DNA from: an uncultured Alphaproteobacteria bacterium
Lineage (GTDB): Bacteria > Pseudomonadota > Alphaproteobacteria > Rhodobacterales > Rhodobacteraceae
Assembly (NCBI GenBank): GCA_902562285.1
Contig: CACESU010000005.1
Location: 1-64,000 of the forward strand
DNA length: 64,000 bases
Direction: 5' to 3'
A model generated the notes under the pieces. It was not told the origin of the DNA and did not search any database. It saw only the letters and a list, made by a program, of their open reading frames with translations. Shown piece by piece: positions 1 to 64,000 of the stretch (its first letter is position 1; every line of letters starts with the position of its first letter). The position numbers were made by a program, and so were the translations under genes.

Positions 1-181
1 AAATACCAAAGAAATAAAAATAGTTCAGGATATTGAAAATAAATATAGAAAAGCAGGTGTTTCTGGGGTCCCTACTTTTATAATAAATAACGATTATGTT
101 GTGCCAGGTGCACAATCAAGAGAATTTTGGCAAGGGGTATTGAAAGAATTAACCCAAAAATATAGGAGGATGTATTCATGA
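1..181 (+). CDS. DsbA-family thiol oxidoreductase, C-terminal fragment (5' end outside window)
   Basis: The window opens inside a reading frame whose last 59 codons can be read up to a TGA at 179-181. The visible part contains GVSGVPTFIIN followed by a glycine-alanine-glutamine turn (VVPGAQS), which is the cis-proline loop and C-terminal helix pattern of DsbA/FrnE-like (2-hydroxychromene-2-carboxylate isomerase-like) proteins. The catalytic CxxC region would lie upstream of the window, so the subfamily cannot be told. The stop overlaps the start of the ureohydrolase gene (ATGA at 178-181), so the two are probably translationally coupled; the ribosome-binding site of the next gene lies inside this coding end. 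Confidence 0.7.
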   Translation, partial: NTKEIKIVQDIENKYRKAGVSGVPTFIINNDYVVPGAQSREFWQGVLKELTQKYRRMYS

Positions 182-1143
182 AAATTGATCGCTTAATTGC
201 AGGATCTGATGCAAATAGAGGATATTCTGGAATACCAACATTTTTAAGATCAAAAATTTGTGAAAACTTAGATGCAATAAACGCATCCTATGCAGTTTTA
301 GGCGTTCCTTATGATGAAGGTTCTCCTTTTGTTGGTGGATCAAGGTTTTGCGCGAGAGCAGTAAGGGAACATTCTCTAAGATTTGGTGGTGGTGCAATTT
401 ATGACATTGAAAATAACAAGGAATATTTAAGAGATGCTATATCTAACAATGCAATAACTGATCTTGGTGATATAGATATTACGCCAAGCCGAGCTGACGT
501 AACTATGGATAAATTAACTACTGTTATAAAAAAAATAATTTATCAAGGAATATTACCAATTGTTCTTGGGGGCGACCATACCATCACGTATCCCGTCGTC
601 AGAGGATTTAATAAACCTCTACACATTGTACAATTCGATGCGCATATGGATTACTCCAAAATAGAAGAAGGTATGACATATACTAATTCAACTTCATTCA
701 GATTATTGCATGAATTGGATCATGTAAAATCACTGAGTCAAGTTGGGATAAGAAGTATGAGAGATCAAAAGTCAGATGTAAATGATGCACTAAATAATGG
801 AAGCCGTATTATAAAAATGAGTGAAATAAGGGATAAAGGCGCTGAGAATATTTGGAAACACATGCCTAATGGTGAAGATTGCTATGTAACTATTGATATT
901 GATGCATATGATATGTCCTTAGTTCCAGGTTGCGTATCTGCTGAGCCTAACGGCTTTTATTTTGATGAATTGAAAAAAGCATTAGAAAGTCTAAATGATA
1001 AAATGAATATTGTGGGATTTGATTTTGTAGAGGTTAATCCTAAATTGGATGTTGGAACAAATGTAACTTCCTATCTAGGAGCCCTTACTGTTGCAATGTT
1101 TTTGGGTTTTATTGATGAAAAAAGGCGATTGAAATTAAGTTAA
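178..1143 (+). CDS. Agmatinase/ureohydrolase family protein
   Basis: A 321-residue ureohydrolase (arginase/agmatinase superfamily), which hydrolyses a guanidino group to urea using a binuclear Mn centre. The metal motifs are visible: GGDHT near residue 132, DAHMD near 154-158 and DIDAYD near 240. Length is normal for agmatinase or guanidinobutyrase. The segment after the last motif (VPGCVSAEPNGF) is the family's usual position for P-G-T-G-x-P-E-P-G-G and is somewhat divergent, so the substrate (agmatine, guanidinobutyrate, formiminoglutamate-like) is open. The start ATG overlaps the previous stop and follows a clear AGGAGG-like site at 164-170. A urea importer is encoded 23 kb away, but there is no urease in the window. 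Confidence 0.85.
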   Translation: MKIDRLIAGSDANRGYSGIPTFLRSKICENLDAINASYAVLGVPYDEGSPFVGGSRFCARAVREHSLRFGGGAIYDIENNKEYLRDAISNNAITDLGDIDITPSRADVTMDKLTTVIKKIIYQGILPIVLGGDHTITYPVVRGFNKPLHIVQFDAHMDYSKIEEGMTYTNSTSFRLLHELDHVKSLSQVGIRSMRDQKSDVNDALNNGSRIIKMSEIRDKGAENIWKHMPNGEDCYVTIDIDAYDMSLVPGCVSAEPNGFYFDELKKALESLNDKMNIVGFDFVEVNPKLDVGTNVTSYLGALTVAMFLGFIDEKRRLKLS

Positions 1144-1146
1144 AAT

Positions 1147-1710
1147 ATGTGCGGAAGATTTACACTACATAATTCGAATAAGGTAAAAGAAAAAATAGGA
1201 TTTGATATAGCACCAAATTATAATATTGTACCTTCTAATTTAATCCTTATTTTGATACCAGAACCGGTTCTTCTTTATTGGGGACTTACTCCAGAATGGG
1301 CAACCAAACCTATGAATTTAATCAATGCCAGGATAGAAACACTAAAAGAAAAACCTTCTTTTAAGAACTCAAAACCGTGTATTATAGTTTCAGACGGCTG
1401 GTTTGAATGGAAAAAATCAAATACTGTTGGGAAAATACCTTATTATATTCATAACAATAATAAATTGATTTATTTTGCTGGAATTTATAATGATAAGGGC
1501 TGTTCAATAGTAACTAAAGAGGCAAATCAAGAACTATGTAACATACATCATAGACAACCATTAATTCTGGGTATAAAAGCAAGAAGGTCCTGGATTAACG
1601 AATTTGAAATCAAAAACCTAAATCAATCTCAAGAGTTTCATTGTCATAGAGTTGGAAACCATGTAAATTCACCAAGAAATAATAGCTCTCAATGCATAGA
1701 AGTAGTTTAG
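1147..1710 (+). CDS. SRAP domain protein (HMCES/YedK family)
   Basis: A 187-residue SOS-response-associated peptidase-like (SRAP) protein. Family members bind abasic sites in single-stranded DNA and form a protective thiazolidine crosslink through Cys2. The diagnostic features are present: N-terminal MCGRFT with Cys2, NARIET near residue 60, GWFEWKK near 85 and a HHRQPLIL segment near 134 that holds the conserved histidine. Residues past about 150 are shorter than in E. coli YedK. It starts 3 bases after the ureohydrolase stop with no strong Shine-Dalgarno site, suggesting coupling. No SOS box was recognised. Confidence 0.88.
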   Translation: MCGRFTLHNSNKVKEKIGFDIAPNYNIVPSNLILILIPEPVLLYWGLTPEWATKPMNLINARIETLKEKPSFKNSKPCIIVSDGWFEWKKSNTVGKIPYYIHNNNKLIYFAGIYNDKGCSIVTKEANQELCNIHHRQPLILGIKARRSWINEFEIKNLNQSQEFHCHRVGNHVNSPRNNSSQCIEVV

Positions 1711-1717
1711 AGCATTC

Positions 1718-2287
1718 TTATGGGATTAATTCCTTTATTTTAATTTGATTGTTTTCAATAATTATTTTTAAACGCTTATGTGAATCTGAAATTAAAGATA
1801 AAAAATCAACTTCTCTTATATAATTTTCAACTACACAAAAATTTGAAAAAACATTTTCATTTGATAAAAATGCTTCTTGATTACCTATATTTACAGAGTC
1901 TAATGTTGAAGATGGTGCTAATTTTGTTGAATAAGGTTTTCTAGATATTAATGGAACTTTATCCCAGTATTTTTTAATTTCTTTATTGTCTCTCAATATA
2001 AAAGATTTTGTTCTTATCCTAAGTTGAATTTTTTCGATCCTATCATAAAATAAACATTCAGTTCGGTTATTTTTAATAATCGATTTTACTTTAGGACTTC
2101 TTTTATCTGTAAAAAAAATTAAATTATGATTTTGTTCAATAAAATCTCTAAGAACTACATATCTACTTTGAACTTCCTTTAAACTTAAACTAGAAAAAAC
2201 AAAAGTATGATATCCACTAGATCTATTAAAAGCACCATCCTTCAATAATTCAATCATTTTTAAATAAATTAGGTGGTTCCTTTTCAT
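1718..2287 (-). CDS. Pyridoxamine 5'-phosphate oxidase-like flavoprotein
   Basis: The likely product is about 189 residues with the order of a PNPOx-like FMN-binding split barrel. It has an early strand-turn (YHTFVFSSL), then LIFFTDKRSPKVKSI in the FMN-phosphate position, RIEKIQLRIRTKS, and a C-terminal strand with FCVVENYIREVDFLSL. True PdxH ends in a conserved RL.P motif; this one has no clear match, so a general PNPOx-like protein (Alr4036-type) is safer than pdxH. I start at the ATG at 2285-2287 because the longer frame, to 2353, would begin inside the terminator hairpin at 2331-2358. It is convergent with the SRAP gene (7 bp gap). Confidence 0.6.
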   Translation of the reverse strand: MKRNHLIYLKMIELLKDGAFNRSSGYHTFVFSSLSLKEVQSRYVVLRDFIEQNHNLIFFTDKRSPKVKSIIKNNRTECLFYDRIEKIQLRIRTKSFILRDNKEIKKYWDKVPLISRKPYSTKLAPSSTLDSVNIGNQEAFLSNENVFSNFCVVENYIREVDFLSLISDSHKRLKIIIENNQIKIKELIP

Positions 2288-2330
2288 GGAAACATCTTCT
2301 TTTTGACGATATAAACAGTAAAAAAATGAT

Positions 2331-2358
2331 AAAGGGTGGAGATAACTCTCCACCCTTT
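2331..2358. terminator. Rho-independent terminator, bidirectional in form
   Basis: A perfect 12-bp stem (AAAGGGTGGAGA at 2331-2342 paired with 2347-2358) has a 4-base loop. A T-run follows on the plus strand (2360-2367) and another on the minus strand (complement of 2320-2326). It sits directly after the stop of the ABC substrate-binding gene and most likely ends that minus-strand operon. Confidence 0.85.
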
Positions 2359-2365
2359 ATTTTTT

Positions 2366-3412
2366 TTACCTCTTAGGTAATGGCATCCAATCTGTCATTG
2401 CAACATCTGCATGCTGAAATTGTGGCATTTTACTTCCTAAATCTTCCATATTTTTAATATCTTGCTCATTCAAAAAAGACTGAGTTATTAAAGTAGGTGG
2501 AACAATAACACTCCTACCAGGATCTCCACCAGTCAACATTATTGCTAATGACCTTACACACACTTCTCCTACAACTGCAGGATTAGTTGCAACTGTTGCA
2601 GCCCAGGCTGAACCAGGCTCTCTCATTAATGAAATGTCAGCAGTAGAAACATCTGCAGAGTATATGTCTATTTGATCAGTTAATCCAGCTTCATCAACTG
2701 CAAGTTTAACTCCCTTGGCAAATTCATCATAAGGAGCAAACATTACTGTAATATCAGAATTAGCTTGTAAAACTGATCTTGCTTGGTTTGCATTAGAGTT
2801 TGCAATCGGGTTATCTAATGTTCCAAACACAGCGACTTCATCTATTCCTGGATTAGCAGCTTTAACTTCTTGCCAAGCCTTATCTCTTCTATCCAATGGG
2901 GCAATTCCTGGCACATAGACATAACCTGCTTTGAATGAGTTTCCATTATCTTTAATAGCTTGCTCTAAAGCAAGTTTACCTAGCATATAATCAGATTGTT
3001 CAACTTGAGGTATTGCAGGGTTTTCTACATTTACATCAAATGCTACAACTTTAATTCCAGCCTCAACAGCTCTTTGTGCTGCATCTTTCATGGATTCAGT
3101 AAGTCCATGCTGTATAATAATACCATCTACCCCTAAGGCTATTGCTTGATCAACCATATCTGCTTGTAACGCAGCATCCTGCCGACTATCAAAAACTCTT
3201 AGATCAACACCAATGGCTTGTGCTTGAGATTCTACTCCACCCAGATAAGCTTGAAAAAAATCACCAGTACTCAAAAAACGAACTAGTGCTATTTTTACTT
3301 TTCCTGGATCGTCTAAAGGAGCTGGCATACCAGCAAATGCCGTTGAAAAACCAGTTAATAATAATATAGCTCCTCCAAAAGCTGATACAATTTTTTTTAA
3401 AATTTTGTTCAT
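2366..3412 (-). CDS. Sugar-type ABC transporter substrate-binding protein
   Basis: A periplasmic binding protein of the ribose/galactose (Peripl_BP_4, RbsB-like) family, about 348 residues. The N-terminus is a signal peptide (MNKILKK, then a hydrophobic stretch ending in AFAG). It is followed by two Rossmann-like lobes, with KIALVRFLSTGDFF at the first strand, DGIIIQHG near residue 100 and VMFAPYDEFAKG in the second lobe. The start at 3412 is preferred over an upstream in-frame codon because an AAGGGAGAA site sits 5-7 bases ahead of it. It is the last gene of the operon ATPase-permease-binding protein, 36 bp after the permease stop. The divergent mtnK-mtnA-aldolase genes suggest the ligand is methylthioribose or a similar pentose rather than ribose (inference). 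Confidence 0.85.
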   Translation of the reverse strand: MNKILKKIVSAFGGAILLLTGFSTAFAGMPAPLDDPGKVKIALVRFLSTGDFFQAYLGGVESQAQAIGVDLRVFDSRQDAALQADMVDQAIALGVDGIIIQHGLTESMKDAAQRAVEAGIKVVAFDVNVENPAIPQVEQSDYMLGKLALEQAIKDNGNSFKAGYVYVPGIAPLDRRDKAWQEVKAANPGIDEVAVFGTLDNPIANSNANQARSVLQANSDITVMFAPYDEFAKGVKLAVDEAGLTDQIDIYSADVSTADISLMREPGSAWAATVATNPAVVGEVCVRSLAIMLTGGDPGRSVIVPPTLITQSFLNEQDIKNMEDLGSKMPQFQHADVAMTDWMPLPKR

Positions 3413-3448
3413 AAATAATTCTCCCTTCAATTTAAAAACAAACTTTGG

Positions 3449-4465
3449 TTAATGACCTCCCTTGCGAGATCTTGATGTAAGAGCAAAGGTAAAAACTAGT
3501 GCAATAACTAAAACCCCTCCTTTTACAAAGTCTTGAGTATAATATGGTGCATTCATCATAGTCAAACCATGAAGTAAAACACCAACAAAAAGTGCACCTA
3601 TTGCTGTACCTAAAGCGTTAGGTTTTGCTGCACCTAATACTGCAAAACCTATAAGTGCTGCTGCTACACTATCTAACAAAAGATTATTCCCAGATGCAAT
3701 GTCCCCTCTTCCAAGACGTGCAGATAAAAGCAACCCTCCAATTGAGGCTGTAATACCAGAAATTACATATGCCAAAATTTTATAATAATTAACATTTGTT
3801 CCAGCTAAAGAAGCAGCTCGTTCATTTGACCCTATAGCATACATCAATCGTCCATGCCGTGTAAGTTCTAAAAATATCCAAATAATAAGGGCTACAACCA
3901 AAAAAATGATTACAGGCACTGGAATTAATTTTTCCAAAAAAACATCAAATCTATGTCTGCCAATCCATAAAAAGCTTGCTGGAAAAACTCCATCTGCAAC
4001 CTCCCCAGAAGGTAATCGCATGCCTGTAGCTATTGATCTTCCCTCTGTGGGAACTCTTTGTAATCCAATTAATAAAAACATCATTCCAAGAGTAGCTAAC
4101 AAATCAGGAACTTTCATTTTTACAATCAATAAACCATTAATAAGACCAACGAAAGCTCCCATTAATAAACAGGCAATAATTGCAACAAATGCACTTTGCT
4201 CTAATATTACCAACATATATGCAGACATCATCAGTGAAGAAGTAGCTACTGAGCCAATAGAAAGGTCAAATCCGTCAACTACAAGTGTACATGTTACACC
4301 TAATGCCAATATTCCTGTAATTGCAACTGACTGAAAAATAAATACGGCCGAACGTGCTCCAGCAAAACCACTAGCAAAAATGGAAAAAAATAATACCAAA
4401 CCTGCTAATAAAACAAGAAATCCATATTTAATTGAAAATTCTCTTAAACCAAATTCACTCGTCAT
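3449..4465 (-). CDS. Sugar-type ABC transporter permease (RbsC family)
   Basis: A 338-residue inner-membrane permease of the branched-chain/ribose (BPD_transp_2) family, with eight or more hydrophobic segments. The family signature region lies near residues 240-290 (GGLLLSARLGRGDIASG, then LDSVAAALIGFAVLGA). The upstream ATPase gene ends 3 bases before its start, so the two are cotranscribed and probably coupled. It should form the membrane channel for the adjacent binding protein and dual-domain ATPase. Confidence 0.87.
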   Translation of the reverse strand: MTSEFGLREFSIKYGFLVLLAGLVLFFSIFASGFAGARSAVFIFQSVAITGILALGVTCTLVVDGFDLSIGSVATSSLMMSAYMLVILEQSAFVAIIACLLMGAFVGLINGLLIVKMKVPDLLATLGMMFLLIGLQRVPTEGRSIATGMRLPSGEVADGVFPASFLWIGRHRFDVFLEKLIPVPVIIFLVVALIIWIFLELTRHGRLMYAIGSNERAASLAGTNVNYYKILAYVISGITASIGGLLLSARLGRGDIASGNNLLLDSVAAALIGFAVLGAAKPNALGTAIGALFVGVLLHGLTMMNAPYYTQDFVKGGVLVIALVFTFALTSRSRKGGH

Positions 4466-4468
4466 TTT

Positions 4469-5983
4469 TCACCTACTAAGCTCACTAAGAGTACTTTGAC
4501 CAGCTATTTCTACCAAAATCTGATTTATATCAACATTTTTATTCATATGTTCACCAACTAATTTTTTTTCGTTCATTACTAAAACTCTGTCAGCAATTTC
4601 AAGAGCTTCATCCAGTTCTGCTACAAAAACTATTGTAGCTCTATTAATTGAGGTTTCTCTAATGTAATTCCCAATATCCCTTCTAGCTTTTATATCTACT
4701 CCTTGAAATGGTTCATCTAGTACAAGTAGATTACAAGGCCTTAATAACCAACGACCAACTACCACTTTTTGTTGGTTTCCTCCTGAGAGCGTCTCTATTT
4801 CATCATTCTCTGATTGACAAACAATTCCCAAGTCATTGATAGTGTCCTTAGCAACATTTTTTAATGCATTAAATTTTAGTAATGAGACCCATGAATAATT
4901 ATTTAAAAAAGGAACTGTCAAATTTTTTTCTATATCAAAATCTTTTATGACGGCATTAGAAGATCTATCTTTAGGACTCATATGGACACCTAAGTTAATT
5001 GCTTCCATAGGATTAGAGGGTGAATACTTATTACCATTTAAAAATATAGAACCACTAAACTGTTTTTTAACTCCAAAAAGTATTGAGGCTAATTGTGTTT
5101 TCCCACTTCCTAAAAGTCCAGTAATGGCAACTACTTCGTTTTGATAAATATTAAGATTAATGTCAGCACTGTCACTATCCAATTTAAGACCAGATAGTTT
5201 TAAAATTTCTTTTCCTTTTTCTGAAACTTTAAAATTAACTTCAGTCATTTTATGACCGATCATAGCTGTAACTGCACCCTCATAATCTAATGGTTTTTGA
5301 TCAAAAGTTCCTGATATAGAACCATCTCTCATACAGATTATCTTATCAGCAATTTGTCTAATATCAGACATTCTATGTGAAATATATAATATCGCTACAT
5401 TTGTGCTTCTTAATCTGTCAAGTAACTTAAATAACCTATCTGCCTCTTTTGCTGAAAGTGATGAAGTAGGTTCGTCAAGAATTAAAACTTTAGGATTTCT
5501 TGACATTGCCCTGGCTATAGCTATTAACTGACGGTCTGCTACACCAAGTTCCGAAACCGGTTTTTTACTATCGAAAGATAATCCCATGATTTCAGCAATC
5601 TTTTCTGATTCAATTCTTAGATTTTTTTCACTTACAAAAAAACCGGCTTTTTTATCAGTTAATCGATCTAACATTAGATTAGAGGCAACATCTAAATCAG
5701 GAACAACTGCATCGTTAATTGATTGATGTACAGTGACCACACCTTCATTAAATGCATCAACTGGCTTTTTAGGTCTAAACAACTTACCGAATAGATTAAT
5801 AGAGCCTCCATCTGATTGGTGTACTCCACATAATATTTTGACTAGTGTAGATTTACCCGCTCCATTAGCTCCCATCAATACCGTTACTTCGCCTGGAAAA
5901 AGATCTAAATCAATCTTTCTTAAAACTTTGTTAGGACCAAAAGCTTTCTCCAAGCCTCTTATTTCGCAGGCTAGTTTTTTCAT
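4469..5983 (-). CDS. Sugar-type ABC transporter ATP-binding protein, two ABC domains (RbsA/XylG family)
   Basis: A 504-residue fused dual ATPase. The first domain has Walker A GANGAGKSTL near residue 39, a family-variant signature ELGVADRQL and Walker B VLILDEP. The second has the degenerate P-loop GLLGSGKTQL near residue 290 and an intact signature LSGGNQQK near residue 404 followed by LLVLDEP. This is the normal RbsA/MglA arrangement. It is the first gene of a three-gene minus-strand transporter operon whose start lies 118 bp from the divergent mtnK start, across a shared control region. Confidence 0.9.
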   Translation of the reverse strand: MKKLACEIRGLEKAFGPNKVLRKIDLDLFPGEVTVLMGANGAGKSTLVKILCGVHQSDGGSINLFGKLFRPKKPVDAFNEGVVTVHQSINDAVVPDLDVASNLMLDRLTDKKAGFFVSEKNLRIESEKIAEIMGLSFDSKKPVSELGVADRQLIAIARAMSRNPKVLILDEPTSSLSAKEADRLFKLLDRLRSTNVAILYISHRMSDIRQIADKIICMRDGSISGTFDQKPLDYEGAVTAMIGHKMTEVNFKVSEKGKEILKLSGLKLDSDSADINLNIYQNEVVAITGLLGSGKTQLASILFGVKKQFSGSIFLNGNKYSPSNPMEAINLGVHMSPKDRSSNAVIKDFDIEKNLTVPFLNNYSWVSLLKFNALKNVAKDTINDLGIVCQSENDEIETLSGGNQQKVVVGRWLLRPCNLLVLDEPFQGVDIKARRDIGNYIRETSINRATIVFVAELDEALEIADRVLVMNEKKLVGEHMNKNVDINQILVEIAGQSTLSELSR

Positions 5984-6101
5984 AAAAACTCTTTTTTTAT
6001 TAATACTTAATTTTTATATTGATCATTGAAATAAGAATTGTCAATCGTATTGACAAAGTTGAATTCAAAAGCGAAATTCTAACGAATTAGGAGAATTAAT
6101 T
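5984..6101. promoter_or_regulatory. Divergent control region with a 19-bp palindrome (candidate repressor operator)
   Basis: The 118 bp between the ABC importer operon (minus) and mtnK-mtnA-aldolase (plus) contain a perfect inverted repeat at 6038-6056: TTGTCAAT, spacer CGT, ATTGACAA. The odd-length palindrome centred on CG resembles LacI/GntR-type operators. A strong ribosome-binding site (TTAGGAGAA, 6089-6097) precedes mtnK. One dimer bound here could control both directions. No regulator gene is adjacent, so the protein is unknown. Confidence 0.55.
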
Positions 6102-7361
6102 ATGAACAAAAATTATTCAGCTTTAACTTTAGATGAGCTTCCAAAGAGACTTTCTTCCATAACTGCTATAACAGACCAAATTGGGACTGATTTTTCTGAA
6201 TGGAAGGTCACAGAAGTTGGTGATGGAAATCTTAACTTAGTTTTTATAGTGATTGGGAGTAATGGAAAAATTGTAATAAAACAAGCTTTACCATATGTAA
6301 GAGTAGTAGGTGATAGTTGGCCTTTAACACTCGATAGAGCTTTCTTTGAATATAATGCCTTGGTTCGCCAGGAAGAAAGAGATCCAGGAATTGCCCCATC
6401 AGTTTATTATTTTGATCGAGAACAAGGCATAATAGCAATGGAATGCTTAGATAGTCATAAGATTCTAAGGGGTAAATTAATTGCAGGAGAAAAGGTTTCA
6501 AATTTAGGCGAAGTAATTGGAAAACATTGCGCTCGTCTAGCCTTTAAAGGTTCTGATTTTTTCATGCAAACCAGAGATAAGAAAAATGACGTATCTCTTT
6601 TTCAAAATAATTTAGAATTAATGTCAATAACTGAGAATCTTGTTTTTACAGATCCATATTATGAAGCAGAAATGAATAATCATACAGAAGGGTTAGACCC
6701 AATTGTAAAAACACTTCGCGAAGATGTAGTAATGAAAAGTAAAGTTCAGTATATGCTTCTAAAATTTACAAGTAATACAGAAACTATGTGTCATGGCGAT
6801 CTACATTCTGGATCAATTATGTGCACCGAAAATGATACTAAAGTGATTGATCCTGAATTTGCATTTTACGGCCCTATGGGTTTTGATTTAGGTATGAATA
6901 TTGCTAACTATTTAATGGCTTTCTTAAGTCAACCAGCACATAGAAACAATCCAAATGAAATGAAATCATTTCAGAGATGGATACTGAAAGTTATTGAAGA
7001 AACAGTAAACGCTTTTTTTGAGGAGTTTACAAATCTCTGGCATAATAGTAGGCGAGGCATCCTTTTTCCAAAATGCTTATATGAGGATCAAGATCAAAGT
7101 ACTGATTATGCACTAAATTTAGTATTAAAACATATTTTTAATGATGCTATTTCAGTTTGTGGAATTGAAATGCATAGACGCTGTTTGTCACTTGCTCATA
7201 ATGCAGATTTTGAACAGATTGAAAATGTAATATTAAGGGCAAAATTAGAAGCTAGAAACTTGTTACTGGGTAGAGAATTAATACTTTTTTCAAATAGCAT
7301 TAAAGATATATCAGAACTTACATCTTTAGCTTCAAAATTTAATGAAAGGAATATACTTTGA
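6102..7361 (+). CDS. mtnK: S-methyl-5-thioribose kinase
   Basis: A 419-residue kinase that phosphorylates 5-methylthioribose at C1. The aminoglycoside-kinase-like catalytic core is visible: MCHGDLHSGSI near residue 229 (catalytic Asp), then VIDPEFAFYGPMGFDLG near 248-262. This stretch is highly characteristic of MtnK. Length is normal (about 400-420). The ATG follows a strong AGGAG site. It overlaps mtnA by 4 bases (ATGA-type, with mtnA starting TTG at 7358). MtnK orthologues can act on other 5-modified riboses, so 5-deoxyribose is also possible. Confidence 0.9.
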   Translation: MNKNYSALTLDELPKRLSSITAITDQIGTDFSEWKVTEVGDGNLNLVFIVIGSNGKIVIKQALPYVRVVGDSWPLTLDRAFFEYNALVRQEERDPGIAPSVYYFDREQGIIAMECLDSHKILRGKLIAGEKVSNLGEVIGKHCARLAFKGSDFFMQTRDKKNDVSLFQNNLELMSITENLVFTDPYYEAEMNNHTEGLDPIVKTLREDVVMKSKVQYMLLKFTSNTETMCHGDLHSGSIMCTENDTKVIDPEFAFYGPMGFDLGMNIANYLMAFLSQPAHRNNPNEMKSFQRWILKVIEETVNAFFEEFTNLWHNSRRGILFPKCLYEDQDQSTDYALNLVLKHIFNDAISVCGIEMHRRCLSLAHNADFEQIENVILRAKLEARNLLLGRELILFSNSIKDISELTSLASKFNERNIL

Positions 7362-8464
7362 AAGTAAATGGAAATCACTACCATTCTATTTGGTATGATA
7401 AAAATCTCGATCTGGTAAAAATTATAGATCAACGACTGTTACCTTATGAGTTTAAAATAATTACAGTTGAAACTCTTGAAGATTTTGAGAATGCCATAAA
7501 GGATATGGCTGTTAGAGGCGCTCCTTTAATTGGTGCAACTGCAGCATTTGGAATTGCTCGACAAATGCTTAGGGACCACTCCAATAAAAATCTTGATTTA
7601 AGTTGGGATAGATTAAATCAAACAAGACCAACAGCAATAAATCTTAGATGGGCATTGAACCGATGTAGAAACCACCTGCTAAATATTCCTCTGACAGACA
7701 GGGGATATGAAGCTATGCAATTAGCAATTAAAATTGCCAATGAAGACGTTGAGATCAACAAAAAAATAGGTCTTAACGGACTTGAGATAATTAAATCTAT
7801 TGCAAAGAAAAAACCTAAAGGTGAACCCACCAGGTTATTAACTCATTGTAATGCAGGATGGTTAGCAACAGTAGATTGGGGAACAGCTACTAGTCCAATG
7901 TACCAAGCTCATGATTTAAATATTCCCATACATGTGTGGGTAGATGAAACTAGACCAAGGAATCAAGGAGCACTTACAGCTTGGGAATTGAAAAGTCATG
8001 GAATTAGTCATAATTACATTACTGATAATGCAGGAGGTCATCTAATGCAGCACGACCTTGTAGATATGGTCATAGTTGGAACAGATAGAACAACCTCTAG
8101 AGGTGACGTATGTAATAAAATAGGAACATATTTAAAAGCCCTTGCTGCAAAAGATAATAATATTCCTTTTTATGTGGCCTTACCCTCGCCTACTATTGAT
8201 TGGACTATTGAAGATGGTATAAACGAAATTCCTATCGAAGAAAGAAGCGAAAGTGAAGTTTCATTGATACAGGGTAAAGACAACTCAGGTTTCATATCCA
8301 AGTTAAAAGTTACACCAGAAGGAACAATTGGATCAAATCCCGCTTTTGATGTAACTCCAGCTAAGTTAATTACAGGTCTTATAACTGAAAAAGGTGTTTG
8401 CGAAGCATCTTCTTATGGGCTGCAAAAACTTTTTCCAAAAAATAATCAGAAAGATGGTAGATGA
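7358..8464 (+). CDS. mtnA: Methylthioribose-1-phosphate isomerase
   Basis: A 368-residue eIF2B-alpha-like isomerase that converts methylthioribose-1-P to methylthioribulose-1-P. Diagnostic motifs are VRGAPLIGATAAFG near residue 52, THCNAGWLAT near 162 holding the catalytic Cys, and GTDRTTSRGD near 240 holding the catalytic Asp. The family consensus at the last site is GADRxxxNGD, so there are two conservative changes. The start is a TTG overlapping the mtnK stop, and the stop overlaps the next gene's start (8461-8464). All three genes are therefore tightly coupled. Confidence 0.9.
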   Translation: MKVNGNHYHSIWYDKNLDLVKIIDQRLLPYEFKIITVETLEDFENAIKDMAVRGAPLIGATAAFGIARQMLRDHSNKNLDLSWDRLNQTRPTAINLRWALNRCRNHLLNIPLTDRGYEAMQLAIKIANEDVEINKKIGLNGLEIIKSIAKKKPKGEPTRLLTHCNAGWLATVDWGTATSPMYQAHDLNIPIHVWVDETRPRNQGALTAWELKSHGISHNYITDNAGGHLMQHDLVDMVIVGTDRTTSRGDVCNKIGTYLKALAAKDNNIPFYVALPSPTIDWTIEDGINEIPIEERSESEVSLIQGKDNSGFISKLKVTPEGTIGSNPAFDVTPAKLITGLITEKGVCEASSYGLQKLFPKNNQKDGR

Positions 8465-10491
8465 TTAAAGATTTATACAAAAATAAAGAAGCAAAAAAAT
8501 GGAGAGACAATCATGGAAACTTGGAATGTGACCAGGACCTTGGGGAAAGGGTATATACATCAAGATTAATTGGTTCGAATCCAGATCTAGTTATGCATGG
8601 TGGAGGAAATACTTCTGTCAAAGTAAATAGAAAAAATATTTTTGGAGAAATAGAACGCGTTTTACATGTTAAAGGGTCTGGTTGGGATCTGGATACTCTT
8701 CAAGCCCCCGGGTTACCCGGTGTAAGGCTTGATCCTCTCTGTAAATTAAGGAATTTATCAAAGCTTCGTGATGAAGAAATGGTAAATATACAAAGAAACA
8801 ACCTTTTAGATAGTACTTCCCCTAATCCATCAGTAGAAACTTTACTACATGCATTTTTACCACATAAATTTGTAGATCATACTCATGCTACTCCTTTTTT
8901 AATTTTAGCTAACCTTCCAAATGCCCGTGAAGTATGTAAAGAAATATTTGGAGAAAGATTAGCCATTGTTCCCTATATCATGCCAGGTTTTGCACTTGCA
9001 AAAAAGGCTGCTGAAATCTATGAGAAAAATCCAGCAGTTGAAGGATTGTTACTTTTAAATCATGGTCACTTTGCCTTTGGAGAGACTGCTAAAAAAAGCT
9101 ATCAAAAAATAGTAGAGCATACTAACCAAGTTGCCAAGTATTTCAAACTTAAACAACCAACATCTATAGGAAAAAGAAATAAAACAAAAAATATTCATTT
9201 TCTTCCAATTTTAAGAGGAATGATAGCTAATTATAATGGTTCTAAGGAGGAACCTATGCCTATCTTTGATTTAAGAAATAATAAAAATATTTTAAATTTT
9301 TTTAAGAGGAAAGATATTAATATTCTTGAAAAAAGAGGTATGGCATCTCCAGATCATGTTTTACGTACAAAAGGAAAACCTATTTACCTTTCTAAATCAG
9401 AATTAAACTTTAATGGCATATCAAAAAAGGTGATTGCTTTTAAGAATTCCTATGAAAAATATTTTGATAGACAAGTAAAAAAAGCAATTGAACCAAAAAC
9501 AATTTTAAAAGCTGATCCAAAACATGCCTGGATTGTGAATCTCGGTATTCTAGGTATTGGAATTAATGCAAAGTCTGCTGCTGCAGCCGCAGATTTAGCT
9601 GAACAAAATCTTAGAGTAAGGGCAGTCGGAGAAGATTTTGGTGGATTTTATCCTTTAAAAGAAAAAGATATGTTTGACTGTGAATATTGGTCATTAGAAC
9701 AAGCTAAATTAGGTAAAGGAGTAGCACCTATATTTCAAGGTAATGTTTTAGTGGTTACTGGAGGAGCTGGTACTATTGGCCTTGCAACAGCCAAGGAGTT
9801 CTCAAAATTGGGAGCTAATATTTTGTTAGTTGATCAAGATCAAAAAGCTCTTGAAAATGCTTTAAAACAACTAACAAAATTTGACCGAGCTTTTGCTTGT
9901 GATATTACAAAAAAAGGATCAGCTGAAAAAGTTATGCATAATGCAATTTTAAATTTTGGAGGTATTGACATATTGATCTCTAATGCTGGAAATGCCATAA
10001 GTGGACTAATGTTAGAGCTTGACGATAAGAAGTTAAGAAAAGCTTTTGAATTAAATTTCTTTGCCCATAAATCTTTTGCAGTCGAAGCTGCAAAAATTAT
10101 GAAACTACAAAAAAGAGGAGGTCAGATCTTATTCAATATATCTAAACAAGCTATTAATCCTGGAAGTAAAATGGGGGCATATGGTCTTCCTAAAGCCACC
10201 ACCATGTTCTTAATGCGTCAACTTGCTTTAGAATTAGGAAATGATAAAATAAGAGTTAATGGCATCAATGCTGATAGAATAAGGTCAGGTTTACTAACAG
10301 ACAATTTTATCAAAGAACGTTCAAAGTCTAGAGGAATAAGTGAACAATTATATATGGAGGGTAATCTTTTACAGCAGGAAGTAGAAGCTAAACATGTAGG
10401 TCAAGGATTTACAGCACTAGCACAAATGAAGAGAACTACAGGACATATCCTAACGGTAGACGGGGGAAATACTGCCGCTGAATTAAGATAA
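8461..10491 (+). CDS. Bifunctional class II aldolase / short-chain dehydrogenase (RhaE-like fusion)
   Basis: A 676-residue fusion. Residues 1-400 are a class II aldolase (AraD/RhaD type), with MHGGGNTSVK near residue 44, metal-binding DHTHATP near 139 and NHGHFAFG near 199. Residues 425-676 are a short-chain dehydrogenase, with TGGAGTIG near 432, NAGN near 511 and catalytic Tyr-Lys (AYGLPK) near 573. A Ser sits 13 residues before the Tyr. The fusion architecture is known from rhamnulose-1-P aldolase/lactaldehyde dehydrogenases. Here it is the third gene after mtnK-mtnA with overlapping ends. The better-supported substrate is therefore methylthioribulose-1-P (or 5-deoxyribulose-1-P), giving DHAP plus an aldehyde that the second domain would reduce or oxidise. 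The substrate is inferred from context only. Confidence 0.87.
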   Translation: MIKDLYKNKEAKKWRDNHGNLECDQDLGERVYTSRLIGSNPDLVMHGGGNTSVKVNRKNIFGEIERVLHVKGSGWDLDTLQAPGLPGVRLDPLCKLRNLSKLRDEEMVNIQRNNLLDSTSPNPSVETLLHAFLPHKFVDHTHATPFLILANLPNAREVCKEIFGERLAIVPYIMPGFALAKKAAEIYEKNPAVEGLLLLNHGHFAFGETAKKSYQKIVEHTNQVAKYFKLKQPTSIGKRNKTKNIHFLPILRGMIANYNGSKEEPMPIFDLRNNKNILNFFKRKDINILEKRGMASPDHVLRTKGKPIYLSKSELNFNGISKKVIAFKNSYEKYFDRQVKKAIEPKTILKADPKHAWIVNLGILGIGINAKSAAAAADLAEQNLRVRAVGEDFGGFYPLKEKDMFDCEYWSLEQAKLGKGVAPIFQGNVLVVTGGAGTIGLATAKEFSKLGANILLVDQDQKALENALKQLTKFDRAFACDITKKGSAEKVMHNAILNFGGIDILISNAGNAISGLMLELDDKKLRKAFELNFFAHKSFAVEAAKIMKLQKRGGQILFNISKQAINPGSKMGAYGLPKATTMFLMRQLALELGNDKIRVNGINADRIRSGLLTDNFIKERSKSRGISEQLYMEGNLLQQEVEAKHVGQGFTALAQMKRTTGHILTVDGGNTAAELR

Positions 10492-10538
10492 AAATATATC
10501 ATGGTTCAAAAAGTTCATTTTAAAATAATCTAAAAATA

Positions 10539-11372
10539 TCATGTTGATTTTTTAGGATTTAATAAAATTCGATATATAAATGAAATAAAAAATAAAGCTG
10601 TTAAAACTAATATTATTGTTGGAGCAGGTGAGCTATCTATATAAAAGCTTAAATAGGTACCAAAACACGTTGAAACCATACAAATCAACACTGAAACATA
10701 GAGCATTTTTGAGAACTTTCTTGTAAGAAGAAAAGCTATAGCACCTGGTGTTATAATTAAACCAACAGCTAAAATCAGACCTGTTGCAGAGAGAGTTACA
10801 ACTACTGTTAAAGAAATAATTGAAAGTAAGATGTAATGTAAAACATTAACCTTTAATCCAGAAGCCTTAGCCTGAACCAAATCAAATGAATATAACAAAA
10901 AATCCTTCCACTTAATTATTATTATTAAGGAAACTATAGTAGATATAGGTACTATTGTTTTCATTTCATGATTTTCAATACCTAACAAATTTCCAAATAA
11001 AATATGATCGAGATGAATGTTCGTATTAACAAAAAAATAAAGGATCATCCCTATTCCAAAAAATCCAGAAAATAAAACACCCATAACTGTATCTGGCTTT
11101 AATCTACAATTATTTGAGATATAACCAGTAAGGACGGCACATGATAAACCACTAATGAATGCTCCAATTAAAAGAGGTAAATTTAAGATAAAGGCTATCA
11201 TAATACCTGGTAAAATCGCATGACTAATTGCATCACCTAAAAGAGCCCATCCCTTTAATATTAAAAAACAAGATAAGAGAGCAGTTGGTATTGAAATAAT
11301 TAACGAAATAATAAAAGCGTTAATCATAAAACTATACTTAAATGGCTCAACTAATATGTTAAAATCAAGCAT
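10539..11372 (-). CDS. sitD: Mn/Fe ABC transporter permease (ABC-3 family)
   Basis: A 277-residue membrane protein of the ABC-3 metal permease family, with eight or nine hydrophobic helices. The conserved block LKGWALLGDAISHAILPGIMI lies near residues 39-59 and a second block AVGLIITPGAIAFLL near 212. Its start overlaps the stop of the sister permease by one base. Two non-identical permeases plus an ATPase and a binding protein is the sitABCD layout. It is the last gene of the operon and convergent with the aldolase fusion 47 bp away; no clear terminator is visible between them. Confidence 0.85.
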   Translation of the reverse strand: MLDFNILVEPFKYSFMINAFIISLIISIPTALLSCFLILKGWALLGDAISHAILPGIMIAFILNLPLLIGAFISGLSCAVLTGYISNNCRLKPDTVMGVLFSGFFGIGMILYFFVNTNIHLDHILFGNLLGIENHEMKTIVPISTIVSLIIIIKWKDFLLYSFDLVQAKASGLKVNVLHYILLSIISLTVVVTLSATGLILAVGLIITPGAIAFLLTRKFSKMLYVSVLICMVSTCFGTYLSFYIDSSPAPTIILVLTALFFISFIYRILLNPKKST

Positions 11373-12229
11373 TAGTGATTTCCAGACATAATATTAGATT
11401 TCCTCAATTTAGAAGCAAGACCATACTTTGGGGCTATGATAAAAAATAATAAAAACAGAACAAATTGAAGGGTTACAATTATTCCACCAGTAGCACCATC
11501 TAAAAAATAGCTTAAATATACCCCAAAGAAACAAGTAGATGCTCCTACTAAAACAGATACTATAATGAGATATTGAAAGCGATCACATATTAAATAACCA
11601 ATAGCACCTGGAATAATAACTAGAGCAATAACTAGGAAAGCTCCTACTGTTTGCAGAGCTGCCACAATAGATGCAGATAATAAAGTAAAAAATAAAGCTT
11701 TTATAAATCTCGGTTTTATACCTATTGTTCTAGTATGGTTCTCATCAAAAAATGAAACCATTAAATCTTTCCATTTAATGCATAATATCAAAAGAGAAAA
11801 AAATCCAATAATTCCAACTTGAATTATATCTTCAAAAGAAATTGCCAGAATATTACCCATTATGATTGTCTGAACAGAAACAGACATGGGGTTAATAGAA
11901 ATTATGAATAATCCCAATCCAAAAAAAGATGTAAAAATTATCCCAATAACAGCATCCACTTTTAAACCAGAACGTTCTGAAAGAAAAAGCATTGTACCTG
12001 CAGCTAAACCGCCTGAAATAAAAGCTCCTAAGGCAAAAGGAATTCCTATGGCATACGCGATAGCTACACCGGGAACAACAGAATGTGACAATGCGTCACC
12101 GATTAATGACCAACCCTTTAGCATTAAAAAAGAAGATAGAAATGCACAAACAATTCCTACTAGTGTAGAAACCCACATTGCATTTATCATATAATTGTAA
12201 TTAAAGGGTTCGATGAGTTGATCAATCAT
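11372..12229 (-). CDS. sitC: Mn/Fe ABC transporter permease (ABC-3 family)
   Basis: A 285-residue permease, clearly paralogous to the following gene product. It shares the conserved LKGWSLIGDALSHSVVPG block near residue 39 and the VIALVIIPGAIGYL block near 219. The C-terminus is longer and basic. The start lies inside the end of the ATPase gene (8-base overlap), so translation is coupled. With its partner it should form the heterodimeric channel of the importer. Confidence 0.85.
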   Translation of the reverse strand: MIDQLIEPFNYNYMINAMWVSTLVGIVCAFLSSFLMLKGWSLIGDALSHSVVPGVAIAYAIGIPFALGAFISGGLAAGTMLFLSERSGLKVDAVIGIIFTSFFGLGLFIISINPMSVSVQTIIMGNILAISFEDIIQVGIIGFFSLLILCIKWKDLMVSFFDENHTRTIGIKPRFIKALFFTLLSASIVAALQTVGAFLVIALVIIPGAIGYLICDRFQYLIIVSVLVGASTCFFGVYLSYFLDGATGGIIVTLQFVLFLLFFIIAPKYGLASKLRKSNIMSGNH

Positions 12230-13085
12230 TTTTTTTATCTTTTTTCAAGGGGACATTACCATATTGAACAAAGGGACGTTCGTCATCTGTTAAAATAGAA
12301 ACTTCCCTTTTATCACCATCCTCATGTAGATCTGTACCACCTAATGAAAAATGTCTGAGAACACCACCAAAGGCATTTTCTAAATTTTCTCTTGTAAAAA
12401 CATTTTCTGTTAAACCATATTTTAAAATGGTCCCTTTTATTAAAATTGACCTATCACAATATTCAGGAACTGAGCCTAAATTGTGTGTTGAAATTAACAT
12501 AACTTTACCTTCTTTACGAAATTCATTTAGAAGAATGATAATCTGATCTTCAGTTTTAACATCTATTCCAGTAAAGGGTTCATCTAAAAGAATTATACTA
12601 CCTTCTTGAGCTATTGCTCTGGCTAAAAAAACTCTTTTTCTTTGACCACCTGATAATTCTCCAATTTGATTATTGCTATATTCTAACATACCCACTCTGG
12701 ATAATGCTTTTTCAACAGCAAAATGATCACTTTTTTTAGCAATCCTCAAAAACCCCATATGGCCATACCGACCCATCATAACTACATCTTTTACTAATAC
12801 TGGAAAAGACCAATCCACCTCTTCAGATTGAGGCACATAGGATATTAAATTTGTTTTAAGAGCTTCTGAAACATTATTACCGTTAATATTTATAGTACCT
12901 TCAGAAATAGGCAAGAACCCCATAATAGCTTTAAAAAGGGTTGATTTTCCAGCACCATTTACACCAACTAGAGCAGTAATTGTGCTATAAGGAATTTCAA
13001 AACTAGCATTCCATAAAGCTCTGTGACCATTACTATAACTAACTGTAACATTTTTTACTGACAAACTTATTGGTAGTTTTTTCAT
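12222..13085 (-). CDS. sitB: Mn/Fe ABC transporter ATP-binding protein
   Basis: A 287-residue single-domain ABC ATPase, with Walker A GVNGAGKSTLF near residue 40, signature LSGGQRKRV near 144 and Walker B IILLDEPFTGID near 164. An acidic, charged C-terminal tail of about 40 residues follows the core. It lies 12 bp after the binding-protein gene and overlaps the permease gene, consistent with one sitABCD transcript. Confidence 0.87.
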   Translation of the reverse strand: MKKLPISLSVKNVTVSYSNGHRALWNASFEIPYSTITALVGVNGAGKSTLFKAIMGFLPISEGTININGNNVSEALKTNLISYVPQSEEVDWSFPVLVKDVVMMGRYGHMGFLRIAKKSDHFAVEKALSRVGMLEYSNNQIGELSGGQRKRVFLARAIAQEGSIILLDEPFTGIDVKTEDQIIILLNEFRKEGKVMLISTHNLGSVPEYCDRSILIKGTILKYGLTENVFTRENLENAFGGVLRHFSLGGTDLHEDGDKREVSILTDDERPFVQYGNVPLKKDKKND

Positions 13086-13097
13086 TTTAAATCTAAT

Positions 13098-14000
13098 TTA
13101 TTTTGAATAATTTAACCCTTTTTCTACTGTTTCATAGGTTGATCTCAATAAATCCAAGTATGTTGGAACTGGTCCATTTTTATCACTCAATGAATCCACG
13201 TAAAGAATTCCACCAAAATTTATTCCTGTTTCTTTAGCAATTTGCTTAGCTGGTGTCTGATTTACAGTACTCTCACAAAAAATGGTTGGGATTTCATTTT
13301 CTTCAATTTTATCAATCACATTTTTAATTTGCTTTGGTGTTCCTACTTCGTCTGCATTCATTGGCCAAATGTATAATTCCTGAAGGCTTAAATCCCTAGC
13401 AAGATAACTAAATGCTCCTTCACAAGTAACCAGCCATCTATGTTTTAATGGAATGTTTAATATTTTCTTTTTTAAAGGCTCAATGGTTGAAATAATTTTT
13501 TGTTTATATTGATAAGCATTTTTGGAATATAGTTCTGCATTTTTATTATCATATTTTGAAAGCGCATTAACAATATTATCTATATAAACTAGTGCCTCAT
13601 TTAACCCCATCCATGCATGTGGATTTGGTTTTCCTAAATAATCACCTGATTTGATATTTATATTATCAATTCCTTTGGAAACTATAATAGAACGAACATC
13701 ATCATTAAGACCAGAAAAAAATTGCTCAAACCATAATTCTAAATTCATTCCATTCCAAAAAATTAAGTCAGCATCATATGCTTTAACCAGATCTTTTGGA
13801 GTTGGTTGATATCCGTGAATTTCAGCACCTGGCTTAGTAATAGAAACCACCTCGGCGGCATCACCCGTTATATTTTTAGTTATATCAGAAATTATGGTAA
13901 AAGTAGTAACTACTTTTATTTTTTCATTTGCAAATAACTCAAAGTTTATAAAAATAGATAAAAATACTATAAGAAAATTTTTAAAAAACCAGTCCAACAC
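13098..14000 (-). CDS. sitA: Mn/Fe ABC transporter periplasmic binding protein (cluster A-I)
   Basis: A 300-residue metal-binding lipoprotein/periplasmic protein with an N-terminal hydrophobic signal. Four candidate metal ligands can be read: His in EIHGYQPTP (near 56), His in NPHAWMG (near 126), Glu in TCEGAFSYLA (near 193) and Asp in LYVDSLSD (near 266). The His-His-Glu-Asp set is that of Mn/Fe binders (SitA, MntC, PsaA). Zinc binders (ZnuA) use a third His and a His-rich loop, which is absent here. It is the first gene of the operon. Confidence 0.87.
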   Translation of the reverse strand: MLDWFFKNFLIVFLSIFINFELFANEKIKVVTTFTIISDITKNITGDAAEVVSITKPGAEIHGYQPTPKDLVKAYDADLIFWNGMNLELWFEQFFSGLNDDVRSIIVSKGIDNINIKSGDYLGKPNPHAWMGLNEALVYIDNIVNALSKYDNKNAELYSKNAYQYKQKIISTIEPLKKKILNIPLKHRWLVTCEGAFSYLARDLSLQELYIWPMNADEVGTPKQIKNVIDKIEENEIPTIFCESTVNQTPAKQIAKETGINFGGILYVDSLSDKNGPVPTYLDLLRSTYETVEKGLNYSK

Positions 14001-14055
14001 TTTACCTCAAAATTTTATAGAAACAGATAATTCAAGAAAGTAATTAGTGTCAAGA

Positions 14056-14077
14056 ATTGAAATCAATGATTTTCAAT
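14056..14077. promoter_or_regulatory. Inverted repeat upstream of sitA (candidate Mur/Fur-type operator)
   Basis: ATTGAAA, 8-bp spacer, TTTCAAT: a 7-bp inverted repeat ending 56 bp ahead of the sitA start. Fur-superfamily regulators (Mur in alphaproteobacteria) commonly bind AT-rich dyads in front of sit operons. The match to a Mur box is only general, so this is a candidate from position and symmetry. Confidence 0.35.
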
Positions 14078-14094
14078 TTAAAGTAATTATTTAT

Positions 14095-15465
14095 CTAATT
14101 GACCAATATTTCAGTTAATTCAATAATACGTTGATTTAAAAATGCAGATCCTTTTTTTGCTTCCACGTTTAATCTTACAAGAGGTTCAGTGTTAGAACTA
14201 CGTAAATTAAATCTCCAATCTTCAAACACAAGTGAAAGACCATCAAAATCATCATAGGATAAATACTGGCCATCAAAATATTTTAAAACTTTTTCAAATA
14301 CTTTTTTTGGTTGATTTATTGTAAAATTAATCTCACCAGAGCTGGGGAATTTTTCTTTTCTATCTTTAATTAATTCTGAAAGTTTTTTTCCAGTTTTACC
14401 CATAAGCTCCACTATAAGCAACCATGGTATCATACCACTATCACAGTAGGAAAAATCCCTAAAATAGTGGTGTGCAGACATTTCTCCACCATAAATAGCA
14501 TTATTTTCGCGCATTGATTTTTTAATAAAAGCATGACCAGTTACAGAAACAATAGATAATCCATTATTATTTTTTACTATATCTTGTATGTTCCAAATCA
14601 CTCTTGCATCATGAATAATTTTAGAACTAGGCTCTTTTAATAAGAAGCTTTCTGCTAATAACCCAACAATATATTCACCTGGAACAAAAACTCCAAATTC
14701 ATCAAAAAAGAAGCAACGATCAAAATCGCCATCAAACGCAATACCAAGGTCAGCTTTATTTGAAATCACTAAATTTTTATTTATTTGATGGTTTTCTTTA
14801 AGCAATGGATTGGGTATCCCATTGGGAAAGCTAGGGTCAGGATTATGCTGATATTTAATAAAATTTAAATTTTTATTTTTTTTTAATAACTTTTTTTCAA
14901 AGCTATCAAAAGTGGGACCCAAAGCACCATTTCCCGAATTAATCACAATATTGAGAGTAGGCAAAAGTTTTACATCTATAAATGTAAGCAACTTATTAAC
15001 GTAAGCAATTTTACTTTCAGAACATTTATTAAAAAGTAATCCTTTTTTTTCTTTTATTGCAAAATTTTTATTTTCAGCTGTTTTTTTTATTTTAACAAAT
15101 TCACAATCATCAAGAGGTTGGGATTTAGATTTTACCATCTTAAGGCCATTAAAAGAGATTGGATTATGTGAAGCCGTTACCATAATCCCGCCACAAGCTT
15201 TAAAATGTGTTGTTGCCCAATATACTTCCTCGGTACCAGCGATACCTATATCATAAACATTTACACCTTGATCCATTAATCCTTTTGATAAAGAATTAAA
15301 CAATTCTGGGGAAGATTCGCGTACATCTCTTCCCAAAATAACAACTTTAGGATTTATAATCTCTGCAAAAGCACAACCTATAGTATAGCAAATGTCACTA
15401 TCAAAATTCACGCCTAGTTCTCCGCGGACGTCATATGCTTTAAAACAAGTAAGTTCTTTATTCAT
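14095..15465 (-). CDS. Phosphomannomutase/phosphoglucomutase
   Basis: A 456-residue alpha-D-phosphohexomutase that interconverts hexose-6-P and hexose-1-P. Visible elements are the phosphoserine loop TASHNPISFNG near residue 97, the Mg-binding loop DGDFDRC near 242 and the phosphate-binding SNTEP near 424. This is the AlgC/ManB type with dual Glc/Man specificity in many bacteria. It follows galU by one base, so they are coupled. It would supply glucose-1-P for UDP-glucose and, through the divergent otsBA, trehalose. Several long A/T runs give it an unusually Lys/Asn-rich middle section. Confidence 0.88.
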   Translation of the reverse strand: MNKELTCFKAYDVRGELGVNFDSDICYTIGCAFAEIINPKVVILGRDVRESSPELFNSLSKGLMDQGVNVYDIGIAGTEEVYWATTHFKACGGIMVTASHNPISFNGLKMVKSKSQPLDDCEFVKIKKTAENKNFAIKEKKGLLFNKCSESKIAYVNKLLTFIDVKLLPTLNIVINSGNGALGPTFDSFEKKLLKKNKNLNFIKYQHNPDPSFPNGIPNPLLKENHQINKNLVISNKADLGIAFDGDFDRCFFFDEFGVFVPGEYIVGLLAESFLLKEPSSKIIHDARVIWNIQDIVKNNNGLSIVSVTGHAFIKKSMRENNAIYGGEMSAHHYFRDFSYCDSGMIPWLLIVELMGKTGKKLSELIKDRKEKFPSSGEINFTINQPKKVFEKVLKYFDGQYLSYDDFDGLSLVFEDWRFNLRSSNTEPLVRLNVEAKKGSAFLNQRIIELTEILVN

Positions 15466-15466
15466 T

Positions 15467-16294
15467 TTAATTATTAATTTTTAATTTATTGGCAACAAAA
15501 TTTATTCCAGACAAATAACCTTTAACTGATCCGCAATCAAATCTGTGGCCTTTAAGTTTAACAGTTTCAACCTTATTTTCTTTTGCTAAAAAATTAATAG
15601 CATCAGCAAGTTGTATTTCTCCACCTTTTCCAACTGTTTGGTTTTCTAATATGTCAAAAATTTCTGCAGTTAGTACATACCTACCTATAGAAGCAGAATT
15701 AGAGGGGGCTGCATTTTCTTCTGGTTTTTCAACTAAACCTTCAACGTTTCCGTTTATTGAATTAAATTGGACTACCCCATAGTTAGAAATTTCTGAACCA
15801 AAAATATCCATAATTGAAAGTTGAATTTTTCTAGTTTTTTCAAAAGCACTTACTAAATCTGAAGTCACGCCTTTTTCTTCACTTACAATAAAATCATCAG
15901 CTAGAAGCACAGCAAAAGGGTCATTACCAACGGCTCTTTTAGCACACAAAACCGCATGTCCCAAACCTAGAGGCGCTGGTTGCCTGACAAATAGACATTC
16001 AATACCTTCTGGCAATATATTCCTAACCATGTCTGCTTGTTTGTTTTTACCTTTTGATCTTAGAGCCATTTCTAATTCTTGATTATTATCAAAATGGTCC
16101 TCAACGGCTCGTTTATTTCTTCCTGTAATAAATATCAAAGTATCAATACCAGCCTTAACTGCTTCTTCTGCAGCATACTGGATTAATGGTTTGTCAATTA
16201 TTGGAAGTAATTCTTTAGGCATAGCTTTGGTAGCAGGTAAAAATCTAGTACCCGACCCCGCAACTGGAAATACTGCTTTTGTTACTTTTGACAT
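15467..16294 (-). CDS. galU: UTP--glucose-1-phosphate uridylyltransferase
   Basis: A nucleotidyltransferase of about 275 residues with the GalU signature PVAGSGTRFLPATKAMPKEL at the N-terminus. It also has GLGHAVLCAK and LLADDFI in the middle, and VEKPEE followed by GRYVLTAEIFD. It makes UDP-glucose from glucose-1-P. The chosen start (MSKVTKAVFP) matches family N-termini; an in-frame ATG six codons upstream (16312) is possible, and neither has a good Shine-Dalgarno site. It is first in the galU-phosphomutase pair and divergent from otsBA across a 180-bp AT-rich region that must hold both promoters. Confidence 0.9.
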   Translation of the reverse strand: MSKVTKAVFPVAGSGTRFLPATKAMPKELLPIIDKPLIQYAAEEAVKAGIDTLIFITGRNKRAVEDHFDNNQELEMALRSKGKNKQADMVRNILPEGIECLFVRQPAPLGLGHAVLCAKRAVGNDPFAVLLADDFIVSEEKGVTSDLVSAFEKTRKIQLSIMDIFGSEISNYGVVQFNSINGNVEGLVEKPEENAAPSNSASIGRYVLTAEIFDILENQTVGKGGEIQLADAINFLAKENKVETVKLKGHRFDCGSVKGYLSGINFVANKLKINN

Positions 16295-16495
16295 ATTTTT
16301 AACTTTTACCATGAATACAAAATAATAATTAATACAGAAAGTGTGAAAATAAAAATTACAAATTAATTACTATCTTTTGTTTTTTTTATAGGCAGTTAAA
16401 TGTTTTTGATTAATAATTAAACAATCATATCAGAAAAAATATTTTTTTCCCTAGATAAAATGTACAATTTAGAAAAAAAAAAATAAATATCTCGA

Positions 16496-17308
16496 ATGTC
16501 TGTGATGCGAAATATAAATAGTATTGAATCAAAAATAGTTAAGCTTTTATCCCAAAAAAAAATTGCTATCTTTTTAGATATAGATGGAACGTTAATACCA
16601 CATGCTGATCATCCAAATAATATCATAATCCCAAAAAATCTTAAATTCATACTTTACAATTTAAGAAATATACTTGATGGGGCCCTAGCTTTGATTAGTG
16701 GAAGATTGGTCAAAGATATTCACAATATTATTCGTCCTTTAAAACTCTCAATATCTGGTATTCATGGTTTAGAATATATTAATAATCTTGGTGAATATTT
16801 GATAAATAATACTGAACCTATTCCATTAAATATATATGAAAAGCTTTATAAATTTTCAAAAAATCACCCTGGGACTATGTTTGAAGAAAAGAATGTTTCT
16901 GTTGCATTGCATTATCGTAATGTACCTGAAATAGAAAAAAAAGCTATAAGTATTGTTAATCATCTCGTTAGAGGTAGTAATCTTAAATTATTAAAAGGCA
17001 AAAAGGTTTTAGAAATAGTACCAAAAAGTTCGAACAAAGGAAAAGCTATAAATTTTTTTATGAATAAACACCCTTTTTTGCATAAAATCCCTATTTATAT
17101 TGGTGACGATGTCACTGACGAATATGGATTTGAATTAGTAAACAATTTAGGTGGTTATTCCATTAAGGTTGGATATGAAAGTAATACATTAGCTAATTTT
17201 TTTATTAAAGATACAATATCAGTTCTTAGATTTTTAAATTTGGTATATTTTTGCTCAAAAAAAAATAGGTGCAAATCATTAATATTACAAAATAAGATAA
17301 GAGGTTAG
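16496..17308 (+). CDS. otsB: Trehalose-6-phosphate phosphatase
   Basis: A 270-residue HAD-family phosphatase. The nucleophile motif FLDIDGTL lies near residue 24, ALISGRLVKDI near 64, KVLEIVPKSSNKG near 168 and the metal-binding IGDDVTDEYGF near 202. It dephosphorylates trehalose-6-P to trehalose. The start is ATG at 16496; a second in-frame ATG follows three codons later. It sits 2 bases before otsA. Confidence 0.9.
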   Translation: MSVMRNINSIESKIVKLLSQKKIAIFLDIDGTLIPHADHPNNIIIPKNLKFILYNLRNILDGALALISGRLVKDIHNIIRPLKLSISGIHGLEYINNLGEYLINNTEPIPLNIYEKLYKFSKNHPGTMFEEKNVSVALHYRNVPEIEKKAISIVNHLVRGSNLKLLKGKKVLEIVPKSSNKGKAINFFMNKHPFLHKIPIYIGDDVTDEYGFELVNNLGGYSIKVGYESNTLANFFIKDTISVLRFLNLVYFCSKKNRCKSLILQNKIRG

Positions 17309-17310
17309 AA

Positions 17311-18690
17311 TTGAACCGTCTCATAGTCATATCAAATAGGGTAATGTTACCATCTTTGAATAATAAAGAATCGGCTGGTGGTTTAGGCATCGCAATAGAG
17401 GAGTCATTAAAAAAGAATGGCGGTGTTTGGTTTGGCTGGAGTGGAGAAATATCAAATGAGAAAAATATAGAACCTGAAGTTTTAAAAAGTGACAATGTTA
17501 CATATGTAACACTTAAACTTTCTCCAGAAAATTATGAAAATTTTTATAATGGTTATTCAAATGCATCTTTATGGCCACTATTGCATTATAGATTAGATTT
17601 AGTTGAATATTCTAAGAAGAAATACTCAGGATATCAAAGAGTAAATAGCATTTTTTCAGATTTGATTAGCCCCTTCTTGTTAAAAGAAGATATAATCTGG
17701 ATACAAGATTATCACTTTATACTTTTGGCAAGAGAACTCAGGAAAAAAAAATGCATAAATAAAATGGGTTTTTTCTTACATGTTCCTTGGCCCTCAAAAG
17801 AAGTTTTGATGACCCTACCTGATCATAAAGAGATTGTGGAATCTCTTTTAGATTATGATGTCATTGGCTTTCAAACAAAAAGCTATGTTCTATCATTTCT
17901 AGATTACATAATTAGAGAAATGAATGGAACAATTGATACCGATGGATTTGTTTTTGCCAAAGGTAAAAAAGTAAAAGTTCAACATTTTCCAATTTCTATA
18001 GATACTGAGAAATTTATAGAGTTATCAAAAAATGCAGTTGGATCAACTCATGTCAATAGGCTAGTTGAAAGTTTAGGAAAATCTAATTTGATTATTGGTG
18101 TAGATAGATTAGATTACTCCAAAGGAATAATAAACCGATTTAAAGCATATGAAAATCTTTTAGAAAAATATCCAGAACATAAAAGAAATAGTACTCTCAT
18201 GCAAATAGCTCCTATATCCAGAGGAGAAGTTTGGCAATATAAGGAACTTAGGCAAGAGTTAGAAACTGAAGCAGGTCATATAAACGGTTTATATTCAGAC
18301 TTTGATTGGACACCAATTAGGTATTTAAATAGAGGTTTTAATAGAAAAATTCTTGCTGGATTTTTCAGAAGAAGTCAGATTGGCTTAGTAACTCCTTTTA
18401 GAGATGGCATGAATTTAGTTGCTAAAGAATATGTTGCCGCTCAAGACCCTTCTAATCCGGGAGTGCTTATACTTTCACAATTTGCAGGCGCAGCTGAAGA
18501 ATTGGATGGGGCAATTATAGTAAACCCTTATGATATCGAAGCTATAACCGAAGCAATAAACATAAGTTTAAAAATGTCCTCAGAAGAAAAACTTCATCGC
18601 TGGATTAGAATGATTGAACAAATAAATGAATTCGATATACACAAATGGAGCAGAAATTGTATTAAGTCCATTGAGAGTATAAAACTATAG
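17311..18690 (+). CDS. otsA: Trehalose-6-phosphate synthase
   Basis: A 459-residue GT20 glycosyltransferase that joins UDP-glucose and glucose-6-P. The GGL loop (SAGGLGIAIEE) lies near residue 22, WIQDYHF near 129, FLHVPWPS near 155, GVDRLDYSKG near 263 and RDGMNLVAKEY near 363. Length is normal. The start is TTG, supported by an AGAGGT site ending 5 bases upstream. The order otsB-otsA is the reverse of the E. coli biochemical order but common in operons. Confidence 0.92.
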   Translation: MNRLIVISNRVMLPSLNNKESAGGLGIAIEESLKKNGGVWFGWSGEISNEKNIEPEVLKSDNVTYVTLKLSPENYENFYNGYSNASLWPLLHYRLDLVEYSKKKYSGYQRVNSIFSDLISPFLLKEDIIWIQDYHFILLARELRKKKCINKMGFFLHVPWPSKEVLMTLPDHKEIVESLLDYDVIGFQTKSYVLSFLDYIIREMNGTIDTDGFVFAKGKKVKVQHFPISIDTEKFIELSKNAVGSTHVNRLVESLGKSNLIIGVDRLDYSKGIINRFKAYENLLEKYPEHKRNSTLMQIAPISRGEVWQYKELRQELETEAGHINGLYSDFDWTPIRYLNRGFNRKILAGFFRRSQIGLVTPFRDGMNLVAKEYVAAQDPSNPGVLILSQFAGAAEELDGAIIVNPYDIEAITEAINISLKMSSEEKLHRWIRMIEQINEFDIHKWSRNCIKSIESIKL

Positions 18691-18715
18691 AATTTTTTTT
18701 AATTTACAGTATAAA

Positions 18716-18789
18716 TGGAGCGGGTGATGGGAATCGAACCCACGTATTCAGCTTGGAAGGCTGCTGCTCTACCATTGAGCTACACCCGC
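18716..18789 (-). tRNA. tRNA-Gly (anticodon TCC)
   Basis: Read on the minus strand, this is a full 74-nt cloverleaf. The acceptor stem GCGGGTG pairs with CACCCGC, the D arm is GCTC...GAGC, the anticodon loop CTTCCAA gives anticodon TCC, and the T arm carries GTTCGATTC. The encoded CCA 3' end is the complement of TGG at 18716-18718. Confidence 0.95.
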
Positions 18790-18828
18790 TTATGAATAAT
18801 AAAGACCATAAAACTTCTAAAAGAAATT

Positions 18829-19509
18829 TCAATACTTTTTTAAAATTTTAATAGTTATATCTATTATCTCTGAGGCTGATTTAGCCAGATATGGGGTGCA
18901 AGAAGTATCAAAACTCTGATGAATAACACCATGACCATATAATAACAATATGAAAGGAACTTTTGCAGACTTACTGGTCATATAATCTGTATTTGTATCT
19001 CCAACAAAAACTGTTGACTTAATTGATGCACCTAAATTATCTATAGTTTTTAGCAAAGGTTTAGGATTTGGTTTAGCACAATTATATGTATCCGGACCAA
19101 CTATAATTTCAAAAAAAGAATGGATACCTAATTTATTTAGCAAAATATCAGCTTGTTTTTTTGGTTTATTTGTACAAACTCCAAGTTGGATTTTATTATT
19201 TTTAAAATATTCCAACATTTCTAGTGTACCTTCATAAAGAACAGAATTATCATCAATTACTTTTTCATAGTTTTTTAAAAATTTTGGGTAAAGGTTTTCA
19301 ACTAATTGTTCATCAATAAAACCATTATCCTGCAGTAAACCTTGTCTAATCGTACTTCTACCCCCTTTTGAGGATATGCCCTCATCCCTATTTTCTTTTA
19401 ACCTGTAATTAATACCAATTTCTTCAAAAGTTAGATTACCTGCATTAAGAAGATCTAAAGCTGTATCAGCTAATGTTCCATCCAAATCAAAAATAGCGAC
19501 TGAGTTCAT
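18829..19509 (-). CDS. gph: HAD phosphatase, phosphoglycolate phosphatase-like
   Basis: A 226-residue HAD subfamily I hydrolase. The nucleophile motif IFDLDGTLADT is at residues 6-16, VCTNKP near 117, the Lys region CAKPNPKPL near 147 and FVGDTNTD near 171. Gph removes phosphate from 2-phosphoglycolate; close relatives act on MurNAc-6-P (MupP). The neighbouring divergent glmU (90 bp away) would fit a cell-wall sugar role equally well, so the symbol is provisional. Confidence 0.7.
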   Translation of the reverse strand: MNSVAIFDLDGTLADTALDLLNAGNLTFEEIGINYRLKENRDEGISSKGGRSTIRQGLLQDNGFIDEQLVENLYPKFLKNYEKVIDDNSVLYEGTLEMLEYFKNNKIQLGVCTNKPKKQADILLNKLGIHSFFEIIVGPDTYNCAKPNPKPLLKTIDNLGASIKSTVFVGDTNTDYMTSKSAKVPFILLLYGHGVIHQSFDTSCTPYLAKSASEIIDITIKILKKY

Positions 19510-19598
19510 ATCTGGTCCTTTTTCTATGATGGAAAATTCCTATTCTTTAATATATAATTATTAATGATAATGAATTTAGATTATTAAGGAAAGTCAAA

Positions 19599-20900
19599 AT
19601 GCCTCTTTCAGTATTAATTCTAGCTGCTGGTAAAGGAACTAGAATGAATTCTAATTATCCCAAAGTTCTACATAACGTAGGTAATATACCTATGATTTAC
19701 TATTCAATTGATTTAGCTCAAAAATTAAATGCAACAAATATAGGGGTAGTAATATCTGAAAATGCTGTCGAAATTAGAAATTTTATAAAACGGTTGTCTA
19801 ACAAAATTGATCTAATTGTTCAGTCAAAACAACTTGGTACAGGACATGCTATTTTGTCAGCAAAGAAGTTTGAAAAAAAAACAGGGGATGTAATTATTCT
19901 ATATGGGGATTGTCCCTTAATTTCTATTGACTCATTGAATAATCTTATCACTGCAAGAAAAAAAGGAGCTGATATTGCAGTATTAGGCTTTTTTGCTGAT
20001 AATCCCAAACAATATGGACGTTTGGCTGTCGATGATAATAATAATTTAAAAAAAATAATTGAATTCAAAGATGCTACTAAAGATGAATTGGGGATAAAAT
20101 TGTGTAATTCAGGAGTTATGATCGCTAATAACAGAATTTTATTCTCGTTACTAAACCAAATTAGGAATAATAACTCAGCCCAAGAATTTTATTTAACTGA
20201 TATTGTATATAATGCAAATAAAGAAGGTCTCAATGTACAATATGTGAATTGTAGCGAGCTCGAAGCACAGGGTGTTAATAACCGTAAGGATTTATCTGAA
20301 GTAGAAAATCAGTTCCAAGTAAATAAACGAATAGAAGCATTATCAAATGGTGTAACTCTTAAAGACCCATCATCAACTTATTTTTCTTACGATACTGAAA
20401 TTGGAAAAGATACAATTATCGAACCAAATGTTAATTTTGGAACTGGTGTAAAAATTAAAAATGATGTAGTTATAAAATCTTTTTCCTACCTTGAGGGATG
20501 TGAAGTTAACCCTAATGTCACTTTGGGACCGTTTGCCAGAATAAGACCAAAAACTATTTTAGATAAGGGAGTAAAAGTAGGTAATTTTGTTGAAGTAAAA
20601 CAGTCACACCTTTCTCAAAATGTTAAAGTAAATCACTTAGCATATATAGGTGATGGAAAAATTGGTGAAAATTCAAATATTGGTGCTGGAACAATATTCT
20701 GTAATTATGACGGCTACTCCAAAAATGAAATAACTATTTCTAACGATACTTTTGTAGGTTCAAATGTATCATTGGTTGCACCATTAAAAATTGGAAATAA
20801 TGTGGTTATTGGCGCGGGTTCAACAATAACTAATGATATTAGAAATAATGAACTTTCATTAGGAAGAACGAGACAGATAAATAAAAAAAGAAAGAAATAG
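19599..20900 (+). CDS. glmU: Bifunctional GlmU: glucosamine-1-P acetyltransferase / GlcNAc-1-P uridyltransferase
   Basis: A 433-residue enzyme making UDP-GlcNAc. The N-terminal uridyltransferase has LAAGKGTRMNSNYPKVLH at residues 7-24, LGTGHAI near 82 and YGDCPLI near 105. The C-terminal half (about 245-430) is left-handed hexapeptide repeats, with the acetyltransferase segment KVGNFVEVKQS, then VNHLAYIGDG (catalytic His near 345) and GAGTIFCNYDG. It is slightly shorter than the usual 450-460 residues because the C-terminal tail is short. It is monocistronic, divergent from gph. Confidence 0.93.
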   Translation: MPLSVLILAAGKGTRMNSNYPKVLHNVGNIPMIYYSIDLAQKLNATNIGVVISENAVEIRNFIKRLSNKIDLIVQSKQLGTGHAILSAKKFEKKTGDVIILYGDCPLISIDSLNNLITARKKGADIAVLGFFADNPKQYGRLAVDDNNNLKKIIEFKDATKDELGIKLCNSGVMIANNRILFSLLNQIRNNNSAQEFYLTDIVYNANKEGLNVQYVNCSELEAQGVNNRKDLSEVENQFQVNKRIEALSNGVTLKDPSSTYFSYDTEIGKDTIIEPNVNFGTGVKIKNDVVIKSFSYLEGCEVNPNVTLGPFARIRPKTILDKGVKVGNFVEVKQSHLSQNVKVNHLAYIGDGKIGENSNIGAGTIFCNYDGYSKNEITISNDTFVGSNVSLVAPLKIGNNVVIGAGSTITNDIRNNELSLGRTRQINKKRKK

Positions 20901-20978
20901 AAATTTATTTAAATCAATTGAATAATTTTAAAATAAAATGTAACTTTAAAAATTGGAAAAGAAACATAAGTTAGCTCA

Positions 20979-21992
20979 ATGACAAAATATCCGCCGCTTA
21001 TTGACCCATTTAACCGAAAAATCAACTATCTAAGAGTTTCAGTTACAGATCGATGTGACTTTCGTTGTGTTTATTGTATGTCAGAGAAAATGCAATTTCT
21101 TCCTAAAAAAGATTTATTAACTTTAGAAGAATTAGATAAAATTTGCTCTGTATTTATAGAAATGGGCATTACAAAATTGCGAATTACAGGTGGTGAACCT
21201 TTAGTAAGGAGAAATATACTTAGTTTTTTTAAAAGTATTTCTAGGCATTTAATTACGGGGGATTTAAAAGAACTAACACTTACAACTAATGGGAGCCAAT
21301 TGAAAAAGTTTGCAAGACCATTGTTTGATTTAGGAGTTAAAAGAGTAAATGTTTCTTTAGATACATTAAATCCTGAAAAATTCAAAAAAATTACAAGATG
21401 GGGAAAATTAGATCAAGTGCTTGACGGTATTAAGGAAGCAAAAGAAGCAGGTCTAGCCATAAAAATAAATAAAGTTGCTTTGAAAAAAACTAATCAAGAT
21501 GAATTGAACAAATTCATACAATGGTGTGGTGATGAAGGGTTTGATCTTACTTTTATTGAAGTAATGCCAATGGGAGATTTTGGTGAAGAAGATAGATTAG
21601 ATCAATTTTGGTCATTAAAAGATCTAAGAGAAGAATTAGATAAAAAATGGACCTTAAAAGACTTATCATTAACTACTGGTGGGCCGGCTAGATATTCTGA
21701 AATTTCTGAAACAGGTCAAAAAGTAGGATTTATAACTCCACTTACCCATAACTTCTGTGAATCCTGTAATAGAGTACGTATGACTTGTACAGGGCAATTG
21801 TTTATGTGCCTAGGACAGGAGGAAGATGCAGATCTTAGATCAGCTCTAAGAGATGGATCAGATAATGACCATTTATTAAGAAAAAGAATAATGCAAGCAG
21901 TAGATAGAAAACCAAAGGGTCATGACTTTGACTATTCTCGCAAAAAAATTTCAGGCCAAATGTCAAGATTCATGAGCCACACTGGAGGCTAG
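20979..21992 (+). CDS. moaA: GTP 3',8-cyclase (molybdenum cofactor biosynthesis)
   Basis: A 337-residue radical SAM enzyme for the first step of molybdopterin synthesis. The N-terminal cluster C-x3-C-x2-C is Cys26/30/33 (RCDFRCVYC), followed by GGEPLVRR near 70. The C-terminal cluster C-x2-C-x13-C begins near residue 261. The protein ends in the conserved Gly-Gly tail needed for activity. No other moa gene is adjacent. Confidence 0.94.
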
Positions 21993-22005
21993 AAGAATTT
22001 TTAAG

Positions 22006-22033
22006 TTAGACATTTTTAAATTTTTGGTATAAT
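22006..22033 (+). promoter_or_regulatory. Sigma-70-like promoter for the cytochrome c' gene
   Basis: A TTAGAC -35-like hexamer (22006-22011) and a perfect TATAAT -10 (22028-22033), separated by 16 bp, lie 25 bp before the cytochrome c' start codon. It is one of the clearest consensus promoters in the window, although TATAAT-like strings are common at this base composition. Confidence 0.5.
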
Positions 22034-22058
22034 GACCCAATTATTTTAAGGAAGAGTT

Positions 22059-22493
22059 ATGAAAAAAATTATTATGTTTTTTTTGATATACGCATTTTCA
22101 ATAGTGTTCGTTTATGCTTCAAGTGATAATGTAAAAAAACGTCAAAATGCTATGCAACAAGTAAGAGAAGCTACTAAAGTTTTATTTCCAATGGCAAAAG
22201 GTAAAACCGATTATGATGATTTTGTAGTAATTTCAATGCTTGACCAGATGCTAAATGCTGCAAAACCCTATGCAAGCTATTTCTCAATTGAACAAGAGGC
22301 AGTAGCTCACTCAGAGGCTGCTGAAACCATTTGGACAGATAGATCTGGCTTTAACCAAAGTGTAAATAAATTCATAGATGATATAGAATTTGCATTAAAC
22401 GCCGAACCAGAAAATTTGGATGATTTCAAACCCATGTTCGCAAAAATCACTAATAATTGTCAAAGCTGTCATCAAGTTTATAGGATGAAGTAA
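22059..22493 (+). CDS. Cytochrome c' (class II c-type cytochrome)
   Basis: A 144-residue exported cytochrome. It has a hydrophobic signal peptide ending near ASS (residues 20-22), a mostly helical body and the haem attachment motif CQSCH at residues 134-138, six residues from the C-terminus. This C-terminal placement is typical of the four-helix-bundle cytochrome c' family. These proteins bind NO or act in periplasmic electron transfer; the role here is not shown by neighbours. It needs the general cytochrome c maturation system, which is not in the window. Confidence 0.85.
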   Translation: MKKIIMFFLIYAFSIVFVYASSDNVKKRQNAMQQVREATKVLFPMAKGKTDYDDFVVISMLDQMLNAAKPYASYFSIEQEAVAHSEAAETIWTDRSGFNQSVNKFIDDIEFALNAEPENLDDFKPMFAKITNNCQSCHQVYRMK

Positions 22494-22527
22494 AATCTTT
22501 CATTATGAACTTTTATAGTAATTCGAA

Positions 22528-23391
22528 ATGAACTATTTATTTGGAGTTGATGGAGGAGGATCTGGTTGCAGAGTAGTTTTGACATCAACTGATGGAAAAA
22601 TTTTGGGGAAAGCCAAGGGTGGACCTGCAAATATAGAAACATCATTTTCTAAAGCTAGAGATAATATAATAAATGCATGCATGACTGCTTTTAAAGTAGC
22701 AAATTTGTCTGAAAACAACTTTAAGAGTTCATATGCTATATTGGGTTTAGCAGGATCTAATCTTGGTAATTATGCTTCAAAGTTGTCTAATGATTTGCCA
22801 TTTGCAAAAAATAAAATATTAAATGATGGTGAAATCACTTTGGAAGGAGCCATTGGACCAGTTGATGGATGTATTGGAGCTTTAGGGACTGGCTCAGTTT
22901 TTGTTGGCAGAAAAAGAGGAATTGTAAAACTTACTGGTGGTTGGGGTTTTAATTTAGGAGATGATGGGTCTGGAGCTAAACTTGGAAAAGAACTTATGAA
23001 ATTATCAATAAAATGTCATGATGGTTTAGAAAATCATTCTGATCTAACAATAGATTTTTTGAAAAATTTTAATAGTGATATAAAAGAAATGGTTGAATGC
23101 GCAAAGTCTTTTAAGCCAATAGATTATGCTCAGTATGCACCTCAAATTTTTTCAGCAATGCGTTGCCAAGACAGCAATGCGAGAAAATTAATAGAATGTG
23201 AGGTTGTACTTATAGAAAAATCACTTATTGCTGCAGGTTTTAGGGAAGAAAATCCTTTCTGTCTAATTGGAGGACTTGGTAAATTATTTTTACCTTTTTT
23301 AAGAGATGTTTTTGTCAGGTCCTGTATTGAACCAAAAGGGGATGCACTAAAAGGTGCTGTATCTATAGGAAAAAGAGAATTTTTTATATAA
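22528..23391 (+). CDS. BadF/BadG/BcrA/BcrD-type ATPase, N-acetylglucosamine kinase-like
   Basis: A 287-residue ASKHA-fold kinase. The N-terminal phosphate-binding loop FGVDGGGSGCRVV is at residues 4-16, AILGLAGSNLG near 71 and GALGTGSVFVGRK near 117. A GWGFNLGDDGSGAKLG stretch lies near 137. The last is characteristic of bacterial and eukaryotic GlcNAc kinases (NAGK-like), which phosphorylate amino sugars for recycling into UDP-GlcNAc. The upstream glmU fits this role. Other sugars cannot be excluded. Confidence 0.75.
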   Translation: MNYLFGVDGGGSGCRVVLTSTDGKILGKAKGGPANIETSFSKARDNIINACMTAFKVANLSENNFKSSYAILGLAGSNLGNYASKLSNDLPFAKNKILNDGEITLEGAIGPVDGCIGALGTGSVFVGRKRGIVKLTGGWGFNLGDDGSGAKLGKELMKLSIKCHDGLENHSDLTIDFLKNFNSDIKEMVECAKSFKPIDYAQYAPQIFSAMRCQDSNARKLIECEVVLIEKSLIAAGFREENPFCLIGGLGKLFLPFLRDVFVRSCIEPKGDALKGAVSIGKREFFI

Positions 23392-23460
23392 TCTTATGAA
23401 AAAAGATTACTTCCTATAACTTGACTTAATTGAAAGCTTAAATTAAAAAACCATATATTT

Positions 23461-23537
23461 GGCGAAGTAGCTCAGGCGGTTAGAGCAGAGGAATCATAAT
23501 CCTTGTGTCGGGGGTTCAAGTCCCTCCTTCGCTACCA
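23461..23537 (+). tRNA. tRNA-Met (anticodon CAT, elongator)
   Basis: A full 77-nt cloverleaf. The acceptor GGCGAAG pairs with CTTCGCT (first pair G-T), the D arm is GCTC...GAGC, the anticodon loop ATCATAA gives CAT, the T arm has TTCAAGT and the CCA end is encoded. The paired first base argues against initiator tRNA; tRNA-Ile2 (lysidine-modified CAT) is a less likely alternative. Degenerate copies of its 3' part occur at 30223-30242 and 33104-33153. Confidence 0.93.
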
Positions 23538-24098
23538 CTAAAAGCGTTTAAAATCAATGACTTACAAGAGAAAATCGGTGTCAGTGAAATATTAAGAGAT
23601 ATCAATCTATTATATTGGCTAATACCTCTGAAAATTTTTTCATAACAAAGCAAAAACATTTATAAAGTCTGGATGATGTTTTGCACCTCTTATTTTTTTT
23701 AAATAACTGAAATATGTATTTATAAATACAAAAAAAATTAAAATTATTAAAATGATTCTTTTTCTGGATATAAGTTCTATATTTATCCAATTTATAATCA
23801 AAATCATTTTTTTAACATTTAATTTTTTGCTTAAATATAGGTCAATATTTGATATCTGTTAAGATAATAAACACAAAATCCTCAATTGACTTTAGGTAAT
23901 TTTTTTTTTTTTAAAAATTAAAAGCAAAATAAACTAAAAAATTAAACAGATCCTTAAGGATCTAAAAGAATGCGCGCTTTATCCCTACAAGCATAGAGCG
24001 CGCAAACACACAACAGTGCTGGAGTACGTTAATATATTTTAATAAATTATCCAAATAAAAATTATTTGCTTACTTCAGCTTTCAAAAAGGAAAGCGAA
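23538..24098. other. 561-bp gene-free region between tRNA-Met and urtA, with two perfect palindromes
   Basis: No credible gene is present; a 62-codon minus frame at 23602-23790 has no family pattern. Sequence just after the tRNA (near 23548-23572) resembles sequence after the 3'-tRNA remnant near 30250-30274. Near urtA are a perfect 16-bp palindrome AGATCCTTAAGGATCT (23948-23963) and a GC-rich hairpin with an 8-bp stem TGCGCGCT/AGCGCGCA and 18-nt loop (23971-24004). These could be a transcript leader structure or operator for the urea importer. Confidence 0.6.
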
Positions 24099-25379
24099 AT
24101 GAAAAAAATTATAAATTTTACAAAAATAGCCTTAGCAAGTATTTTTTTTGTATCTTCTTCTTTTCCAAGTATAGCAGATATAAAAATTGGAATTCTTCAT
24201 TCTTTATCAGGAACACTTGCAATTTCAGAAACTACTCTAAAAGATACAATGCTTTATTTAATAGATAAACAAAATGCAAAAGGTGGTATTAATGGGGAAA
24301 AATTAGTTCCTGTTGTGGTAGATCCTGCCTCTGATTGGCCACTATTTGCTGAAAAGGCTAGAGAACTACTTACAGTTCAAAAAGTAGATGTAATGTTTGG
24401 ATGTTGGACTTCTGTATCAAGAAAGTCAGTACTTCCTGTGATTGAAGAACTAAATGGCTTACTTTTTTACCCTGTACAATATGAAGGTGAAGAAAGCTCA
24501 AAGAATGTATTTTATACTGGGGCTGCTCCTAACCAGCAAGCAATACCAGCAACAGATTATTATTTAGAAGAATTAGGAGTTGAAAAATTTGCACTTTTAG
24601 GAACTGATTATGTCTATCCTAGAACGACAAATAAAATTCTTAATCAATATCTTATTGATAAAGGAATTCCTGAATCTGATATATTTGTAAACTATACCCC
24701 TTTTGGCCATTCAGATTGGTCAAAAATAGTTTCAGATGTTGTAGCGCTTGGTGCAGATGGAAAAAAAGTGGGTGTTATATCTACAATAAATGGAGATGCT
24801 AACATAGGCTTTTATAAAGAGTTAGCTGCTGCAGGCGTTTCAGCAGATGATATCCCAGTTGTGGCATTTTCTGTTGGAGAGGAAGAACTTTCAGGATTAG
24901 ACACAACTAATCTTGTAGGTCATCTTGCTGCTTGGAATTATTTTCAATCAGCAGAATCTGACCTAAATGACGAATTTGTTGCTGAATGGAAAAGTGTAAT
25001 GGGCACAGAAAGAGTTACTAATGATCCGATGGAGGCTCATGTTATTGGCTTTAACATGTATGTAAAGGCCGTAGAAAAAGCCGGCACTACTGACGTTGAT
25101 GCTGTCAGAGCAGCCATGTATGGAATTAAAGTTCCAAATATGACTGGTGGTATGGCTGAAATGCTTCCAAATCATCATTTATCCAAACCAGTGCTGATTG
25201 GTGAAATTCAAGCAGATGGTCAATTTGATATAATTAGTCAAACAACTGAAGTTCCAGGAGACGCTTGGACAGATTTCCTATCAGAATCTGCTCCTCTTAT
25301 ATCCGATTGGAAAGATTTAGGATGTGGTATGTACAATAAGGAAACTAGTACCTGCATTCAATTAAAGTCAAATTATTAA
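24099..25379 (+). CDS. urtA: Urea ABC transporter substrate-binding protein
   Basis: A periplasmic binding protein of the amide/urea (Peripl_BP_5, UrtA/FmdD) family, about 426 residues. A signal peptide starts MKKIINFTK and ends near SIADIK. It is followed by KIGILHSLSGTLAISE, VMFGCWTSVSRKSVLPV near residue 108 and FYPVQYEGEE, which are hallmark UrtA segments. The start ATG at 24099 is chosen because AAAGGAAAG sits just ahead and it opens the signal peptide; the frame extends upstream to a TTG at 24066. It heads a complete urtABCDE operon. Confidence 0.92.
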   Translation: MKKIINFTKIALASIFFVSSSFPSIADIKIGILHSLSGTLAISETTLKDTMLYLIDKQNAKGGINGEKLVPVVVDPASDWPLFAEKARELLTVQKVDVMFGCWTSVSRKSVLPVIEELNGLLFYPVQYEGEESSKNVFYTGAAPNQQAIPATDYYLEELGVEKFALLGTDYVYPRTTNKILNQYLIDKGIPESDIFVNYTPFGHSDWSKIVSDVVALGADGKKVGVISTINGDANIGFYKELAAAGVSADDIPVVAFSVGEEELSGLDTTNLVGHLAAWNYFQSAESDLNDEFVAEWKSVMGTERVTNDPMEAHVIGFNMYVKAVEKAGTTDVDAVRAAMYGIKVPNMTGGMAEMLPNHHLSKPVLIGEIQADGQFDIISQTTEVPGDAWTDFLSESAPLISDWKDLGCGMYNKETSTCIQLKSNY

Positions 25380-25392
25380 TATTACAGAATAA

Positions 25393-25418
25393 TTTAGGGA
25401 GGATATCACCTCCCTAAA
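25393..25418 (+). terminator. Hairpin between urtA and urtB (partial terminator or mRNA stabiliser)
   Basis: A 10-bp perfect stem TTTAGGGAGG / CCTCCCTAAA with a 6-nt loop lies between urtA and urtB. Only a short T-tract follows. Such intra-operon hairpins after a binding-protein gene usually raise its expression relative to downstream permease genes. Confidence 0.6.
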
Positions 25419-25435
25419 TTTAGAGCTTATGCTAA

Positions 25436-27451
25436 ATGAAATTTTTTACAAAAATATATACAATTTTATTTTTTCTATCACTTCCTATTATTGCATTTTC
25501 AAGTGATGAAGAATTTAAAAAATTTATTTCAGAAAACAAATCTTTTATTCATAAAAGTTCAGCAAAAACGATTACTCCTATTATTGATGAAATATCAAAA
25601 TTTAATTCAATCAAAGTGGAAGATTTTCTGACTACTTGGAGAGAGAAAAAGCTTTGGTACTTAAAGGAAGATGGAAAGATTATAAAAGTTTCTACCAAAG
25701 ATAAAAAAAATTATGAAATTGTAGATTTCTTCACCAATAAAATTATTGGTAATGTAGGTAAGAAAGAAATAAAACAAATAAAACCTAACAGTGGAGTAAG
25801 AGCTATAATTTCATCTGCTTTAGTGAAATTTCAATTACAAAATAAAGACCTACAAATAAGAAAAAAAACTTTTGAAAACTTAGCTAGAAATCCAAAAGAA
25901 AAATTTAGAATACCCTTAAGAGAGGCAATTATTAATGAAGTTGATCCAACCTTAAGAGAGAAAATGGAAAGATTTGAGAAACTACTTACGGTTAAATTTG
26001 AAAAAGATATTAAAAAAAGAATAGATGCAATTTTTTCTTTTAAAAATGATCTTGGTATTGATGTAAGAGGAGCTCTAAACCAATTACTAGAAACTAGACT
26101 AGTTGTTAAGAAAGAAATTCCAGAGGGTACTAATGTATCCCAAATACTAATCCCAGAATTTGGATATTTAAAAAAATCGATAGAAAATTTTAAAACCTTT
26201 ATAGATGATCAAAAAAAATCCAAATTTACTGATACTGATGCATATGGAATACTTGTTAACAAAAACATCGCGCCAGCCCCAATATCTAATGATAAAATTA
26301 AAGAAATTTTATCTTCTCAACTTGAACAGGGGTTTATTGATTTAGAAGAAATAAAAACTCTTAATTCGTTAAATGGAAGATTAAAAGTTTTTAATGAGCT
26401 TGTAAGAGAAGGAATAGTAGAAAAAGGAATAAGCATTGAAGAAATGACCTTATTGGTAAAACAATATAAGTATTTTTATGAATATCTTGAACCATCAAAA
26501 GAGATAACCGATACCGTTTCAATCACTCTAAATTCAATAAATAAAAGAGTGGGGGTTTTTCAATTTATAGATCTTACTATAGAAGGTATCAGTTTGGCTT
26601 CAATTTATTTTCTTGCCGCTATTGGTCTAGCTATAACATTTGGAGTAATGAGAGTTATTAACATGGCTCATGGTGAATTCATTATGATGGGAGCATATTC
26701 TGGCTATGTTGTTCAACAATTTATTACAAATTACACTATTTCTATTCTCATATCTATTCCAATAGCTTTTTTGATTACCTTTTTTGCTGGTGTAATAATG
26801 GAAAGGCTAGTTATTAGAAAATTATACAAACGACCTCTCGAAACTCTTTTAGCTACATTTGGGATAAGCATAGCTCTTCAACAACTTGCAAAATTAATTT
26901 TTGGGACTCAAGCAAGACCTTTAACTTCTCCCTCATGGTTAGATGGTTCTCTCGTTATAAATGAAATTATATCAATAAGTTGGATTAGAGTAGCTATTCT
27001 CTTTTTAAGTATTATTTTCACGCTCATATTAGTTCTTATCTTAAATAAAACTCGCTTTGGTCTTGAAACAAGAGCAGTTACACAAAATCCTAAAATGGCA
27101 GCAAGCATGGGAGTAAATCCAGAAAGAATTAATATGTTAACTTTCGGTCTTGGTTCAGGAATAGCAGGTATAGCTGGTGTTGGAATAGGTCTTTATGCAA
27201 AAGTAACTTCTGAACTAGGTGCTGATTATATTGTTCAAAGTTTTATGACCGTAGTTGTAGGCGGAGTGGGGAGCATATGGGGCACTCTTGCTGGAGCAAC
27301 TTTGATAGGTTTTCTTCAAAAAGGGATTGAATGGTTTAACCCTTCAAACACTTTAGCAGCTCAAACCTACATGATAATTTTTATAATAATTTTTATTCAA
27401 TTTCGTCCTAAAGGGATTATTGCATTAAAAGGGCGAGCAGCTGGGGATTAA
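25436..27451 (+). CDS. urtB: Urea ABC transporter permease UrtB with long N-terminal domain
   Basis: A 671-residue protein. Residues 1-20 form a signal-like segment, about 20-375 a charged, helical extracytoplasmic region, and about 380-671 a LivH-like permease. The permease part carries IGLAITFGVMRVINMAHGE near residue 396 and VVVGGVGSIWGTLAGA near 604. UrtB proteins generally carry an N-terminal non-permease domain, but most are near 520-550 residues, so this domain is enlarged. It starts 56 bp after urtA. Confidence 0.9.
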   Translation: MKFFTKIYTILFFLSLPIIAFSSDEEFKKFISENKSFIHKSSAKTITPIIDEISKFNSIKVEDFLTTWREKKLWYLKEDGKIIKVSTKDKKNYEIVDFFTNKIIGNVGKKEIKQIKPNSGVRAIISSALVKFQLQNKDLQIRKKTFENLARNPKEKFRIPLREAIINEVDPTLREKMERFEKLLTVKFEKDIKKRIDAIFSFKNDLGIDVRGALNQLLETRLVVKKEIPEGTNVSQILIPEFGYLKKSIENFKTFIDDQKKSKFTDTDAYGILVNKNIAPAPISNDKIKEILSSQLEQGFIDLEEIKTLNSLNGRLKVFNELVREGIVEKGISIEEMTLLVKQYKYFYEYLEPSKEITDTVSITLNSINKRVGVFQFIDLTIEGISLASIYFLAAIGLAITFGVMRVINMAHGEFIMMGAYSGYVVQQFITNYTISILISIPIAFLITFFAGVIMERLVIRKLYKRPLETLLATFGISIALQQLAKLIFGTQARPLTSPSWLDGSLVINEIISISWIRVAILFLSIIFTLILVLILNKTRFGLETRAVTQNPKMAASMGVNPERINMLTFGLGSGIAGIAGVGIGLYAKVTSELGADYIVQSFMTVVVGGVGSIWGTLAGATLIGFLQKGIEWFNPSNTLAAQTYMIIFIIIFIQFRPKGIIALKGRAAGD

Positions 27452-27457
27452 AGACTA

Positions 27458-28627
27458 ATGTTAAAATTAATTAAAACAATGGATTTTAAAACTATATGCT
27501 TTTGCTTATTCTTTATTCTATTTTCGCTAATTATAACCTTATTAAGTGATTTAATATTTGGAAGTATTTCTACAAATTTTGTAAAAGTTTTAGGTAAAAC
27601 ATTAATGCTTTGCTTGGCTGCAATAGCACTAGATCTGGTTTGGGGATATTGCGGTATTCTATCTCTTGGTCATTTTGCTTTCTTTGCATTAGGAGGCTAC
27701 CTAATTGGAATGTGGCTGATGTATGAAAGAACTAAAGAAATTATTATTCAAGCCTTTGCAGAACAACTCTTACCCCCTACCCCTTCAGAAATAAAAGAAG
27801 CCATTGGAATTCAGATATTTGGAGTTGTTGGTGGGTCAGAAATTCCTTCAATATGGATATTTGCTGATTACTTATTTATACATTTATTTCTCATAATATT
27901 TATACCAGGCCTTTTAGCATTAATTTTTGGATGGCTAGCATTTAGATCTAGAGTTACAGGTGTATATCTTTCAATACTAACTCAAGCTATGACCTTAGCT
28001 CTTTCCTTATATCTACTTCAAAATGATAGTGGATTGAGAGGAAATAATGGTCTTTCAGGTCTTCAAAATATTCCAGGCTTTACAAGTTTTCCACAGAGTA
28101 TAATCTCAATTCTTTTTTTATGGGCATCGACTTTAGCACTTATTTTAGGGTTCATAATAGCTACTTTTATAACAAAGTCTAAATTAGGTAAGCTTATACA
28201 AGGAATAAGAGATGATGAAGATAGAATTAGGTTTTTAGGATACAATGTAGAGACATATAAGTTATTTGTATTTGTAATATCGGCAATAATGGCAGCTATA
28301 GCTGGTGCACTTTATTATCCTCAAGCGGGAATTGTAAACCCTTCTGAGTTAGCTCCAATTGCTTCAATTTACTTAGCTGTATGGGTTTCTATTGGGGGAA
28401 GGGGAAAATTAATTGGCGCTGTAATTGGGGCAGCTTTCGTCTCATTAATATCTAGTTTCTTCACAAGTGGACAAATACCAGATTTAAATCTTGGTTTTAT
28501 AATAATTTCGTGGGTCGATTGGTGGCTTATTATTCTAGGATTATCTTTTGTAATAGTTACATTATTCACTCCAGGTGGATTAATAAGTGCTTTTGAGAAT
28601 ATCTATAAAAGGTCTTTTGAAAGATGA
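27458..28627 (+). CDS. urtC: Urea ABC transporter permease UrtC
   Basis: A 389-residue LivM-like permease with about ten hydrophobic segments. Family landmarks are LDLVWGYCGILSLGHFAFFALGG near residues 63-85, FRSRVTGVYLSILTQAM near 165 and GIRDDEDRIRFLGY near 249, the cytoplasmic coupling region. It begins 6 bp after urtB and overlaps urtD by 4 bases. Confidence 0.92.
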   Translation: MLKLIKTMDFKTICFCLFFILFSLIITLLSDLIFGSISTNFVKVLGKTLMLCLAAIALDLVWGYCGILSLGHFAFFALGGYLIGMWLMYERTKEIIIQAFAEQLLPPTPSEIKEAIGIQIFGVVGGSEIPSIWIFADYLFIHLFLIIFIPGLLALIFGWLAFRSRVTGVYLSILTQAMTLALSLYLLQNDSGLRGNNGLSGLQNIPGFTSFPQSIISILFLWASTLALILGFIIATFITKSKLGKLIQGIRDDEDRIRFLGYNVETYKLFVFVISAIMAAIAGALYYPQAGIVNPSELAPIASIYLAVWVSIGGRGKLIGAVIGAAFVSLISSFFTSGQIPDLNLGFIIISWVDWWLIILGLSFVIVTLFTPGGLISAFENIYKRSFER

Positions 28628-29364
28628 GTGATATTTTAGAAGTAAGAGGAATTTCTGTTTCTTTTGATGGTTTTAAAGCAATTAATAATCTAAGTTTTTC
28701 TATAGGACAAAATGAACTTAGAGCAATAATTGGTCCTAATGGTGCGGGGAAAACCACTTTAATGGATATTATTACTGGTAAAACAAAACCAGATATAGGA
28801 GATATCCGATGGGGAAAAAATAATATTTCTTTAATTAAAAAATCAGAAACTCAAATTGCTCAATTGGGTGTAGGTCGAAAATTTCAAAAACCTACAGTTC
28901 TGGAATATCAAACTGTAGAAGAAAATCTAATGATCTCATTAAAAAATAGTAGGGGGTTCATTCAAACTTTAATTTATAAATATACTGAGGAAGAATTTAC
29001 AAGGGTAAATGAGGTAGCAAAATTAATAAAACTTAACAAAATATTAAACAAAATAGCAGGGGAACTAAGTCATGGTCAAAAGCAATGGTTAGAAATAGGG
29101 ATGCTTTTGGCACAAGATCCAAGTTTACTTTTAGTAGATGAACCTGCTGCAGGAATGACAAATTCAGAAAGAACTAACACTGCTACCCTTCTTAAAGAAT
29201 TATCTAAAACAAGATCTGTTGTGGTTGTAGAACATGATATGGATTTTATAAGGCAATTAAATTGTAAAGTTACAGTGCTACATGAAGGTTCAGTATTAGC
29301 AGAAGGAAACTTAGATCATGTTTCAAAAGATAATAAAGTAATAGAAGTATATCTTGGGAGATAA
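28624..29364 (+). CDS. urtD: Urea ABC transporter ATP-binding protein UrtD
   Basis: A 246-residue LivG-like ATPase, with Walker A GPNGAGKTTLMDIITG near residue 38, VGRKFQKPTVLEYQTVEEN near 85, signature LSHGQKQWLEIGM near 147 and LLVDEPAAGMT near 170. The LSHGQKQW variant of the ABC signature is the family-typical form in UrtD. It overlaps urtC by 4 bases and lies 2 bases before urtE. Confidence 0.93.
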   Translation: MSDILEVRGISVSFDGFKAINNLSFSIGQNELRAIIGPNGAGKTTLMDIITGKTKPDIGDIRWGKNNISLIKKSETQIAQLGVGRKFQKPTVLEYQTVEENLMISLKNSRGFIQTLIYKYTEEEFTRVNEVAKLIKLNKILNKIAGELSHGQKQWLEIGMLLAQDPSLLLVDEPAAGMTNSERTNTATLLKELSKTRSVVVVEHDMDFIRQLNCKVTVLHEGSVLAEGNLDHVSKDNKVIEVYLGR

Positions 29365-29366
29365 AT

Positions 29367-30062
29367 TTGTTTTCTTTAAAAAATGCGAGTCTTCATTATT
29401 CTAAATCTCAAATACTATATAATATTTCATTTAAAGCAAAAGTTGGTGAAATTACTACAGTAATTGGACCAAATGGAGTAGGTAAAACCTCTTTATTAAG
29501 ATTGCTGTCTGGAACACATCCCCTTTCAAGCGGTACATACTACGAATTTGGAAATGATATATCAAATTTTAATAGCCACGAATTAGCCTTGAAAGGAGTA
29601 GCATATGTTCCACAAGGAAGAGAAATTTTTCCTTTATTAACTGTAAAAGAAAATTTAGAAATTGGTTTTATTTGTTTAAAAAAAAACGATCAATTTATAC
29701 CTGATTTTATTTATGAGATGTTTCCGGTTCTAAAACATATGTTAAAAAGAAGAGGAGGAGATCTTTCAGGAGGACAACAACAGCAACTTGCTATTGCTAG
29801 AGCTTTAATAACAAAACCAAAACTCTTACTTTTAGATGAACCCACTGAGGGTATCCAACCTAGCATTATTAAACAAATTGGAAGAGTTATTGAAGCATTA
29901 AAAAAAAGAAAAAATATAGCAATTGTAATAATTGAGCAATATTTTGATTTTGCTTACAAACTCTCAGATCAAGTATATGTAATGAAACAAGGTAAATTTG
30001 TTATTTCAGGAAAAAAACAAGATTTAGATAAAGAAAAAATCAAAAAGGCTGTAAGTATTTAG
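29367..30062 (+). CDS. urtE: Urea ABC transporter ATP-binding protein UrtE
   Basis: A 231-residue LivF-like ATPase, with Walker A GPNGVGKTSLLRLLSG near residue 32, PQGREIFPLLTVKENL near 78, signature LSGGQQQQLAIARAL near 132 and LLLDEPTEGIQPSI near 152. The start is a TTG (29367) shortly after the urtD stop. It ends the importer operon; no urease or urea carboxylase genes follow. Confidence 0.92.
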   Translation: MFSLKNASLHYSKSQILYNISFKAKVGEITTVIGPNGVGKTSLLRLLSGTHPLSSGTYYEFGNDISNFNSHELALKGVAYVPQGREIFPLLTVKENLEIGFICLKKNDQFIPDFIYEMFPVLKHMLKRRGGDLSGGQQQQLAIARALITKPKLLLLDEPTEGIQPSIIKQIGRVIEALKKRKNIAIVIIEQYFDFAYKLSDQVYVMKQGKFVISGKKQDLDKEKIKKAVSI

Positions 30063-30403
30063 TGGATATAAAAATTATATTAAAATATTGTTCAGATTAA
30101 GAATTTTTTATATAAGTGCTCTCTCAAAAATTTATAAAAGTAGTTTTTTAAAGACAAAAACTAAAATTTTGTCACAACTGACACCAAAAATTTGACTTAA
30201 GTATCTGATTTTATTTATAAAAGGGTCTCTCTTTCGCTACCAAAATTACCAATAAAATCAATACTTTATAAGAGAGATGAACAAAGAGTTCATCCCTCTT
30301 TTGAGTTTAACACCAAAGTTATAGAAAAAGGTTTATATCTCTTAAATACAATAGTAAAAATGCCAGAGAATTATTTGATGTGGGTAAACCTAAATACTAC
30401 ATT
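30063..30403. other. Gene-free region after urtE with tRNA 3'-end remnant and hairpin
   Basis: No gene seen. At 30223-30242 the sequence ends CTTTCGCTACCA, matching the last 19-20 nt of tRNA-Met with about two mismatches. The following bases (TAAAATCAATACTTTATAAGAGA) resemble those after the real tRNA. An imperfect hairpin at 30270-30302 (AAGAGAGATGAAC paired with GTTCATCCCTCTT) is followed by TTTT and may terminate the urt transcript. Confidence 0.5.
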
Positions 30404-30811
30404 TTATTTTACAAAATTTAATTTCAAATCAGTAAAATAAATTAAAGTAAGGATTATACCCTGTAGTATAAAAAATAAAGGAGAGACTATATAAAAAACA
30501 AAAATATAAAAAAAGTCATGATTTATTTGCATGGGGTTTATTAATTCTGCTAAAAATCCAAAAATCAAAAATAAAAAAACTAAAGATAAAAAAAACACTC
30601 TGCTATTTTTTTTTAATTTATATAGAGAATAACAACTCCATAAGTAAAAGATAGAAAAAATTAAAAATCCTAAACCACCTATATCTAGGAAAGAAAAATT
30701 ATTTTCAATTTTACTGGTAACTATTTGGTTATATCCACCCCAAATAACAATTAGAAAAAATAACATTGCTTTAAAAATTAATATTTTATAAAAGTTTTTT
30801 TTCAGTTCCAT
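30404..30811 (-). CDS. Small four-helix membrane protein, unknown function
   Basis: 135 residues with four hydrophobic segments (about 11-30, 43-63, 72-92, 98-125) separated by short Lys/Asn-rich loops; no catalytic motif or family recognised. An AAGGA-like site lies about 10 bases before the ATG. It is 28 bp downstream of the 109-codon gene on the same strand, so the two probably share a transcript. Confidence 0.5.
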   Translation of the reverse strand: MELKKNFYKILIFKAMLFFLIVIWGGYNQIVTSKIENNFSFLDIGGLGFLIFSIFYLWSCYSLYKLKKNSRVFFLSLVFLFLIFGFLAELINPMQINHDFFYIFVFYIVSPLFFILQGIILTLIYFTDLKLNFVK

Positions 30812-30839
30812 ATATTATCTTTTCCTTAGAAGTAAATTT

Positions 30840-31169
30840 TTAACCTAGAATAGTTTCTTCAAGAACTATACCCCTATTACTCACAGTCTTAATGATCATG
30901 TCTTCACTTTCCATAGCATCAATTTCTTTCCAAACAGGAAGGCACGCTTTAAATGCTTTTTCATCTTTATATTCAAAAACAAAACCTAATCTTGCTATTT
31001 TTTCTTTGTTCCAAATTTTTAAACTCACAAAACGTAATAACCCTAATTTTTTTAATCTTGTATAATAAGATTCCTTTACTTGATCCCACCTCAAACTTGC
31101 AAGTTCTAATTCTTTTTCTGACATAAAATCTTGTGTAGTAAAATTAATTAACTTTGGATTATTTTTCAT
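30840..31169 (-). CDS. Hypothetical protein, 109 residues
   Basis: Not recognised. Helix-rich N-terminal half (SEKELELASLRWDQVKESYY), then a strand-helix pattern RLGFVFEYKDEKAFKACLPV and a short final strand. The outline is compatible with a small dimeric alpha/beta-barrel (ferredoxin-like) protein, but this is only a shape impression. A clear AGAGGA site lies 5 bases before the ATG, which supports the start and that it is a real gene. It lies in the island-like stretch of small genes after urtE. Confidence 0.5.
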   Translation of the reverse strand: MKNNPKLINFTTQDFMSEKELELASLRWDQVKESYYTRLKKLGLLRFVSLKIWNKEKIARLGFVFEYKDEKAFKACLPVWKEIDAMESEDMIIKTVSNRGIVLEETILG

Positions 31170-31240
31170 TAATTCCTCTTTTTTTCAACATTATCTATTT
31201 AATAATAAAAGATTATAATATTAAGTATCATTGTAATAGT

Positions 31241-31489
31241 CTAATGTTTCCAGACTTTCTTTACTTTATCTACAATCAGCTCCAGTCTCGCAACTTTACT
31301 AATCATATCTTCTGGAGACTCCACAAAACTTTCTGGATTAGTTTTGAAACAACTCAGCACTAAATCTTGAACTTGTTTCTCATTTTCTGCTTCAATGACT
31401 ATTCCTTCGTGTTTTGTAATCATAGTCGCATCTTCCATTAAGAAGTTCACATGATAGTTAATCTGAAACTCTGATTTCCAGTTCTTCAT
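31241..31489 (-). CDS. Hypothetical protein, 82 residues
   Basis: Not recognised. The order beta (FQINYHVNFL), beta (HEGIVIEAE), helix (NEKQVQDLVLSC), helix (SPEDMISKVARLELIVDKVKKV) resembles a compact alpha/beta protein. Codon use and the lack of a competing frame make it plausible; the ribosome-binding site (AAGAATAACG) is weak. It lies 71 bp upstream of the 109-codon gene on the same strand. Confidence 0.4.
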   Translation of the reverse strand: MKNWKSEFQINYHVNFLMEDATMITKHEGIVIEAENEKQVQDLVLSCFKTNPESFVESPEDMISKVARLELIVDKVKKVWKH

Positions 31490-31998
31490 TCGTTATTCTT
31501 TTTTAATATTTTTAAAATCCTATCTACTGCTCGAAATTCACATAACAGAAACCAAATGTGAATCAGATAGGACATATTAAACATAACACCCCACTTAAAA
31601 CTGAGAAAGGTTTTCTAATCTAAAAATAAAAATAAAGATACAGAAATGAATTACCCCCCGCAAAACTGACGAAGAGTTGAATACACTTCCCTAGTAAAAA
31701 ATTATCGGTGAGGTCTATTCTTTGATTTAATCTTTACTTGTTTCAAATGCATTTCTTGAACTTGCGTATGAAATACCAAAGTAAAGAATAGTTGAATTAG
31801 ATAATTGGTTATAAAATAAATTGTTTTCATGACATTTATATAAGATTGATTATGAATATTAAAAGATTATGCACAATCTTTAATCCATTTTACTTCAAAC
31901 CTTACAACTTACATCTAATATCCTTTATTATAGTTGAATTTGGATCCAAATCATTCTCAAATTATTTAATATACATAATTTTTTTTAAGGAGTGAAAT
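31490..31998. other. 509-bp gene-free divergent region with dyads and degenerate repeats
   Basis: No convincing gene. It holds a nested dyad at about 31528-31576: outer CCTATCT/AGATAGG and inner ATTCACAT/ATGTGAAT. A degenerate repeat unit at 31634-31712 (AAAGATACAGAAA ... AAAACTGAC ... GTAAAAAA) recurs at 32823-32900, with a weaker third match near 31583-31620. It presumably contains the divergent promoters of the 82-codon gene and of the 123-codon gene. A good AAGGAG site sits at 31987-31992. Confidence 0.5.
31634..31712. repeat. Degenerate intergenic repeat, copy A
   Basis: Shares AAAGATACAGAAA, then after about 15 bases AAAACTGAC, AGTTG and GTAAAAAA in the same order and spacing with 32823-32900. 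The identity is partial and was found by eye. The function is unknown. Confidence 0.4.
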
Positions 31999-32370
31999 AT
32001 GTCAGAAATCAAATGTATAAATTTAAGTTATGTTGTTTCATCAGATAATGCTGGTGATGTTGAAAACATATTTAAGAAACATGCTTCGTGGATGACAGAA
32101 TTTTATTCAGAAGAGAATGAAGGCAAAGAGCATTTAATAAGTGCATATTTTACAAAGGCACAAGAATTTGTAGACCCAACAGACCCAACAAAAGGGTTTA
32201 CTGGAAATATCGTCTTTACAATTAATGAAAAATTTACATCGATGAAAAGTATTGAACGACATATTGAAAACGCTTCAAATAATCAATATTTTGAAAAATT
32301 TGCAGAGTTTCTTGGTACTTATGGAAAAGCGATTAGTTTAGGAGGCGACATATATCATTCAATTAGGTGA
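31999..32370 (+). CDS. Hypothetical small alpha/beta protein, 123 residues
   Basis: Not recognised with confidence. It has an opening strand CINLSYVVSS, helix AGDVENIFKKHASWMTEFY, strand EHLISAYFTKA, strand GNIVFTINEKF, and a C-terminal helix followed by a strand (FLGTYGKAISLGGDIYHSI). The alternation fits a dimeric ferredoxin-like (Dabb/ABM/NIPSNAP-like) fold. An AAGGAGTG site 6-7 bases before the ATG makes expression very likely. The 87-codon gene follows 70 bp later on the same strand. Confidence 0.55.
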   Translation: MSEIKCINLSYVVSSDNAGDVENIFKKHASWMTEFYSEENEGKEHLISAYFTKAQEFVDPTDPTKGFTGNIVFTINEKFTSMKSIERHIENASNNQYFEKFAEFLGTYGKAISLGGDIYHSIR

Positions 32371-32440
32371 TTATTAATCAACAAAAAATAAAAATAACTT
32401 AAATTTTTAATTCTGAAAATATCAAAGAAAGGAAGAACTA

Positions 32441-32704
32441 ATGAATATGTGTATTCACGGAACTATTGCTTCTGGAGTAGAAACTTTAAGAGCGAGAGTT
32501 CAATATAATATGGAACGTGGTGCCAGCGAATTTTGTTCTGAATGGACACTCGCTGATACAGGAAATAATGGTTTTGTATGGTTGGGTCATATTACTGATA
32601 TGGAAGGTATGGGCGCTTTTCTAAGTACTGATGAAGAAATCAAATGGGACAGCGACAATGGATGTGTTTATAAAATCTATACCATGTCCGAAATGTCTGA
32701 ATAA
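32441..32704 (+). CDS. Hypothetical protein, 87 residues
   Basis: Not recognised. A short acidic protein with strands MCIHGTIAS and GFVWLGHITDM, a helix (VETLRARVQYNMERGASEF) and a C-terminal strand VYKIYTMSEM. The layout again suggests a small ferredoxin-like alpha/beta unit. A GAAAGGAAG site lies 8 bases upstream of the ATG, so it is probably translated. It is more GC-rich and less Lys-rich than most neighbours. Confidence 0.5.
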   Translation: MNMCIHGTIASGVETLRARVQYNMERGASEFCSEWTLADTGNNGFVWLGHITDMEGMGAFLSTDEEIKWDSDNGCVYKIYTMSEMSE

Positions 32705-32822
32705 AATGGTACACTTAATTTGAAGATTTAACTACGACTTAATTTTCATATCATTCCACTCAAGTTTATGTCCCTTAACAAGAGGTTTTAATCTCTCAAC
32801 TCTCTATTAATTACGAAATCTT

Positions 32823-32900
32823 AAAGATACAGAAAGTTATACACCAACTTAAAAACTGACTAAAAGTTGGTTAAACTTGTCTGTAAAAAAACACCTCTGA
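32823..32900. repeat. Degenerate intergenic repeat, copy B
   Basis: Counterpart of 31634-31712, with the shared blocks AAAGATACAGAAA, AAAACTGAC, AGTTG and GTAAAAAA. Copy B can fold through CCAACTT/AAGTTGG. It lies downstream of the 87-codon gene. The identity is partial. Confidence 0.4.
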
Positions 32901-33103
32901 TTTTATAATTTGGGGTGTAACAGAATGTGATATTCACATCATTTAATATTCATATGGGATGAAAGGATTATTGAAAAAATACAATCCTTTAGAAAAAATA
33001 TAAATTAGAAAAAATATAAAAAAGTGTAAAGAAATAAAAGGTATACACCTACCCTAGAAACACTAATAACTTGTTGCCTTTATCTGATTTATTTTACTAA
33101 CAC

Positions 33104-33153
33104 AAGGAACCATAATCATTGTGTTGGGGGTTCAAGTCCCTCCCATGCTATCA
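33104..33153 (+). pseudogene. tRNA-Met 3'-half remnant
   Basis: About 42 of 50 bases match the 3' half of the tRNA-Met at 23461-23537, from the anticodon stem to the end, and the CAT anticodon loop and T arm (GTTCAAGTCCC) are kept. The acceptor end reads ATGCTATCA instead of TTCGCTACCA. No 5' half precedes it, so no cloverleaf can form. Such a copy is what is left when DNA inserts into a tRNA gene or is lost next to one. Confidence 0.75.
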
Positions 33154-33254
33154 AATCTTCAGTAAGGAATTTTCAAAATAAAATTTAAAGTTTAAACGTA
33201 TTTAATACAGCTGGTTACTTAATATCTAAATATTAAAGTTCAAAGAAATAAAAA

Positions 33255-33413
33255 TTATTTTTTATTTTTATTTGTAAAATACTTGACTTGAGGATCTTTA
33301 GGAAAGAATTCCTTATTAGAAACAATTTTGTTTATTTTTACATTTGTCTTTACTAGTAAAGTGAATGCGATAATACCTGTGATTAAGAAAATTGTCCAAA
33401 TAAGTATATCCAT
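33255..33413 (-). CDS. Small single-span membrane protein, 52 residues
   Basis: A short gene read on the minus strand. Starting at the ATG (33413), it encodes MDILIWTIFLITGIIAF followed by TLLVKTNVKINK and a charged tail rich in Lys/Asn. Residues 3-21 form one transmembrane helix. An AAAGGA site lies 8 bases upstream of the ATG, which is why I accept it despite its size. The function is unknown. It sits just outside the tRNA remnant, between the island-like stretch and the M20 gene. Confidence 0.5.
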   Translation of the reverse strand: MDILIWTIFLITGIIAFTLLVKTNVKINKIVSNKEFFPKDPQVKYFTNKNKK

Positions 33414-33523
33414 GATTATTATCCTTTCAAAATATAGATATGAGCTGTAAAATCAAATATAGAATAAGTTGAATTGTCGCATCTCTTATATTTTAAAATT
33501 ATTCAATAGACTCTGGAGTTATT

Positions 33524-34672
33524 TTGATTTTTGACAAGAAAGCATTGATTAGGTTTAGGCAGGATCTCCATAAATTCCCAGAGTTAGGATTTATGGAAAA
33601 ACGTACTAAATCAAAAATCTGTAAAATCTTATATAAACTAAATATAGAAGTTCATGAAGGTTTAGGAATTTTGGGGATTTTAAAATCAGGAAATAGTAAA
33701 AAAATGATAGCTATTCGTACAGATATTGATGCACTCCCAATTACTGAGACTACAAATTATAGCTATCGATCCAAAAATTTAGGAGTAATGCATGCTTGTG
33801 GACACGACGGACATACAGCTATGTTAATTGGAGCTGCTGATATATTAGCATCTAAAAAAGATTTTGATGGTACAGTAGTTTTCATTTTTCAACCAAATGA
33901 AGAAAATGGTTTAGGTGCTAAGGCTATGCTAAATGAAGGTATTCTTTCAAATCTACCTATAGAGGAAATATATGCTATACATAATCTTCCAGGTGAACCT
34001 TTAGGACAACTATCAACAAGGGAAGGATTAATATGTTCATCAGAAAGTTTATTTGAAATAGAAATTAAAGGTCAAAGTTGTCATGCCTCAATGCCACAAA
34101 TGGGTAAGGATTCAATATTAATAGCTTCTGAACTAATACAAAATTTGCAGAAAATTGTCTCAAGAAAAATATCCTCTAATTCTGGAATTGTAATATCTGT
34201 GACTGAATTTATTTCTAATGGCACTCGTAACGTACTAGCAGGTAATGTTATTTTAAAAGGTGATGCTAGAGCAAGAAGTAAAGAAGACAGAGTCTACATT
34301 GAGAAGTTTATAAGACAGATTTCAAATGGTGTGGCATTAGCTAATGAAGTATCAATAAATGTAAATTTTAAAACAGAGTTCATTGAAACACTCAATGCAA
34401 AAAAACCAACAGAGGCTATTGTAAAATTAGCAGAAAGGGTTGGACTGAAGGTTATACCAAATAGAAATCCTATGAGTTTTTCCGAAGATTTTGCACATTT
34501 AAGTAATCGTTTTCCAGGTTGTTTTTTTCTTCTAGGAAATGGTGAAAAAGAACCTTTTAGCAAACCACTTCATTCTAGTGATTATGACTTTAATGATGAG
34601 TTATTAGAAATTGGAAGTAAGTTTTGGGTATCGTTAGTTGAAGATCGTTTGCCAAAAAAAAAGAAGCCATAA
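33524..34672 (+). CDS. M20 family amidohydrolase (hippurate/N-acyl-amino-acid hydrolase type)
   Basis: A 382-residue di-zinc hydrolase that removes acyl groups from amino-acid derivatives. It has RQDLHKFPELGFMEKRT near residue 11, HACGHDGHTAML near 88 (metal His/Asp), PNEENGLGAK near 125 and a SEDFAHLS segment near 322. The start is TTG, supported by GGAG 5 bases upstream. It is followed after 2 bases by an M24-family gene and then a maleate-isomerase-like gene. In that setting it may deacylate a product of the M24 enzyme. Confidence 0.85.
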   Translation: MIFDKKALIRFRQDLHKFPELGFMEKRTKSKICKILYKLNIEVHEGLGILGILKSGNSKKMIAIRTDIDALPITETTNYSYRSKNLGVMHACGHDGHTAMLIGAADILASKKDFDGTVVFIFQPNEENGLGAKAMLNEGILSNLPIEEIYAIHNLPGEPLGQLSTREGLICSSESLFEIEIKGQSCHASMPQMGKDSILIASELIQNLQKIVSRKISSNSGIVISVTEFISNGTRNVLAGNVILKGDARARSKEDRVYIEKFIRQISNGVALANEVSINVNFKTEFIETLNAKKPTEAIVKLAERVGLKVIPNRNPMSFSEDFAHLSNRFPGCFFLLGNGEKEPFSKPLHSSDYDFNDELLEIGSKFWVSLVEDRLPKKKKP

Positions 34673-34674
34673 CC

Positions 34675-35823
34675 ATGAATATATTTTCCCAAAGAATAAA
34701 CAAACTACTAAAAAAAATGTCAGAAGAAAATTTGGATGTGGCAATAATAACTGATGAAGATAATGTTTATTATTTTAGTGGTTACTATGACTATCTACAT
34801 ATGGAATTTGGAAGACCTACCATACTTCTCGTTTCACAAAAGAAAGGAACTTTACTAATAACACCTTCCATAGATGAAAATATGGCTAAAAGCGAAGCTC
34901 AAGTAGACAGAATAGTTGCTTGGAATGATGGTTTAGGCGATGAATGGCGAGTTGAGTTTCCTAGTTTTTTGCATAACAATACTGTAGGAATTGAACTAAA
35001 TTCTATACCTCAAGTAGTTAAAACCTACATTGAAAAAATTAAAGAAAATCAAATTCTACAAAATCTCACCCCTATTTTATCAGAAATTAGAATGATAAAG
35101 TCTAATTATGAAATTCAATTAGCCAGACACGCAGGACAAGTTGCTGATGCTATGATGTCAGCAGGTAGGGAAACAATAAGAGATGGTGTTGCAGAGTATG
35201 AAGTTGCCTTGGCTATTGCAGAAGCTGGAACAAAAAAAGCAGCTGAATTACTTACAAAATACTATAAAGACAAAGATATGTCGCCTAATACACATTTCTT
35301 ACAGATTATGGCTTCTGGAAATACAATTACTAAAACTCATCATAGAGCTTCAACCAAAATTATACGATACGGAGAACCTGTTTTTTTATGCTTTTGTGGT
35401 ATGACAAATTTTCACAGGTTTAAACTTGGTTTTGATCGTACATTTTGGTTAGGAGAAATAATAGACCCATTACAGGAAAAGATCTATAATGTAGCCCTTA
35501 CTAGTCAAGAAGCAGCTCTTAATGCCATTACTCCAGGAGTGACTGCTGAAAGCGTTCATAAAGAGTATGCAAAAATAATTAGTGACAATGGTTATGATTA
35601 TCCATTTAGGTGTGGTAGGGCTACTGGATTTAGTTTTCTTGAAAAACCTCAACTTGTTACAGGAGATAAAACTATACTTAAACCAGGAATGGTATTGGCA
35701 ATAGATGGATCGGTAACTGATGATAATTTTCGAGCACAAATTGGAGATAGTATTGTTATAACAAAAGATGGGTATGAAATTATAACACATCACCCAAAAA
35801 AAGTAACAGAAGTGATCATATGA
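34675..35823 (+). CDS. M24 family (creatinase/prolidase-fold) protein lacking canonical metal ligands
   Basis: A 382-residue protein with a creatinase N-terminal domain (1-135) and a pita-bread C-terminal domain (140-382). The usual metal ligands are largely missing. The first Asp position reads FLCFCG, the Gly-His-x-x-Gly motif reads GRATGF near residue 313, and the last Glu position reads RAQIGDSI; only FDRTFW keeps an Asp. Loss of metal is typical of creatinase and seen in ectoine-hydrolase-like relatives, so it is probably a metal-independent hydrolase of a small C-N compound. Its stop overlaps the next start (35820-35823). Confidence 0.75.
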   Translation: MNIFSQRINKLLKKMSEENLDVAIITDEDNVYYFSGYYDYLHMEFGRPTILLVSQKKGTLLITPSIDENMAKSEAQVDRIVAWNDGLGDEWRVEFPSFLHNNTVGIELNSIPQVVKTYIEKIKENQILQNLTPILSEIRMIKSNYEIQLARHAGQVADAMMSAGRETIRDGVAEYEVALAIAEAGTKKAAELLTKYYKDKDMSPNTHFLQIMASGNTITKTHHRASTKIIRYGEPVFLCFCGMTNFHRFKLGFDRTFWLGEIIDPLQEKIYNVALTSQEAALNAITPGVTAESVHKEYAKIISDNGYDYPFRCGRATGFSFLEKPQLVTGDKTILKPGMVLAIDGSVTDDNFRAQIGDSIVITKDGYEIITHHPKKVTEVII

Positions 35824-36617
35824 TGTCTAAAAGTAAGAATTTTGTAATGTCAAAAAAATATTTACCTGAGATGGATGAGGGTAAGCACTATCGTGCGAGA
35901 ATTGGATTTATTCTTATGTCAACTGATCTTGCATCCGAAAGTGACTTTTTTGAAATGGCTCCTGAAGGAGTTGGTGTTCATATCACTAGGTTAAAAACTG
36001 AAGACTTTACTACAAATGAAACTTTATCCCGACATATTGACCATATGGCCGAAGCTGCGTCACGTATTCAGCCTGATACTAAACCAAATGTTATAAGTTA
36101 CAGCTGTACAAGTGGATCAATTGTCATTGGAGAAAAAAAAATTTATGATGAAATTAAGAAGGGTGCACCATGGGCAGAACCGATGTGTTTAGTTTCAGGA
36201 GTTGTAGATGCATTACGAGAGCTTAAAATCAAAAAATTGGTTGTTGGAACACCTTACCTTGATGAAATCAATTCTGCTGAATCTAAATTTCTAATTAATA
36301 AAGGTTTTGAAGTTCTTGATATTCAAGGCCTTAATTTAAAAACTGGAATTGAATTTGGTCGAGTAACACCAAACTACTGGAAAAAATTTGCACTGCAACT
36401 AGATCGTCCCGATGCTGAAGCTATATTTCTATCTTGCGGAGGAATTCGTTCTTTAGAAGTTGCTCATCAAATTGAAAAATTAACCGGTAAGCCAGTAATA
36501 ACCTCGAATCAAGCACAATTTTGGAGTTGTTTAAGGCGTGCAGGTATTAAGGATAAATTAGTAGGCTTTGGTAAAATTTTTCAAGAAAATGGTCTTTCAA
36601 TAAAAAAAAATAGTTAA
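35820..36617 (+). CDS. Maleate isomerase / Asp-Glu racemase superfamily protein (EutA-like)
   Basis: A 265-residue protein of the arylmalonate-decarboxylase/maleate cis-trans isomerase family. Two active-site cysteines are in YSCTSGS near residue 98 and LSCGGIRS near 204; both are conserved in maleate isomerases. EutA of ectoine utilisation clusters is of this type, and M24 plus EutA neighbours are typical of those clusters. The other ectoine genes (doeB-type deacetylase, eutB, eutC) are absent here. Translation is coupled to the M24 gene by a 4-base overlap. Confidence 0.75.
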   Translation: MMSKSKNFVMSKKYLPEMDEGKHYRARIGFILMSTDLASESDFFEMAPEGVGVHITRLKTEDFTTNETLSRHIDHMAEAASRIQPDTKPNVISYSCTSGSIVIGEKKIYDEIKKGAPWAEPMCLVSGVVDALRELKIKKLVVGTPYLDEINSAESKFLINKGFEVLDIQGLNLKTGIEFGRVTPNYWKKFALQLDRPDAEAIFLSCGGIRSLEVAHQIEKLTGKPVITSNQAQFWSCLRRAGIKDKLVGFGKIFQENGLSIKKNS

Positions 36618-36805
36618 TTTTTTACTTATTATTTTAATCAAAATTTTATAAGTTTTTATAATATAAATTAGTCAAATTAAAAATTTTTGTTCAATATTTA
36701 ATCAATTTTAAATTTTGGGATATTTGTATTTTATTTTATTTTTACAAATAAAATAAAATATTTTTAAATATAACTATGAAGATAATTCTTCTCCTACATA
36801 TTACT

Positions 36806-36850
36806 AAATGTCCAAATAGTCCCTCCCTTTCTTATTTGGACATTTTTTTA
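36806..36850 (+). terminator. Rho-independent terminator
   Basis: A perfect 13-bp stem AAATGTCCAAATA / TATTTGGACATTT (36806-36818 and 36833-36845) with a 14-nt loop, then TTTTA. It lies 190 bp after the M20-M24-isomerase operon; the intervening DNA is nearly pure A/T and holds a second A/T dyad near 36727-36761. Confidence 0.7.
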
Positions 36851-36904
36851 TTTACTATTTAAATTTTAATACAACTATTTTTTTTATATGGTAAATATCA
36901 ATAT

Positions 36905-38029
36905 ATGTCCTTAGATGATGAGCTTTCAGATTTATTGATAATTTCACTTGAGCAAGCAGTAGCTGCGCCATACTGTGGACTTCTATTGGCTTCAGCTGGT
37001 GCTAGAGTAATAAAAGTTGAAAGACCCGAAGGTGATTTTGCCCGTTCTTACGATAATAGTATAAATGGGAAAAGTGCAATATTTGCATGGCTAAATAGGG
37101 GTAAAGAATCAATATCTTTAGACCTAAAAAATAAAACTGACAAAAAGATATTTAAAAATATGCTTAAAAAGGCTGATGTATTTTTATCAAACTTAACTCC
37201 TGGTTCATTAGAGAAACTAGAACTAGATTATAAACAAGTTAAAGCCTTAAATCCAAAACTAATATTTTGTGAAATTACTGGATATGGTAATTCTAAATTG
37301 GCAAATTCAAAAAAGGCATATGATTTTTTAATTCAAGCAGAAAGTGGTTTATGTTCAGTTACTGGGACAGAGAAATACCCATCAAAAGTTGGTATATCAA
37401 TTACTGATTTATCAACTGGTCTTACTGCTTACTCCGCTATTTTAAGAGGAATAATTAAAAGAAGTAAAACAAAGAAAGGTATTTCAATTTCAATATCAAT
37501 GTTCGATGTTATGGCTGATTGGATGAATATGCCTTTGTTAGCTCATAGATATATGGGAGGCACCCCCAAAAGGAATGGAATGAAACATTCTTTTATTGCA
37601 CCTTACGGAACATTTAAATGTAAAAATAATGACGAAATATTGATATCAATCCAAAATAATAGAGAATTTGAAGTTTTTTGCAAAAAAATACTTAAAAACC
37701 AAAATTTGTTCAAAAATCCAAAATTTCAAGATAATCCAAATAGGTATAAAAATAGACATGAATTAGATAAGATAATTAATAGCTGCTTTTTAAAATATAC
37801 CAAAGAAGAGCTTCAAAAAAAATTAGACACTGGTGGTATTGCAAATGCTTTTCTTAATAACACTTCAGATCTATCTGATCACAAACTACTAAAAAATGAA
37901 AATGCCTTTATTAATAATGAGTATGTTTGCCTTGCTGCATTGCCTATAAAAACTTCCAGTAAATTATCAATAAAAGTACCATCAATAGATGAAAATGGTA
38001 AGAAACTTAGATCTGAATTCAATAAATAA
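36905..38029 (+). CDS. Class III CoA-transferase (CaiB/BaiF family)
   Basis: A 374-residue family III CoA-transferase, which moves CoA between carboxylic acids through an aspartyl-CoA intermediate. It shows ISLEQAVAAPYCGLLLASAGA at residues 12-32, VIKVERPEGDFAR near 35, LSNLTPGSLEKL near 97, EITGYG near 125 and the catalytic Asp in ITDLSTGL near 164. It lies alone between a terminator and the convergent DMT exporter. The substrate is unknown; it is shorter and more Lys-rich than the CoA-transferase at 44.5 kb. Confidence 0.85.
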   Translation: MSLDDELSDLLIISLEQAVAAPYCGLLLASAGARVIKVERPEGDFARSYDNSINGKSAIFAWLNRGKESISLDLKNKTDKKIFKNMLKKADVFLSNLTPGSLEKLELDYKQVKALNPKLIFCEITGYGNSKLANSKKAYDFLIQAESGLCSVTGTEKYPSKVGISITDLSTGLTAYSAILRGIIKRSKTKKGISISISMFDVMADWMNMPLLAHRYMGGTPKRNGMKHSFIAPYGTFKCKNNDEILISIQNNREFEVFCKKILKNQNLFKNPKFQDNPNRYKNRHELDKIINSCFLKYTKEELQKKLDTGGIANAFLNNTSDLSDHKLLKNENAFINNEYVCLAALPIKTSSKLSIKVPSIDENGKKLRSEFNK

Positions 38030-38045
38030 TAGACATTTTTAGATA

Positions 38046-38942
38046 TCAAACCACCTTATTTTTTAATCTATTAGCTTGAATTGTGACCAAAATTCCACAA
38101 ATAAGTATAAGAAAGATCCCAAAAAATCCTAATAAATCAGGTAAAGTATCGAAGATAATTTTTCCCCAAAATATTGCAAAAATTAAATATAAAAAATCAA
38201 GCGGAGCAAGGAATGAACTTTCTGAAGATTGGTAAGCTCTAACTAAACATAAATTGCCAGTTAAATTAAAAAAAGAAGCAATAACAATAATGCAAAAAGC
38301 AAAGGTGGTAAGTTCTGGCCATCCAATAGCTATATACGGCATTTTTTCTTTTATACTTTGATCAATAATAAAATAATCAGTAATAATTATCCCAAACCCT
38401 CCAGAAAATATAAAAAACACAGCAACTGTAGCTGTCATAGCTAGAGGACTTTCATTTGAACAAAATTTTCTTAAAACAAATAAATTACAAGCGTAAAAAA
38501 AACCTGCCAAGACTGGAAAAATTTGAAAAACTGAAAAATTAGTACTCCAAGGTTTTAAAACTAACAAAGCACCAACTACGCCAAAAACTAAGGCTGAAAA
38601 TTTAATAAAAGTTATGCTCTCCTTTAAAAATAAAAAAGCAAAAATGACAACAAAAATTGGATAAGTATATAATCCCGTTGCCATCTCGGCGACGCTTAGT
38701 TTAGGAGCAGCACAAAAGAAGAAAAACATACATAAAACCAAAAATAAGGTTCTTAATATAACCGTAATTATGTTTTTTGGTAATAATTTTGATAATTTTA
38801 TGCCAAATAAAGGTGGTACGATAACCAACAAAAATAAATTAAAAATAGACCTTAAAGTTTGAAATTGCCAAAATGAAGTCCATTCAGCTGCATATTTAAC
38901 TAAAGAATCTTGAAAGGCTAATAAAAACCCACCACTTATCAA
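38046..38942 (-). CDS. DMT/EamA family transporter
   Basis: A drug/metabolite-type transporter of about 298 residues with ten predicted helices in two EamA repeats (first about 1-125, second about 140-290). The TTG start at 38942 would cut off part of helix 1. In-frame sequence continues upstream as SVILLISGGF, and a GAGGA site at 38991-38995 points to an ATT or ATA start at 38987 or 38981. The true protein is therefore probably 13-15 residues longer. It lies downstream of the peptide-type importer on the same strand, 96 bp after the ATPase gene. It may export a product such as glycine betaine or an amine (inference). Confidence 0.8.
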   Translation of the reverse strand: MISGGFLLAFQDSLVKYAAEWTSFWQFQTLRSIFNLFLLVIVPPLFGIKLSKLLPKNIITVILRTLFLVLCMFFFFCAAPKLSVAEMATGLYTYPIFVVIFAFLFLKESITFIKFSALVFGVVGALLVLKPWSTNFSVFQIFPVLAGFFYACNLFVLRKFCSNESPLAMTATVAVFFIFSGGFGIIITDYFIIDQSIKEKMPYIAIGWPELTTFAFCIIVIASFFNLTGNLCLVRAYQSSESSFLAPLDFLYLIFAIFWGKIIFDTLPDLLGFFGIFLILICGILVTIQANRLKNKVV

Positions 38943-39037
38943 TAAAATGACACTTTGATACTGACTATTATTAAAAGTTATTTTAATTTTTCCTCAAAAA
39001 AAATGAAAATGAAAATTTGTAAGTCTTCTGGTTATTA

Positions 39038-40711
39038 CTAGCTTATATTTTCTTTTTCTAGAAGGTTTTTAGCTTTTTGGATATTTTTATCAGCATCCTC
39101 TAGCCAACCTACCCTCAATTCAGGAACTGACGAAATTAGCAAATCAGTGTATGGATGGGATGGTGGAGAAAGTACTTTATGGACAGATCCTGTTTCAGCA
39201 ATGATACCTTTATACATAACTGCAATACTATCAGCAAAAGCTGAAACAGTAGATAAATCATGACTGATAAAAACAAAAGAAACCCCTAAATTTTTTCTTA
39301 ACCCTCTCAGTAACTCAATAACATTTGCTCCGACAATACTATCAAGAGCAGATGTTACTTCGTCACATAATAAAACCTCTGGTTCAGCTGCTAAAGCTCT
39401 TGCTAAATTTATTCTTTGTTTCTGACCTCCTGATAATTCATGTGGATACCTAGTGAAAAATTCCTTTGGTAGCTCGACCATATCTAATAATTCTAAAACT
39501 CTATCTTTTTGCTTTTGCCCATACATATTTAGATAAAACTCTAAGGGTCGTCCTAAAATATTCCCAATAGTTTGTTTGGGGTTTATAGCAGTATCAGCCA
39601 TCTGATAAACAAACTGAATTTTTCTTAACTCTGATCTAGGTCTATCTTCAAGCCTTGGCTTTAATTGTTGTCCGTCTAAGAGAATTTCACCTTTAAAAGA
39701 AGGTAGCAAACCAGCAATGACTCTTGCAAGCGTTGACTTTCCAGAGCCAGACTCACCTATTACTCCAAGAACTTCTCCTCTTGAAAGTTCAAGGTTCATA
39801 TCTTTAAGAATTATTTCTTTGGGTTTAGACATCACATCCCCACCATAACCTGCAAAAACACCCTTAATTTCTATCACTTTATCTGTTTTATTTAATTTAG
39901 TTTTTTTACCAGCAGCAGGCAAAGGCCTTACCGCTTGCATCAATCTTTTTGTATAAGGATGTCTTGGTTTAGAAATAACTTCGTTTGCTGTACCTTTTTC
40001 TTGAATATCACCATTATATAAGACCACTATTCTGTCTGCAATTTGTGCTACAACTGCTAAATCGTGAGTAACATAGATTGCAGCTGCTCCTCGTTCTCTT
40101 ATGACTTTTTTAAAAGCTTTTAATACCTCTATTTGAGTCGTAACATCTAATGCTGTTGTTGGTTCATCCAAAACAAGTAGAGAAGGTTCTCCACATAATG
40201 CCATCGCTGCCATTAATCTTTGTAACTGCCCACCTGAAACTTGATGAGGATATCTAGCCCCAATAAGATCTGGATTGGGTAAATCTAAAGAGTGGTATAG
40301 TCCTTTAGCAAATTCATTGGCTTCATTTTGCGTTTTAGAACCATGAATCACTGCTGATTCTGTTACTTGCTCATTTATTTTTAAAGCAGGATTGAAAGTG
40401 GCAATAGCACTTTGAGCAAGATAGGCAACTTTTTCACCTCTTATTTGTCTAAGTTCCTCTATACCCATATTTGTTAAATCTTGATCAAATAAAGATGTTG
40501 TTCCATTACTTATTTTAAGGCCTGGTTTACAATAACCTAAGGAAGAAAGAGCTATTGTAGTTTTTCCAGATCCAGACTCACCTATAAGAGCAACAACCTC
40601 ACCTTCTCTGACCTTAAAATTAGCGTCTCTTACAATGGGTAATTCACTTCCATCGTCTCTTACAGCATTAATGCAAAGATTTTTAGCTTCGAATACTACT
40701 TTTTTATTCAA
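39038..40711 (-). CDS. Dipeptide-type ABC transporter ATP-binding protein, fused DppD-DppF
   Basis: About 557 residues with two complete ABC domains. The first has GESGSGKTTIAL near residue 40, signature VSGGQLQRL near 155 and LLVLDEPTTALD; the second has GESGSGKSTLARV near 322 and LSGGQKQRINLARAL near 430. A (H)PYT(K/D) oligopeptide-ATPase C-terminal motif follows each domain. I start at the TTG at 40711. A GGGAGA site lies 7 bases upstream and the permease stop is adjacent; the longer frame to 40759 would overlap the permease by 47 bp. Confidence 0.87.
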   Translation of the reverse strand: MNKKVVFEAKNLCINAVRDDGSELPIVRDANFKVREGEVVALIGESGSGKTTIALSSLGYCKPGLKISNGTTSLFDQDLTNMGIEELRQIRGEKVAYLAQSAIATFNPALKINEQVTESAVIHGSKTQNEANEFAKGLYHSLDLPNPDLIGARYPHQVSGGQLQRLMAAMALCGEPSLLVLDEPTTALDVTTQIEVLKAFKKVIRERGAAAIYVTHDLAVVAQIADRIVVLYNGDIQEKGTANEVISKPRHPYTKRLMQAVRPLPAAGKKTKLNKTDKVIEIKGVFAGYGGDVMSKPKEIILKDMNLELSRGEVLGVIGESGSGKSTLARVIAGLLPSFKGEILLDGQQLKPRLEDRPRSELRKIQFVYQMADTAINPKQTIGNILGRPLEFYLNMYGQKQKDRVLELLDMVELPKEFFTRYPHELSGGQKQRINLARALAAEPEVLLCDEVTSALDSIVGANVIELLRGLRKNLGVSFVFISHDLSTVSAFADSIAVMYKGIIAETGSVHKVLSPPSHPYTDLLISSVPELRVGWLEDADKNIQKAKNLLEKENIS

Positions 40712-40712
40712 T

Positions 40713-41642
40713 TTAAAGTCTCCCAGACAATTTTCCACCAGCATGGGCAGAAACATCATCTACAATGAGATTGATTGCAACTGTTAGAGAAGCAATAGCT
40801 ATTGCTGGAGCTAAAATTGGTATTACGGATTCACCATATTGAAGTGCTCCTAGGTTTTCTCTTACCATCGAGCCCCAGTCAGCTAATGGTGGTTGTACAC
40901 CTAGCCCTAGAAAACTCAAACTCGAAACAAAAAGAATAACATATATAAATCTTAATCCAAAATCTGAAATTAAAGGCATGGCTGCATTAGGCCATATTTC
41001 TTTGAAAATTATCCATCGATATCCTTCACCTCTGACTTTTGCAGCTTCAACAAAATCCATGACCATTATTTCCATACCTAATGCTCTTGAAAGCCTGAAA
41101 ACAACAGGAGAAAAAATAGCACCTGCTGTAATAATTAAAACAGGTATAGATGAACCAACCGCTGCAACAACTACTAAACCAAACATAATTGTAGGTATAG
41201 CCAATAAAATGTTAAAAAATTGAGTTAATACTTGATCAATTCTAGAACCAGCTATAGAAGATCCAATTCCTAATGTAACTCCAATTACATAAGCTATCAA
41301 AACTCCTGCTAATGAAATACCAATTGTTCGTCCTGCCCCATACATAATTCGGGAAAGAATATCTCGATCATCTACGTCAGTTCCTAACCAAGCACCTGGT
41401 CTAGGTTTTTGAAATTCGGAATAATCATCTGGAAAAGGCAGATCATTTTCTTCATAAGGTGCTAAAAACTGTCCAAAGATAGCTATAAATAACCAAAAAG
41501 CTACAACTATAACACCTAGTTTTCCGGTTATAGATAATCTAAATTTCCCACTGGGTGGAGCATCTTGAAGTTCATCAAAACTAACTTCATTACTAAACGG
41601 AGCAACATAATGTTTATCTTCATTATTTTTATTATTACTCAT
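40713..41642 (-). CDS. Dipeptide-type ABC transporter permease (DppC family)
   Basis: A 309-residue inner-membrane permease with an N-terminal cytoplasmic extension of about 35 residues and six helices. DppC features are PYEENDLPFPDDYSE followed by PGAWLGTDVDDRDILSR near residues 88-104 and the EAAKVRGEGYRWIIFKEIWP coupling motif near 199. It overlaps the partner permease by 4 bases. Confidence 0.88.
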   Translation of the reverse strand: MSNNKNNEDKHYVAPFSNEVSFDELQDAPPSGKFRLSITGKLGVIVVAFWLFIAIFGQFLAPYEENDLPFPDDYSEFQKPRPGAWLGTDVDDRDILSRIMYGAGRTIGISLAGVLIAYVIGVTLGIGSSIAGSRIDQVLTQFFNILLAIPTIMFGLVVVAAVGSSIPVLIITAGAIFSPVVFRLSRALGMEIMVMDFVEAAKVRGEGYRWIIFKEIWPNAAMPLISDFGLRFIYVILFVSSLSFLGLGVQPPLADWGSMVRENLGALQYGESVIPILAPAIAIASLTVAINLIVDDVSAHAGGKLSGRL

Positions 41643-42592
41643 TTTGGATGTCTCAACCTAGGATTTGATAAAATGGATGCTAGATCTGCAATCATCATCA
41701 GAATTACATAAGTTGCACAAAAAATCATACCCAATGTTTGGATGAGAATATAATCTCTTGTTTGAACACCTTGAACGATTAAAGTAGCTAAACCAGCATA
41801 TCCAAAATATACTTCTATGACTATAACCCCTGTAACAACATAAGCAAGATTAATTGCAATCACATTTACAATAGGACCAATAGCGTTGAGTAAAGCATGT
41901 CTCATCACTACTCTTCTTCTTGGAATACCTTTTAAAATTGCCATCTCGATGTAAGGAGAATTCATAACATTTAAAACTGCAGCTCTTGTCATTCTAATAA
42001 GCTGAGCTGCTATAACAAGACATAATGTTGCAATAGGTAAGATAAAATGAGTGATTAATTCTACTAAATTTTTGTCATCAATTGAACCAACAACGACCGC
42101 ATTTCCAATACCAAGAAAAAAAACAACAAATAACACCATCAAAGTAGCAGTAAAAAATTCTGGAGCTGCGACCAAAGTAACTGATCCTAAGGTTAAAAAT
42201 CTATCATAAATTGTCCCAGGAAACATTGCTGCCATAATTCCAAGTCCTACAGAAATAGGGACTCCAATCATTGCAGTTAAAGTACTTACAATTAAAGTGT
42301 TTTCATACCTATCGGAAATAAGTTGTGCGATAGTAACATTCCCACTTGCCAAAGATGTTCCAAATTCTCCTTGCAAAAAATTAAACAACCACCTGAAATA
42401 TTGTTGGTACAATGGTAAATTGAGACCTAATTCTTCTCTTAAAGCTTTTAGAGAGTCCTCTGTAGCAGCTTGTCCTAATCTTATTTGTGCAGCATCACCT
42501 GGAAGAGCGTTTGTACCGAGAAATATTACTATAGATACCCCTAGGGTAGTTAGAAGGCCTGCACCAATTTTGGTTAGTATAATTCTATACAT
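41639..42592 (-). CDS. Dipeptide-type ABC transporter permease (DppB family)
   Basis: A 317-residue permease with six helices. It shows the N-terminal pattern VSIVIFLGTNALPGDAAQIRLG near residues 19-40 and the GLNLPLYQQYFRWL segment before helix 2. The coupling region is IEMAILKGIPRRRVVMRHALLN near 214. It lies downstream of the binding-protein gene, 96 bp after its stop, across a terminator-like hairpin. Confidence 0.88.
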   Translation of the reverse strand: MYRIILTKIGAGLLTTLGVSIVIFLGTNALPGDAAQIRLGQAATEDSLKALREELGLNLPLYQQYFRWLFNFLQGEFGTSLASGNVTIAQLISDRYENTLIVSTLTAMIGVPISVGLGIMAAMFPGTIYDRFLTLGSVTLVAAPEFFTATLMVLFVVFFLGIGNAVVVGSIDDKNLVELITHFILPIATLCLVIAAQLIRMTRAAVLNVMNSPYIEMAILKGIPRRRVVMRHALLNAIGPIVNVIAINLAYVVTGVIVIEVYFGYAGLATLIVQGVQTRDYILIQTLGMIFCATYVILMMIADLASILSNPRLRHPK

Positions 42593-42639
42593 AATTTAAT
42601 GTTCATTAGTTTTATGTAAAAAATAGTAATGTATTAAAT

Positions 42640-42673
42640 AAAAAAAAAGAGGGAGAAAATGTTTTACTCCCTC
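42640..42673 (-). terminator. Intra-operon terminator/attenuator after the binding-protein gene
   Basis: On the minus strand, a 7-bp stem GAGGGAG/CTCCCTC extended by AT pairs (42649-42673) is followed by an 8-9 base T-run (complement of 42640-42648). It lies 15 bp after the binding-protein stop and ahead of the permease genes, so it probably lowers permease expression relative to the binding protein. Confidence 0.75.
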
Positions 42674-42688
42674 AAATTCAACTTTTAT

Positions 42689-44338
42689 TTAAGCGTCGTC
42701 TCTATAAATATATGGAGGAGCTTCAGCACCACCCCAGTTATTTAATGGCACCATTGTTATACCCTTAACGTGTGATGCACGAGCATCTGTGTAGTTAAGG
42801 TGAGCAGGAGTAATAGATCCGCCATTTTCATGGATATCCATTTGTAGATCATGATACATTTGCTTCCTCTTAGCAGCATCTGTAACTCCTCGAACTTCAA
42901 CAAGCGTTTTATCAAACTTTTCACTTTTCCAAAAAGTTTCATTCCAGTTTGAATCACTTTTATAAGCTAAGGTCATCATGATATTAGCCGTTGGTCTCAT
43001 ATTCCAAGTTGTAACATTAAATGGTGAACCTTGCATCCAAACAGCACCCCAGTATCCATCAGTAGTAACTTTCTGAACATCAATATTCATGCCAATTTTT
43101 TTAGCTTCTCTCTGAAGAGCTAAACATTGAAATGTAGCAGCTTGCGAAACTTCTGCGGCAATAATCGGAATTGTTGTTGATCCAATACCTGACTTTTGGA
43201 AATGATATTTTGCTTTATCTAAATCCATTGGTCTTTGTGGTATATCAGGACTAAAATCAAAATATGCTTTATTAATAGGCTGATCATTACCAACACTACC
43301 TAAGCCTTTGAGTTCTCCTTTAACAACACGGGTTCTATCCATACAAAGTTGCATAGCTCTTACAAGGTCTCTATTGTTGGAAGGAGAAACACCCTGATGT
43401 GCAACAATAGATGTGTAACGTCCAGACTCAACTGACCAAACTTCTTTACCCGCGGCAGCTTCAACTTCTTTAACAGCTTTACCAGGAAGGTTAACCATCA
43501 TATCAACATCACCTGCCATGAAAGCGTTCAATCTTGCAACTGGGTCTCCAATTCCAAAATGCTCCATTTCGTCAAGATAACCTGGCCCATGCCAGCAATT
43601 TTCATAAGGAGTACCTACAGTTCTAACACCTGGTTTGAATTCTTTACATCTGTAAGGTCCTGTTCCATTGGCAGTTGAAAAATCTTCGGTTCCATCTTGA
43701 AGAACATTAAAATGGAAAGTACCTAAAGAGTTTACTAAGTCAGCATTTGGTGTTTCCAAGTTTACTTCAACTTCATGCTCATTTATCTTTTTGAGATCTT
43801 TAACCATATCCATTTGTGATTTACCAATAGATTTAGTGTCAGGGCCAAGATGCCTAGATAAAGTGTATATAACATCGTCTGCGTTCAGCGTATGTCCATT
43901 ATGAAATTCAACACCCTTTCTAATTTTGAAAGTCCACTTCGTTGCATCAGCATTCACAAGAACCTCTTCTGCTAATTCAGGTTCCCAACTTAAATCTGCT
44001 TTTAGACGAACTAATTTTCCATAAAACATACGGCCTCTCCAGTAATCAACTGAAGCAGTACATAAAATTGGATCTAGTGTATCAGCTGGTCCATGCTGAT
44101 CTCCAGCACATACAAGTCTACCACCTCTCTTAGGTGTACTCGCCCAAACTGCTGAAGCACTTGAAAAAATGGCTCCACCAGTGGTAGCGGTAGCTCCCGC
44201 TGCCATCATCCAAGTCATAATATCTCTTCTTGTTGCTCCTTTACTAACAGCCTTTACAATTTCTTGCTGTTGGTGCAGATTCAAATCTGAAAATTCAAAA
44301 TCACCCATTATTTTTGGGCCTTTCTTTCTTAGACTCAT
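42689..44338 (-). CDS. Dipeptide-type ABC transporter substrate-binding protein, Tat-exported
   Basis: A 549-residue SBP_bac_5 family protein. It has a twin-arginine signal, ATRRDIMTW at residues 35-43, then a hydrophobic stretch ending SASAVWAS. After it come RGGRLVCAGDQHGPADTLDP and WTFKIRKGVEFHNGHTLNADDV (near 135), typical of DppA-like proteins. The ATG at 44338 has GGAGGA 7 bases upstream. Adjacent carnitine-type catabolic genes suggest a quaternary-amine or peptide-like ligand; the family binds many non-peptides. Tat export of such proteins is common in alphaproteobacteria. Confidence 0.87.
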   Translation of the reverse strand: MSLRKKGPKIMGDFEFSDLNLHQQQEIVKAVSKGATRRDIMTWMMAAGATATTGGAIFSSASAVWASTPKRGGRLVCAGDQHGPADTLDPILCTASVDYWRGRMFYGKLVRLKADLSWEPELAEEVLVNADATKWTFKIRKGVEFHNGHTLNADDVIYTLSRHLGPDTKSIGKSQMDMVKDLKKINEHEVEVNLETPNADLVNSLGTFHFNVLQDGTEDFSTANGTGPYRCKEFKPGVRTVGTPYENCWHGPGYLDEMEHFGIGDPVARLNAFMAGDVDMMVNLPGKAVKEVEAAAGKEVWSVESGRYTSIVAHQGVSPSNNRDLVRAMQLCMDRTRVVKGELKGLGSVGNDQPINKAYFDFSPDIPQRPMDLDKAKYHFQKSGIGSTTIPIIAAEVSQAATFQCLALQREAKKIGMNIDVQKVTTDGYWGAVWMQGSPFNVTTWNMRPTANIMMTLAYKSDSNWNETFWKSEKFDKTLVEVRGVTDAAKRKQMYHDLQMDIHENGGSITPAHLNYTDARASHVKGITMVPLNNWGGAEAPPYIYRDDA

Positions 44339-44363
44339 TAATCATCCTCCAAATAGATTAATA

Positions 44364-44380
44364 TTGCTATCATATAGCAA
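44364..44380. promoter_or_regulatory. 17-bp palindrome upstream of the importer operon (candidate operator)
   Basis: A perfect inverted repeat TTGCTAT, CAT, ATAGCAA lies 26 bp before the binding-protein start, between the catabolic and transport parts of the 39-53 kb cluster. An operator overlapping the promoter or leader would fit a substrate-induced transport operon. No regulator gene is adjacent. Confidence 0.4.
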
Positions 44381-44516
44381 AAGTTTAATTCATAGGCCTA
44401 TTGTAAATCGCTCATACCCAAAATGACAACAGTAAAAAGGTTTTTTTTTTGATTTTAATTTAAAATATATTCAAAAACAATAACTTAGACTATGATTTAG
44501 TTTAAATTTTCATAAA

Positions 44517-45668
44517 TTAAATAACAAGTTTTCTCATTTCTTTATTACTTTTGCCAAGTTTTTGAGCAGGTTTTGTAATTTTTGGAGAACCACTTGAATA
44601 ATCAAAAGCTGCTGTGGGAAGTTTTTTTGAATTTAAATCATTATTCAACAAAGAATTTTGAAGTACTGACCTTGACTTAATTTGTTCGCTATTAAGTGCT
44701 TCTGTGAGAGTTCGAATTTTTGAAGCCGGAACATGATATCTATTTAAAACTTCCTCCCAATAATCAGCTGTGTTGTTAATCACAACCTGAGATATCATTT
44801 TCTTAAACCTTTTTTTATTTTTTTTTAATTCTTTTTTACTCATATATGAGATTTCATTTGCTATATCGTCTAAATCGAGTGCCCTGAACAAATTTTGCAT
44901 TTGTTTTTTTGTGAAAGCACCAATTACAAAATCTCTGTCATTTGCTTTGAAGGCACCATACCCAGCATAATCGGGATGATCATTACCATAGTTAGGCTTA
45001 GATAGTCCTGTTGCAATTGTTTCTGAAACTGTGGAGGTCATAAGCATTAGTGCTGAATCAAGCATTGACACATCAATTTCAAGGCCTTTACCAGTTATTT
45101 GCCTTCTATAAAGCGCCGAAGATATAGCAAAAGCTGCATGTATTCCTGTTCCATAATCTACAACGGCAGGTCCAACACGTAGAGGTCCTGTAGACTTCAA
45201 TCCATTTAATTCCATTAATCCTGAATACGCTTGTATTACTGAATCATAGGCTGGATGTTCTGATTTTGGTCCAGTTCTGCCAAAACCTGTCATTGAACAA
45301 TAGATCAATCGAGGATTAATTTTTTTTAACTTTTTATAGGATAGACCCAAATCAGCTATAGAATTACCCGAGTAGTTTTGTACTAAAACATCAGCTGTTT
45401 CTAATAGTTTTAAAAAAAAAATTTTATCTTTTTCTACTTTTAAATCTAAGCATAATGATTTCTTTTCACTATTTTGGCATATATAAAAATTGCTCAAACC
45501 TAATTCATTAAGATCATCAAAATTACCTTCATCTCTCATCATATCAGGAGTATCAGGGGACTCTATTTTAATGACTTCAGCTCCCATAACTGCCAATTGA
45601 AATGTACAAAAAGGACCAGCAAAAACGTGGGTCAAGTCAAGAATTCTAATTCCTTCAAATGGTCTCAT
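44517..45668 (-). CDS. Class III CoA-transferase, CaiB-like
   Basis: A 383-residue CaiB/BaiF-type CoA-transferase. It shows RILDLTHVFAGPFCTFQLAV near residues 8-27, EVIKIESP near 31, VLVQNYSGNS near 95, YCSMTGFGRTGP near 123 and the catalytic Asp in VGPAVVDYGTG near 165. In the 44.5-53.2 kb cluster with CaiD-like hydratase and carnitine dehydrogenase, it is a good candidate for the betaine CoA-transferase. That enzyme would load gamma-butyrobetaine and unload carnitinyl-CoA or betainyl-CoA. The substrate is inferred from the neighbours. Confidence 0.83.
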   Translation of the reverse strand: MRPFEGIRILDLTHVFAGPFCTFQLAVMGAEVIKIESPDTPDMMRDEGNFDDLNELGLSNFYICQNSEKKSLCLDLKVEKDKIFFLKLLETADVLVQNYSGNSIADLGLSYKKLKKINPRLIYCSMTGFGRTGPKSEHPAYDSVIQAYSGLMELNGLKSTGPLRVGPAVVDYGTGIHAAFAISSALYRRQITGKGLEIDVSMLDSALMLMTSTVSETIATGLSKPNYGNDHPDYAGYGAFKANDRDFVIGAFTKKQMQNLFRALDLDDIANEISYMSKKELKKNKKRFKKMISQVVINNTADYWEEVLNRYHVPASKIRTLTEALNSEQIKSRSVLQNSLLNNDLNSKKLPTAAFDYSSGSPKITKPAQKLGKSNKEMRKLVI

Positions 45669-45762
45669 TTAATTCCAAAAATAAAAACCTTCAAAAGTAG
45701 TTTAGGATATAACCATGGTAGTACCAACAAAAAATTTAATCAATTTATTTTGCAATCTATTT

Positions 45763-47856
45763 TCAATTACCAACTGCAATCACTGCATCAATAGCTTTAA
45801 CTTGGTTTTCATAAACAAATAACGGATTAATTTCAATTTCTGCAATTTTTAGTTCTGTATCATCCATTAATAACAATAAGGTATTTATAAATTGAACAAT
45901 ATTTTTTATTTTTGCCACTTTAGATCCTCTATATCCGGTTAACATTTGACTAATTTTAAGTGACATTAATTGGTCAATAATTTCTTTTTGAGTTAAAGGG
46001 GCTACCATAATTTTAAAATCTTTAAATAAATCAACAAAAATACCACCAGCACCAATTGTAACAACTATTCCAAAAACTTTATCTCTTTTCATTCCAATAA
46101 CTAATTCACAGATAGGTTCAGGTTCCATTCTTTCTATAAGAAAATTATTAATATTAAGATTTGGAAAATTCTTGTCTAGATTAGATTTCATATTATCTAG
46201 TTCTACTTTTAATTGAATTTCATTTTTTATATCAATTTTAACTGCACCATGCTCAGTCTTATGTATTAAGTCTTTGTGCAACGCTTTTAATACAATCGGA
46301 AAACCTATTTCCTTAGATTTTTTTATAATATCTACAATGGAAGAATTAATTGAATTAGGAATTGGCAATTTTTTTGAAGTTAAGATTTTTTTTGCCTCAG
46401 ATTCGTTTAAATAATTACTATTACGAATTTCTATAGTTTTTTTTGAATTAAATATTGATTTTTTATTTATATTTTTCTTATTTTTAAACCATTCAACAAC
46501 ATTCTTTATGGCTGCTAAACCATCCCCGATTCCTTGTAACGGTGCTACTCCACGCGCTATTAATTGTTCTCTAGTTTCTCTATCTATATTTTCAGAAATA
46601 GTTGATATTATTGCTCCTGGTATTTTTTGTTCATTAATTACTTCTGAAAAACCAATTGCATCGTTTAAATAATAAATCTTTGTTTCATCTATGCCCATTA
46701 AGGGATAATCCTGAATTAAAATAGAAAAATCAGGCTTAAGAGATTTTATTACTTCTTGAAATAATGGTTTTGTAATTTTTGGCTGTCCCCAAATTGGAGT
46801 TGTATAATCTAAAGGATTTGAAATAGTTGCAATATTAGGTAAAAAAGAGGATATAGCTTTAATGTTTCTCTTGGGAATTTTTGAAAATTTTAAATTTAGC
46901 GTTTCACCAATATCAGCAACCATTGTTGCACCACCACCCGAACAAGTAAATGCGGCGCATTCTCTACCTTTTGGAATACCAGCAATGCATATAAACTTCA
47001 AAGTTTCTATCATTTCAGAAGGCGTATCAACAGTAATGATGCCTAGTTTTTTAAAAAATGAATTATAAATCTTTTGAGAACCAGCAACTGATCCAGTATG
47101 ACTTTTTGTTAAGGTGGCGCCAATACTGGATTTTCCTGTTTTTAAAACTACTATAGGTTTTTGTGCTTCTAGTGCCTTTTTTGCAGCTGACTCAAAATCT
47201 GAAATATTTTCAATACCTTCAATATGAAGACCAAATGCCCTAACTTCTTTTTTATTGATCAAATAATTTATAAAATCAGTATTTTTTAAAGATGCTTGAT
47301 TACCGAGAGAAATCATGTGTGTAAGTGGTAAAGAACGTTGGTTCATAGTTATGTCTGATGACAACATTCCACTTTGTGTAATAATTGCTGCTCCGAAACC
47401 TGGACAAAATCCACCATGAGCAAATGGCCAGAGAGCACTGTTTCCTAAATAATTAATTAGTCCATAACAATTTGGCCCTACCAAAACCATGTTTTTTAAA
47501 GATTTAACTAATTGCCGTTCAAGGGAAATACCCTTCTTTCCAATTTCTTTAAAACCTGCTGAATAACAAACTATACCTCCAGCATTTATATGGTTTAGTT
47601 CATTAACAGTTCTTATAATTTGAGTAGAAGGGATAGCTAAAAATACAGCATCTGGGCCCTTTGGAAGATCAAGAACTGACCTAAAACATTTATACCCAGC
47701 AATACTATCTCTTTTTGGATTCACAGGCCAAATTGAACCTTTAAAACCCCTACGCTTAGCTTCATTTATGGCAACTTCAGCATCACCCCCTCCTATGAAT
47801 GCAATTTGGGAAGGGTTTATCAGACGATTAATATTTTTATATCTTATTTCTTTCAT
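45763..47856 (-). CDS. Acyl-CoA synthetase, NDP-forming (acetate--CoA ligase family)
   Basis: A 697-residue fused alpha/beta ADP-forming acyl-CoA synthetase. It has a CoA-binding domain (about 10-130), two succinyl-CoA-synthetase-like flavodoxin domains with the phosphohistidine loop TKSHTGSVAGS near residue 248, and an ATP-grasp domain (about 480-697) with VVTIGAGGIFVDL near 613. It interconverts acid, CoA, ATP and acyl-CoA reversibly. Here it can activate gamma-butyrobetaine or recover ATP from betainyl-CoA. It overlaps the acyl-CoA dehydrogenase gene by 4 bases. Confidence 0.87.
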   Translation of the reverse strand: MKEIRYKNINRLINPSQIAFIGGGDAEVAINEAKRRGFKGSIWPVNPKRDSIAGYKCFRSVLDLPKGPDAVFLAIPSTQIIRTVNELNHINAGGIVCYSAGFKEIGKKGISLERQLVKSLKNMVLVGPNCYGLINYLGNSALWPFAHGGFCPGFGAAIITQSGMLSSDITMNQRSLPLTHMISLGNQASLKNTDFINYLINKKEVRAFGLHIEGIENISDFESAAKKALEAQKPIVVLKTGKSSIGATLTKSHTGSVAGSQKIYNSFFKKLGIITVDTPSEMIETLKFICIAGIPKGRECAAFTCSGGGATMVADIGETLNLKFSKIPKRNIKAISSFLPNIATISNPLDYTTPIWGQPKITKPLFQEVIKSLKPDFSILIQDYPLMGIDETKIYYLNDAIGFSEVINEQKIPGAIISTISENIDRETREQLIARGVAPLQGIGDGLAAIKNVVEWFKNKKNINKKSIFNSKKTIEIRNSNYLNESEAKKILTSKKLPIPNSINSSIVDIIKKSKEIGFPIVLKALHKDLIHKTEHGAVKIDIKNEIQLKVELDNMKSNLDKNFPNLNINNFLIERMEPEPICELVIGMKRDKVFGIVVTIGAGGIFVDLFKDFKIMVAPLTQKEIIDQLMSLKISQMLTGYRGSKVAKIKNIVQFINTLLLLMDDTELKIAEIEINPLFVYENQVKAIDAVIAVGN

Positions 47857-49013
47857 GCCCCAAGGGGTCTGAGAATTGATCTAGAAATTATGTGCCTTTG
47901 AATTTCAGATGTTCCGTCCCATATCCTCTCTAATCGACTATCTCTCCACAAGCGCTGAATTGGCATTTCTTCCATTAGCCCCATCCCTCCATAAATTTGC
48001 ACCGTTTCATCAGCAACTTTATTAACCATTTCAGAACAAAAAAGTTTTACCATTGCTGCATCTTCATCCTTCATGATACTTCTCTCTGCTTTTTCTACTG
48101 CATCTTTTACCAACAAATCTGCTGCTCTTAATCCAAGAGCCATATCTGCAAGCTTGAAACTCACCGCCTGGAATTTTCCTATTGGTTGCCCAAATTGTTT
48201 TCTTGAAGCTGCCCATTCACTTGAAAGTTGCATCATCCTCTCTGCTTTTCCACAGCAAGAGGCACCAACCCATATTCTTCCCATACCTAGCCATTTTCCA
48301 GATAATTCTAAGCCTTTTCCTTCCTCACCTAAAATCATTTTGGATGAGAGTTTTACATCATTAAAATTCAAAGCAAATGTCTTATATCCCCTATAACTAA
48401 CACATTTAGTTCCCTCTCTAATATCAAATCCCTTTAGACCTCGGTTTACTAAAAAAGCTGTTATTCTTTTTCTTGTCCCTCTAGATGTTTTATCCTCACC
48501 TGTTGCAGCAAAAACTATTGCAAAATCAGGCAAACAAGGCCCAGAAATAAAATGCTTTGATCCATTTAAAATCCAATCATTACCTTTTTTCACAGCATTA
48601 GATTTCATTCCCATTACATCCGAACCAGCCTCAGGTTCTGTTAAGGCAAATAGTTCTCTTTTATCTCCATTAACGCATGGATACAAATATTCCTCTTTTT
48701 GCTCATCATTACATGCCAATAGAATTTCTGTCGGTCTTGCTATCCAAGAATGCAAAGCGTGTGTTGTTTTACCATACTCTCTTTCAAGAATACTCATAGA
48801 TCTATAATCAAGACCACCCCCACCTACTTCTACAGGAAGATTTGCTGCAAAAAGTCCTGCTTCTTTTGCTTTTTCCTCTATTTGTTTACCTAATTCGATT
48901 GGTACTTCGCCAATTTTGTCTACTGTTTCTTCGTATGGATAAATTTCCTCTTCCAAAAACTTTCTAGCAGTATTTAAAATAAGAGAACTTTCTTGACTTG
49001 TAATTTGATCCAA
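47853..49013 (-). CDS. Acyl-CoA dehydrogenase (candidate gamma-butyrobetainyl-CoA dehydrogenase)
   Basis: About 386 residues in the usual ACAD layout. An N-terminal helical domain is followed by ALTEPEAGSDVMGMK near residue 110 (FAD/substrate), RTRKRITAFLVNRG near 175 and MGRIWVGASCCGKAERM near 243. The C-terminus has VQIYGGMGLMEEMPIQR, then RIWDGTSEIQRH. I choose the TTG at 49013, preceded by AAAGGAAG, because it gives the family length. An upstream ATG at 49079 would overlap the BKACE gene by 38 bp and add 22 untypical residues. In this cluster it should form crotonobetainyl-CoA. Confidence 0.85.
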   Translation of the reverse strand: MDQITSQESSLILNTARKFLEEEIYPYEETVDKIGEVPIELGKQIEEKAKEAGLFAANLPVEVGGGGLDYRSMSILEREYGKTTHALHSWIARPTEILLACNDEQKEEYLYPCVNGDKRELFALTEPEAGSDVMGMKSNAVKKGNDWILNGSKHFISGPCLPDFAIVFAATGEDKTSRGTRKRITAFLVNRGLKGFDIREGTKCVSYRGYKTFALNFNDVKLSSKMILGEEGKGLELSGKWLGMGRIWVGASCCGKAERMMQLSSEWAASRKQFGQPIGKFQAVSFKLADMALGLRAADLLVKDAVEKAERSIMKDEDAAMVKLFCSEMVNKVADETVQIYGGMGLMEEMPIQRLWRDSRLERIWDGTSEIQRHIISRSILRPLGA

Positions 49014-49041
49014 TTTTACTTCCTTTATAAATTGCTTAAGT

Positions 49042-49926
49042 TTATTTCTTTTTAAGATTATATTTGGTTCTTGCCTCATTTGGGCTTAGTATACGTGCTC
49101 CCATTAGCTCAATGATTTCTTTTGCTCTTGATACTAGATCTGCATTTGTAGCTAACACACCTTTTTTTAAATATAAATTATCTTCTAGACCTACTCTAAC
49201 ATTACCACCCATGGCAACAGAAGCCGCTACCATTGGCATTTGCATACGAGAAATTCCAAAACTCGCCCAATAACAATTTAATGGCAAATGATCTTTCATA
49301 ACTTTCATGGTATCTACAGTTTGTTCTGCCCCCCATGGAATACCAAGACAAATTTGAAATAATGGCGGATTATCTATTAAACCCTCTTTTATCATTTCCT
49401 TTGCAAACCTTATATGACCAAGATCAAAAACTTCTAATTCAGGTTTCACTTCCCATTTTTTTGTCAGAGCTGCCATCTCTCTTAAAAAAGGTGGTGTTGA
49501 AATATATATTTCATTACCATTACCAAAATTCATAGTTCCACAATCTAATGAACAAATTTCTGGCAAACATTCCTTTACGTGAGCTAACCTTTCTTCCGCA
49601 CTAATCATATCTGTACCTGATCCAGGTGTATTTAAATCACCGTCATTAACCACCCAATCTCCTCCCATACCTGCAGTTAAATTAATGACTACATCCTGTG
49701 AAGAATTTCTTATCCTTTCTACCACCTCTTTAAATAATTTTGGGTCTCTTGAACCTTTGCCGCTTATTGGATCTCTTACATGTATATGAACTGAAGTAGC
49801 ACCAGCTTGTGCGGATTCTATTGCATCATCAGCTATTTCTTTAGCTGAAACGGGCACCTTATCACTTTTACCTACTGTGTCTCCTGCCCCCGTAACAGCA
49901 CAAGTAAGAACAACTTCAAAGTTCAT
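49042..49926 (-). CDS. BKACE family beta-keto acid cleavage enzyme (candidate 3-dehydrocarnitine cleavage, CdhC-like)
   Basis: A 294-residue Kce/DUF849 TIM-barrel enzyme that condenses a beta-keto acid with acetyl-CoA to give acetoacetate and a new CoA ester. It shows CAVTGAGDT at the first strand, the metal-binding HIHVRDP near residue 47, NLTAGMGGD near 82, FGISRMQMP and [12 protein letters not shown] near 230 (metal Glu). Its position next to carnitine dehydrogenase strongly suggests 3-dehydrocarnitine as substrate, giving betainyl-CoA. This matches the described cdhA-cdhC pairing in Pseudomonas. Confidence 0.87.
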
Positions 49927-49959
49927 TTTTTTCCCTCCGAATTAAATTCTATTTGGTAT

Positions 49960-50898
49960 TTATTTTCTTTGAATTTTGATAATTTCAACAATTTTTTTAT
50001 CTCTTTCTGAAGCAAGATCTTGAAATTTTTGGTCTTTTACAATTTTTTCACAACCATCTACCATTTTGTTTCTTAGTTTTTTTGTCAGTTCAGGAGCCTT
50101 TAGTCTAGTCCAGGGTAATTCCAATGCTGGTCCAAATTGATCTAAATTCGTGGCCATACCTCCTTCTCCACAGGCTACATGAAAAGCTAAGCATTGGCCC
50201 TGTATTGCCATCCTTGGAGCTGGACCGTTTATCAAGGCAATATCAATTTGTTCAGGCGTTGCTTCATTATTATCAACCATATGTAAAGCTTCACGCCATA
50301 AAGCTTCCTGTAGTCTCGTAGCAACAAAACCAGGAATTTCTTTTTTTAAGACTAATGGAGATTTACCTATTTTAATAAAAAAATCATGAACCCAATTAAC
50401 AGCTTCATCCTTAGTTTTTTTTCCTCCTACAATCTCCACCAATGGTAATAAATATGGTGGATTAAATGGATGAGCTACTACTGTTCTCTCAGGTGTTTTG
50501 CATAAAGTCTGGATATCTGTCATTTTCATGCCAGATGTTGAAGAACAAATAATTACATTTTTTGGAACAATTTCACCTAATCTTTTATATAAATTTTGTT
50601 TTAATGTAAGGATTTCAGGTGCACTTTCTTGAATAAAATCAACTTTTTTAATGCATTCAGATAAATTAAAAAAAATCTCAAGATTGGTTTCTTCTAATTC
50701 TTTTACATTGTAAAGTTTCTTAAGTGAAACCCATGCAGTTCTTAGCATTGCATAAAAATTATTTTCTTCAGATTCATTGTGAAGATATGCCTTTACAGAT
50801 AATCCTTGTGATAAAAAATAGGCAACCCATCCAGCTCCAATTGGTCCAGCTCCAATACTTCCAACGGTCTTTACATCATTTTTGTTGATAAGATCCAT
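49960..50898 (-). CDS. cdhA: L-carnitine dehydrogenase
   Basis: A 312-residue member of the 3-hydroxyacyl-CoA dehydrogenase superfamily that oxidises L-carnitine to 3-dehydrocarnitine with NAD. It shows the Rossmann motif GAGPIGAGW near residue 17, FIQESAPE near 87, catalytic-His region VAHPFNPPYLLPLVEIVGG near 140 and the GEGGM...FGPALELPWT stretch near 234-252. The last is characteristic of carnitine dehydrogenases. Many carnitine dehydrogenases are fused to a C-terminal betainyl-CoA thioesterase; this one ends without it. Its start overlaps the caiD-like stop. Confidence 0.82.
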   Translation of the reverse strand: MDLINKNDVKTVGSIGAGPIGAGWVAYFLSQGLSVKAYLHNESEENNFYAMLRTAWVSLKKLYNVKELEETNLEIFFNLSECIKKVDFIQESAPEILTLKQNLYKRLGEIVPKNVIICSSTSGMKMTDIQTLCKTPERTVVAHPFNPPYLLPLVEIVGGKKTKDEAVNWVHDFFIKIGKSPLVLKKEIPGFVATRLQEALWREALHMVDNNEATPEQIDIALINGPAPRMAIQGQCLAFHVACGEGGMATNLDQFGPALELPWTRLKAPELTKKLRNKMVDGCEKIVKDQKFQDLASERDKKIVEIIKIQRK

Positions 50899-51701
50899 TA
50901 TTCACCTTTAAAATTTGGTTCTCTTCTTTCAACGAATGCGGCTATACCTTCTTTAGCATCATTGGAACTAAGCATCTTCTTATATATTTTTAAATCATCA
51001 TTTCTCATTTTAAAAAATGCTTTTTCTAAAGGCACACATTCTATTGATCTCAAAACTTCTTTTACACTTTGCATAGCCAAAGGGGCTGAAGTTGCAATTT
51101 TTTCTGCCCATTCGTAAGCTTGATCAAGCAAATTTTCATGTTTTACAATTTTATTTACCAATCCATAATGTTTTGCTTCAACTGCAGACATTCTCCTCCC
51201 CAAAAGAAACATTTCCATTGCCACATTGTAGGGGATACATCTTGGAAGTCTTTGTAAAGCTCCAGCATCAGGTACTATTCCTAGTGGCATTTCAGGTAAT
51301 CCAAACTCAACATGTTCAGAAGCAATTAATAAGTCACACCCTAATGCTAATTCAAATCCTCCACCAATGACTAATCCATTTAAGGCTCCAATGACAGGCT
51401 TATTCAAATTCCAATTTTCAGTTAATCCTGCAAAACCTCCATCACCATAATCTGCATTTTCCCACCAATTTTCTAATGACATTTCACCAGAATTTACTGC
51501 TTTCAAATCCCACCCAGCAGAAAATATTTTTTCACCTTTTGCAGTTAATATTCCTACCCAAAGATCTTTGTTATCTCTTAATTCTGCAAATGCTTTACCT
51601 AATTCCTGACTCATTTCTACATTTATTGCATTTACCTTTGGTTTGTTTAAACAAACTTCTAAAATTCTACCATTTTTTTTGACTTCCACTCCACTAGACA
51701 C
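50898..51701 (-). CDS. caiD: Crotonobetainyl-CoA hydratase-like enoyl-CoA hydratase
   Basis: A 267-residue crotonase. It closely follows CaiD: KIFSAGWDLKAV near residue 57, GGFAGLTENWNLNKPVIGALNG near 88-109, GGGFELALGCDLL near 113 and EFGLPEMPLGIVPDAG near 132. The first two blocks are shared with E. coli CaiD and not with general hydratases. It would convert crotonobetainyl-CoA to L-carnitinyl-CoA. The start is GTG with TAGGAG 7-8 bases upstream, 28 bp after the aldehyde dehydrogenase. Confidence 0.82.
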   Translation of the reverse strand: MSSGVEVKKNGRILEVCLNKPKVNAINVEMSQELGKAFAELRDNKDLWVGILTAKGEKIFSAGWDLKAVNSGEMSLENWWENADYGDGGFAGLTENWNLNKPVIGALNGLVIGGGFELALGCDLLIASEHVEFGLPEMPLGIVPDAGALQRLPRCIPYNVAMEMFLLGRRMSAVEAKHYGLVNKIVKHENLLDQAYEWAEKIATSAPLAMQSVKEVLRSIECVPLEKAFFKMRNDDLKIYKKMLSSNDAKEGIAAFVERREPNFKGE

Positions 51702-51729
51702 AATACACTCCTACTTAATTTTGTTTAAT

Positions 51730-53211
51730 TTATCTCATTACAAATGGGTTATTCATGGATTCATTAGAAGTATTTAGCCAAATAGTTTTTGGACGCGTGT
51801 AATCATACATTGCTTGAAATCCACTTTCCCTACCATAACCAGATCCTTTAAATCCTCCAAACTCAGCTATTGGAGATACTACTCTATAAGTATTTACCCA
51901 GACTATTCCGGCTCTTACGGATCTTGCAACCCTAAGAGAACGAGCACTATTTTCAGTAAAAATCCCTGCTGCTAAACCATGTTTCGTGTCATTTGCAAGT
52001 TTAATTACTTCTTGCTCATCTTTAAAGGTTAGAACACTGAGAACCGGCCCAAAAAGCTCTGTATCTACGATTTTTAATGTTTGTTTTGGACACGAAATAA
52101 TTGTTGGCTTAAAGAAAAAGCCTTGGAGGTTTGACGGTCTTTTCCCACCACATAAAATTTCAGCACCCTCAGATCTTGCAAAAGCAATTTCTCTTTCAAT
52201 ATTGTCAATTTGATTTAAAGTACATAGAGGTCCCATTTGAGTATCTTCTTCTAATGGATCACCAAGTTTTATTGAATTAACCACATTCATCATCTTATGC
52301 AGAAATTCATCTGCAATTTTTTCATGAAGATAAAGTCTAGAACCTGCAACACAACTCTGGCCAGATGCTCCAAATATGCCTGCTATAGATCCATTTACCG
52401 CACTTTCAATATTTGCATCATCGAAGACAATGAAAGGAGATTTTCCACCTAACTCTAATGATACTTCAGCAAAATTGTTAGCACTATTATTTATTATATT
52501 TTGGGCTGATTTTGAACCACCTGTAAATGAAACACGCGCTATGAGCGGATGAGAAGTTAATTCTTTTCCGCAAGGATCACCATGCCCTGTAATAATATTT
52601 ACAACACCTGGAGGGAAACCAGCCATTGCAATTAATTGACCAAACTCTAACATAGCTGCAGAAGCATGCTCTGAAGCTTTTAATACTACTGTATTTCCAG
52701 CGGCAAGAGCTGGACCAAGTTTGACTGCAACTAGGAACAATTGGGAATTCCATGGAACAATCGCTGCTATTACCCCAAGAGGTTCCCTTTCGGTTAAAAC
52801 CAATAAATCAGGTTTATCAATTGGTAAAGTTTCACCACTTATTTTATCTGCACAACCTGCATAAAATTGAAAGAATTCAGAAATATATTTAGCTTGCCAA
52901 CGTGTTTCCTTAAGCATTTTACCTGTATCAATGGTTTCTGTTTTTCCTAGTGGTTCGGACTTTTCGCTTAAAAGCTCAGCTAATTTCCTTAAACAATTAC
53001 CTCGCTGAGTGGGCGTCATTTTTGACCAAGGCCCTTCAGAAAATGCATAATGTGCAGCCTCAACTGCAGAATTAACATCACTTACACTAGCAGATGGTAT
53101 GCTTGACCAGGTTTCTCCAGTGTAAGGATTTAAACTCTCAAAAAATTGATTTTCGGAACCTGAAGTCCAATTACCATTGATAAGCATTTTATATTTTTTT
53201 ATTTCAGTCAT
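51730..53211 (-). CDS. NAD-dependent aldehyde dehydrogenase (betaine-aldehyde/trimethylaminobutyraldehyde type)
   Basis: About 493 residues with the ALDH hallmark order. It has PWNSQLFLVAVKLGPALAAG near residue 150, SFTGGSKSAQ near 228, the general base Glu in SLELGGKSPF near 252, the nucleophile Cys in GQSCVAGSRL near 288 and GPVLSVLTF near 385. The ATG at 53211 has AGAGG upstream; the longer frame to 53262 adds 17 residues into the divergent control region. As first gene of the cluster it would feed gamma-butyrobetaine from 4-trimethylaminobutyraldehyde (inference). Confidence 0.85.
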   Translation of the reverse strand: MTEIKKYKMLINGNWTSGSENQFFESLNPYTGETWSSIPSASVSDVNSAVEAAHYAFSEGPWSKMTPTQRGNCLRKLAELLSEKSEPLGKTETIDTGKMLKETRWQAKYISEFFQFYAGCADKISGETLPIDKPDLLVLTEREPLGVIAAIVPWNSQLFLVAVKLGPALAAGNTVVLKASEHASAAMLEFGQLIAMAGFPPGVVNIITGHGDPCGKELTSHPLIARVSFTGGSKSAQNIINNSANNFAEVSLELGGKSPFIVFDDANIESAVNGSIAGIFGASGQSCVAGSRLYLHEKIADEFLHKMMNVVNSIKLGDPLEEDTQMGPLCTLNQIDNIEREIAFARSEGAEILCGGKRPSNLQGFFFKPTIISCPKQTLKIVDTELFGPVLSVLTFKDEQEVIKLANDTKHGLAAGIFTENSARSLRVARSVRAGIVWVNTYRVVSPIAEFGGFKGSGYGRESGFQAMYDYTRPKTIWLNTSNESMNNPFVMR

Positions 53212-53310
53212 TATAAAACCTCTAATATAAAATTTAAATTGATTCTTATTTGGATTTATCAATAAACTGACTATAATTCAGAAATGGATTTGAGTTAAAT
53301 AAATTAAATA

Positions 53311-53712
53311 TTGTCGGATAAAAAAATGACAAAAAAAATAGTTCTTGGAGATCCAATCATTATAAACGGCAGAAAACTTTCACTTTCGAGGGCAGTGAAA
53401 GCTGGAGATTATATCTTTTGTACGGGACAAGTTCCTATGAAAGATGGTAAAGTTATGACATCTGGGACAATTGAAGAACAAACAATTGCTGTTATCCAAG
53501 ACATTCAGAAAACACTAAGTTTAGCTGATTGCACACTTAATGATGTTGTCAAATCAATGGTATGGTTAAGGAATAAAAATGATTTTCCTGGGTTTAACGA
53601 AGTTTATAGCCGTTATTTCAAAAGTGATCCTCCCGCAAGATCAGCAGTCGTTAATGAACTTCTAGTAAATGTAAAAGTTGAAATTGAAGTAATAGCTTAC
53701 AAGCCTGAATGA
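53311..53712 (+). CDS. RidA family protein (YjgF/YER057c/UK114)
   Basis: A 133-residue RidA-like trimeric deaminase of reactive enamine/imine intermediates. It shows IFCTGQVPMKDGKV near residue 31, the YFKSDPPARSAVV segment near 108 with the conserved Arg, and terminal VEIEVIAYKPE with the usual Glu. The frame starts at a TTG (53311) with no clear ribosome-binding site; an ATG five codons later is an alternative. It leads a plus-strand operon with hydrolase, CoA-transferase/flavin reductase, DUF1185 and luciferase-like genes, 100 bp from the divergent aldehyde dehydrogenase. Confidence 0.87.
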   Translation: MSDKKMTKKIVLGDPIIINGRKLSLSRAVKAGDYIFCTGQVPMKDGKVMTSGTIEEQTIAVIQDIQKTLSLADCTLNDVVKSMVWLRNKNDFPGFNEVYSRYFKSDPPARSAVVNELLVNVKVEIEVIAYKPE

Positions 53713-53725
53713 GAAGTTTATACCA

Positions 53726-54538
53726 TTGTTAGAAAAAAAATATAAAGCCAAAGGAACTTATTTTGAATTTAAAGGAAATTTAAATAGGACACTAGTAATA
53801 TTTGTTCATGGTTTTGGTTTGAATTGTCAAATGTGGCAATGGTTACCAAGTAATGTTTACAATAAATTTGATATCCTTAAATTTGACTTGTATGGACATG
53901 GGAAAAGTATAAATCCTCCTTCTACCCCATCATTAGAAATGTTCGCAAATCAGATAAAAGCTCTAATTAGAAAGCTTGGATATAAAAAAGCTATTCTAGT
54001 AGGCTTTTCTCTTGGTGGAATGATAGTACGTAAATTTGCACACCTGTTTGAAAAAAATTTGGAGGGGCTTATTATTTTAAATTCACCTCATAAAAGAACA
54101 CTAATACAACAAAATTCTATTGATAAAAGAGTTAAAAAAGCTGAAAATAAAGGGCCACAATCTACTGTAAATGATGCAATAAAAAGATGGTTCTCTGATG
54201 AATATATTTTATCAAAACCAAAAAAGATAAAGCTTATAAAAAATTGGATATTAAATAATAATCCTTCTATTTACTCAAAGATATATAAAGTTTTAGCTTA
54301 TGATATCAATGAAATTATAAATCCTGTAAAAAAAATTTCATGCCCAACTTTAGTAGTTACAGGAGATCAAGATTTTGGTAACAATCCAGATATGAGTAAA
54401 AAAATTTGTGCAGAAAGCCTGAATAGTAAATTAGTAATTATGAAAAATCTAAGGCATATGGGACTAGTCGAAGACCCAAAACAATTTGGAAAAATTTTAG
54501 AGAATTTTTTAAACCAATTCTTAGATAGAAAAAAATAA
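53726..54538 (+). CDS. Alpha/beta hydrolase
   Basis: A 270-residue alpha/beta-hydrolase fold protein. The oxyanion region is VIFVHGFGLNCQMWQW near residue 24, nucleophile GFSLGGM near 93 (Ser), acid in VVTGDQDFG near 213 and His in LRHMGLVEDP near 240. This is the esterase/lactonase/C-C hydrolase type; the exact chemistry cannot be told. The start is a TTG 13 bp after the RidA stop. Within the operon it is placed to hydrolyse a product of the monooxygenase. Confidence 0.82.
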   Translation: MLEKKYKAKGTYFEFKGNLNRTLVIFVHGFGLNCQMWQWLPSNVYNKFDILKFDLYGHGKSINPPSTPSLEMFANQIKALIRKLGYKKAILVGFSLGGMIVRKFAHLFEKNLEGLIILNSPHKRTLIQQNSIDKRVKKAENKGPQSTVNDAIKRWFSDEYILSKPKKIKLIKNWILNNNPSIYSKIYKVLAYDINEIINPVKKISCPTLVVTGDQDFGNNPDMSKKICAESLNSKLVIMKNLRHMGLVEDPKQFGKILENFLNQFLDRKK

Positions 54539-54542
54539 TAAT

Positions 54543-56636
54543 ATGAAAAAAGGTATTCTTTCAGGTTTAAAAGTATTAGATTTAAGTAGGATGCTTTCTG
54601 GTCCATATTGTACAATGATGCTTGCAGACCATGGAGCTGAAGTCATAAAAATTGAAAGTCCTACAGGCGATACAAGTAGGAAAACAGGTCCTTTCAAAAT
54701 TGAAGATTATGAAAAAAAATGGTCAGGATATTTTGTAAGCCTGAATAGAAATAAAAAAAGCATTGTCATAGATTTAAAATCTGAAGATGGGAAAAAAAAA
54801 TTTTTTAACCTTGTAGAAAAAGCTGATGTTTTAGTTGAAAACTTTAGACCAGGTGTGATGGATAAATTGGGACTTAGCTTTAATAAACTTAAGGAAATAA
54901 ACAGCAAACTTGTTTATGCTGCAATAAGTGGTTTTGGAAATCCCCAATTTGGAAAAAGTCCTTACACTTATTGGCCTTCCTATGATGTTGTTGCCCAAGC
55001 TATGGGTGGAATTATTGGCATTACTGGCCCAGATAAAAATACTCCAACAAAAGTTGGCCCAGGTGTTGGAGACATTTTTTCTGGGCTAATGATGTCATTT
55101 GGGATTATCTCTGCCATACGTATAGCTGAAAAAACATCTAAGGGACAATTTATTGATCTGTCTATGTATGATGCTGTTTTAAGTCTTTGTGAAAGAATAA
55201 TTTATCAATATGACTTTGATAAAACCATACCTAAGCCTGAAGGCAACGGACACCCCTTACTAGTTCCATTCGGTATATATAAAAGTAAAGATGGACATAT
55301 TGCATTAGGTATCGTTGATAATTCTTTCTGGAAAGTTTTAACTAATATTATTGGGAATAAAGAATTAACAGAGAATCAAAAATATAAAACAATAGAATCT
55401 AGACAACATAATGCTAAATCGCTCAATTCAATTATAGAAAGTTGGACAAAAACCAAAACTAATAAAGAATTGGGATGTTTACTTGGTGGATATGTTCCCT
55501 TTGGTCCTCTAAATTCTGCTGAGGAAATATTTAAAGATTCTCATGTTAAAAAACGTTCTATGATAAGAAAAGTTGAAATCCCTTTTAACGACAAAATTAA
55601 GCCATGGAGAGTAGCTGGTAATCCTCTAAATTTTAGTGAATTCCCTCAACCTGATTTTAAATCTGCCCCTTCTTTAGGTGAAAATAATAAAGACAATATA
55701 TTCGAACATAAGTCAGAGATATTTAAGAAATCCAAAAGTTCAAAGTTGCGTAAAGCTTTTGGTTCTTTTGCAACTGGCGTAACTTTGGTTACAACTAGAC
55801 AAGAAAATGGTACACCAAGAGGCTTCACGGCCAATTCTTTCACTTCAGTATCCCTAGACCCACCTTTACTATTAGTTTGCATATCAAAAAATGCACAAAG
55901 TTATTCAACTTTTAGAGATAGTAAATATTTTGCAGTGAATGTATTAAGCGAAAGCCAGAGATCTACTGCAGGATTATTTTCATCACAGAGCTCTGAGAAA
56001 TTTAAAATTACTAAATGGAAAAAAGGTTTTAAAGAATTACCAATAATAGACTCAGCTTTATCATATTTCTCATGTGAAAAGACAAATTTTCAGGAAGCTG
56101 GGGATCATGCAATTATTATTGGTAGTATTAAAGATTTTGGATTAAGGAATGGTAAACCGTTAGGATATTTTGATGGTGATTATTTTTCAATAGGTTTTGA
56201 AAAGTCACTGATAGATATGGTTAATAATGACAGAAATACTCATTTTGGAGCTATTTTAGAGAATAAAAATAGAATACTTTTTATTCTTGATAAAGACAAA
56301 AATCTTACCCTACCAAAATCCTTAAATAGTCAAAAAAATTTAAAAGGGTTGGAAGATTACTTAAATAGTCTGAACTTAAAATTTAAACTTGATTTCTTAT
56401 ATTCGGTTTATGAAGATAAGGAAATAAATTCACATATGATTTTTTATCATGGCAAATTTTCTGGAAATGGGAATAATACTACTGTGACATTTGATATCAA
56501 TGAAATCCCGTATGAGAAAATTATTAATTATGCTGAAAAAACTATGATGAAGAGATACCATGAAGAGTATCATCATGGACAATTTGGTATTTATCAAGGA
56601 AACGAAAAAAAAGGTAAAGTGAAAAAAGTTTATTAA
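54543..56636 (+). CDS. Fusion: class III CoA-transferase + flavin reductase + C-terminal domain
   Basis: A 697-residue open frame with three parts. Residues 1-390 are a CaiB/BaiF CoA-transferase, with VLDLSRMLSGPYCTMMLADH at 11-30, VENFRPGVMDKLG near 97 and a catalytic Asp candidate in GPGVGDIFSG near 175. Residues 400-560 are a RutF/HpaC-type flavin reductase, with FGSFATGVTLVTT, GFTANSFTSVSLDPPLLLV and GDHAIIIGSI. Residues 565-697 are an uncharacterised, possibly Nudix-like domain (FGAILENKNRILFIL) without a visible Nudix box. The linker is continuous, so no frameshift is evident. The reductase would supply FMNH2 to the downstream luciferase-like monooxygenase. I know of no described fusion of these families. 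Confidence 0.82.
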   Translation: MKKGILSGLKVLDLSRMLSGPYCTMMLADHGAEVIKIESPTGDTSRKTGPFKIEDYEKKWSGYFVSLNRNKKSIVIDLKSEDGKKKFFNLVEKADVLVENFRPGVMDKLGLSFNKLKEINSKLVYAAISGFGNPQFGKSPYTYWPSYDVVAQAMGGIIGITGPDKNTPTKVGPGVGDIFSGLMMSFGIISAIRIAEKTSKGQFIDLSMYDAVLSLCERIIYQYDFDKTIPKPEGNGHPLLVPFGIYKSKDGHIALGIVDNSFWKVLTNIIGNKELTENQKYKTIESRQHNAKSLNSIIESWTKTKTNKELGCLLGGYVPFGPLNSAEEIFKDSHVKKRSMIRKVEIPFNDKIKPWRVAGNPLNFSEFPQPDFKSAPSLGENNKDNIFEHKSEIFKKSKSSKLRKAFGSFATGVTLVTTRQENGTPRGFTANSFTSVSLDPPLLLVCISKNAQSYSTFRDSKYFAVNVLSESQRSTAGLFSSQSSEKFKITKWKKGFKELPIIDSALSYFSCEKTNFQEAGDHAIIIGSIKDFGLRNGKPLGYFDGDYFSIGFEKSLIDMVNNDRNTHFGAILENKNRILFILDKDKNLTLPKSLNSQKNLKGLEDYLNSLNLKFKLDFLYSVYEDKEINSHMIFYHGKFSGNGNNTTVTFDINEIPYEKIINYAEKTMMKRYHEEYHHGQFGIYQGNEKKGKVKKVY

Positions 56637-56660
56637 TATTATTTTTATGTGGGGGAATAA

Positions 56661-57263
56661 ATGATTGAAGATATTAGAAAAATAGTCACTTATGAAGAAA
56701 CAATTAATGTTGAAGGTGGGAAAAAAGCGTCAAACGATCTTAAGTTGATTGGAGTTGCTGCTGTTTTAAAAAATCCTTGGTATGGTCAAAACTTTACTGA
56801 AGATTTAGCACCTGAAATAAATAGAATTTCACCAATAATTGGAAAATTACTTACTGAAAAATTAGTGGCAATTGTTGGATCTGGAGACAAAATAGAAGCA
56901 TATGGCAAAGCGGCAGTCGCAGGAATAGATTCTGAAATCGAACATGCTTCGGCTTTAATACATACATTAAAATTCGGAAACTATCTTAGAGAAGCCGCTA
57001 AAGCTAAATCTTATCTTGGCTTCACAAACGTCAGAGGACCTGCAAATACTCAAGTTTATATTCCCTTAATGGATAAAAATGATACAGGAAGACGATCACA
57101 TTACTTAACGGTGCAATTTTCAATAAATGATGCTCCAGCTGGAAATGAATTAATCGCAGCACTTGGAGCAGCAACCAGTGGAAGACCTCATCATAGAATT
57201 GGAGATCGCTATTCTGATTTAAATTCTTTAGGAAGAACAGAGGATAATCCCGCAGGAGTATAA
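56661..57263 (+). CDS. DUF1185 (AA_synth) family protein
   Basis: A 200-residue protein of the 'amino acid synthesis' family DUF1185, whose biochemical role is not established to my knowledge. Visible family-like segments are GVAAVLKNPWYGQNFTEDL near residues 31-49, KAAVAG near 81 and GRPHHRIGDRYSD near 172. An exceptionally strong ribosome-binding site (GGGGGA) lies before the ATG. Together with the flavin reductase and luciferase-like genes it forms a tight unit (24 bp from the fusion gene, 76 bp to the next). Confidence 0.7.
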   Translation: MIEDIRKIVTYEETINVEGGKKASNDLKLIGVAAVLKNPWYGQNFTEDLAPEINRISPIIGKLLTEKLVAIVGSGDKIEAYGKAAVAGIDSEIEHASALIHTLKFGNYLREAAKAKSYLGFTNVRGPANTQVYIPLMDKNDTGRRSHYLTVQFSINDAPAGNELIAALGAATSGRPHHRIGDRYSDLNSLGRTEDNPAGV

Positions 57264-57339
57264 TAAAAAAACTGATTGCACAATTAGTTTAATATTATAC
57301 CATGAGATTGAATTTCAAATTTTTTGGGGGAAATATTTA

Positions 57340-58377
57340 ATGAAATTCCAATTAGCTGTAAATTTAGAACGCATGGATAATAGCGTTGATATGGAAAATG
57401 TTAAGAACCATACCCTTGAAATGGTTAAAATGGCCGATCAAGGTGGGTTCAACATTGTTTGGGCAGCTGAACATCACGCTATAGAAATGACTATAGCCCC
57501 AAATCCTTTTCAAATATTAACTTGGTGGGCTAATCATACTGAAAAAATTAGACTTGGTACCGCAGTAGTAAACGCTGCATATTGGCACCCTATAAATCTT
57601 GCTGGAGAAGCAGCTTTTACAGATTTGATTAGTGGCGGTCGTTTAGAGTTTGGTATTGGATCAGGCGCTTATCAAAGAGAATTTGATAGAATGAAACCAA
57701 ATGTCAAACAGCAAGATGGCTGGCGTTATATGCAAGAAATGCTACCATTATTAAAACAATTATGGTCTGGAGATGTAGAGCATAAAGGGGAGTTCTGGGA
57801 ATTTCCTTCCTCAACTTCTTGCCCTAAACCAGTACAAAAACCTCATCCACCAGTTTGGGTGGCAGCACGTTCACCAATTACTTATGATTATGCCATAAAA
57901 AATAAATGTAATGTTATGTCATGGCCACTAACTAGACCATTTTCAGAAGCAGAACTCTATAAAAAACAATTAGATGATGCCATTGCAAATCATAAATCGA
58001 GTTTTAAACCTATATTTGCAATGATGCGGCATGCAGCAGTATATACTAATGATTCAGACAAGCAGAAAGCTCTGAATTCAATTAGAACTGTACTAGGACA
58101 ATTCGAAAATTTATTCAAAAATCTTGGTGATGTTGAAAATGGATTTACAAAACAAATTCCATTAAATGAATTAGAGGGTAGAGAACAGTATGACCCAAAT
58201 ATGCTTACAAAAAACCTTTTATTTGGCACACCTGAAGAAATTATTGAAAAGCTTAAATTATATCAAAATTTAGGTGTCGATGAATTCATTTATTATGCAA
58301 GCATGGGTTTAGGACATAAAGAACAAAAAAAATCCTTAAAATTATTTATCGAAGAAGTAATGCCAGAGTTTGCTTAA
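57340..58377 (+). CDS. LLM-class flavin-dependent monooxygenase
   Basis: A 345-residue bacterial-luciferase-like TIM barrel that uses reduced flavin and oxygen. It shows GFNIVWAAEHHAIEMTIAPN near residues 36-55 (typical EHH motif), RLGTAVVNAAYWHP near 74, ISGGRLEFGIGSGAYQREF near 98, PPVWVAARSP near 169 and the C-terminal GTPEEIIEKL...GVDEFIYYASMG. A GGGGGA site precedes the ATG. It lacks RutA-specific N-terminal features. Partner flavin reductase activity is probably supplied by the fusion protein two genes upstream. Confidence 0.87.
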   Translation: MKFQLAVNLERMDNSVDMENVKNHTLEMVKMADQGGFNIVWAAEHHAIEMTIAPNPFQILTWWANHTEKIRLGTAVVNAAYWHPINLAGEAAFTDLISGGRLEFGIGSGAYQREFDRMKPNVKQQDGWRYMQEMLPLLKQLWSGDVEHKGEFWEFPSSTSCPKPVQKPHPPVWVAARSPITYDYAIKNKCNVMSWPLTRPFSEAELYKKQLDDAIANHKSSFKPIFAMMRHAAVYTNDSDKQKALNSIRTVLGQFENLFKNLGDVENGFTKQIPLNELEGREQYDPNMLTKNLLFGTPEEIIEKLKLYQNLGVDEFIYYASMGLGHKEQKKSLKLFIEEVMPEFA

Positions 58378-58380
58378 AAA

Positions 58381-59403
58381 TCAGTCTCCTACTTTTACTA
58401 ACATTTTCCCAAAATTGCGGCCATTTAATAAATCAATGAACGCTGATGGTGCATTAGACAAGCCTATCCTTATGTCTTCCTTATAAATTATTTGCTGTTT
58501 TTGAATAAAAGGTGTTACTTCTTCTATAAATTGGGGATATGTTTCTTTGTGATCAAAAATAATAAATCCATTAACTTTTAATCTTTTAACTAAAATTGTT
58601 CGCCATAATTTTGGAAGAGCCATTGCTTCATTAATGCCTTTTCCAGAATACCAAGAAATCATACCACAAACAGCAATCCGACCAAAATCATTCATATTTG
58701 GAATTATCGCTTCTAGTGTTTTTCCAGCTACATTTTCAAAATAAATATCAACCCCATTAGGACAATATGATTTAATTAAATTTCTAAATTCCATATTATC
58801 TTTAATTTTATTGTGGTTAATACAAGCATCAAACCCTAATTCATTAGTTACATACGAACATTTCTCATCACTTCCAGCTATACCAAGAACTTTCAACCCC
58901 TTTTTTTTGGCAAGCTGTCCTGCCAAACTGCCCACCGCACCAGAAGCTGCAGAAATTACTAACGTTTCCTCTTTTTTTGCATTTGCTATTTTATTCAGCC
59001 CAGTCCATGCAGTATGACCCGGCATTCCCAAAACACCTAAAAAAAATTGTTCTGGAATATTTGTTCTCTCTAATTTTCTCAATCCATAACCATTTGAAAC
59101 GGCATGTGAAACCCAACCAAATTTTCCTATAACTAATTCACCAACTTCAAATTTTTCATTCTTGGTATCTATTATTTCTCCTATACATTCACCTTCCATG
59201 GCTTCACCAATTTTTACAGGTGAAGCATAAGACTTAGCATTATCCATTCTACCTCGCATATAGGGATCTAATGAAAGCCATTTTACTTTTACAAAAATTT
59301 CTCCAGTTTTAATCTTAGAGAAATTAAAAATTTCAAGATTGAAATTATCAAATGTAGGTTCACCAATAGGTCTTTTAGCTAATATTACTTTTTCAATTTG
59401 CAT
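58381..59403 (-). CDS. NADP-dependent medium-chain oxidoreductase (CurA/leukotriene-B4-dehydrogenase-like)
   Basis: A 340-residue zinc-independent MDR enzyme. It shows LSLDPYMRGRMDNAKSY near residues 46-62, GHTAWTGL near 131, ISAASGAVGSLAGQLAKKKG near 151, VLGIAGSDEKC near 172 and YFENVAGKTL near 225. Relatives reduce activated double bonds of enones. It is convergent with the luciferase-like gene (3 bp gap), so it is not in that transcript. The following SDR gene is on the same strand, 16 bp upstream. Confidence 0.87.
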   Translation of the reverse strand: MQIEKVILAKRPIGEPTFDNFNLEIFNFSKIKTGEIFVKVKWLSLDPYMRGRMDNAKSYASPVKIGEAMEGECIGEIIDTKNEKFEVGELVIGKFGWVSHAVSNGYGLRKLERTNIPEQFFLGVLGMPGHTAWTGLNKIANAKKEETLVISAASGAVGSLAGQLAKKKGLKVLGIAGSDEKCSYVTNELGFDACINHNKIKDNMEFRNLIKSYCPNGVDIYFENVAGKTLEAIIPNMNDFGRIAVCGMISWYSGKGINEAMALPKLWRTILVKRLKVNGFIIFDHKETYPQFIEEVTPFIQKQQIIYKEDIRIGLSNAPSAFIDLLNGRNFGKMLVKVGD

Positions 59404-59419
59404 TACTTTTTTCCACTAT

Positions 59420-60187
59420 TTAGTTAAAAAGGTTATGAGATATAATTTTATTAAATATTCCATCTCTTATATCCATAAAATCTCCATCAAAATTATCAAA
59501 TTCACCAGAGGCAATTGATAAAATACATTTTGCAGGTTCAACAGGATCAATCATATTATTCTCAGGTAAAAATGAAATTTCATTGATTTTAGATTTTCTA
59601 ATTTCTATCTGCATATTTGTTCTGACAAGACCAGGAGAAAAACCAAAACATTTAATACCTTCTTCCTTTCCTTCTAAATTAATCTGTTTCGTAAGCATAT
59701 GAAATGCAGCTTTACTAGTACAATAAATGGACCAACCTTTCCTTGGATTTTTTGAAGCTCCTGACAGTATATTTATAATCCTGGCCTTAGAGTTGGATAG
59801 TATTGTCCATAACTCAGAAATTAATGCTAATTGAGCAGTTAAATTTACATTCATTGATTTTTCTAATTCAATTATGTCCAAATTTCCTAACATCGACATT
59901 GGTGAAATAGTTGCAGCATTATTAATCATAATATCTACTCCTCCCCAAACCTCAGTAATTGATTTAGCTAATTTAGTAATATTTGAAAGTTTTGATAGAT
60001 CACCAGATATCTCTTTTGCTTGCCCCCCATATTGTTTTATTTCCTCTATTAGATCAAGAGTATCGCCCTTTTTCCTACAATGTAGTAAAAGACGAGCACC
60101 TTTTTTTGCCATGAGTATGGCTGTAGATCTACCGATCCCTGATCTAGAACCAGAGATGAAAACAATCTTTTGGTTTAATATATTCAT
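59420..60187 (-). CDS. Short-chain dehydrogenase/reductase
   Basis: A 255-residue classical SDR. It has the cofactor loop SGSRSGIGRST near residues 12-22, NNAATI near 89, and the catalytic Ser (LSGAS near 142) with Tyr-x-x-x-Lys (YCTSK) 13 residues later. Arg residues after the first strand (CRKKG) suggest NADP preference. The substrate is unknown. It is first in a two-gene minus-strand unit with the MDR oxidoreductase and divergent from mnmH. Confidence 0.85.
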   Translation of the reverse strand: MNILNQKIVFISGSRSGIGRSTAILMAKKGARLLLHCRKKGDTLDLIEEIKQYGGQAKEISGDLSKLSNITKLAKSITEVWGGVDIMINNAATISPMSMLGNLDIIELEKSMNVNLTAQLALISELWTILSNSKARIINILSGASKNPRKGWSIYCTSKAAFHMLTKQINLEGKEEGIKCFGFSPGLVRTNMQIEIRKSKINEISFLPENNMIDPVEPAKCILSIASGEFDNFDGDFMDIRDGIFNKIISHNLFN

Positions 60188-60255
60188 ATTATCAGTTTTA
60201 ATTTTTATATATCATAGTGTAAATCATAATAAGTTTCACTGATTCAGTATTTTTT

Positions 60256-61317
60256 TTGAAAATGGAATTAAAAAATTGTAAATTTGAAAACATCAGTAAA
60301 GTCAATTTTGATACAATAATTGATGTAAGATCACCTACAGAATATAATGAAGATCATATTCCTAACTCAATAAATCTTCCAGTATTGTCTGATTTTGAAA
60401 GAGAAGTTGTTGGAAAAATGTATACACAACAAAGCCAATTCGAAGCTAAAAAAATTGGAGCAAAATATATATCAGAAAATATATCTAAGCACTTGGATGG
60501 ACTGCTCTCAAATAAAAAAAATAATTGGAAAGCTTTAATTTATTGTTGGAGAGGGGGTCAAAGATCAAAGTCACTAGGAATTGTTTTACATGAAATAGGA
60601 TGGGATATAAATATTTTAGAAGGTGGATATAAATCCTACAGAAAAAATGTAGTAAAAAATCTATATGAAGATGCATTATTTCAAAATATTTTTATAATTT
60701 CTGGATATACTGGAACTGGAAAAACATTAATGCTTGATCAATTAAGCAAATTAGGTGCTCAAGTGATTGATTTAGAAAAATTGGCAAATCATAAAGGTTC
60801 AATTTTTGGGTCACAACCTAACGGACAACCTTCCCAAAAGAAATTCGAAGGTAGAATACACCATTTGTTAAAAAATTTTAATAACCATCTTCCAATTTTT
60901 ATAGAGTCTGAGTCTAGTAAAATAGGTTATTTAAAAATTCCACCTGCATTATGGAAAAAAATGAAGCATTCACCACATTTTGAGCTTACTTCTGAGAATG
61001 ATTTACGAGCTAAATTTTTATCAACTCAATATCCTGAATTATATAACGATACCAATAAGCTATTGAATAAAATCGATTTATTAGAAGAATTCCATAGGAG
61101 TGAAATTATTAATAGTTGGAGAAATTTAATAGAAAAAAGAGATTTTTTCACACTCGCTAAAGGTTTAATCGAAATACATTATGACCCTAAATATAAAAAT
61201 TCAACAAACTATAGAGAAACATCCAAGATCCAAGAAATACACCTAGATCCGAATATAAAAAAAAATGTCGCTGAAATAGCTAATTTAATTTTAGAAAATG
61301 CTAATAAGATATTGTAG
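60256..61317 (+). CDS. mnmH: tRNA 2-selenouridine synthase
   Basis: A 353-residue SelU/YbbB protein that exchanges sulfur for selenium in the wobble uridine of certain tRNAs using selenophosphate. An N-terminal rhodanese domain has IDVRSPTEYNEDHIPNSINL near residues 22-41 and the active Cys in IYCWRGGQRSKS near 96. It is followed by a P-loop domain, SGYTGTGKTLMLD near 149. Length is normal. It converges with the selD fusion, overlapping by 17 bp at the 3' ends, so the selenium donor and user are adjacent. Confidence 0.93.
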   Translation: MKMELKNCKFENISKVNFDTIIDVRSPTEYNEDHIPNSINLPVLSDFEREVVGKMYTQQSQFEAKKIGAKYISENISKHLDGLLSNKKNNWKALIYCWRGGQRSKSLGIVLHEIGWDINILEGGYKSYRKNVVKNLYEDALFQNIFIISGYTGTGKTLMLDQLSKLGAQVIDLEKLANHKGSIFGSQPNGQPSQKKFEGRIHHLLKNFNNHLPIFIESESSKIGYLKIPPALWKKMKHSPHFELTSENDLRAKFLSTQYPELYNDTNKLLNKIDLLEEFHRSEIINSWRNLIEKRDFFTLAKGLIEIHYDPKYKNSTNYRETSKIQEIHLDPNIKKNVAEIANLILENANKIL

Positions 61318-63442
61318 TACCACCCTTAACAAATTTTCCTATTACAGAATTAGATAGACCTAAGATTTTAAGTTTACTTTGAACTTCTTCTATATGTTTT
61401 TTCGGAACTGAAGCTAATAATCCTCCAGAAGTCTGAGGATCAAATAATAATGGCCATTTTTTATTATCTGAGTTTATCTGGTCAATATTAGCTTGACGAA
61501 GGTTATCTTCAAATATTGTTGATCTCACTCCCTTTAAAGATAAATCCAAAGCACCTTCAAGAATTGGGATTTCGTCTATGCTCAAAACTGCTGAGACATT
61601 TGAAGACTGACATATATTTTTCAAATGACCATATAATCCAAATCCAGTTACATCTGTCATTGAAGTAACTTTGTTGGTTAAAAATTTTGAAATTAAACCT
61701 TGAGATTTCATCATCCAGTCATGTGCATTCTTAATCCATAAACCTTTTGCTAAACCCTGCATTTCCCCAGCTAAAATAGTACCTGACCCTATAGGTTTTG
61801 TTAAGATAATTAAATCACCTTGCTTAGCTCCATCAATGGTGATTGGATGTTTGTTAGTCTGTCCCAAAATTGTAAAACCAATAGTTAACTCTTTACCCTT
61901 TGATGTGTGACCTCCTATTATGCTAGCGCCCTCTTTTTTGAATACAGAATTTGCAGCATCTATAATATCGCTAAGATATTTTTGTTGATTAATAAGAGGT
62001 AAATCTGGAATTGTAATATGACTAAGTACTAATGAAGGAACCGATCCCATTGCCCATACATCACCTAAAGAATGAATTGCTGTAATCCTAGACATCGTCC
62101 AAGGATCTGAACAGAATTCTCTCAAATGATCAGTAGTCAATACATGATTTCCCTGCTTTAAGCTAATAATTGCTGCATCATCACCAATTTCATTCAGCAT
62201 TCCGTTTGCTTTTTTTGGCAACTTTAATAAAGCATTTTTTAATACTTCATTTCCAATTTTTGCACCACATGCTCCACATAAATCCTGGTTTTGCTCCATA
62301 TTTTTTTCTTCAGATAAAGAATTCATTGAATACTTAATAGAAAATTTCTTTACAAAGGATCTATCAACAAAATCTTTAAATATCCAAGGAAAGATTCCAT
62401 AGAAAAAAAAATTTCCCAAAAACAAAAGAGCTTTTTTATTATCAATGGTTAAGGCTTGTAAAAAAAATTTTTGTGGATTGTATTTTGTTAATTTTTTTGA
62501 AGAAATATAATTCCTAATATTTTGATAAAGAAAAGGTGCCGCTCTTACTGCAAATACACCTGCTTTTTGTTTTGGATTATTAACTATGGATGCACAATCT
62601 CCTGCGGCAAATACAAAATCATGTGATGTACTCTGTAAGCATTGATTGATACTTATGAAGCCTTCTTCAAGATATAAACCTGTTTCTGATAACCAATTTT
62701 GAGGTTTTCCACCAGCTGCACTCAATATCAAATCACTTGAAATTATTTCACCATCCTCACAATGTATTTTACCTTTGGTGATAGAGGAAATATTTATATT
62801 ATCTCGTAATGTGATATTATTTTTGTTAAGTAGTTTTAATATTTTATTTTTTGCCTTAAATGGTAAATTTCCTGCAATATCATTTTTGTCAATTAAATTA
62901 ATTATTGGCTTCAATCCTAATGATTTGATTTTATAATTTATACAAAGTGCTAGTTCACATCCTGCTGCTCCGGCACCAATAATTGATAATTTAGGAATAT
63001 TTACTGACGCTTTTAAGTTTAAAACAAATTTGTTCCATTTGTGTATAAAGTTATCAAAAGGTTTTACTGGAATTGAAAATTTTTCTGAACCAGAAATATT
63101 GTTTAATTGATAATTAATACCGATGTCTATCGACAAAATATCAAAATCTAAGGGAGTTCTCTCACCCAAATGTATTTCTTTGCGATGTAAATTAATCTTA
63201 TTTACGTATGAAAATACAATTCTAGATTTTGCAAATTTTGATAGTTTGATTAAATCAATTTTGATTTGATCAAAACTGTAAGCACCTAAAATTGCAGCTG
63301 GTAACATACCAGTATATACTAATTCAGGGTCAGGCGTAACTAAAGTAATATTTAAACCTTTAATAGGCTTCATTCCCAATTTTTTTAGTAATAAAATATG
63401 TGAGTGCCCACCACCGATTAATACTAAATTTTTTTCAGCCAT
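61301..63442 (-). CDS. selD: Selenide, water dikinase fused to an N-terminal FAD/NAD(P) oxidoreductase
   Basis: A 713-residue two-domain protein. Residues 1-370 are a pyridine-nucleotide-disulfide-type oxidoreductase (Ndh-like), with LIGGGHSHILLL near 6, PELVYTGMLPAAILG near 39, SIIGAGAAGCELAL near 151 and FAAGDCAS near 283. Residues 380-713 are SelD, with the active-site segment DLCGACGAKIG near 386, GDDAAI near 413, TTDHLREFC and ITAIHSLGDVWAMGSVP near 450. Cys rather than Sec is encoded at the active site. It makes selenophosphate for MnmH; the oxidoreductase half may deliver reduced selenium. The fusion type is known in several bacteria. Confidence 0.92.
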   Translation of the reverse strand: MAEKNLVLIGGGHSHILLLKKLGMKPIKGLNITLVTPDPELVYTGMLPAAILGAYSFDQIKIDLIKLSKFAKSRIVFSYVNKINLHRKEIHLGERTPLDFDILSIDIGINYQLNNISGSEKFSIPVKPFDNFIHKWNKFVLNLKASVNIPKLSIIGAGAAGCELALCINYKIKSLGLKPIINLIDKNDIAGNLPFKAKNKILKLLNKNNITLRDNINISSITKGKIHCEDGEIISSDLILSAAGGKPQNWLSETGLYLEEGFISINQCLQSTSHDFVFAAGDCASIVNNPKQKAGVFAVRAAPFLYQNIRNYISSKKLTKYNPQKFFLQALTIDNKKALLFLGNFFFYGIFPWIFKDFVDRSFVKKFSIKYSMNSLSEEKNMEQNQDLCGACGAKIGNEVLKNALLKLPKKANGMLNEIGDDAAIISLKQGNHVLTTDHLREFCSDPWTMSRITAIHSLGDVWAMGSVPSLVLSHITIPDLPLINQQKYLSDIIDAANSVFKKEGASIIGGHTSKGKELTIGFTILGQTNKHPITIDGAKQGDLIILTKPIGSGTILAGEMQGLAKGLWIKNAHDWMMKSQGLISKFLTNKVTSMTDVTGFGLYGHLKNICQSSNVSAVLSIDEIPILEGALDLSLKGVRSTIFEDNLRQANIDQINSDNKKWPLLFDPQTSGGLLASVPKKHIEEVQSKLKILGLSNSVIGKFVKGGTTISY

Positions 63443-63548
63443 TGAAAACCTTAGTTCTTTATGGATTATTAATATAGGTTAGTTGATTCTAAAATAATTA
63501 GAATTAGTCAAATAAAGTAAAAATTCAATAGTGTATGGAGATAAGAAA

Positions 63549-64000
63549 ATGGGAAAATCATTAAAAGAATATGCTAAAAAAAATAAAATAAAGTATTTTA
63601 TGATTTCATTCACAGATATTTTTGGTGCACAAAGAGCAAAATTAGTACCTGCTCAAGTTATTTCTGAAATGGAAAAAGAAGGTGCAGGTTTTGCGGGTTT
63701 TGCGACTTGGCTAGACATGACACCTGCCCACCCAGATATGTTAGCTATACCTGACCCCAAAAGTGTAATTCAACTTCCGTGGCAACCTGACGTAGCTTGG
63801 TTAGCATCAGATTTAGTCATGGAAGACAAAGAGGTTTCCCAAGCTCCAAGAAATGTATTGAGAAAGTTAATAAGTGAAGCAAAAACAAAGAAATTTAGAG
63901 TCAAAACTGGAATAGAGGCAGAATTTTTTCTAATTAGAAGAGACGGTTCAGCAATTTCAGATGAATATGACAATGCTGAGAAACCTTGTTATGATCAACA
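63549..64000 (+). CDS. Type III glutamine synthetase / gamma-glutamylmethylamide synthetase, N-terminal part (3' end outside window)
   Basis: The first 150 codons of a glutamine-synthetase-family enzyme. It shows KYFMISFTDIFGAQRAKLVP near residues 16-35, GFATWLDMTPAHPDML near 51, VIQLPWQPDVAWLA near 75 and KTGIEAEFFLI near 117. The final visible residues are DNAEKPCYDQ. This pattern is shared by GlnT and by GmaS, and the visible part does not separate them. A GGAGATAAG ribosome-binding site at 63538-63546 supports the ATG. Given quaternary-amine catabolism nearby, GmaS (methylamine assimilation) is a real alternative. Confidence 0.85.
   Translation, partial: MGKSLKEYAKKNKIKYFMISFTDIFGAQRAKLVPAQVISEMEKEGAGFAGFATWLDMTPAHPDMLAIPDPKSVIQLPWQPDVAWLASDLVMEDKEVSQAPRNVLRKLISEAKTKKFRVKTGIEAEFFLIRRDGSAISDEYDNAEKPCYDQ

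Follow-up and report, generated by a model that had tools for sequence, protein, structure and literature searches.

A gene cluster homologous to the trigonelline operon and linked to a carnitine-like CoA module, with a putative role in the degradation of a betaine-like nitrogen compound

Closest described systems and gene content

The trigonelline degradation operon tgnA-F, reportedly described by Perchat et al. 2018, brings together a DUF1185 protein, a hydrolase, a flavin reductase, a luciferase-like flavin monooxygenase (LLM) and an aldehyde dehydrogenase (ALDH). The same genes, the reductase with the same C-terminal domain included, stand together in the window, by which we mean the whole stretch of 64,000 nucleotides analysed, so that the description of the locus as undescribed-looking in the first-pass annotation does not hold. 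The Rut pathway has LLM, flavin reductase, RidA and alpha/beta hydrolase as gene types in common with the window, and in carnitine and gamma-butyrobetaine degradation (CaiB, CaiD, carnitine dehydrogenase, BKACE) the enoyl-CoA hydratase (ECH), 3-hydroxyacyl dehydrogenase (CDH), BKACE, acyl-CoA dehydrogenase (ACAD) and CaiB types are likewise clustered. An island carrying CDH and BKACE is described for SAR11 (PMC12421898). A literature search, the coverage of which did not extend to the key homarine and trigonelline papers, found no paper on the gene combination of the window.

Table 1. Genes of the two divergent operons in the window (bit scores as obtained with the profile named)
Feature	Coordinates	Strand	Basis
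ADP-forming acyl-CoA synthetase (acetate--CoA ligase family)	45763..47856	-	identity to annotated genes
Acyl-CoA dehydrogenase (ACAD)	47853..49079	-	Pfam; found in 41/80 loci
BKACE	49042..49926	-	Pfam PF05853, 317.5 bits
3-hydroxyacyl dehydrogenase (CDH), L-carnitine-dehydrogenase-like	49960..50898	-	NCBIfam NF005471, 280 bits, cut-off 414
Enoyl-CoA hydratase (ECH), crotonobetainyl-CoA-hydratase-like	50898..51701	-	NCBIfam NF002936, 290 bits, cut-off 500
Aldehyde dehydrogenase (ALDH), TgnC-type	51730..53211	-	53% to TgnC; ATG at 53211
RidA-family enamine/imine deaminase	53311..53712	+	TTG start; PF01042 (Ribonuc_L-PSP), 95.8 bits
Alpha/beta hydrolase, PcaD/RutD-like, TgnD counterpart (24%)	53726..54538	+	Pfam Abhydrolase_1, 83.1 bits
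CaiB-type CoA-transferase + TgnA-type flavin reductase fusion	54543..56636	+	CoA_transf_3, 381.3 bits; Flavin_Reduct, 132.6 bits
DUF1185 / PF06684, TgnF-type	56661..57263	+	211.5 bits, gathering score 27
Luciferase-like flavin monooxygenase (LLM), W clade, TgnB relative (39%)	57340..58377	+	Bac_luciferase, 181.6 bits

The five plus-strand genes claimed earlier were all recovered as open reading frames, co-directional and separated, in order, by 13, 4, 24 and 76 bp, and the Pfam matches of all five proteins exceed their cut-offs. Their ribosome-binding sites, said to be strong, are so by eye only for DUF1185 and LLM (GGGGGA); the hydrolase gene has a moderate one (GAGAAG), the fusion gene none and the RidA gene no clear one, an ATG at 53326 being a possible alternative start of the latter. 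The RidA protein is 63-64% identical to RidA of clusters in Aminobacter and Parasedimentitalea, and the hydrolase carries the motifs GFSLGG, GDQD and LRHMG, which we take to be its S/D/H triad.

The fusion protein consists of a CaiB-type part (aa 6-382), a flavin reductase (aa 406-550) and a C-terminal domain (approximately aa 551-697), the last of which, with approximately 147 aa and common to TgnA-type reductases, is an addition to the earlier description. Aspartate 177 of the CaiB part, presumably the catalytic Asp, sits in VGDIFSG, aligned with a CaiB/BaiF structure. As the same architecture of CaiB, reductase and tail recurs in proteins of 696-715 aa in other genomes (18 of the 37 reductase-bearing ORFs have this length and two more have 501-506 aa), the fusion is no product of misassembly.

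By conservation, the functional unit is larger than five genes and includes the divergent minus-strand operon at 45763-53211, which codes for ALDH, ECH, CDH, BKACE, ACAD and an ADP-forming CoA ligase, with the carnitine-like module (ECH, CDH, ACAD, BKACE) at 47853-51701 running divergently from the LLM genes. For the ALDH, the list of open reading frames gives a longer version with a TTG start at 53262, and the CoA ligase matches, at 57-59% identity, the first part of the "acetate--CoA ligase family" genes of Aminobacter and Parasedimentitalea.

Relation to the trigonelline operon

With respect to the annotated tgn operon, identity amounts to 60% for DUF1185 (the DUF1185 gene beside tgnA-C being used as TgnF, as tgnF is not named in the reference record), 53% for ALDH and TgnC, 46% for the reductase domain and TgnA and 39% for LLM and TgnB over the full length of 345 aa, while the hydrolase belongs to the same fold family as TgnD with an identity of only 24%. 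In a quick tree of the LLMs, a branch with 100% support separates the 11 trigonelline-type rows, labelled from their operons, from the window. Judged by sequence comparison, the window cluster is homologous to the tgn operon but is not the tgn operon itself; the possibility raised earlier, that homologous operons have already been assigned to a pathway, is borne out with respect to homology but not with respect to the operon being the same. Trigonelline is not favoured as the substrate of the W clade, because its LLMs stand apart in the tree and show 52 near-fixed differences; both may reflect ancestry alone. Ser108 of the LLM, where the trigonelline-type and B groups have Arg, was at first read as a lost carboxylate clamp, a reading that was dropped because the matching luciferase Arg107 presumably binds the FMN phosphate.

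A succinate semialdehyde dehydrogenase (TgnE) was not found among the ten window proteins scanned with curated profiles, and the Leisingera tgn-type stretch likewise shows none; loci such as L196 carry a second ALDH, the best matches of which are HpaE/BADH and not SSADH. For DUF1185, held earlier to have no known role, roles have already been suggested in tgn and elsewhere: TgnF (DUF1185) is said to stimulate TgnE, and attempts to show such stimulation for HcdD of 7-hydroxycoumarin degradation are said to have failed (PMC7913881). The close DUF1185 subtype has an alpha/beta hydrolase nearby in 19 of 23 neighbourhoods outside the genus, the distant subtype in 0 of the 49 neighbourhoods examined, and this link to the hydrolase provides DUF1185 with a testable setting.

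Linkage of the oxygenase to the CoA module

Relatives of the W-clade LLM are found in SAR116, Roseovarius, Planktomarina and marine gammaproteobacterial genomes. Among the best 80 of 486 LLM relatives, with only 37 of the 80 loci reaching 19 kb and the counts thus being lower bounds, at least 53 loci carry ALDH, 51 alpha/beta hydrolase, 47 ECH, 45 CDH, 42 DUF1185, 41 ACAD, 39 BKACE, 37 acyl-CoA synthetase, 28 RidA and 22 flavin reductase. The LLM is linked to the carnitine-like module in 36 of these 80 loci, and in 10 of them a ThDP enzyme replaces the CoA module. The ThDP-type loci and others without the CoA module were counted against the pathway proposed below, as were the mere 24% likeness of the hydrolase to TgnD and the scores of CDH, ECH and CaiB under the carnitine cut-offs. 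The closest match of the ThDP enzyme is Xsc (416 of 620 bits); a sulfonate route via such an Xsc-like enzyme is nevertheless not favoured, as the LLM is TgnB-like.

Aminobacter pSR3 and Parasedimentitalea pW43B possess the same gene set with an LLM 66-67% identical, in Aminobacter without the CaiB fusion. The DUF1185 match is absent in 3 of the 11 congeners searched; both strands are kept in 6 of the 8 congeners that have it, the remaining 2 being interrupted by contig ends.

That two unrelated pathways, a tgn-like and a carnitine-like one, merely share an osmolyte-degradation locus is quite improbable. Such a coincidence would agree with the location of the halves on opposite strands in the window, with the LLM core occurring unaccompanied by the CoA module in loci of the ThDP type and others and with LLM and CDH being on different contigs in two class genomes (G115 and G070), yet in 38 of 95 loci LLM and ECH are consecutive on one strand and no more than 106 bp apart, LLM, ACAD and acyl-CoA synthetase are adjacent in a SAR116 locus (L175), LLM adjoins BKACE in two others (L250 and L255), and close CDH never occurs without LLM in 385 class genomes. 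Directly before the LLM and on the same strand, ALDH is found in 47 of the 95 loci. CDH of at least 52% identity occurs in 7 of the 385 class genomes (4 of one family and one the window's own genome), all 7 of which carry LLM of at least 56% identity, in 5 cases within 7 kb (Fisher p 7e-12, kinship ignored). Close CDH is missing in 6 of the 13 class genomes with LLM, a further point against the pathway proposed below. Cumulatively, congeners, the 80 best loci and the 385 class genomes make the co-occurrence in other genomes clear, and the oxidative route envisaged by the first-pass annotation, in which a two-component LLM oxygenase is served by a reductase of its own and a CoA stage is included, is supported by gene linkage elsewhere.

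Putative route and comparison with known systems

Betaine-type neighbours are present in part of the loci, with gene clusters that, by their representatives, are OpuAC binding proteins and permeases in 14 and 16 of 95 loci and PotB/C/D-like in 9-11 of 95. On the contig of the window, TMAO demethylase and trimethylamine monooxygenase (Tmm), both above curated cut-offs, are located approximately 10 and 17 kb from the LLM; no Tmm-like gene was found near W-clade LLMs outside the window's genus in flanks of at most 10 kb, often shorter. As a marker Tmm is uninformative: of the W-clade genomes 4 of 12 carry it, of the controls 2 of 12 and of the trigonelline-type genomes 2 of 6, the trigonelline-type set including two genomes (G141 and G415) assigned to it by 39-41% LLM identity and not by the tree. 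The methylamine synthetase, searched with a GmaS query, occurs in 9 of 12 W-clade, 3 of 12 control and 0 of 6 trigonelline-type genomes (W clade versus controls p 0.04, with hand-picked controls and 4 of the 12 W-clade genomes from one family); as 3 of the 12 W-clade and all 6 trigonelline-type genomes gave no match, it has little value as an indicator of amine release.

The OpuAC and PotABCD-like transporters, together with the Tmm and TMAO demethylase genes that the window's genus carries on the same contig, would also suit a gamma-butyrobetaine/carnitine pathway in which the LLM, as a flavin counterpart of the Rieske CntA, releases trimethylamine (or an aldehyde precursor) from a quaternary compound, and carnitine enzymes are the best curated matches of ECH and CDH (Table 1). 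We consider this pathway rather unlikely, as LLM, ALDH, reductase and DUF1185, by their homology to tgn, point to cleavage of a ring, RidA and hydrolase would be left without a role and Tmm is found in 4 of 12 W-clade as compared to 2 of 12 control genomes.

The cluster, or its oxygenase core, could alternatively serve homarine (N-methylpicolinate), with ring opening between C5 and C6 and loss of formate leaving an N-methylglutamate skeleton. Hom genes reportedly occur in SAR116 and Rhodobacterales, and the window's genus has on the same contig genes like, as we take them to be, mgd and mgs; a tgn-like C5-C6 cleavage would indeed yield a glutamate skeleton. A conserved homarine pathway in environmental bacteria, published in 2026 and said to involve Mgd, is cited in PMC13390433. 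Homarine is unlikely, though, as the ACAD-ECH-CDH-BKACE module would be unneeded and yet is tied to the LLM, and mgd-like queries at E 1e-30 matched only L154 (138 bits) among the 80 best loci with flanks of at most 10 kb. The literature search yielded no paper giving hom gene sequences.

We regard the window cluster as a trigonelline-type (tgn-like) catabolic cluster with a clade of its own, which probably, if by no great measure, acts on a betaine-like nitrogen compound. The transporter and methylamine neighbours together with the tgn homology suggest oxidative opening of a betaine-like nitrogen compound and CoA-dependent degradation of its chain, and as the tgn operons examined are without the CoA module, tgn chemistry alone would not suffice for the window cluster. 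We infer the substrate class, the reactions and the order of the two halves as follows. The reductase domain would supply FMNH2 to the LLM, which may oxidatively open, or split at the nitrogen, a quaternary or N-alkylated betaine-like compound, and the TgnC-type ALDH would oxidize the resulting aldehyde. Hydrolase and RidA, assisted by DUF1185, may take off what remains as a formyl or enamine group, whereby the amine would be released. A carboxylated chain with the nitrogen at its far end would then be broken down by the carnitine-type module (CoA ligase or CaiB, ACAD, ECH, CDH, BKACE) to N-substituted glycyl-CoA and acetoacetate, and released methylated amines may enter the neighbouring methylamine island.

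Tentatively, and with somewhat less than even confidence, we propose a new marine pathway in SAR116, Roseobacter-type and gammaproteobacterial genomes in which a flavin-dependent, tgn-like opening of the ring is coupled to a CoA route of the carnitine type. It would consume an abundant betaine-like solute that has so far escaped notice as a substrate for bacterial growth, for example an N-alkylpyridinium with a butyrate-type chain, with CoA/BKACE or the ThDP enzyme as two interchangeable downstream options. As the cluster is recurrent in many uncultured and cultured marine bacteria, we expect its substrate to make a genuine contribution to the dissolved organic nitrogen of the sea, and the tgn homology limits the candidates to betaine-type nitrogen compounds, with which growth and enzyme tests become straightforward.

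Compared to the known systems, the analogy to Rut drawn in the beginning stands with respect to gene types, but is weaker than that to tgn: RutC (47/169 bits), RutD (58/239) and RutF (84/255) profiles score far below their curated cut-offs, on which membership in the Rut pathway was rejected, and no RutB was found among the ten proteins scanned, with the CoA module and DUF1185 present instead. The window differs from the carnitine systems in ECH, CDH and CaiB scoring under the curated carnitine cut-offs and in the linked LLM oxygenase. The group B operons (Agrobacterium fabrum pAt, Azospirillum oryzae), which comprise flavin reductase, ALDH, LLM, alpha/beta hydrolase, carboxymuconolactone decarboxylase and NIPSNAP with a ProX-type transporter and DUF1185, have the core in common with the window, a betaine transporter and an LLM 47-49% identical, whereas the stretches examined are without CoA module and fused transferase. 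In contrast to tgn, the LLM of the window belongs to another clade, and only the window has the reductase fused to CaiB, RidA and the ACAD-ECH-CDH-BKACE-CoA ligase module.

The cluster and its surroundings

The positions and families assigned in the first-pass annotation to the five plus-strand genes were both confirmed, by ORF coordinates and family matches, respectively; of the strong ribosome-binding sites proposed for all five, two stood when judged by eye and the rest did not. The unit exceeds these genes and includes a divergent minus-strand operon, the first ATG of which is located 99 bp from the RidA start. DUF1185 was found in 8 of the 11 congeners (other genomes of the genus) searched, with both strands of the cluster preserved in six of the eight and the contig ending inside the cluster in the other two.

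Coordinates and content of the features discussed
Feature	Location	Coordinates	Content
Plus-strand genes	window	53311-58377	RidA, alpha/beta hydrolase, CaiB-flavin reductase fusion, DUF1185, luciferase-like flavin monooxygenase (LLM)
Divergent minus-strand operon	window		aldehyde dehydrogenase (ALDH), enoyl-CoA hydratase (ECH), carnitine-dehydrogenase-like enzyme (CDH), BKACE, acyl-CoA dehydrogenase (ACAD), ADP-forming CoA ligase
Possible second catabolic cluster (names by eye)	window	33524-38029	M20-like amidohydrolase, M24-like creatinase/peptidase, maleate-isomerase-like protein, CaiB-type CoA-transferase
Convergent pair (by eye)	window	60256-63442	rhodanese-like protein resembling tRNA 2-selenouridine synthase; 713-aa neighbour resembling FAD oxidoreductase fused to selenophosphate synthetase
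Locus with the methylamine-type island	L243, own contig C5 (congener counterparts L244-L247)	57100-77020 (locus)	type III glutamine synthetase, ammonium transporter, TMAO demethylase, ABC transporter, trimethylamine monooxygenase
ThDP enzyme beside clade W LLM	L119	11207-12895
ThDP enzyme beside clade W LLM	L133, L068, L156, L160, L162, L164, L165, L168, L178, L199, L210
Tandem DUF1185 genes (examples)	G020:C3	2068038-2069146
Tandem DUF1185 genes (examples)	G391:C7	43431-44536

An island of TMA/TMAO/methylamine catabolism starts at 63.5 kb, close to the window's right end, and extends beyond it. Its TMAO demethylase and trimethylamine monooxygenase score above curated cut-offs and are separated from the LLM gene by approximately 10 and 17 kb; genes resembling mgs, gmaS and mgd come next in two congeners. 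In the loci outside the genus (flanks of up to 10 kb), no Tmm-like gene was seen and a TMAO-demethylase-like gene occurred only in L143, a trigonelline (tgn) locus. With respect to transport, members of the two gene clusters represented by an OpuAC-type binding protein and by its permease are present in 14 and 16 of 95 loci, and PotB/C/D-like genes in 9-11. Proteins resembling the Rieske protein GbcA (135 bits against a cut-off of 670), MttB (361 bits against 525) and choline sulfatase, and one combining DAO and GCV_T domains, each turn up in single loci.

Clade W oxygenases and the CoA module

A pattern-led scan of one genome per species (84,980 species) yielded 486 LLM relatives, the best 80 of which were used; record titles among these include the SAR116 cluster, Roseovarius, Planktomarina, MED-G08, Pelagibius and marine Gammaproteobacteria such as the Olavius algarvensis Gamma 3 symbiont. 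A maximum-likelihood tree of 99 rows, built by a quick method, groups 86 LLMs including that of the window as clade W (99% support); 11 trigonelline-type rows, labelled from their operons, are split off by a branch with 100% support, and two group B rows (Agrobacterium, Azospirillum) are set apart with 99% support. At 52 near-fixed positions, 85 W rows differ from 9 trigonelline-type rows.

Around the best 80 of the 486 LLM genes, ALDH is found in 53 loci, hydrolase in 51, ECH in 47, CDH in 45, DUF1185 in 42, ACAD in 41, BKACE in 39, CoA ligase in 37, RidA in 28, a GlxA regulator in 25 and the reductase in 22; ECH, CDH, ACAD and BKACE occur together in 36. All these counts are lower bounds, since only 37 of the 80 extend to 19 kb. 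LLM and ECH are consecutive on the same strand, at most 106 bp apart, in 38 of 95 loci. Of 385 class genomes drawn evenly, seven, the window's own among them, have a CDH of at least 52% identity, and all of these also encode an LLM of at least 56% identity; six further genomes carry the LLM but no CDH this close (Fisher 7e-12, kinship ignored); the two genes lie on one contig within 7 kb in five of the seven.

Next to LLMs of clade W, a ThDP enzyme can stand in for the CoA module. This enzyme, of the sulfoacetaldehyde-acetyltransferase/acetolactate-synthase type with scores below cut-offs, is present in 10 of the best 80 loci, one of which (L165) also has an ECH-family gene of merely 91 bits; in the two members scanned, the best match was sulfoacetaldehyde acetyltransferase, under its cut-off. 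Such an exchange within one LLM clade suggests that one oxygenase reaction is served by two downstream solutions.

The reductase fusion and DUF1185

In the 697-aa fusion protein, a CaiB-type CoA-transferase is followed by a flavin reductase domain and then by a C-terminal domain, approximately 147 aa long, which by sequence comparison matches TgnA-type reductases. The genes recur on plasmids pSR3 of Aminobacter sp. SR38 and pW43B of Parasedimentitalea marina. There, ALDH-LLM-ECH share a strand and are divergent from RidA, hydrolase, reductase and DUF1185, and a PotABCD-like transporter is an extra element. The fusion is retained on pW43B; the pSR3 reductase is unfused (326 aa) and aligns with the solved structure 3rh7 across reductase domain and tail, and sequence comparison showed nothing closely related to the CaiB part in the pSR3 stretch examined. 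With a 25-bit threshold for domain calls, the 37 reductase ORFs in the examined loci comprise 20 with CaiB, reductase and tail, 4 with CaiB and reductase, 6 with reductase and tail and 7 with the reductase alone. The fusion is undergoing remodelling, as L192, L208, L213 and L219 encode versions of 552-563 aa without the C-terminal domain and L216 and L221 far shorter ones of 501-506 aa, a length found in two of the 20 three-part ORFs.

Co-occurrence of DUF1185 with LLM oxygenases, a survey of which the first-pass annotation had proposed, was assessed in 80 hand-chosen rather than random neighbourhoods, eight of them from the window's genus, and depends on the DUF1185 subtype, defined by score to the window's protein. 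Among 23 close neighbourhoods outside the genus (at least 170 bits), 13 contain an LLM above 60 bits and 11 one above 200 bits, versus 1 and 0 of 49 distant ones (below 100 bits); hydrolase, strong ALDH and reductase accompany 19, 14 and 10 close members, while the distant subtype shows no hydrolase linkage and no strong ALDH in its 49 neighbourhoods, and the reductase in one. Elsewhere, DUF1185 often occurs as tandem adjacent gene pairs. As the DUF1185 gene overlaps or almost touches the hydrolase gene in some loci, the two proteins are suggested to cooperate. TgnF is cited as a stimulator of TgnE, and attempts to detect such stimulation by its homologue HcdD failed (PMC7913881); the DUF1185 structure paper proposes a role in amino-acid metabolism on the basis of fold and gene neighbours (PMC2954203).

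A tgn-type operon variant and its proposed chemistry

Most likely, and by analogy with tgn chemistry, LLM, reductase, ALDH, hydrolase, DUF1185 and RidA would open another betaine-like nitrogen compound. In the trigonelline pathway, cleavage of the pyridinium ring by TgnAB yields an N-formyl aldehyde, which TgnC oxidises, and TgnD then liberates methylamine, formate and succinate semialdehyde. RidA may accelerate hydrolysis of the enamine or imine remaining after deformylation. Judged from the nearest relatives of its enzymes, the CoA module would act, either before or after the ring is opened, on a four-carbon chain carrying a terminal nitrogen, converting it via enoyl, 3-hydroxy and 3-keto intermediates into acetoacetate and an N-substituted glycyl-CoA.

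The window cluster is a variant of the tgn-type operon whose composition is new. Its novelty is challenged chiefly by the 2026 homarine paper: should the homarine-pathway genes fall in clade W, the core would already be known, leaving the CoA module as the sole new part. The tgn operon is the nearest system already described. On a plasmid of Acinetobacter sp. PK01, where the match carries the annotation tgnB, the order is DUF1185, hydrolase, tgnA, tgnB, tgnC, which is shared by Sinorhizobium meliloti pSymA, Leisingera and Caballeronia; identity of the window proteins to those of Acinetobacter ranges from 60% for DUF1185, 53% for ALDH and 46% for the reductase domain to 39% for LLM and 24% for the hydrolase.
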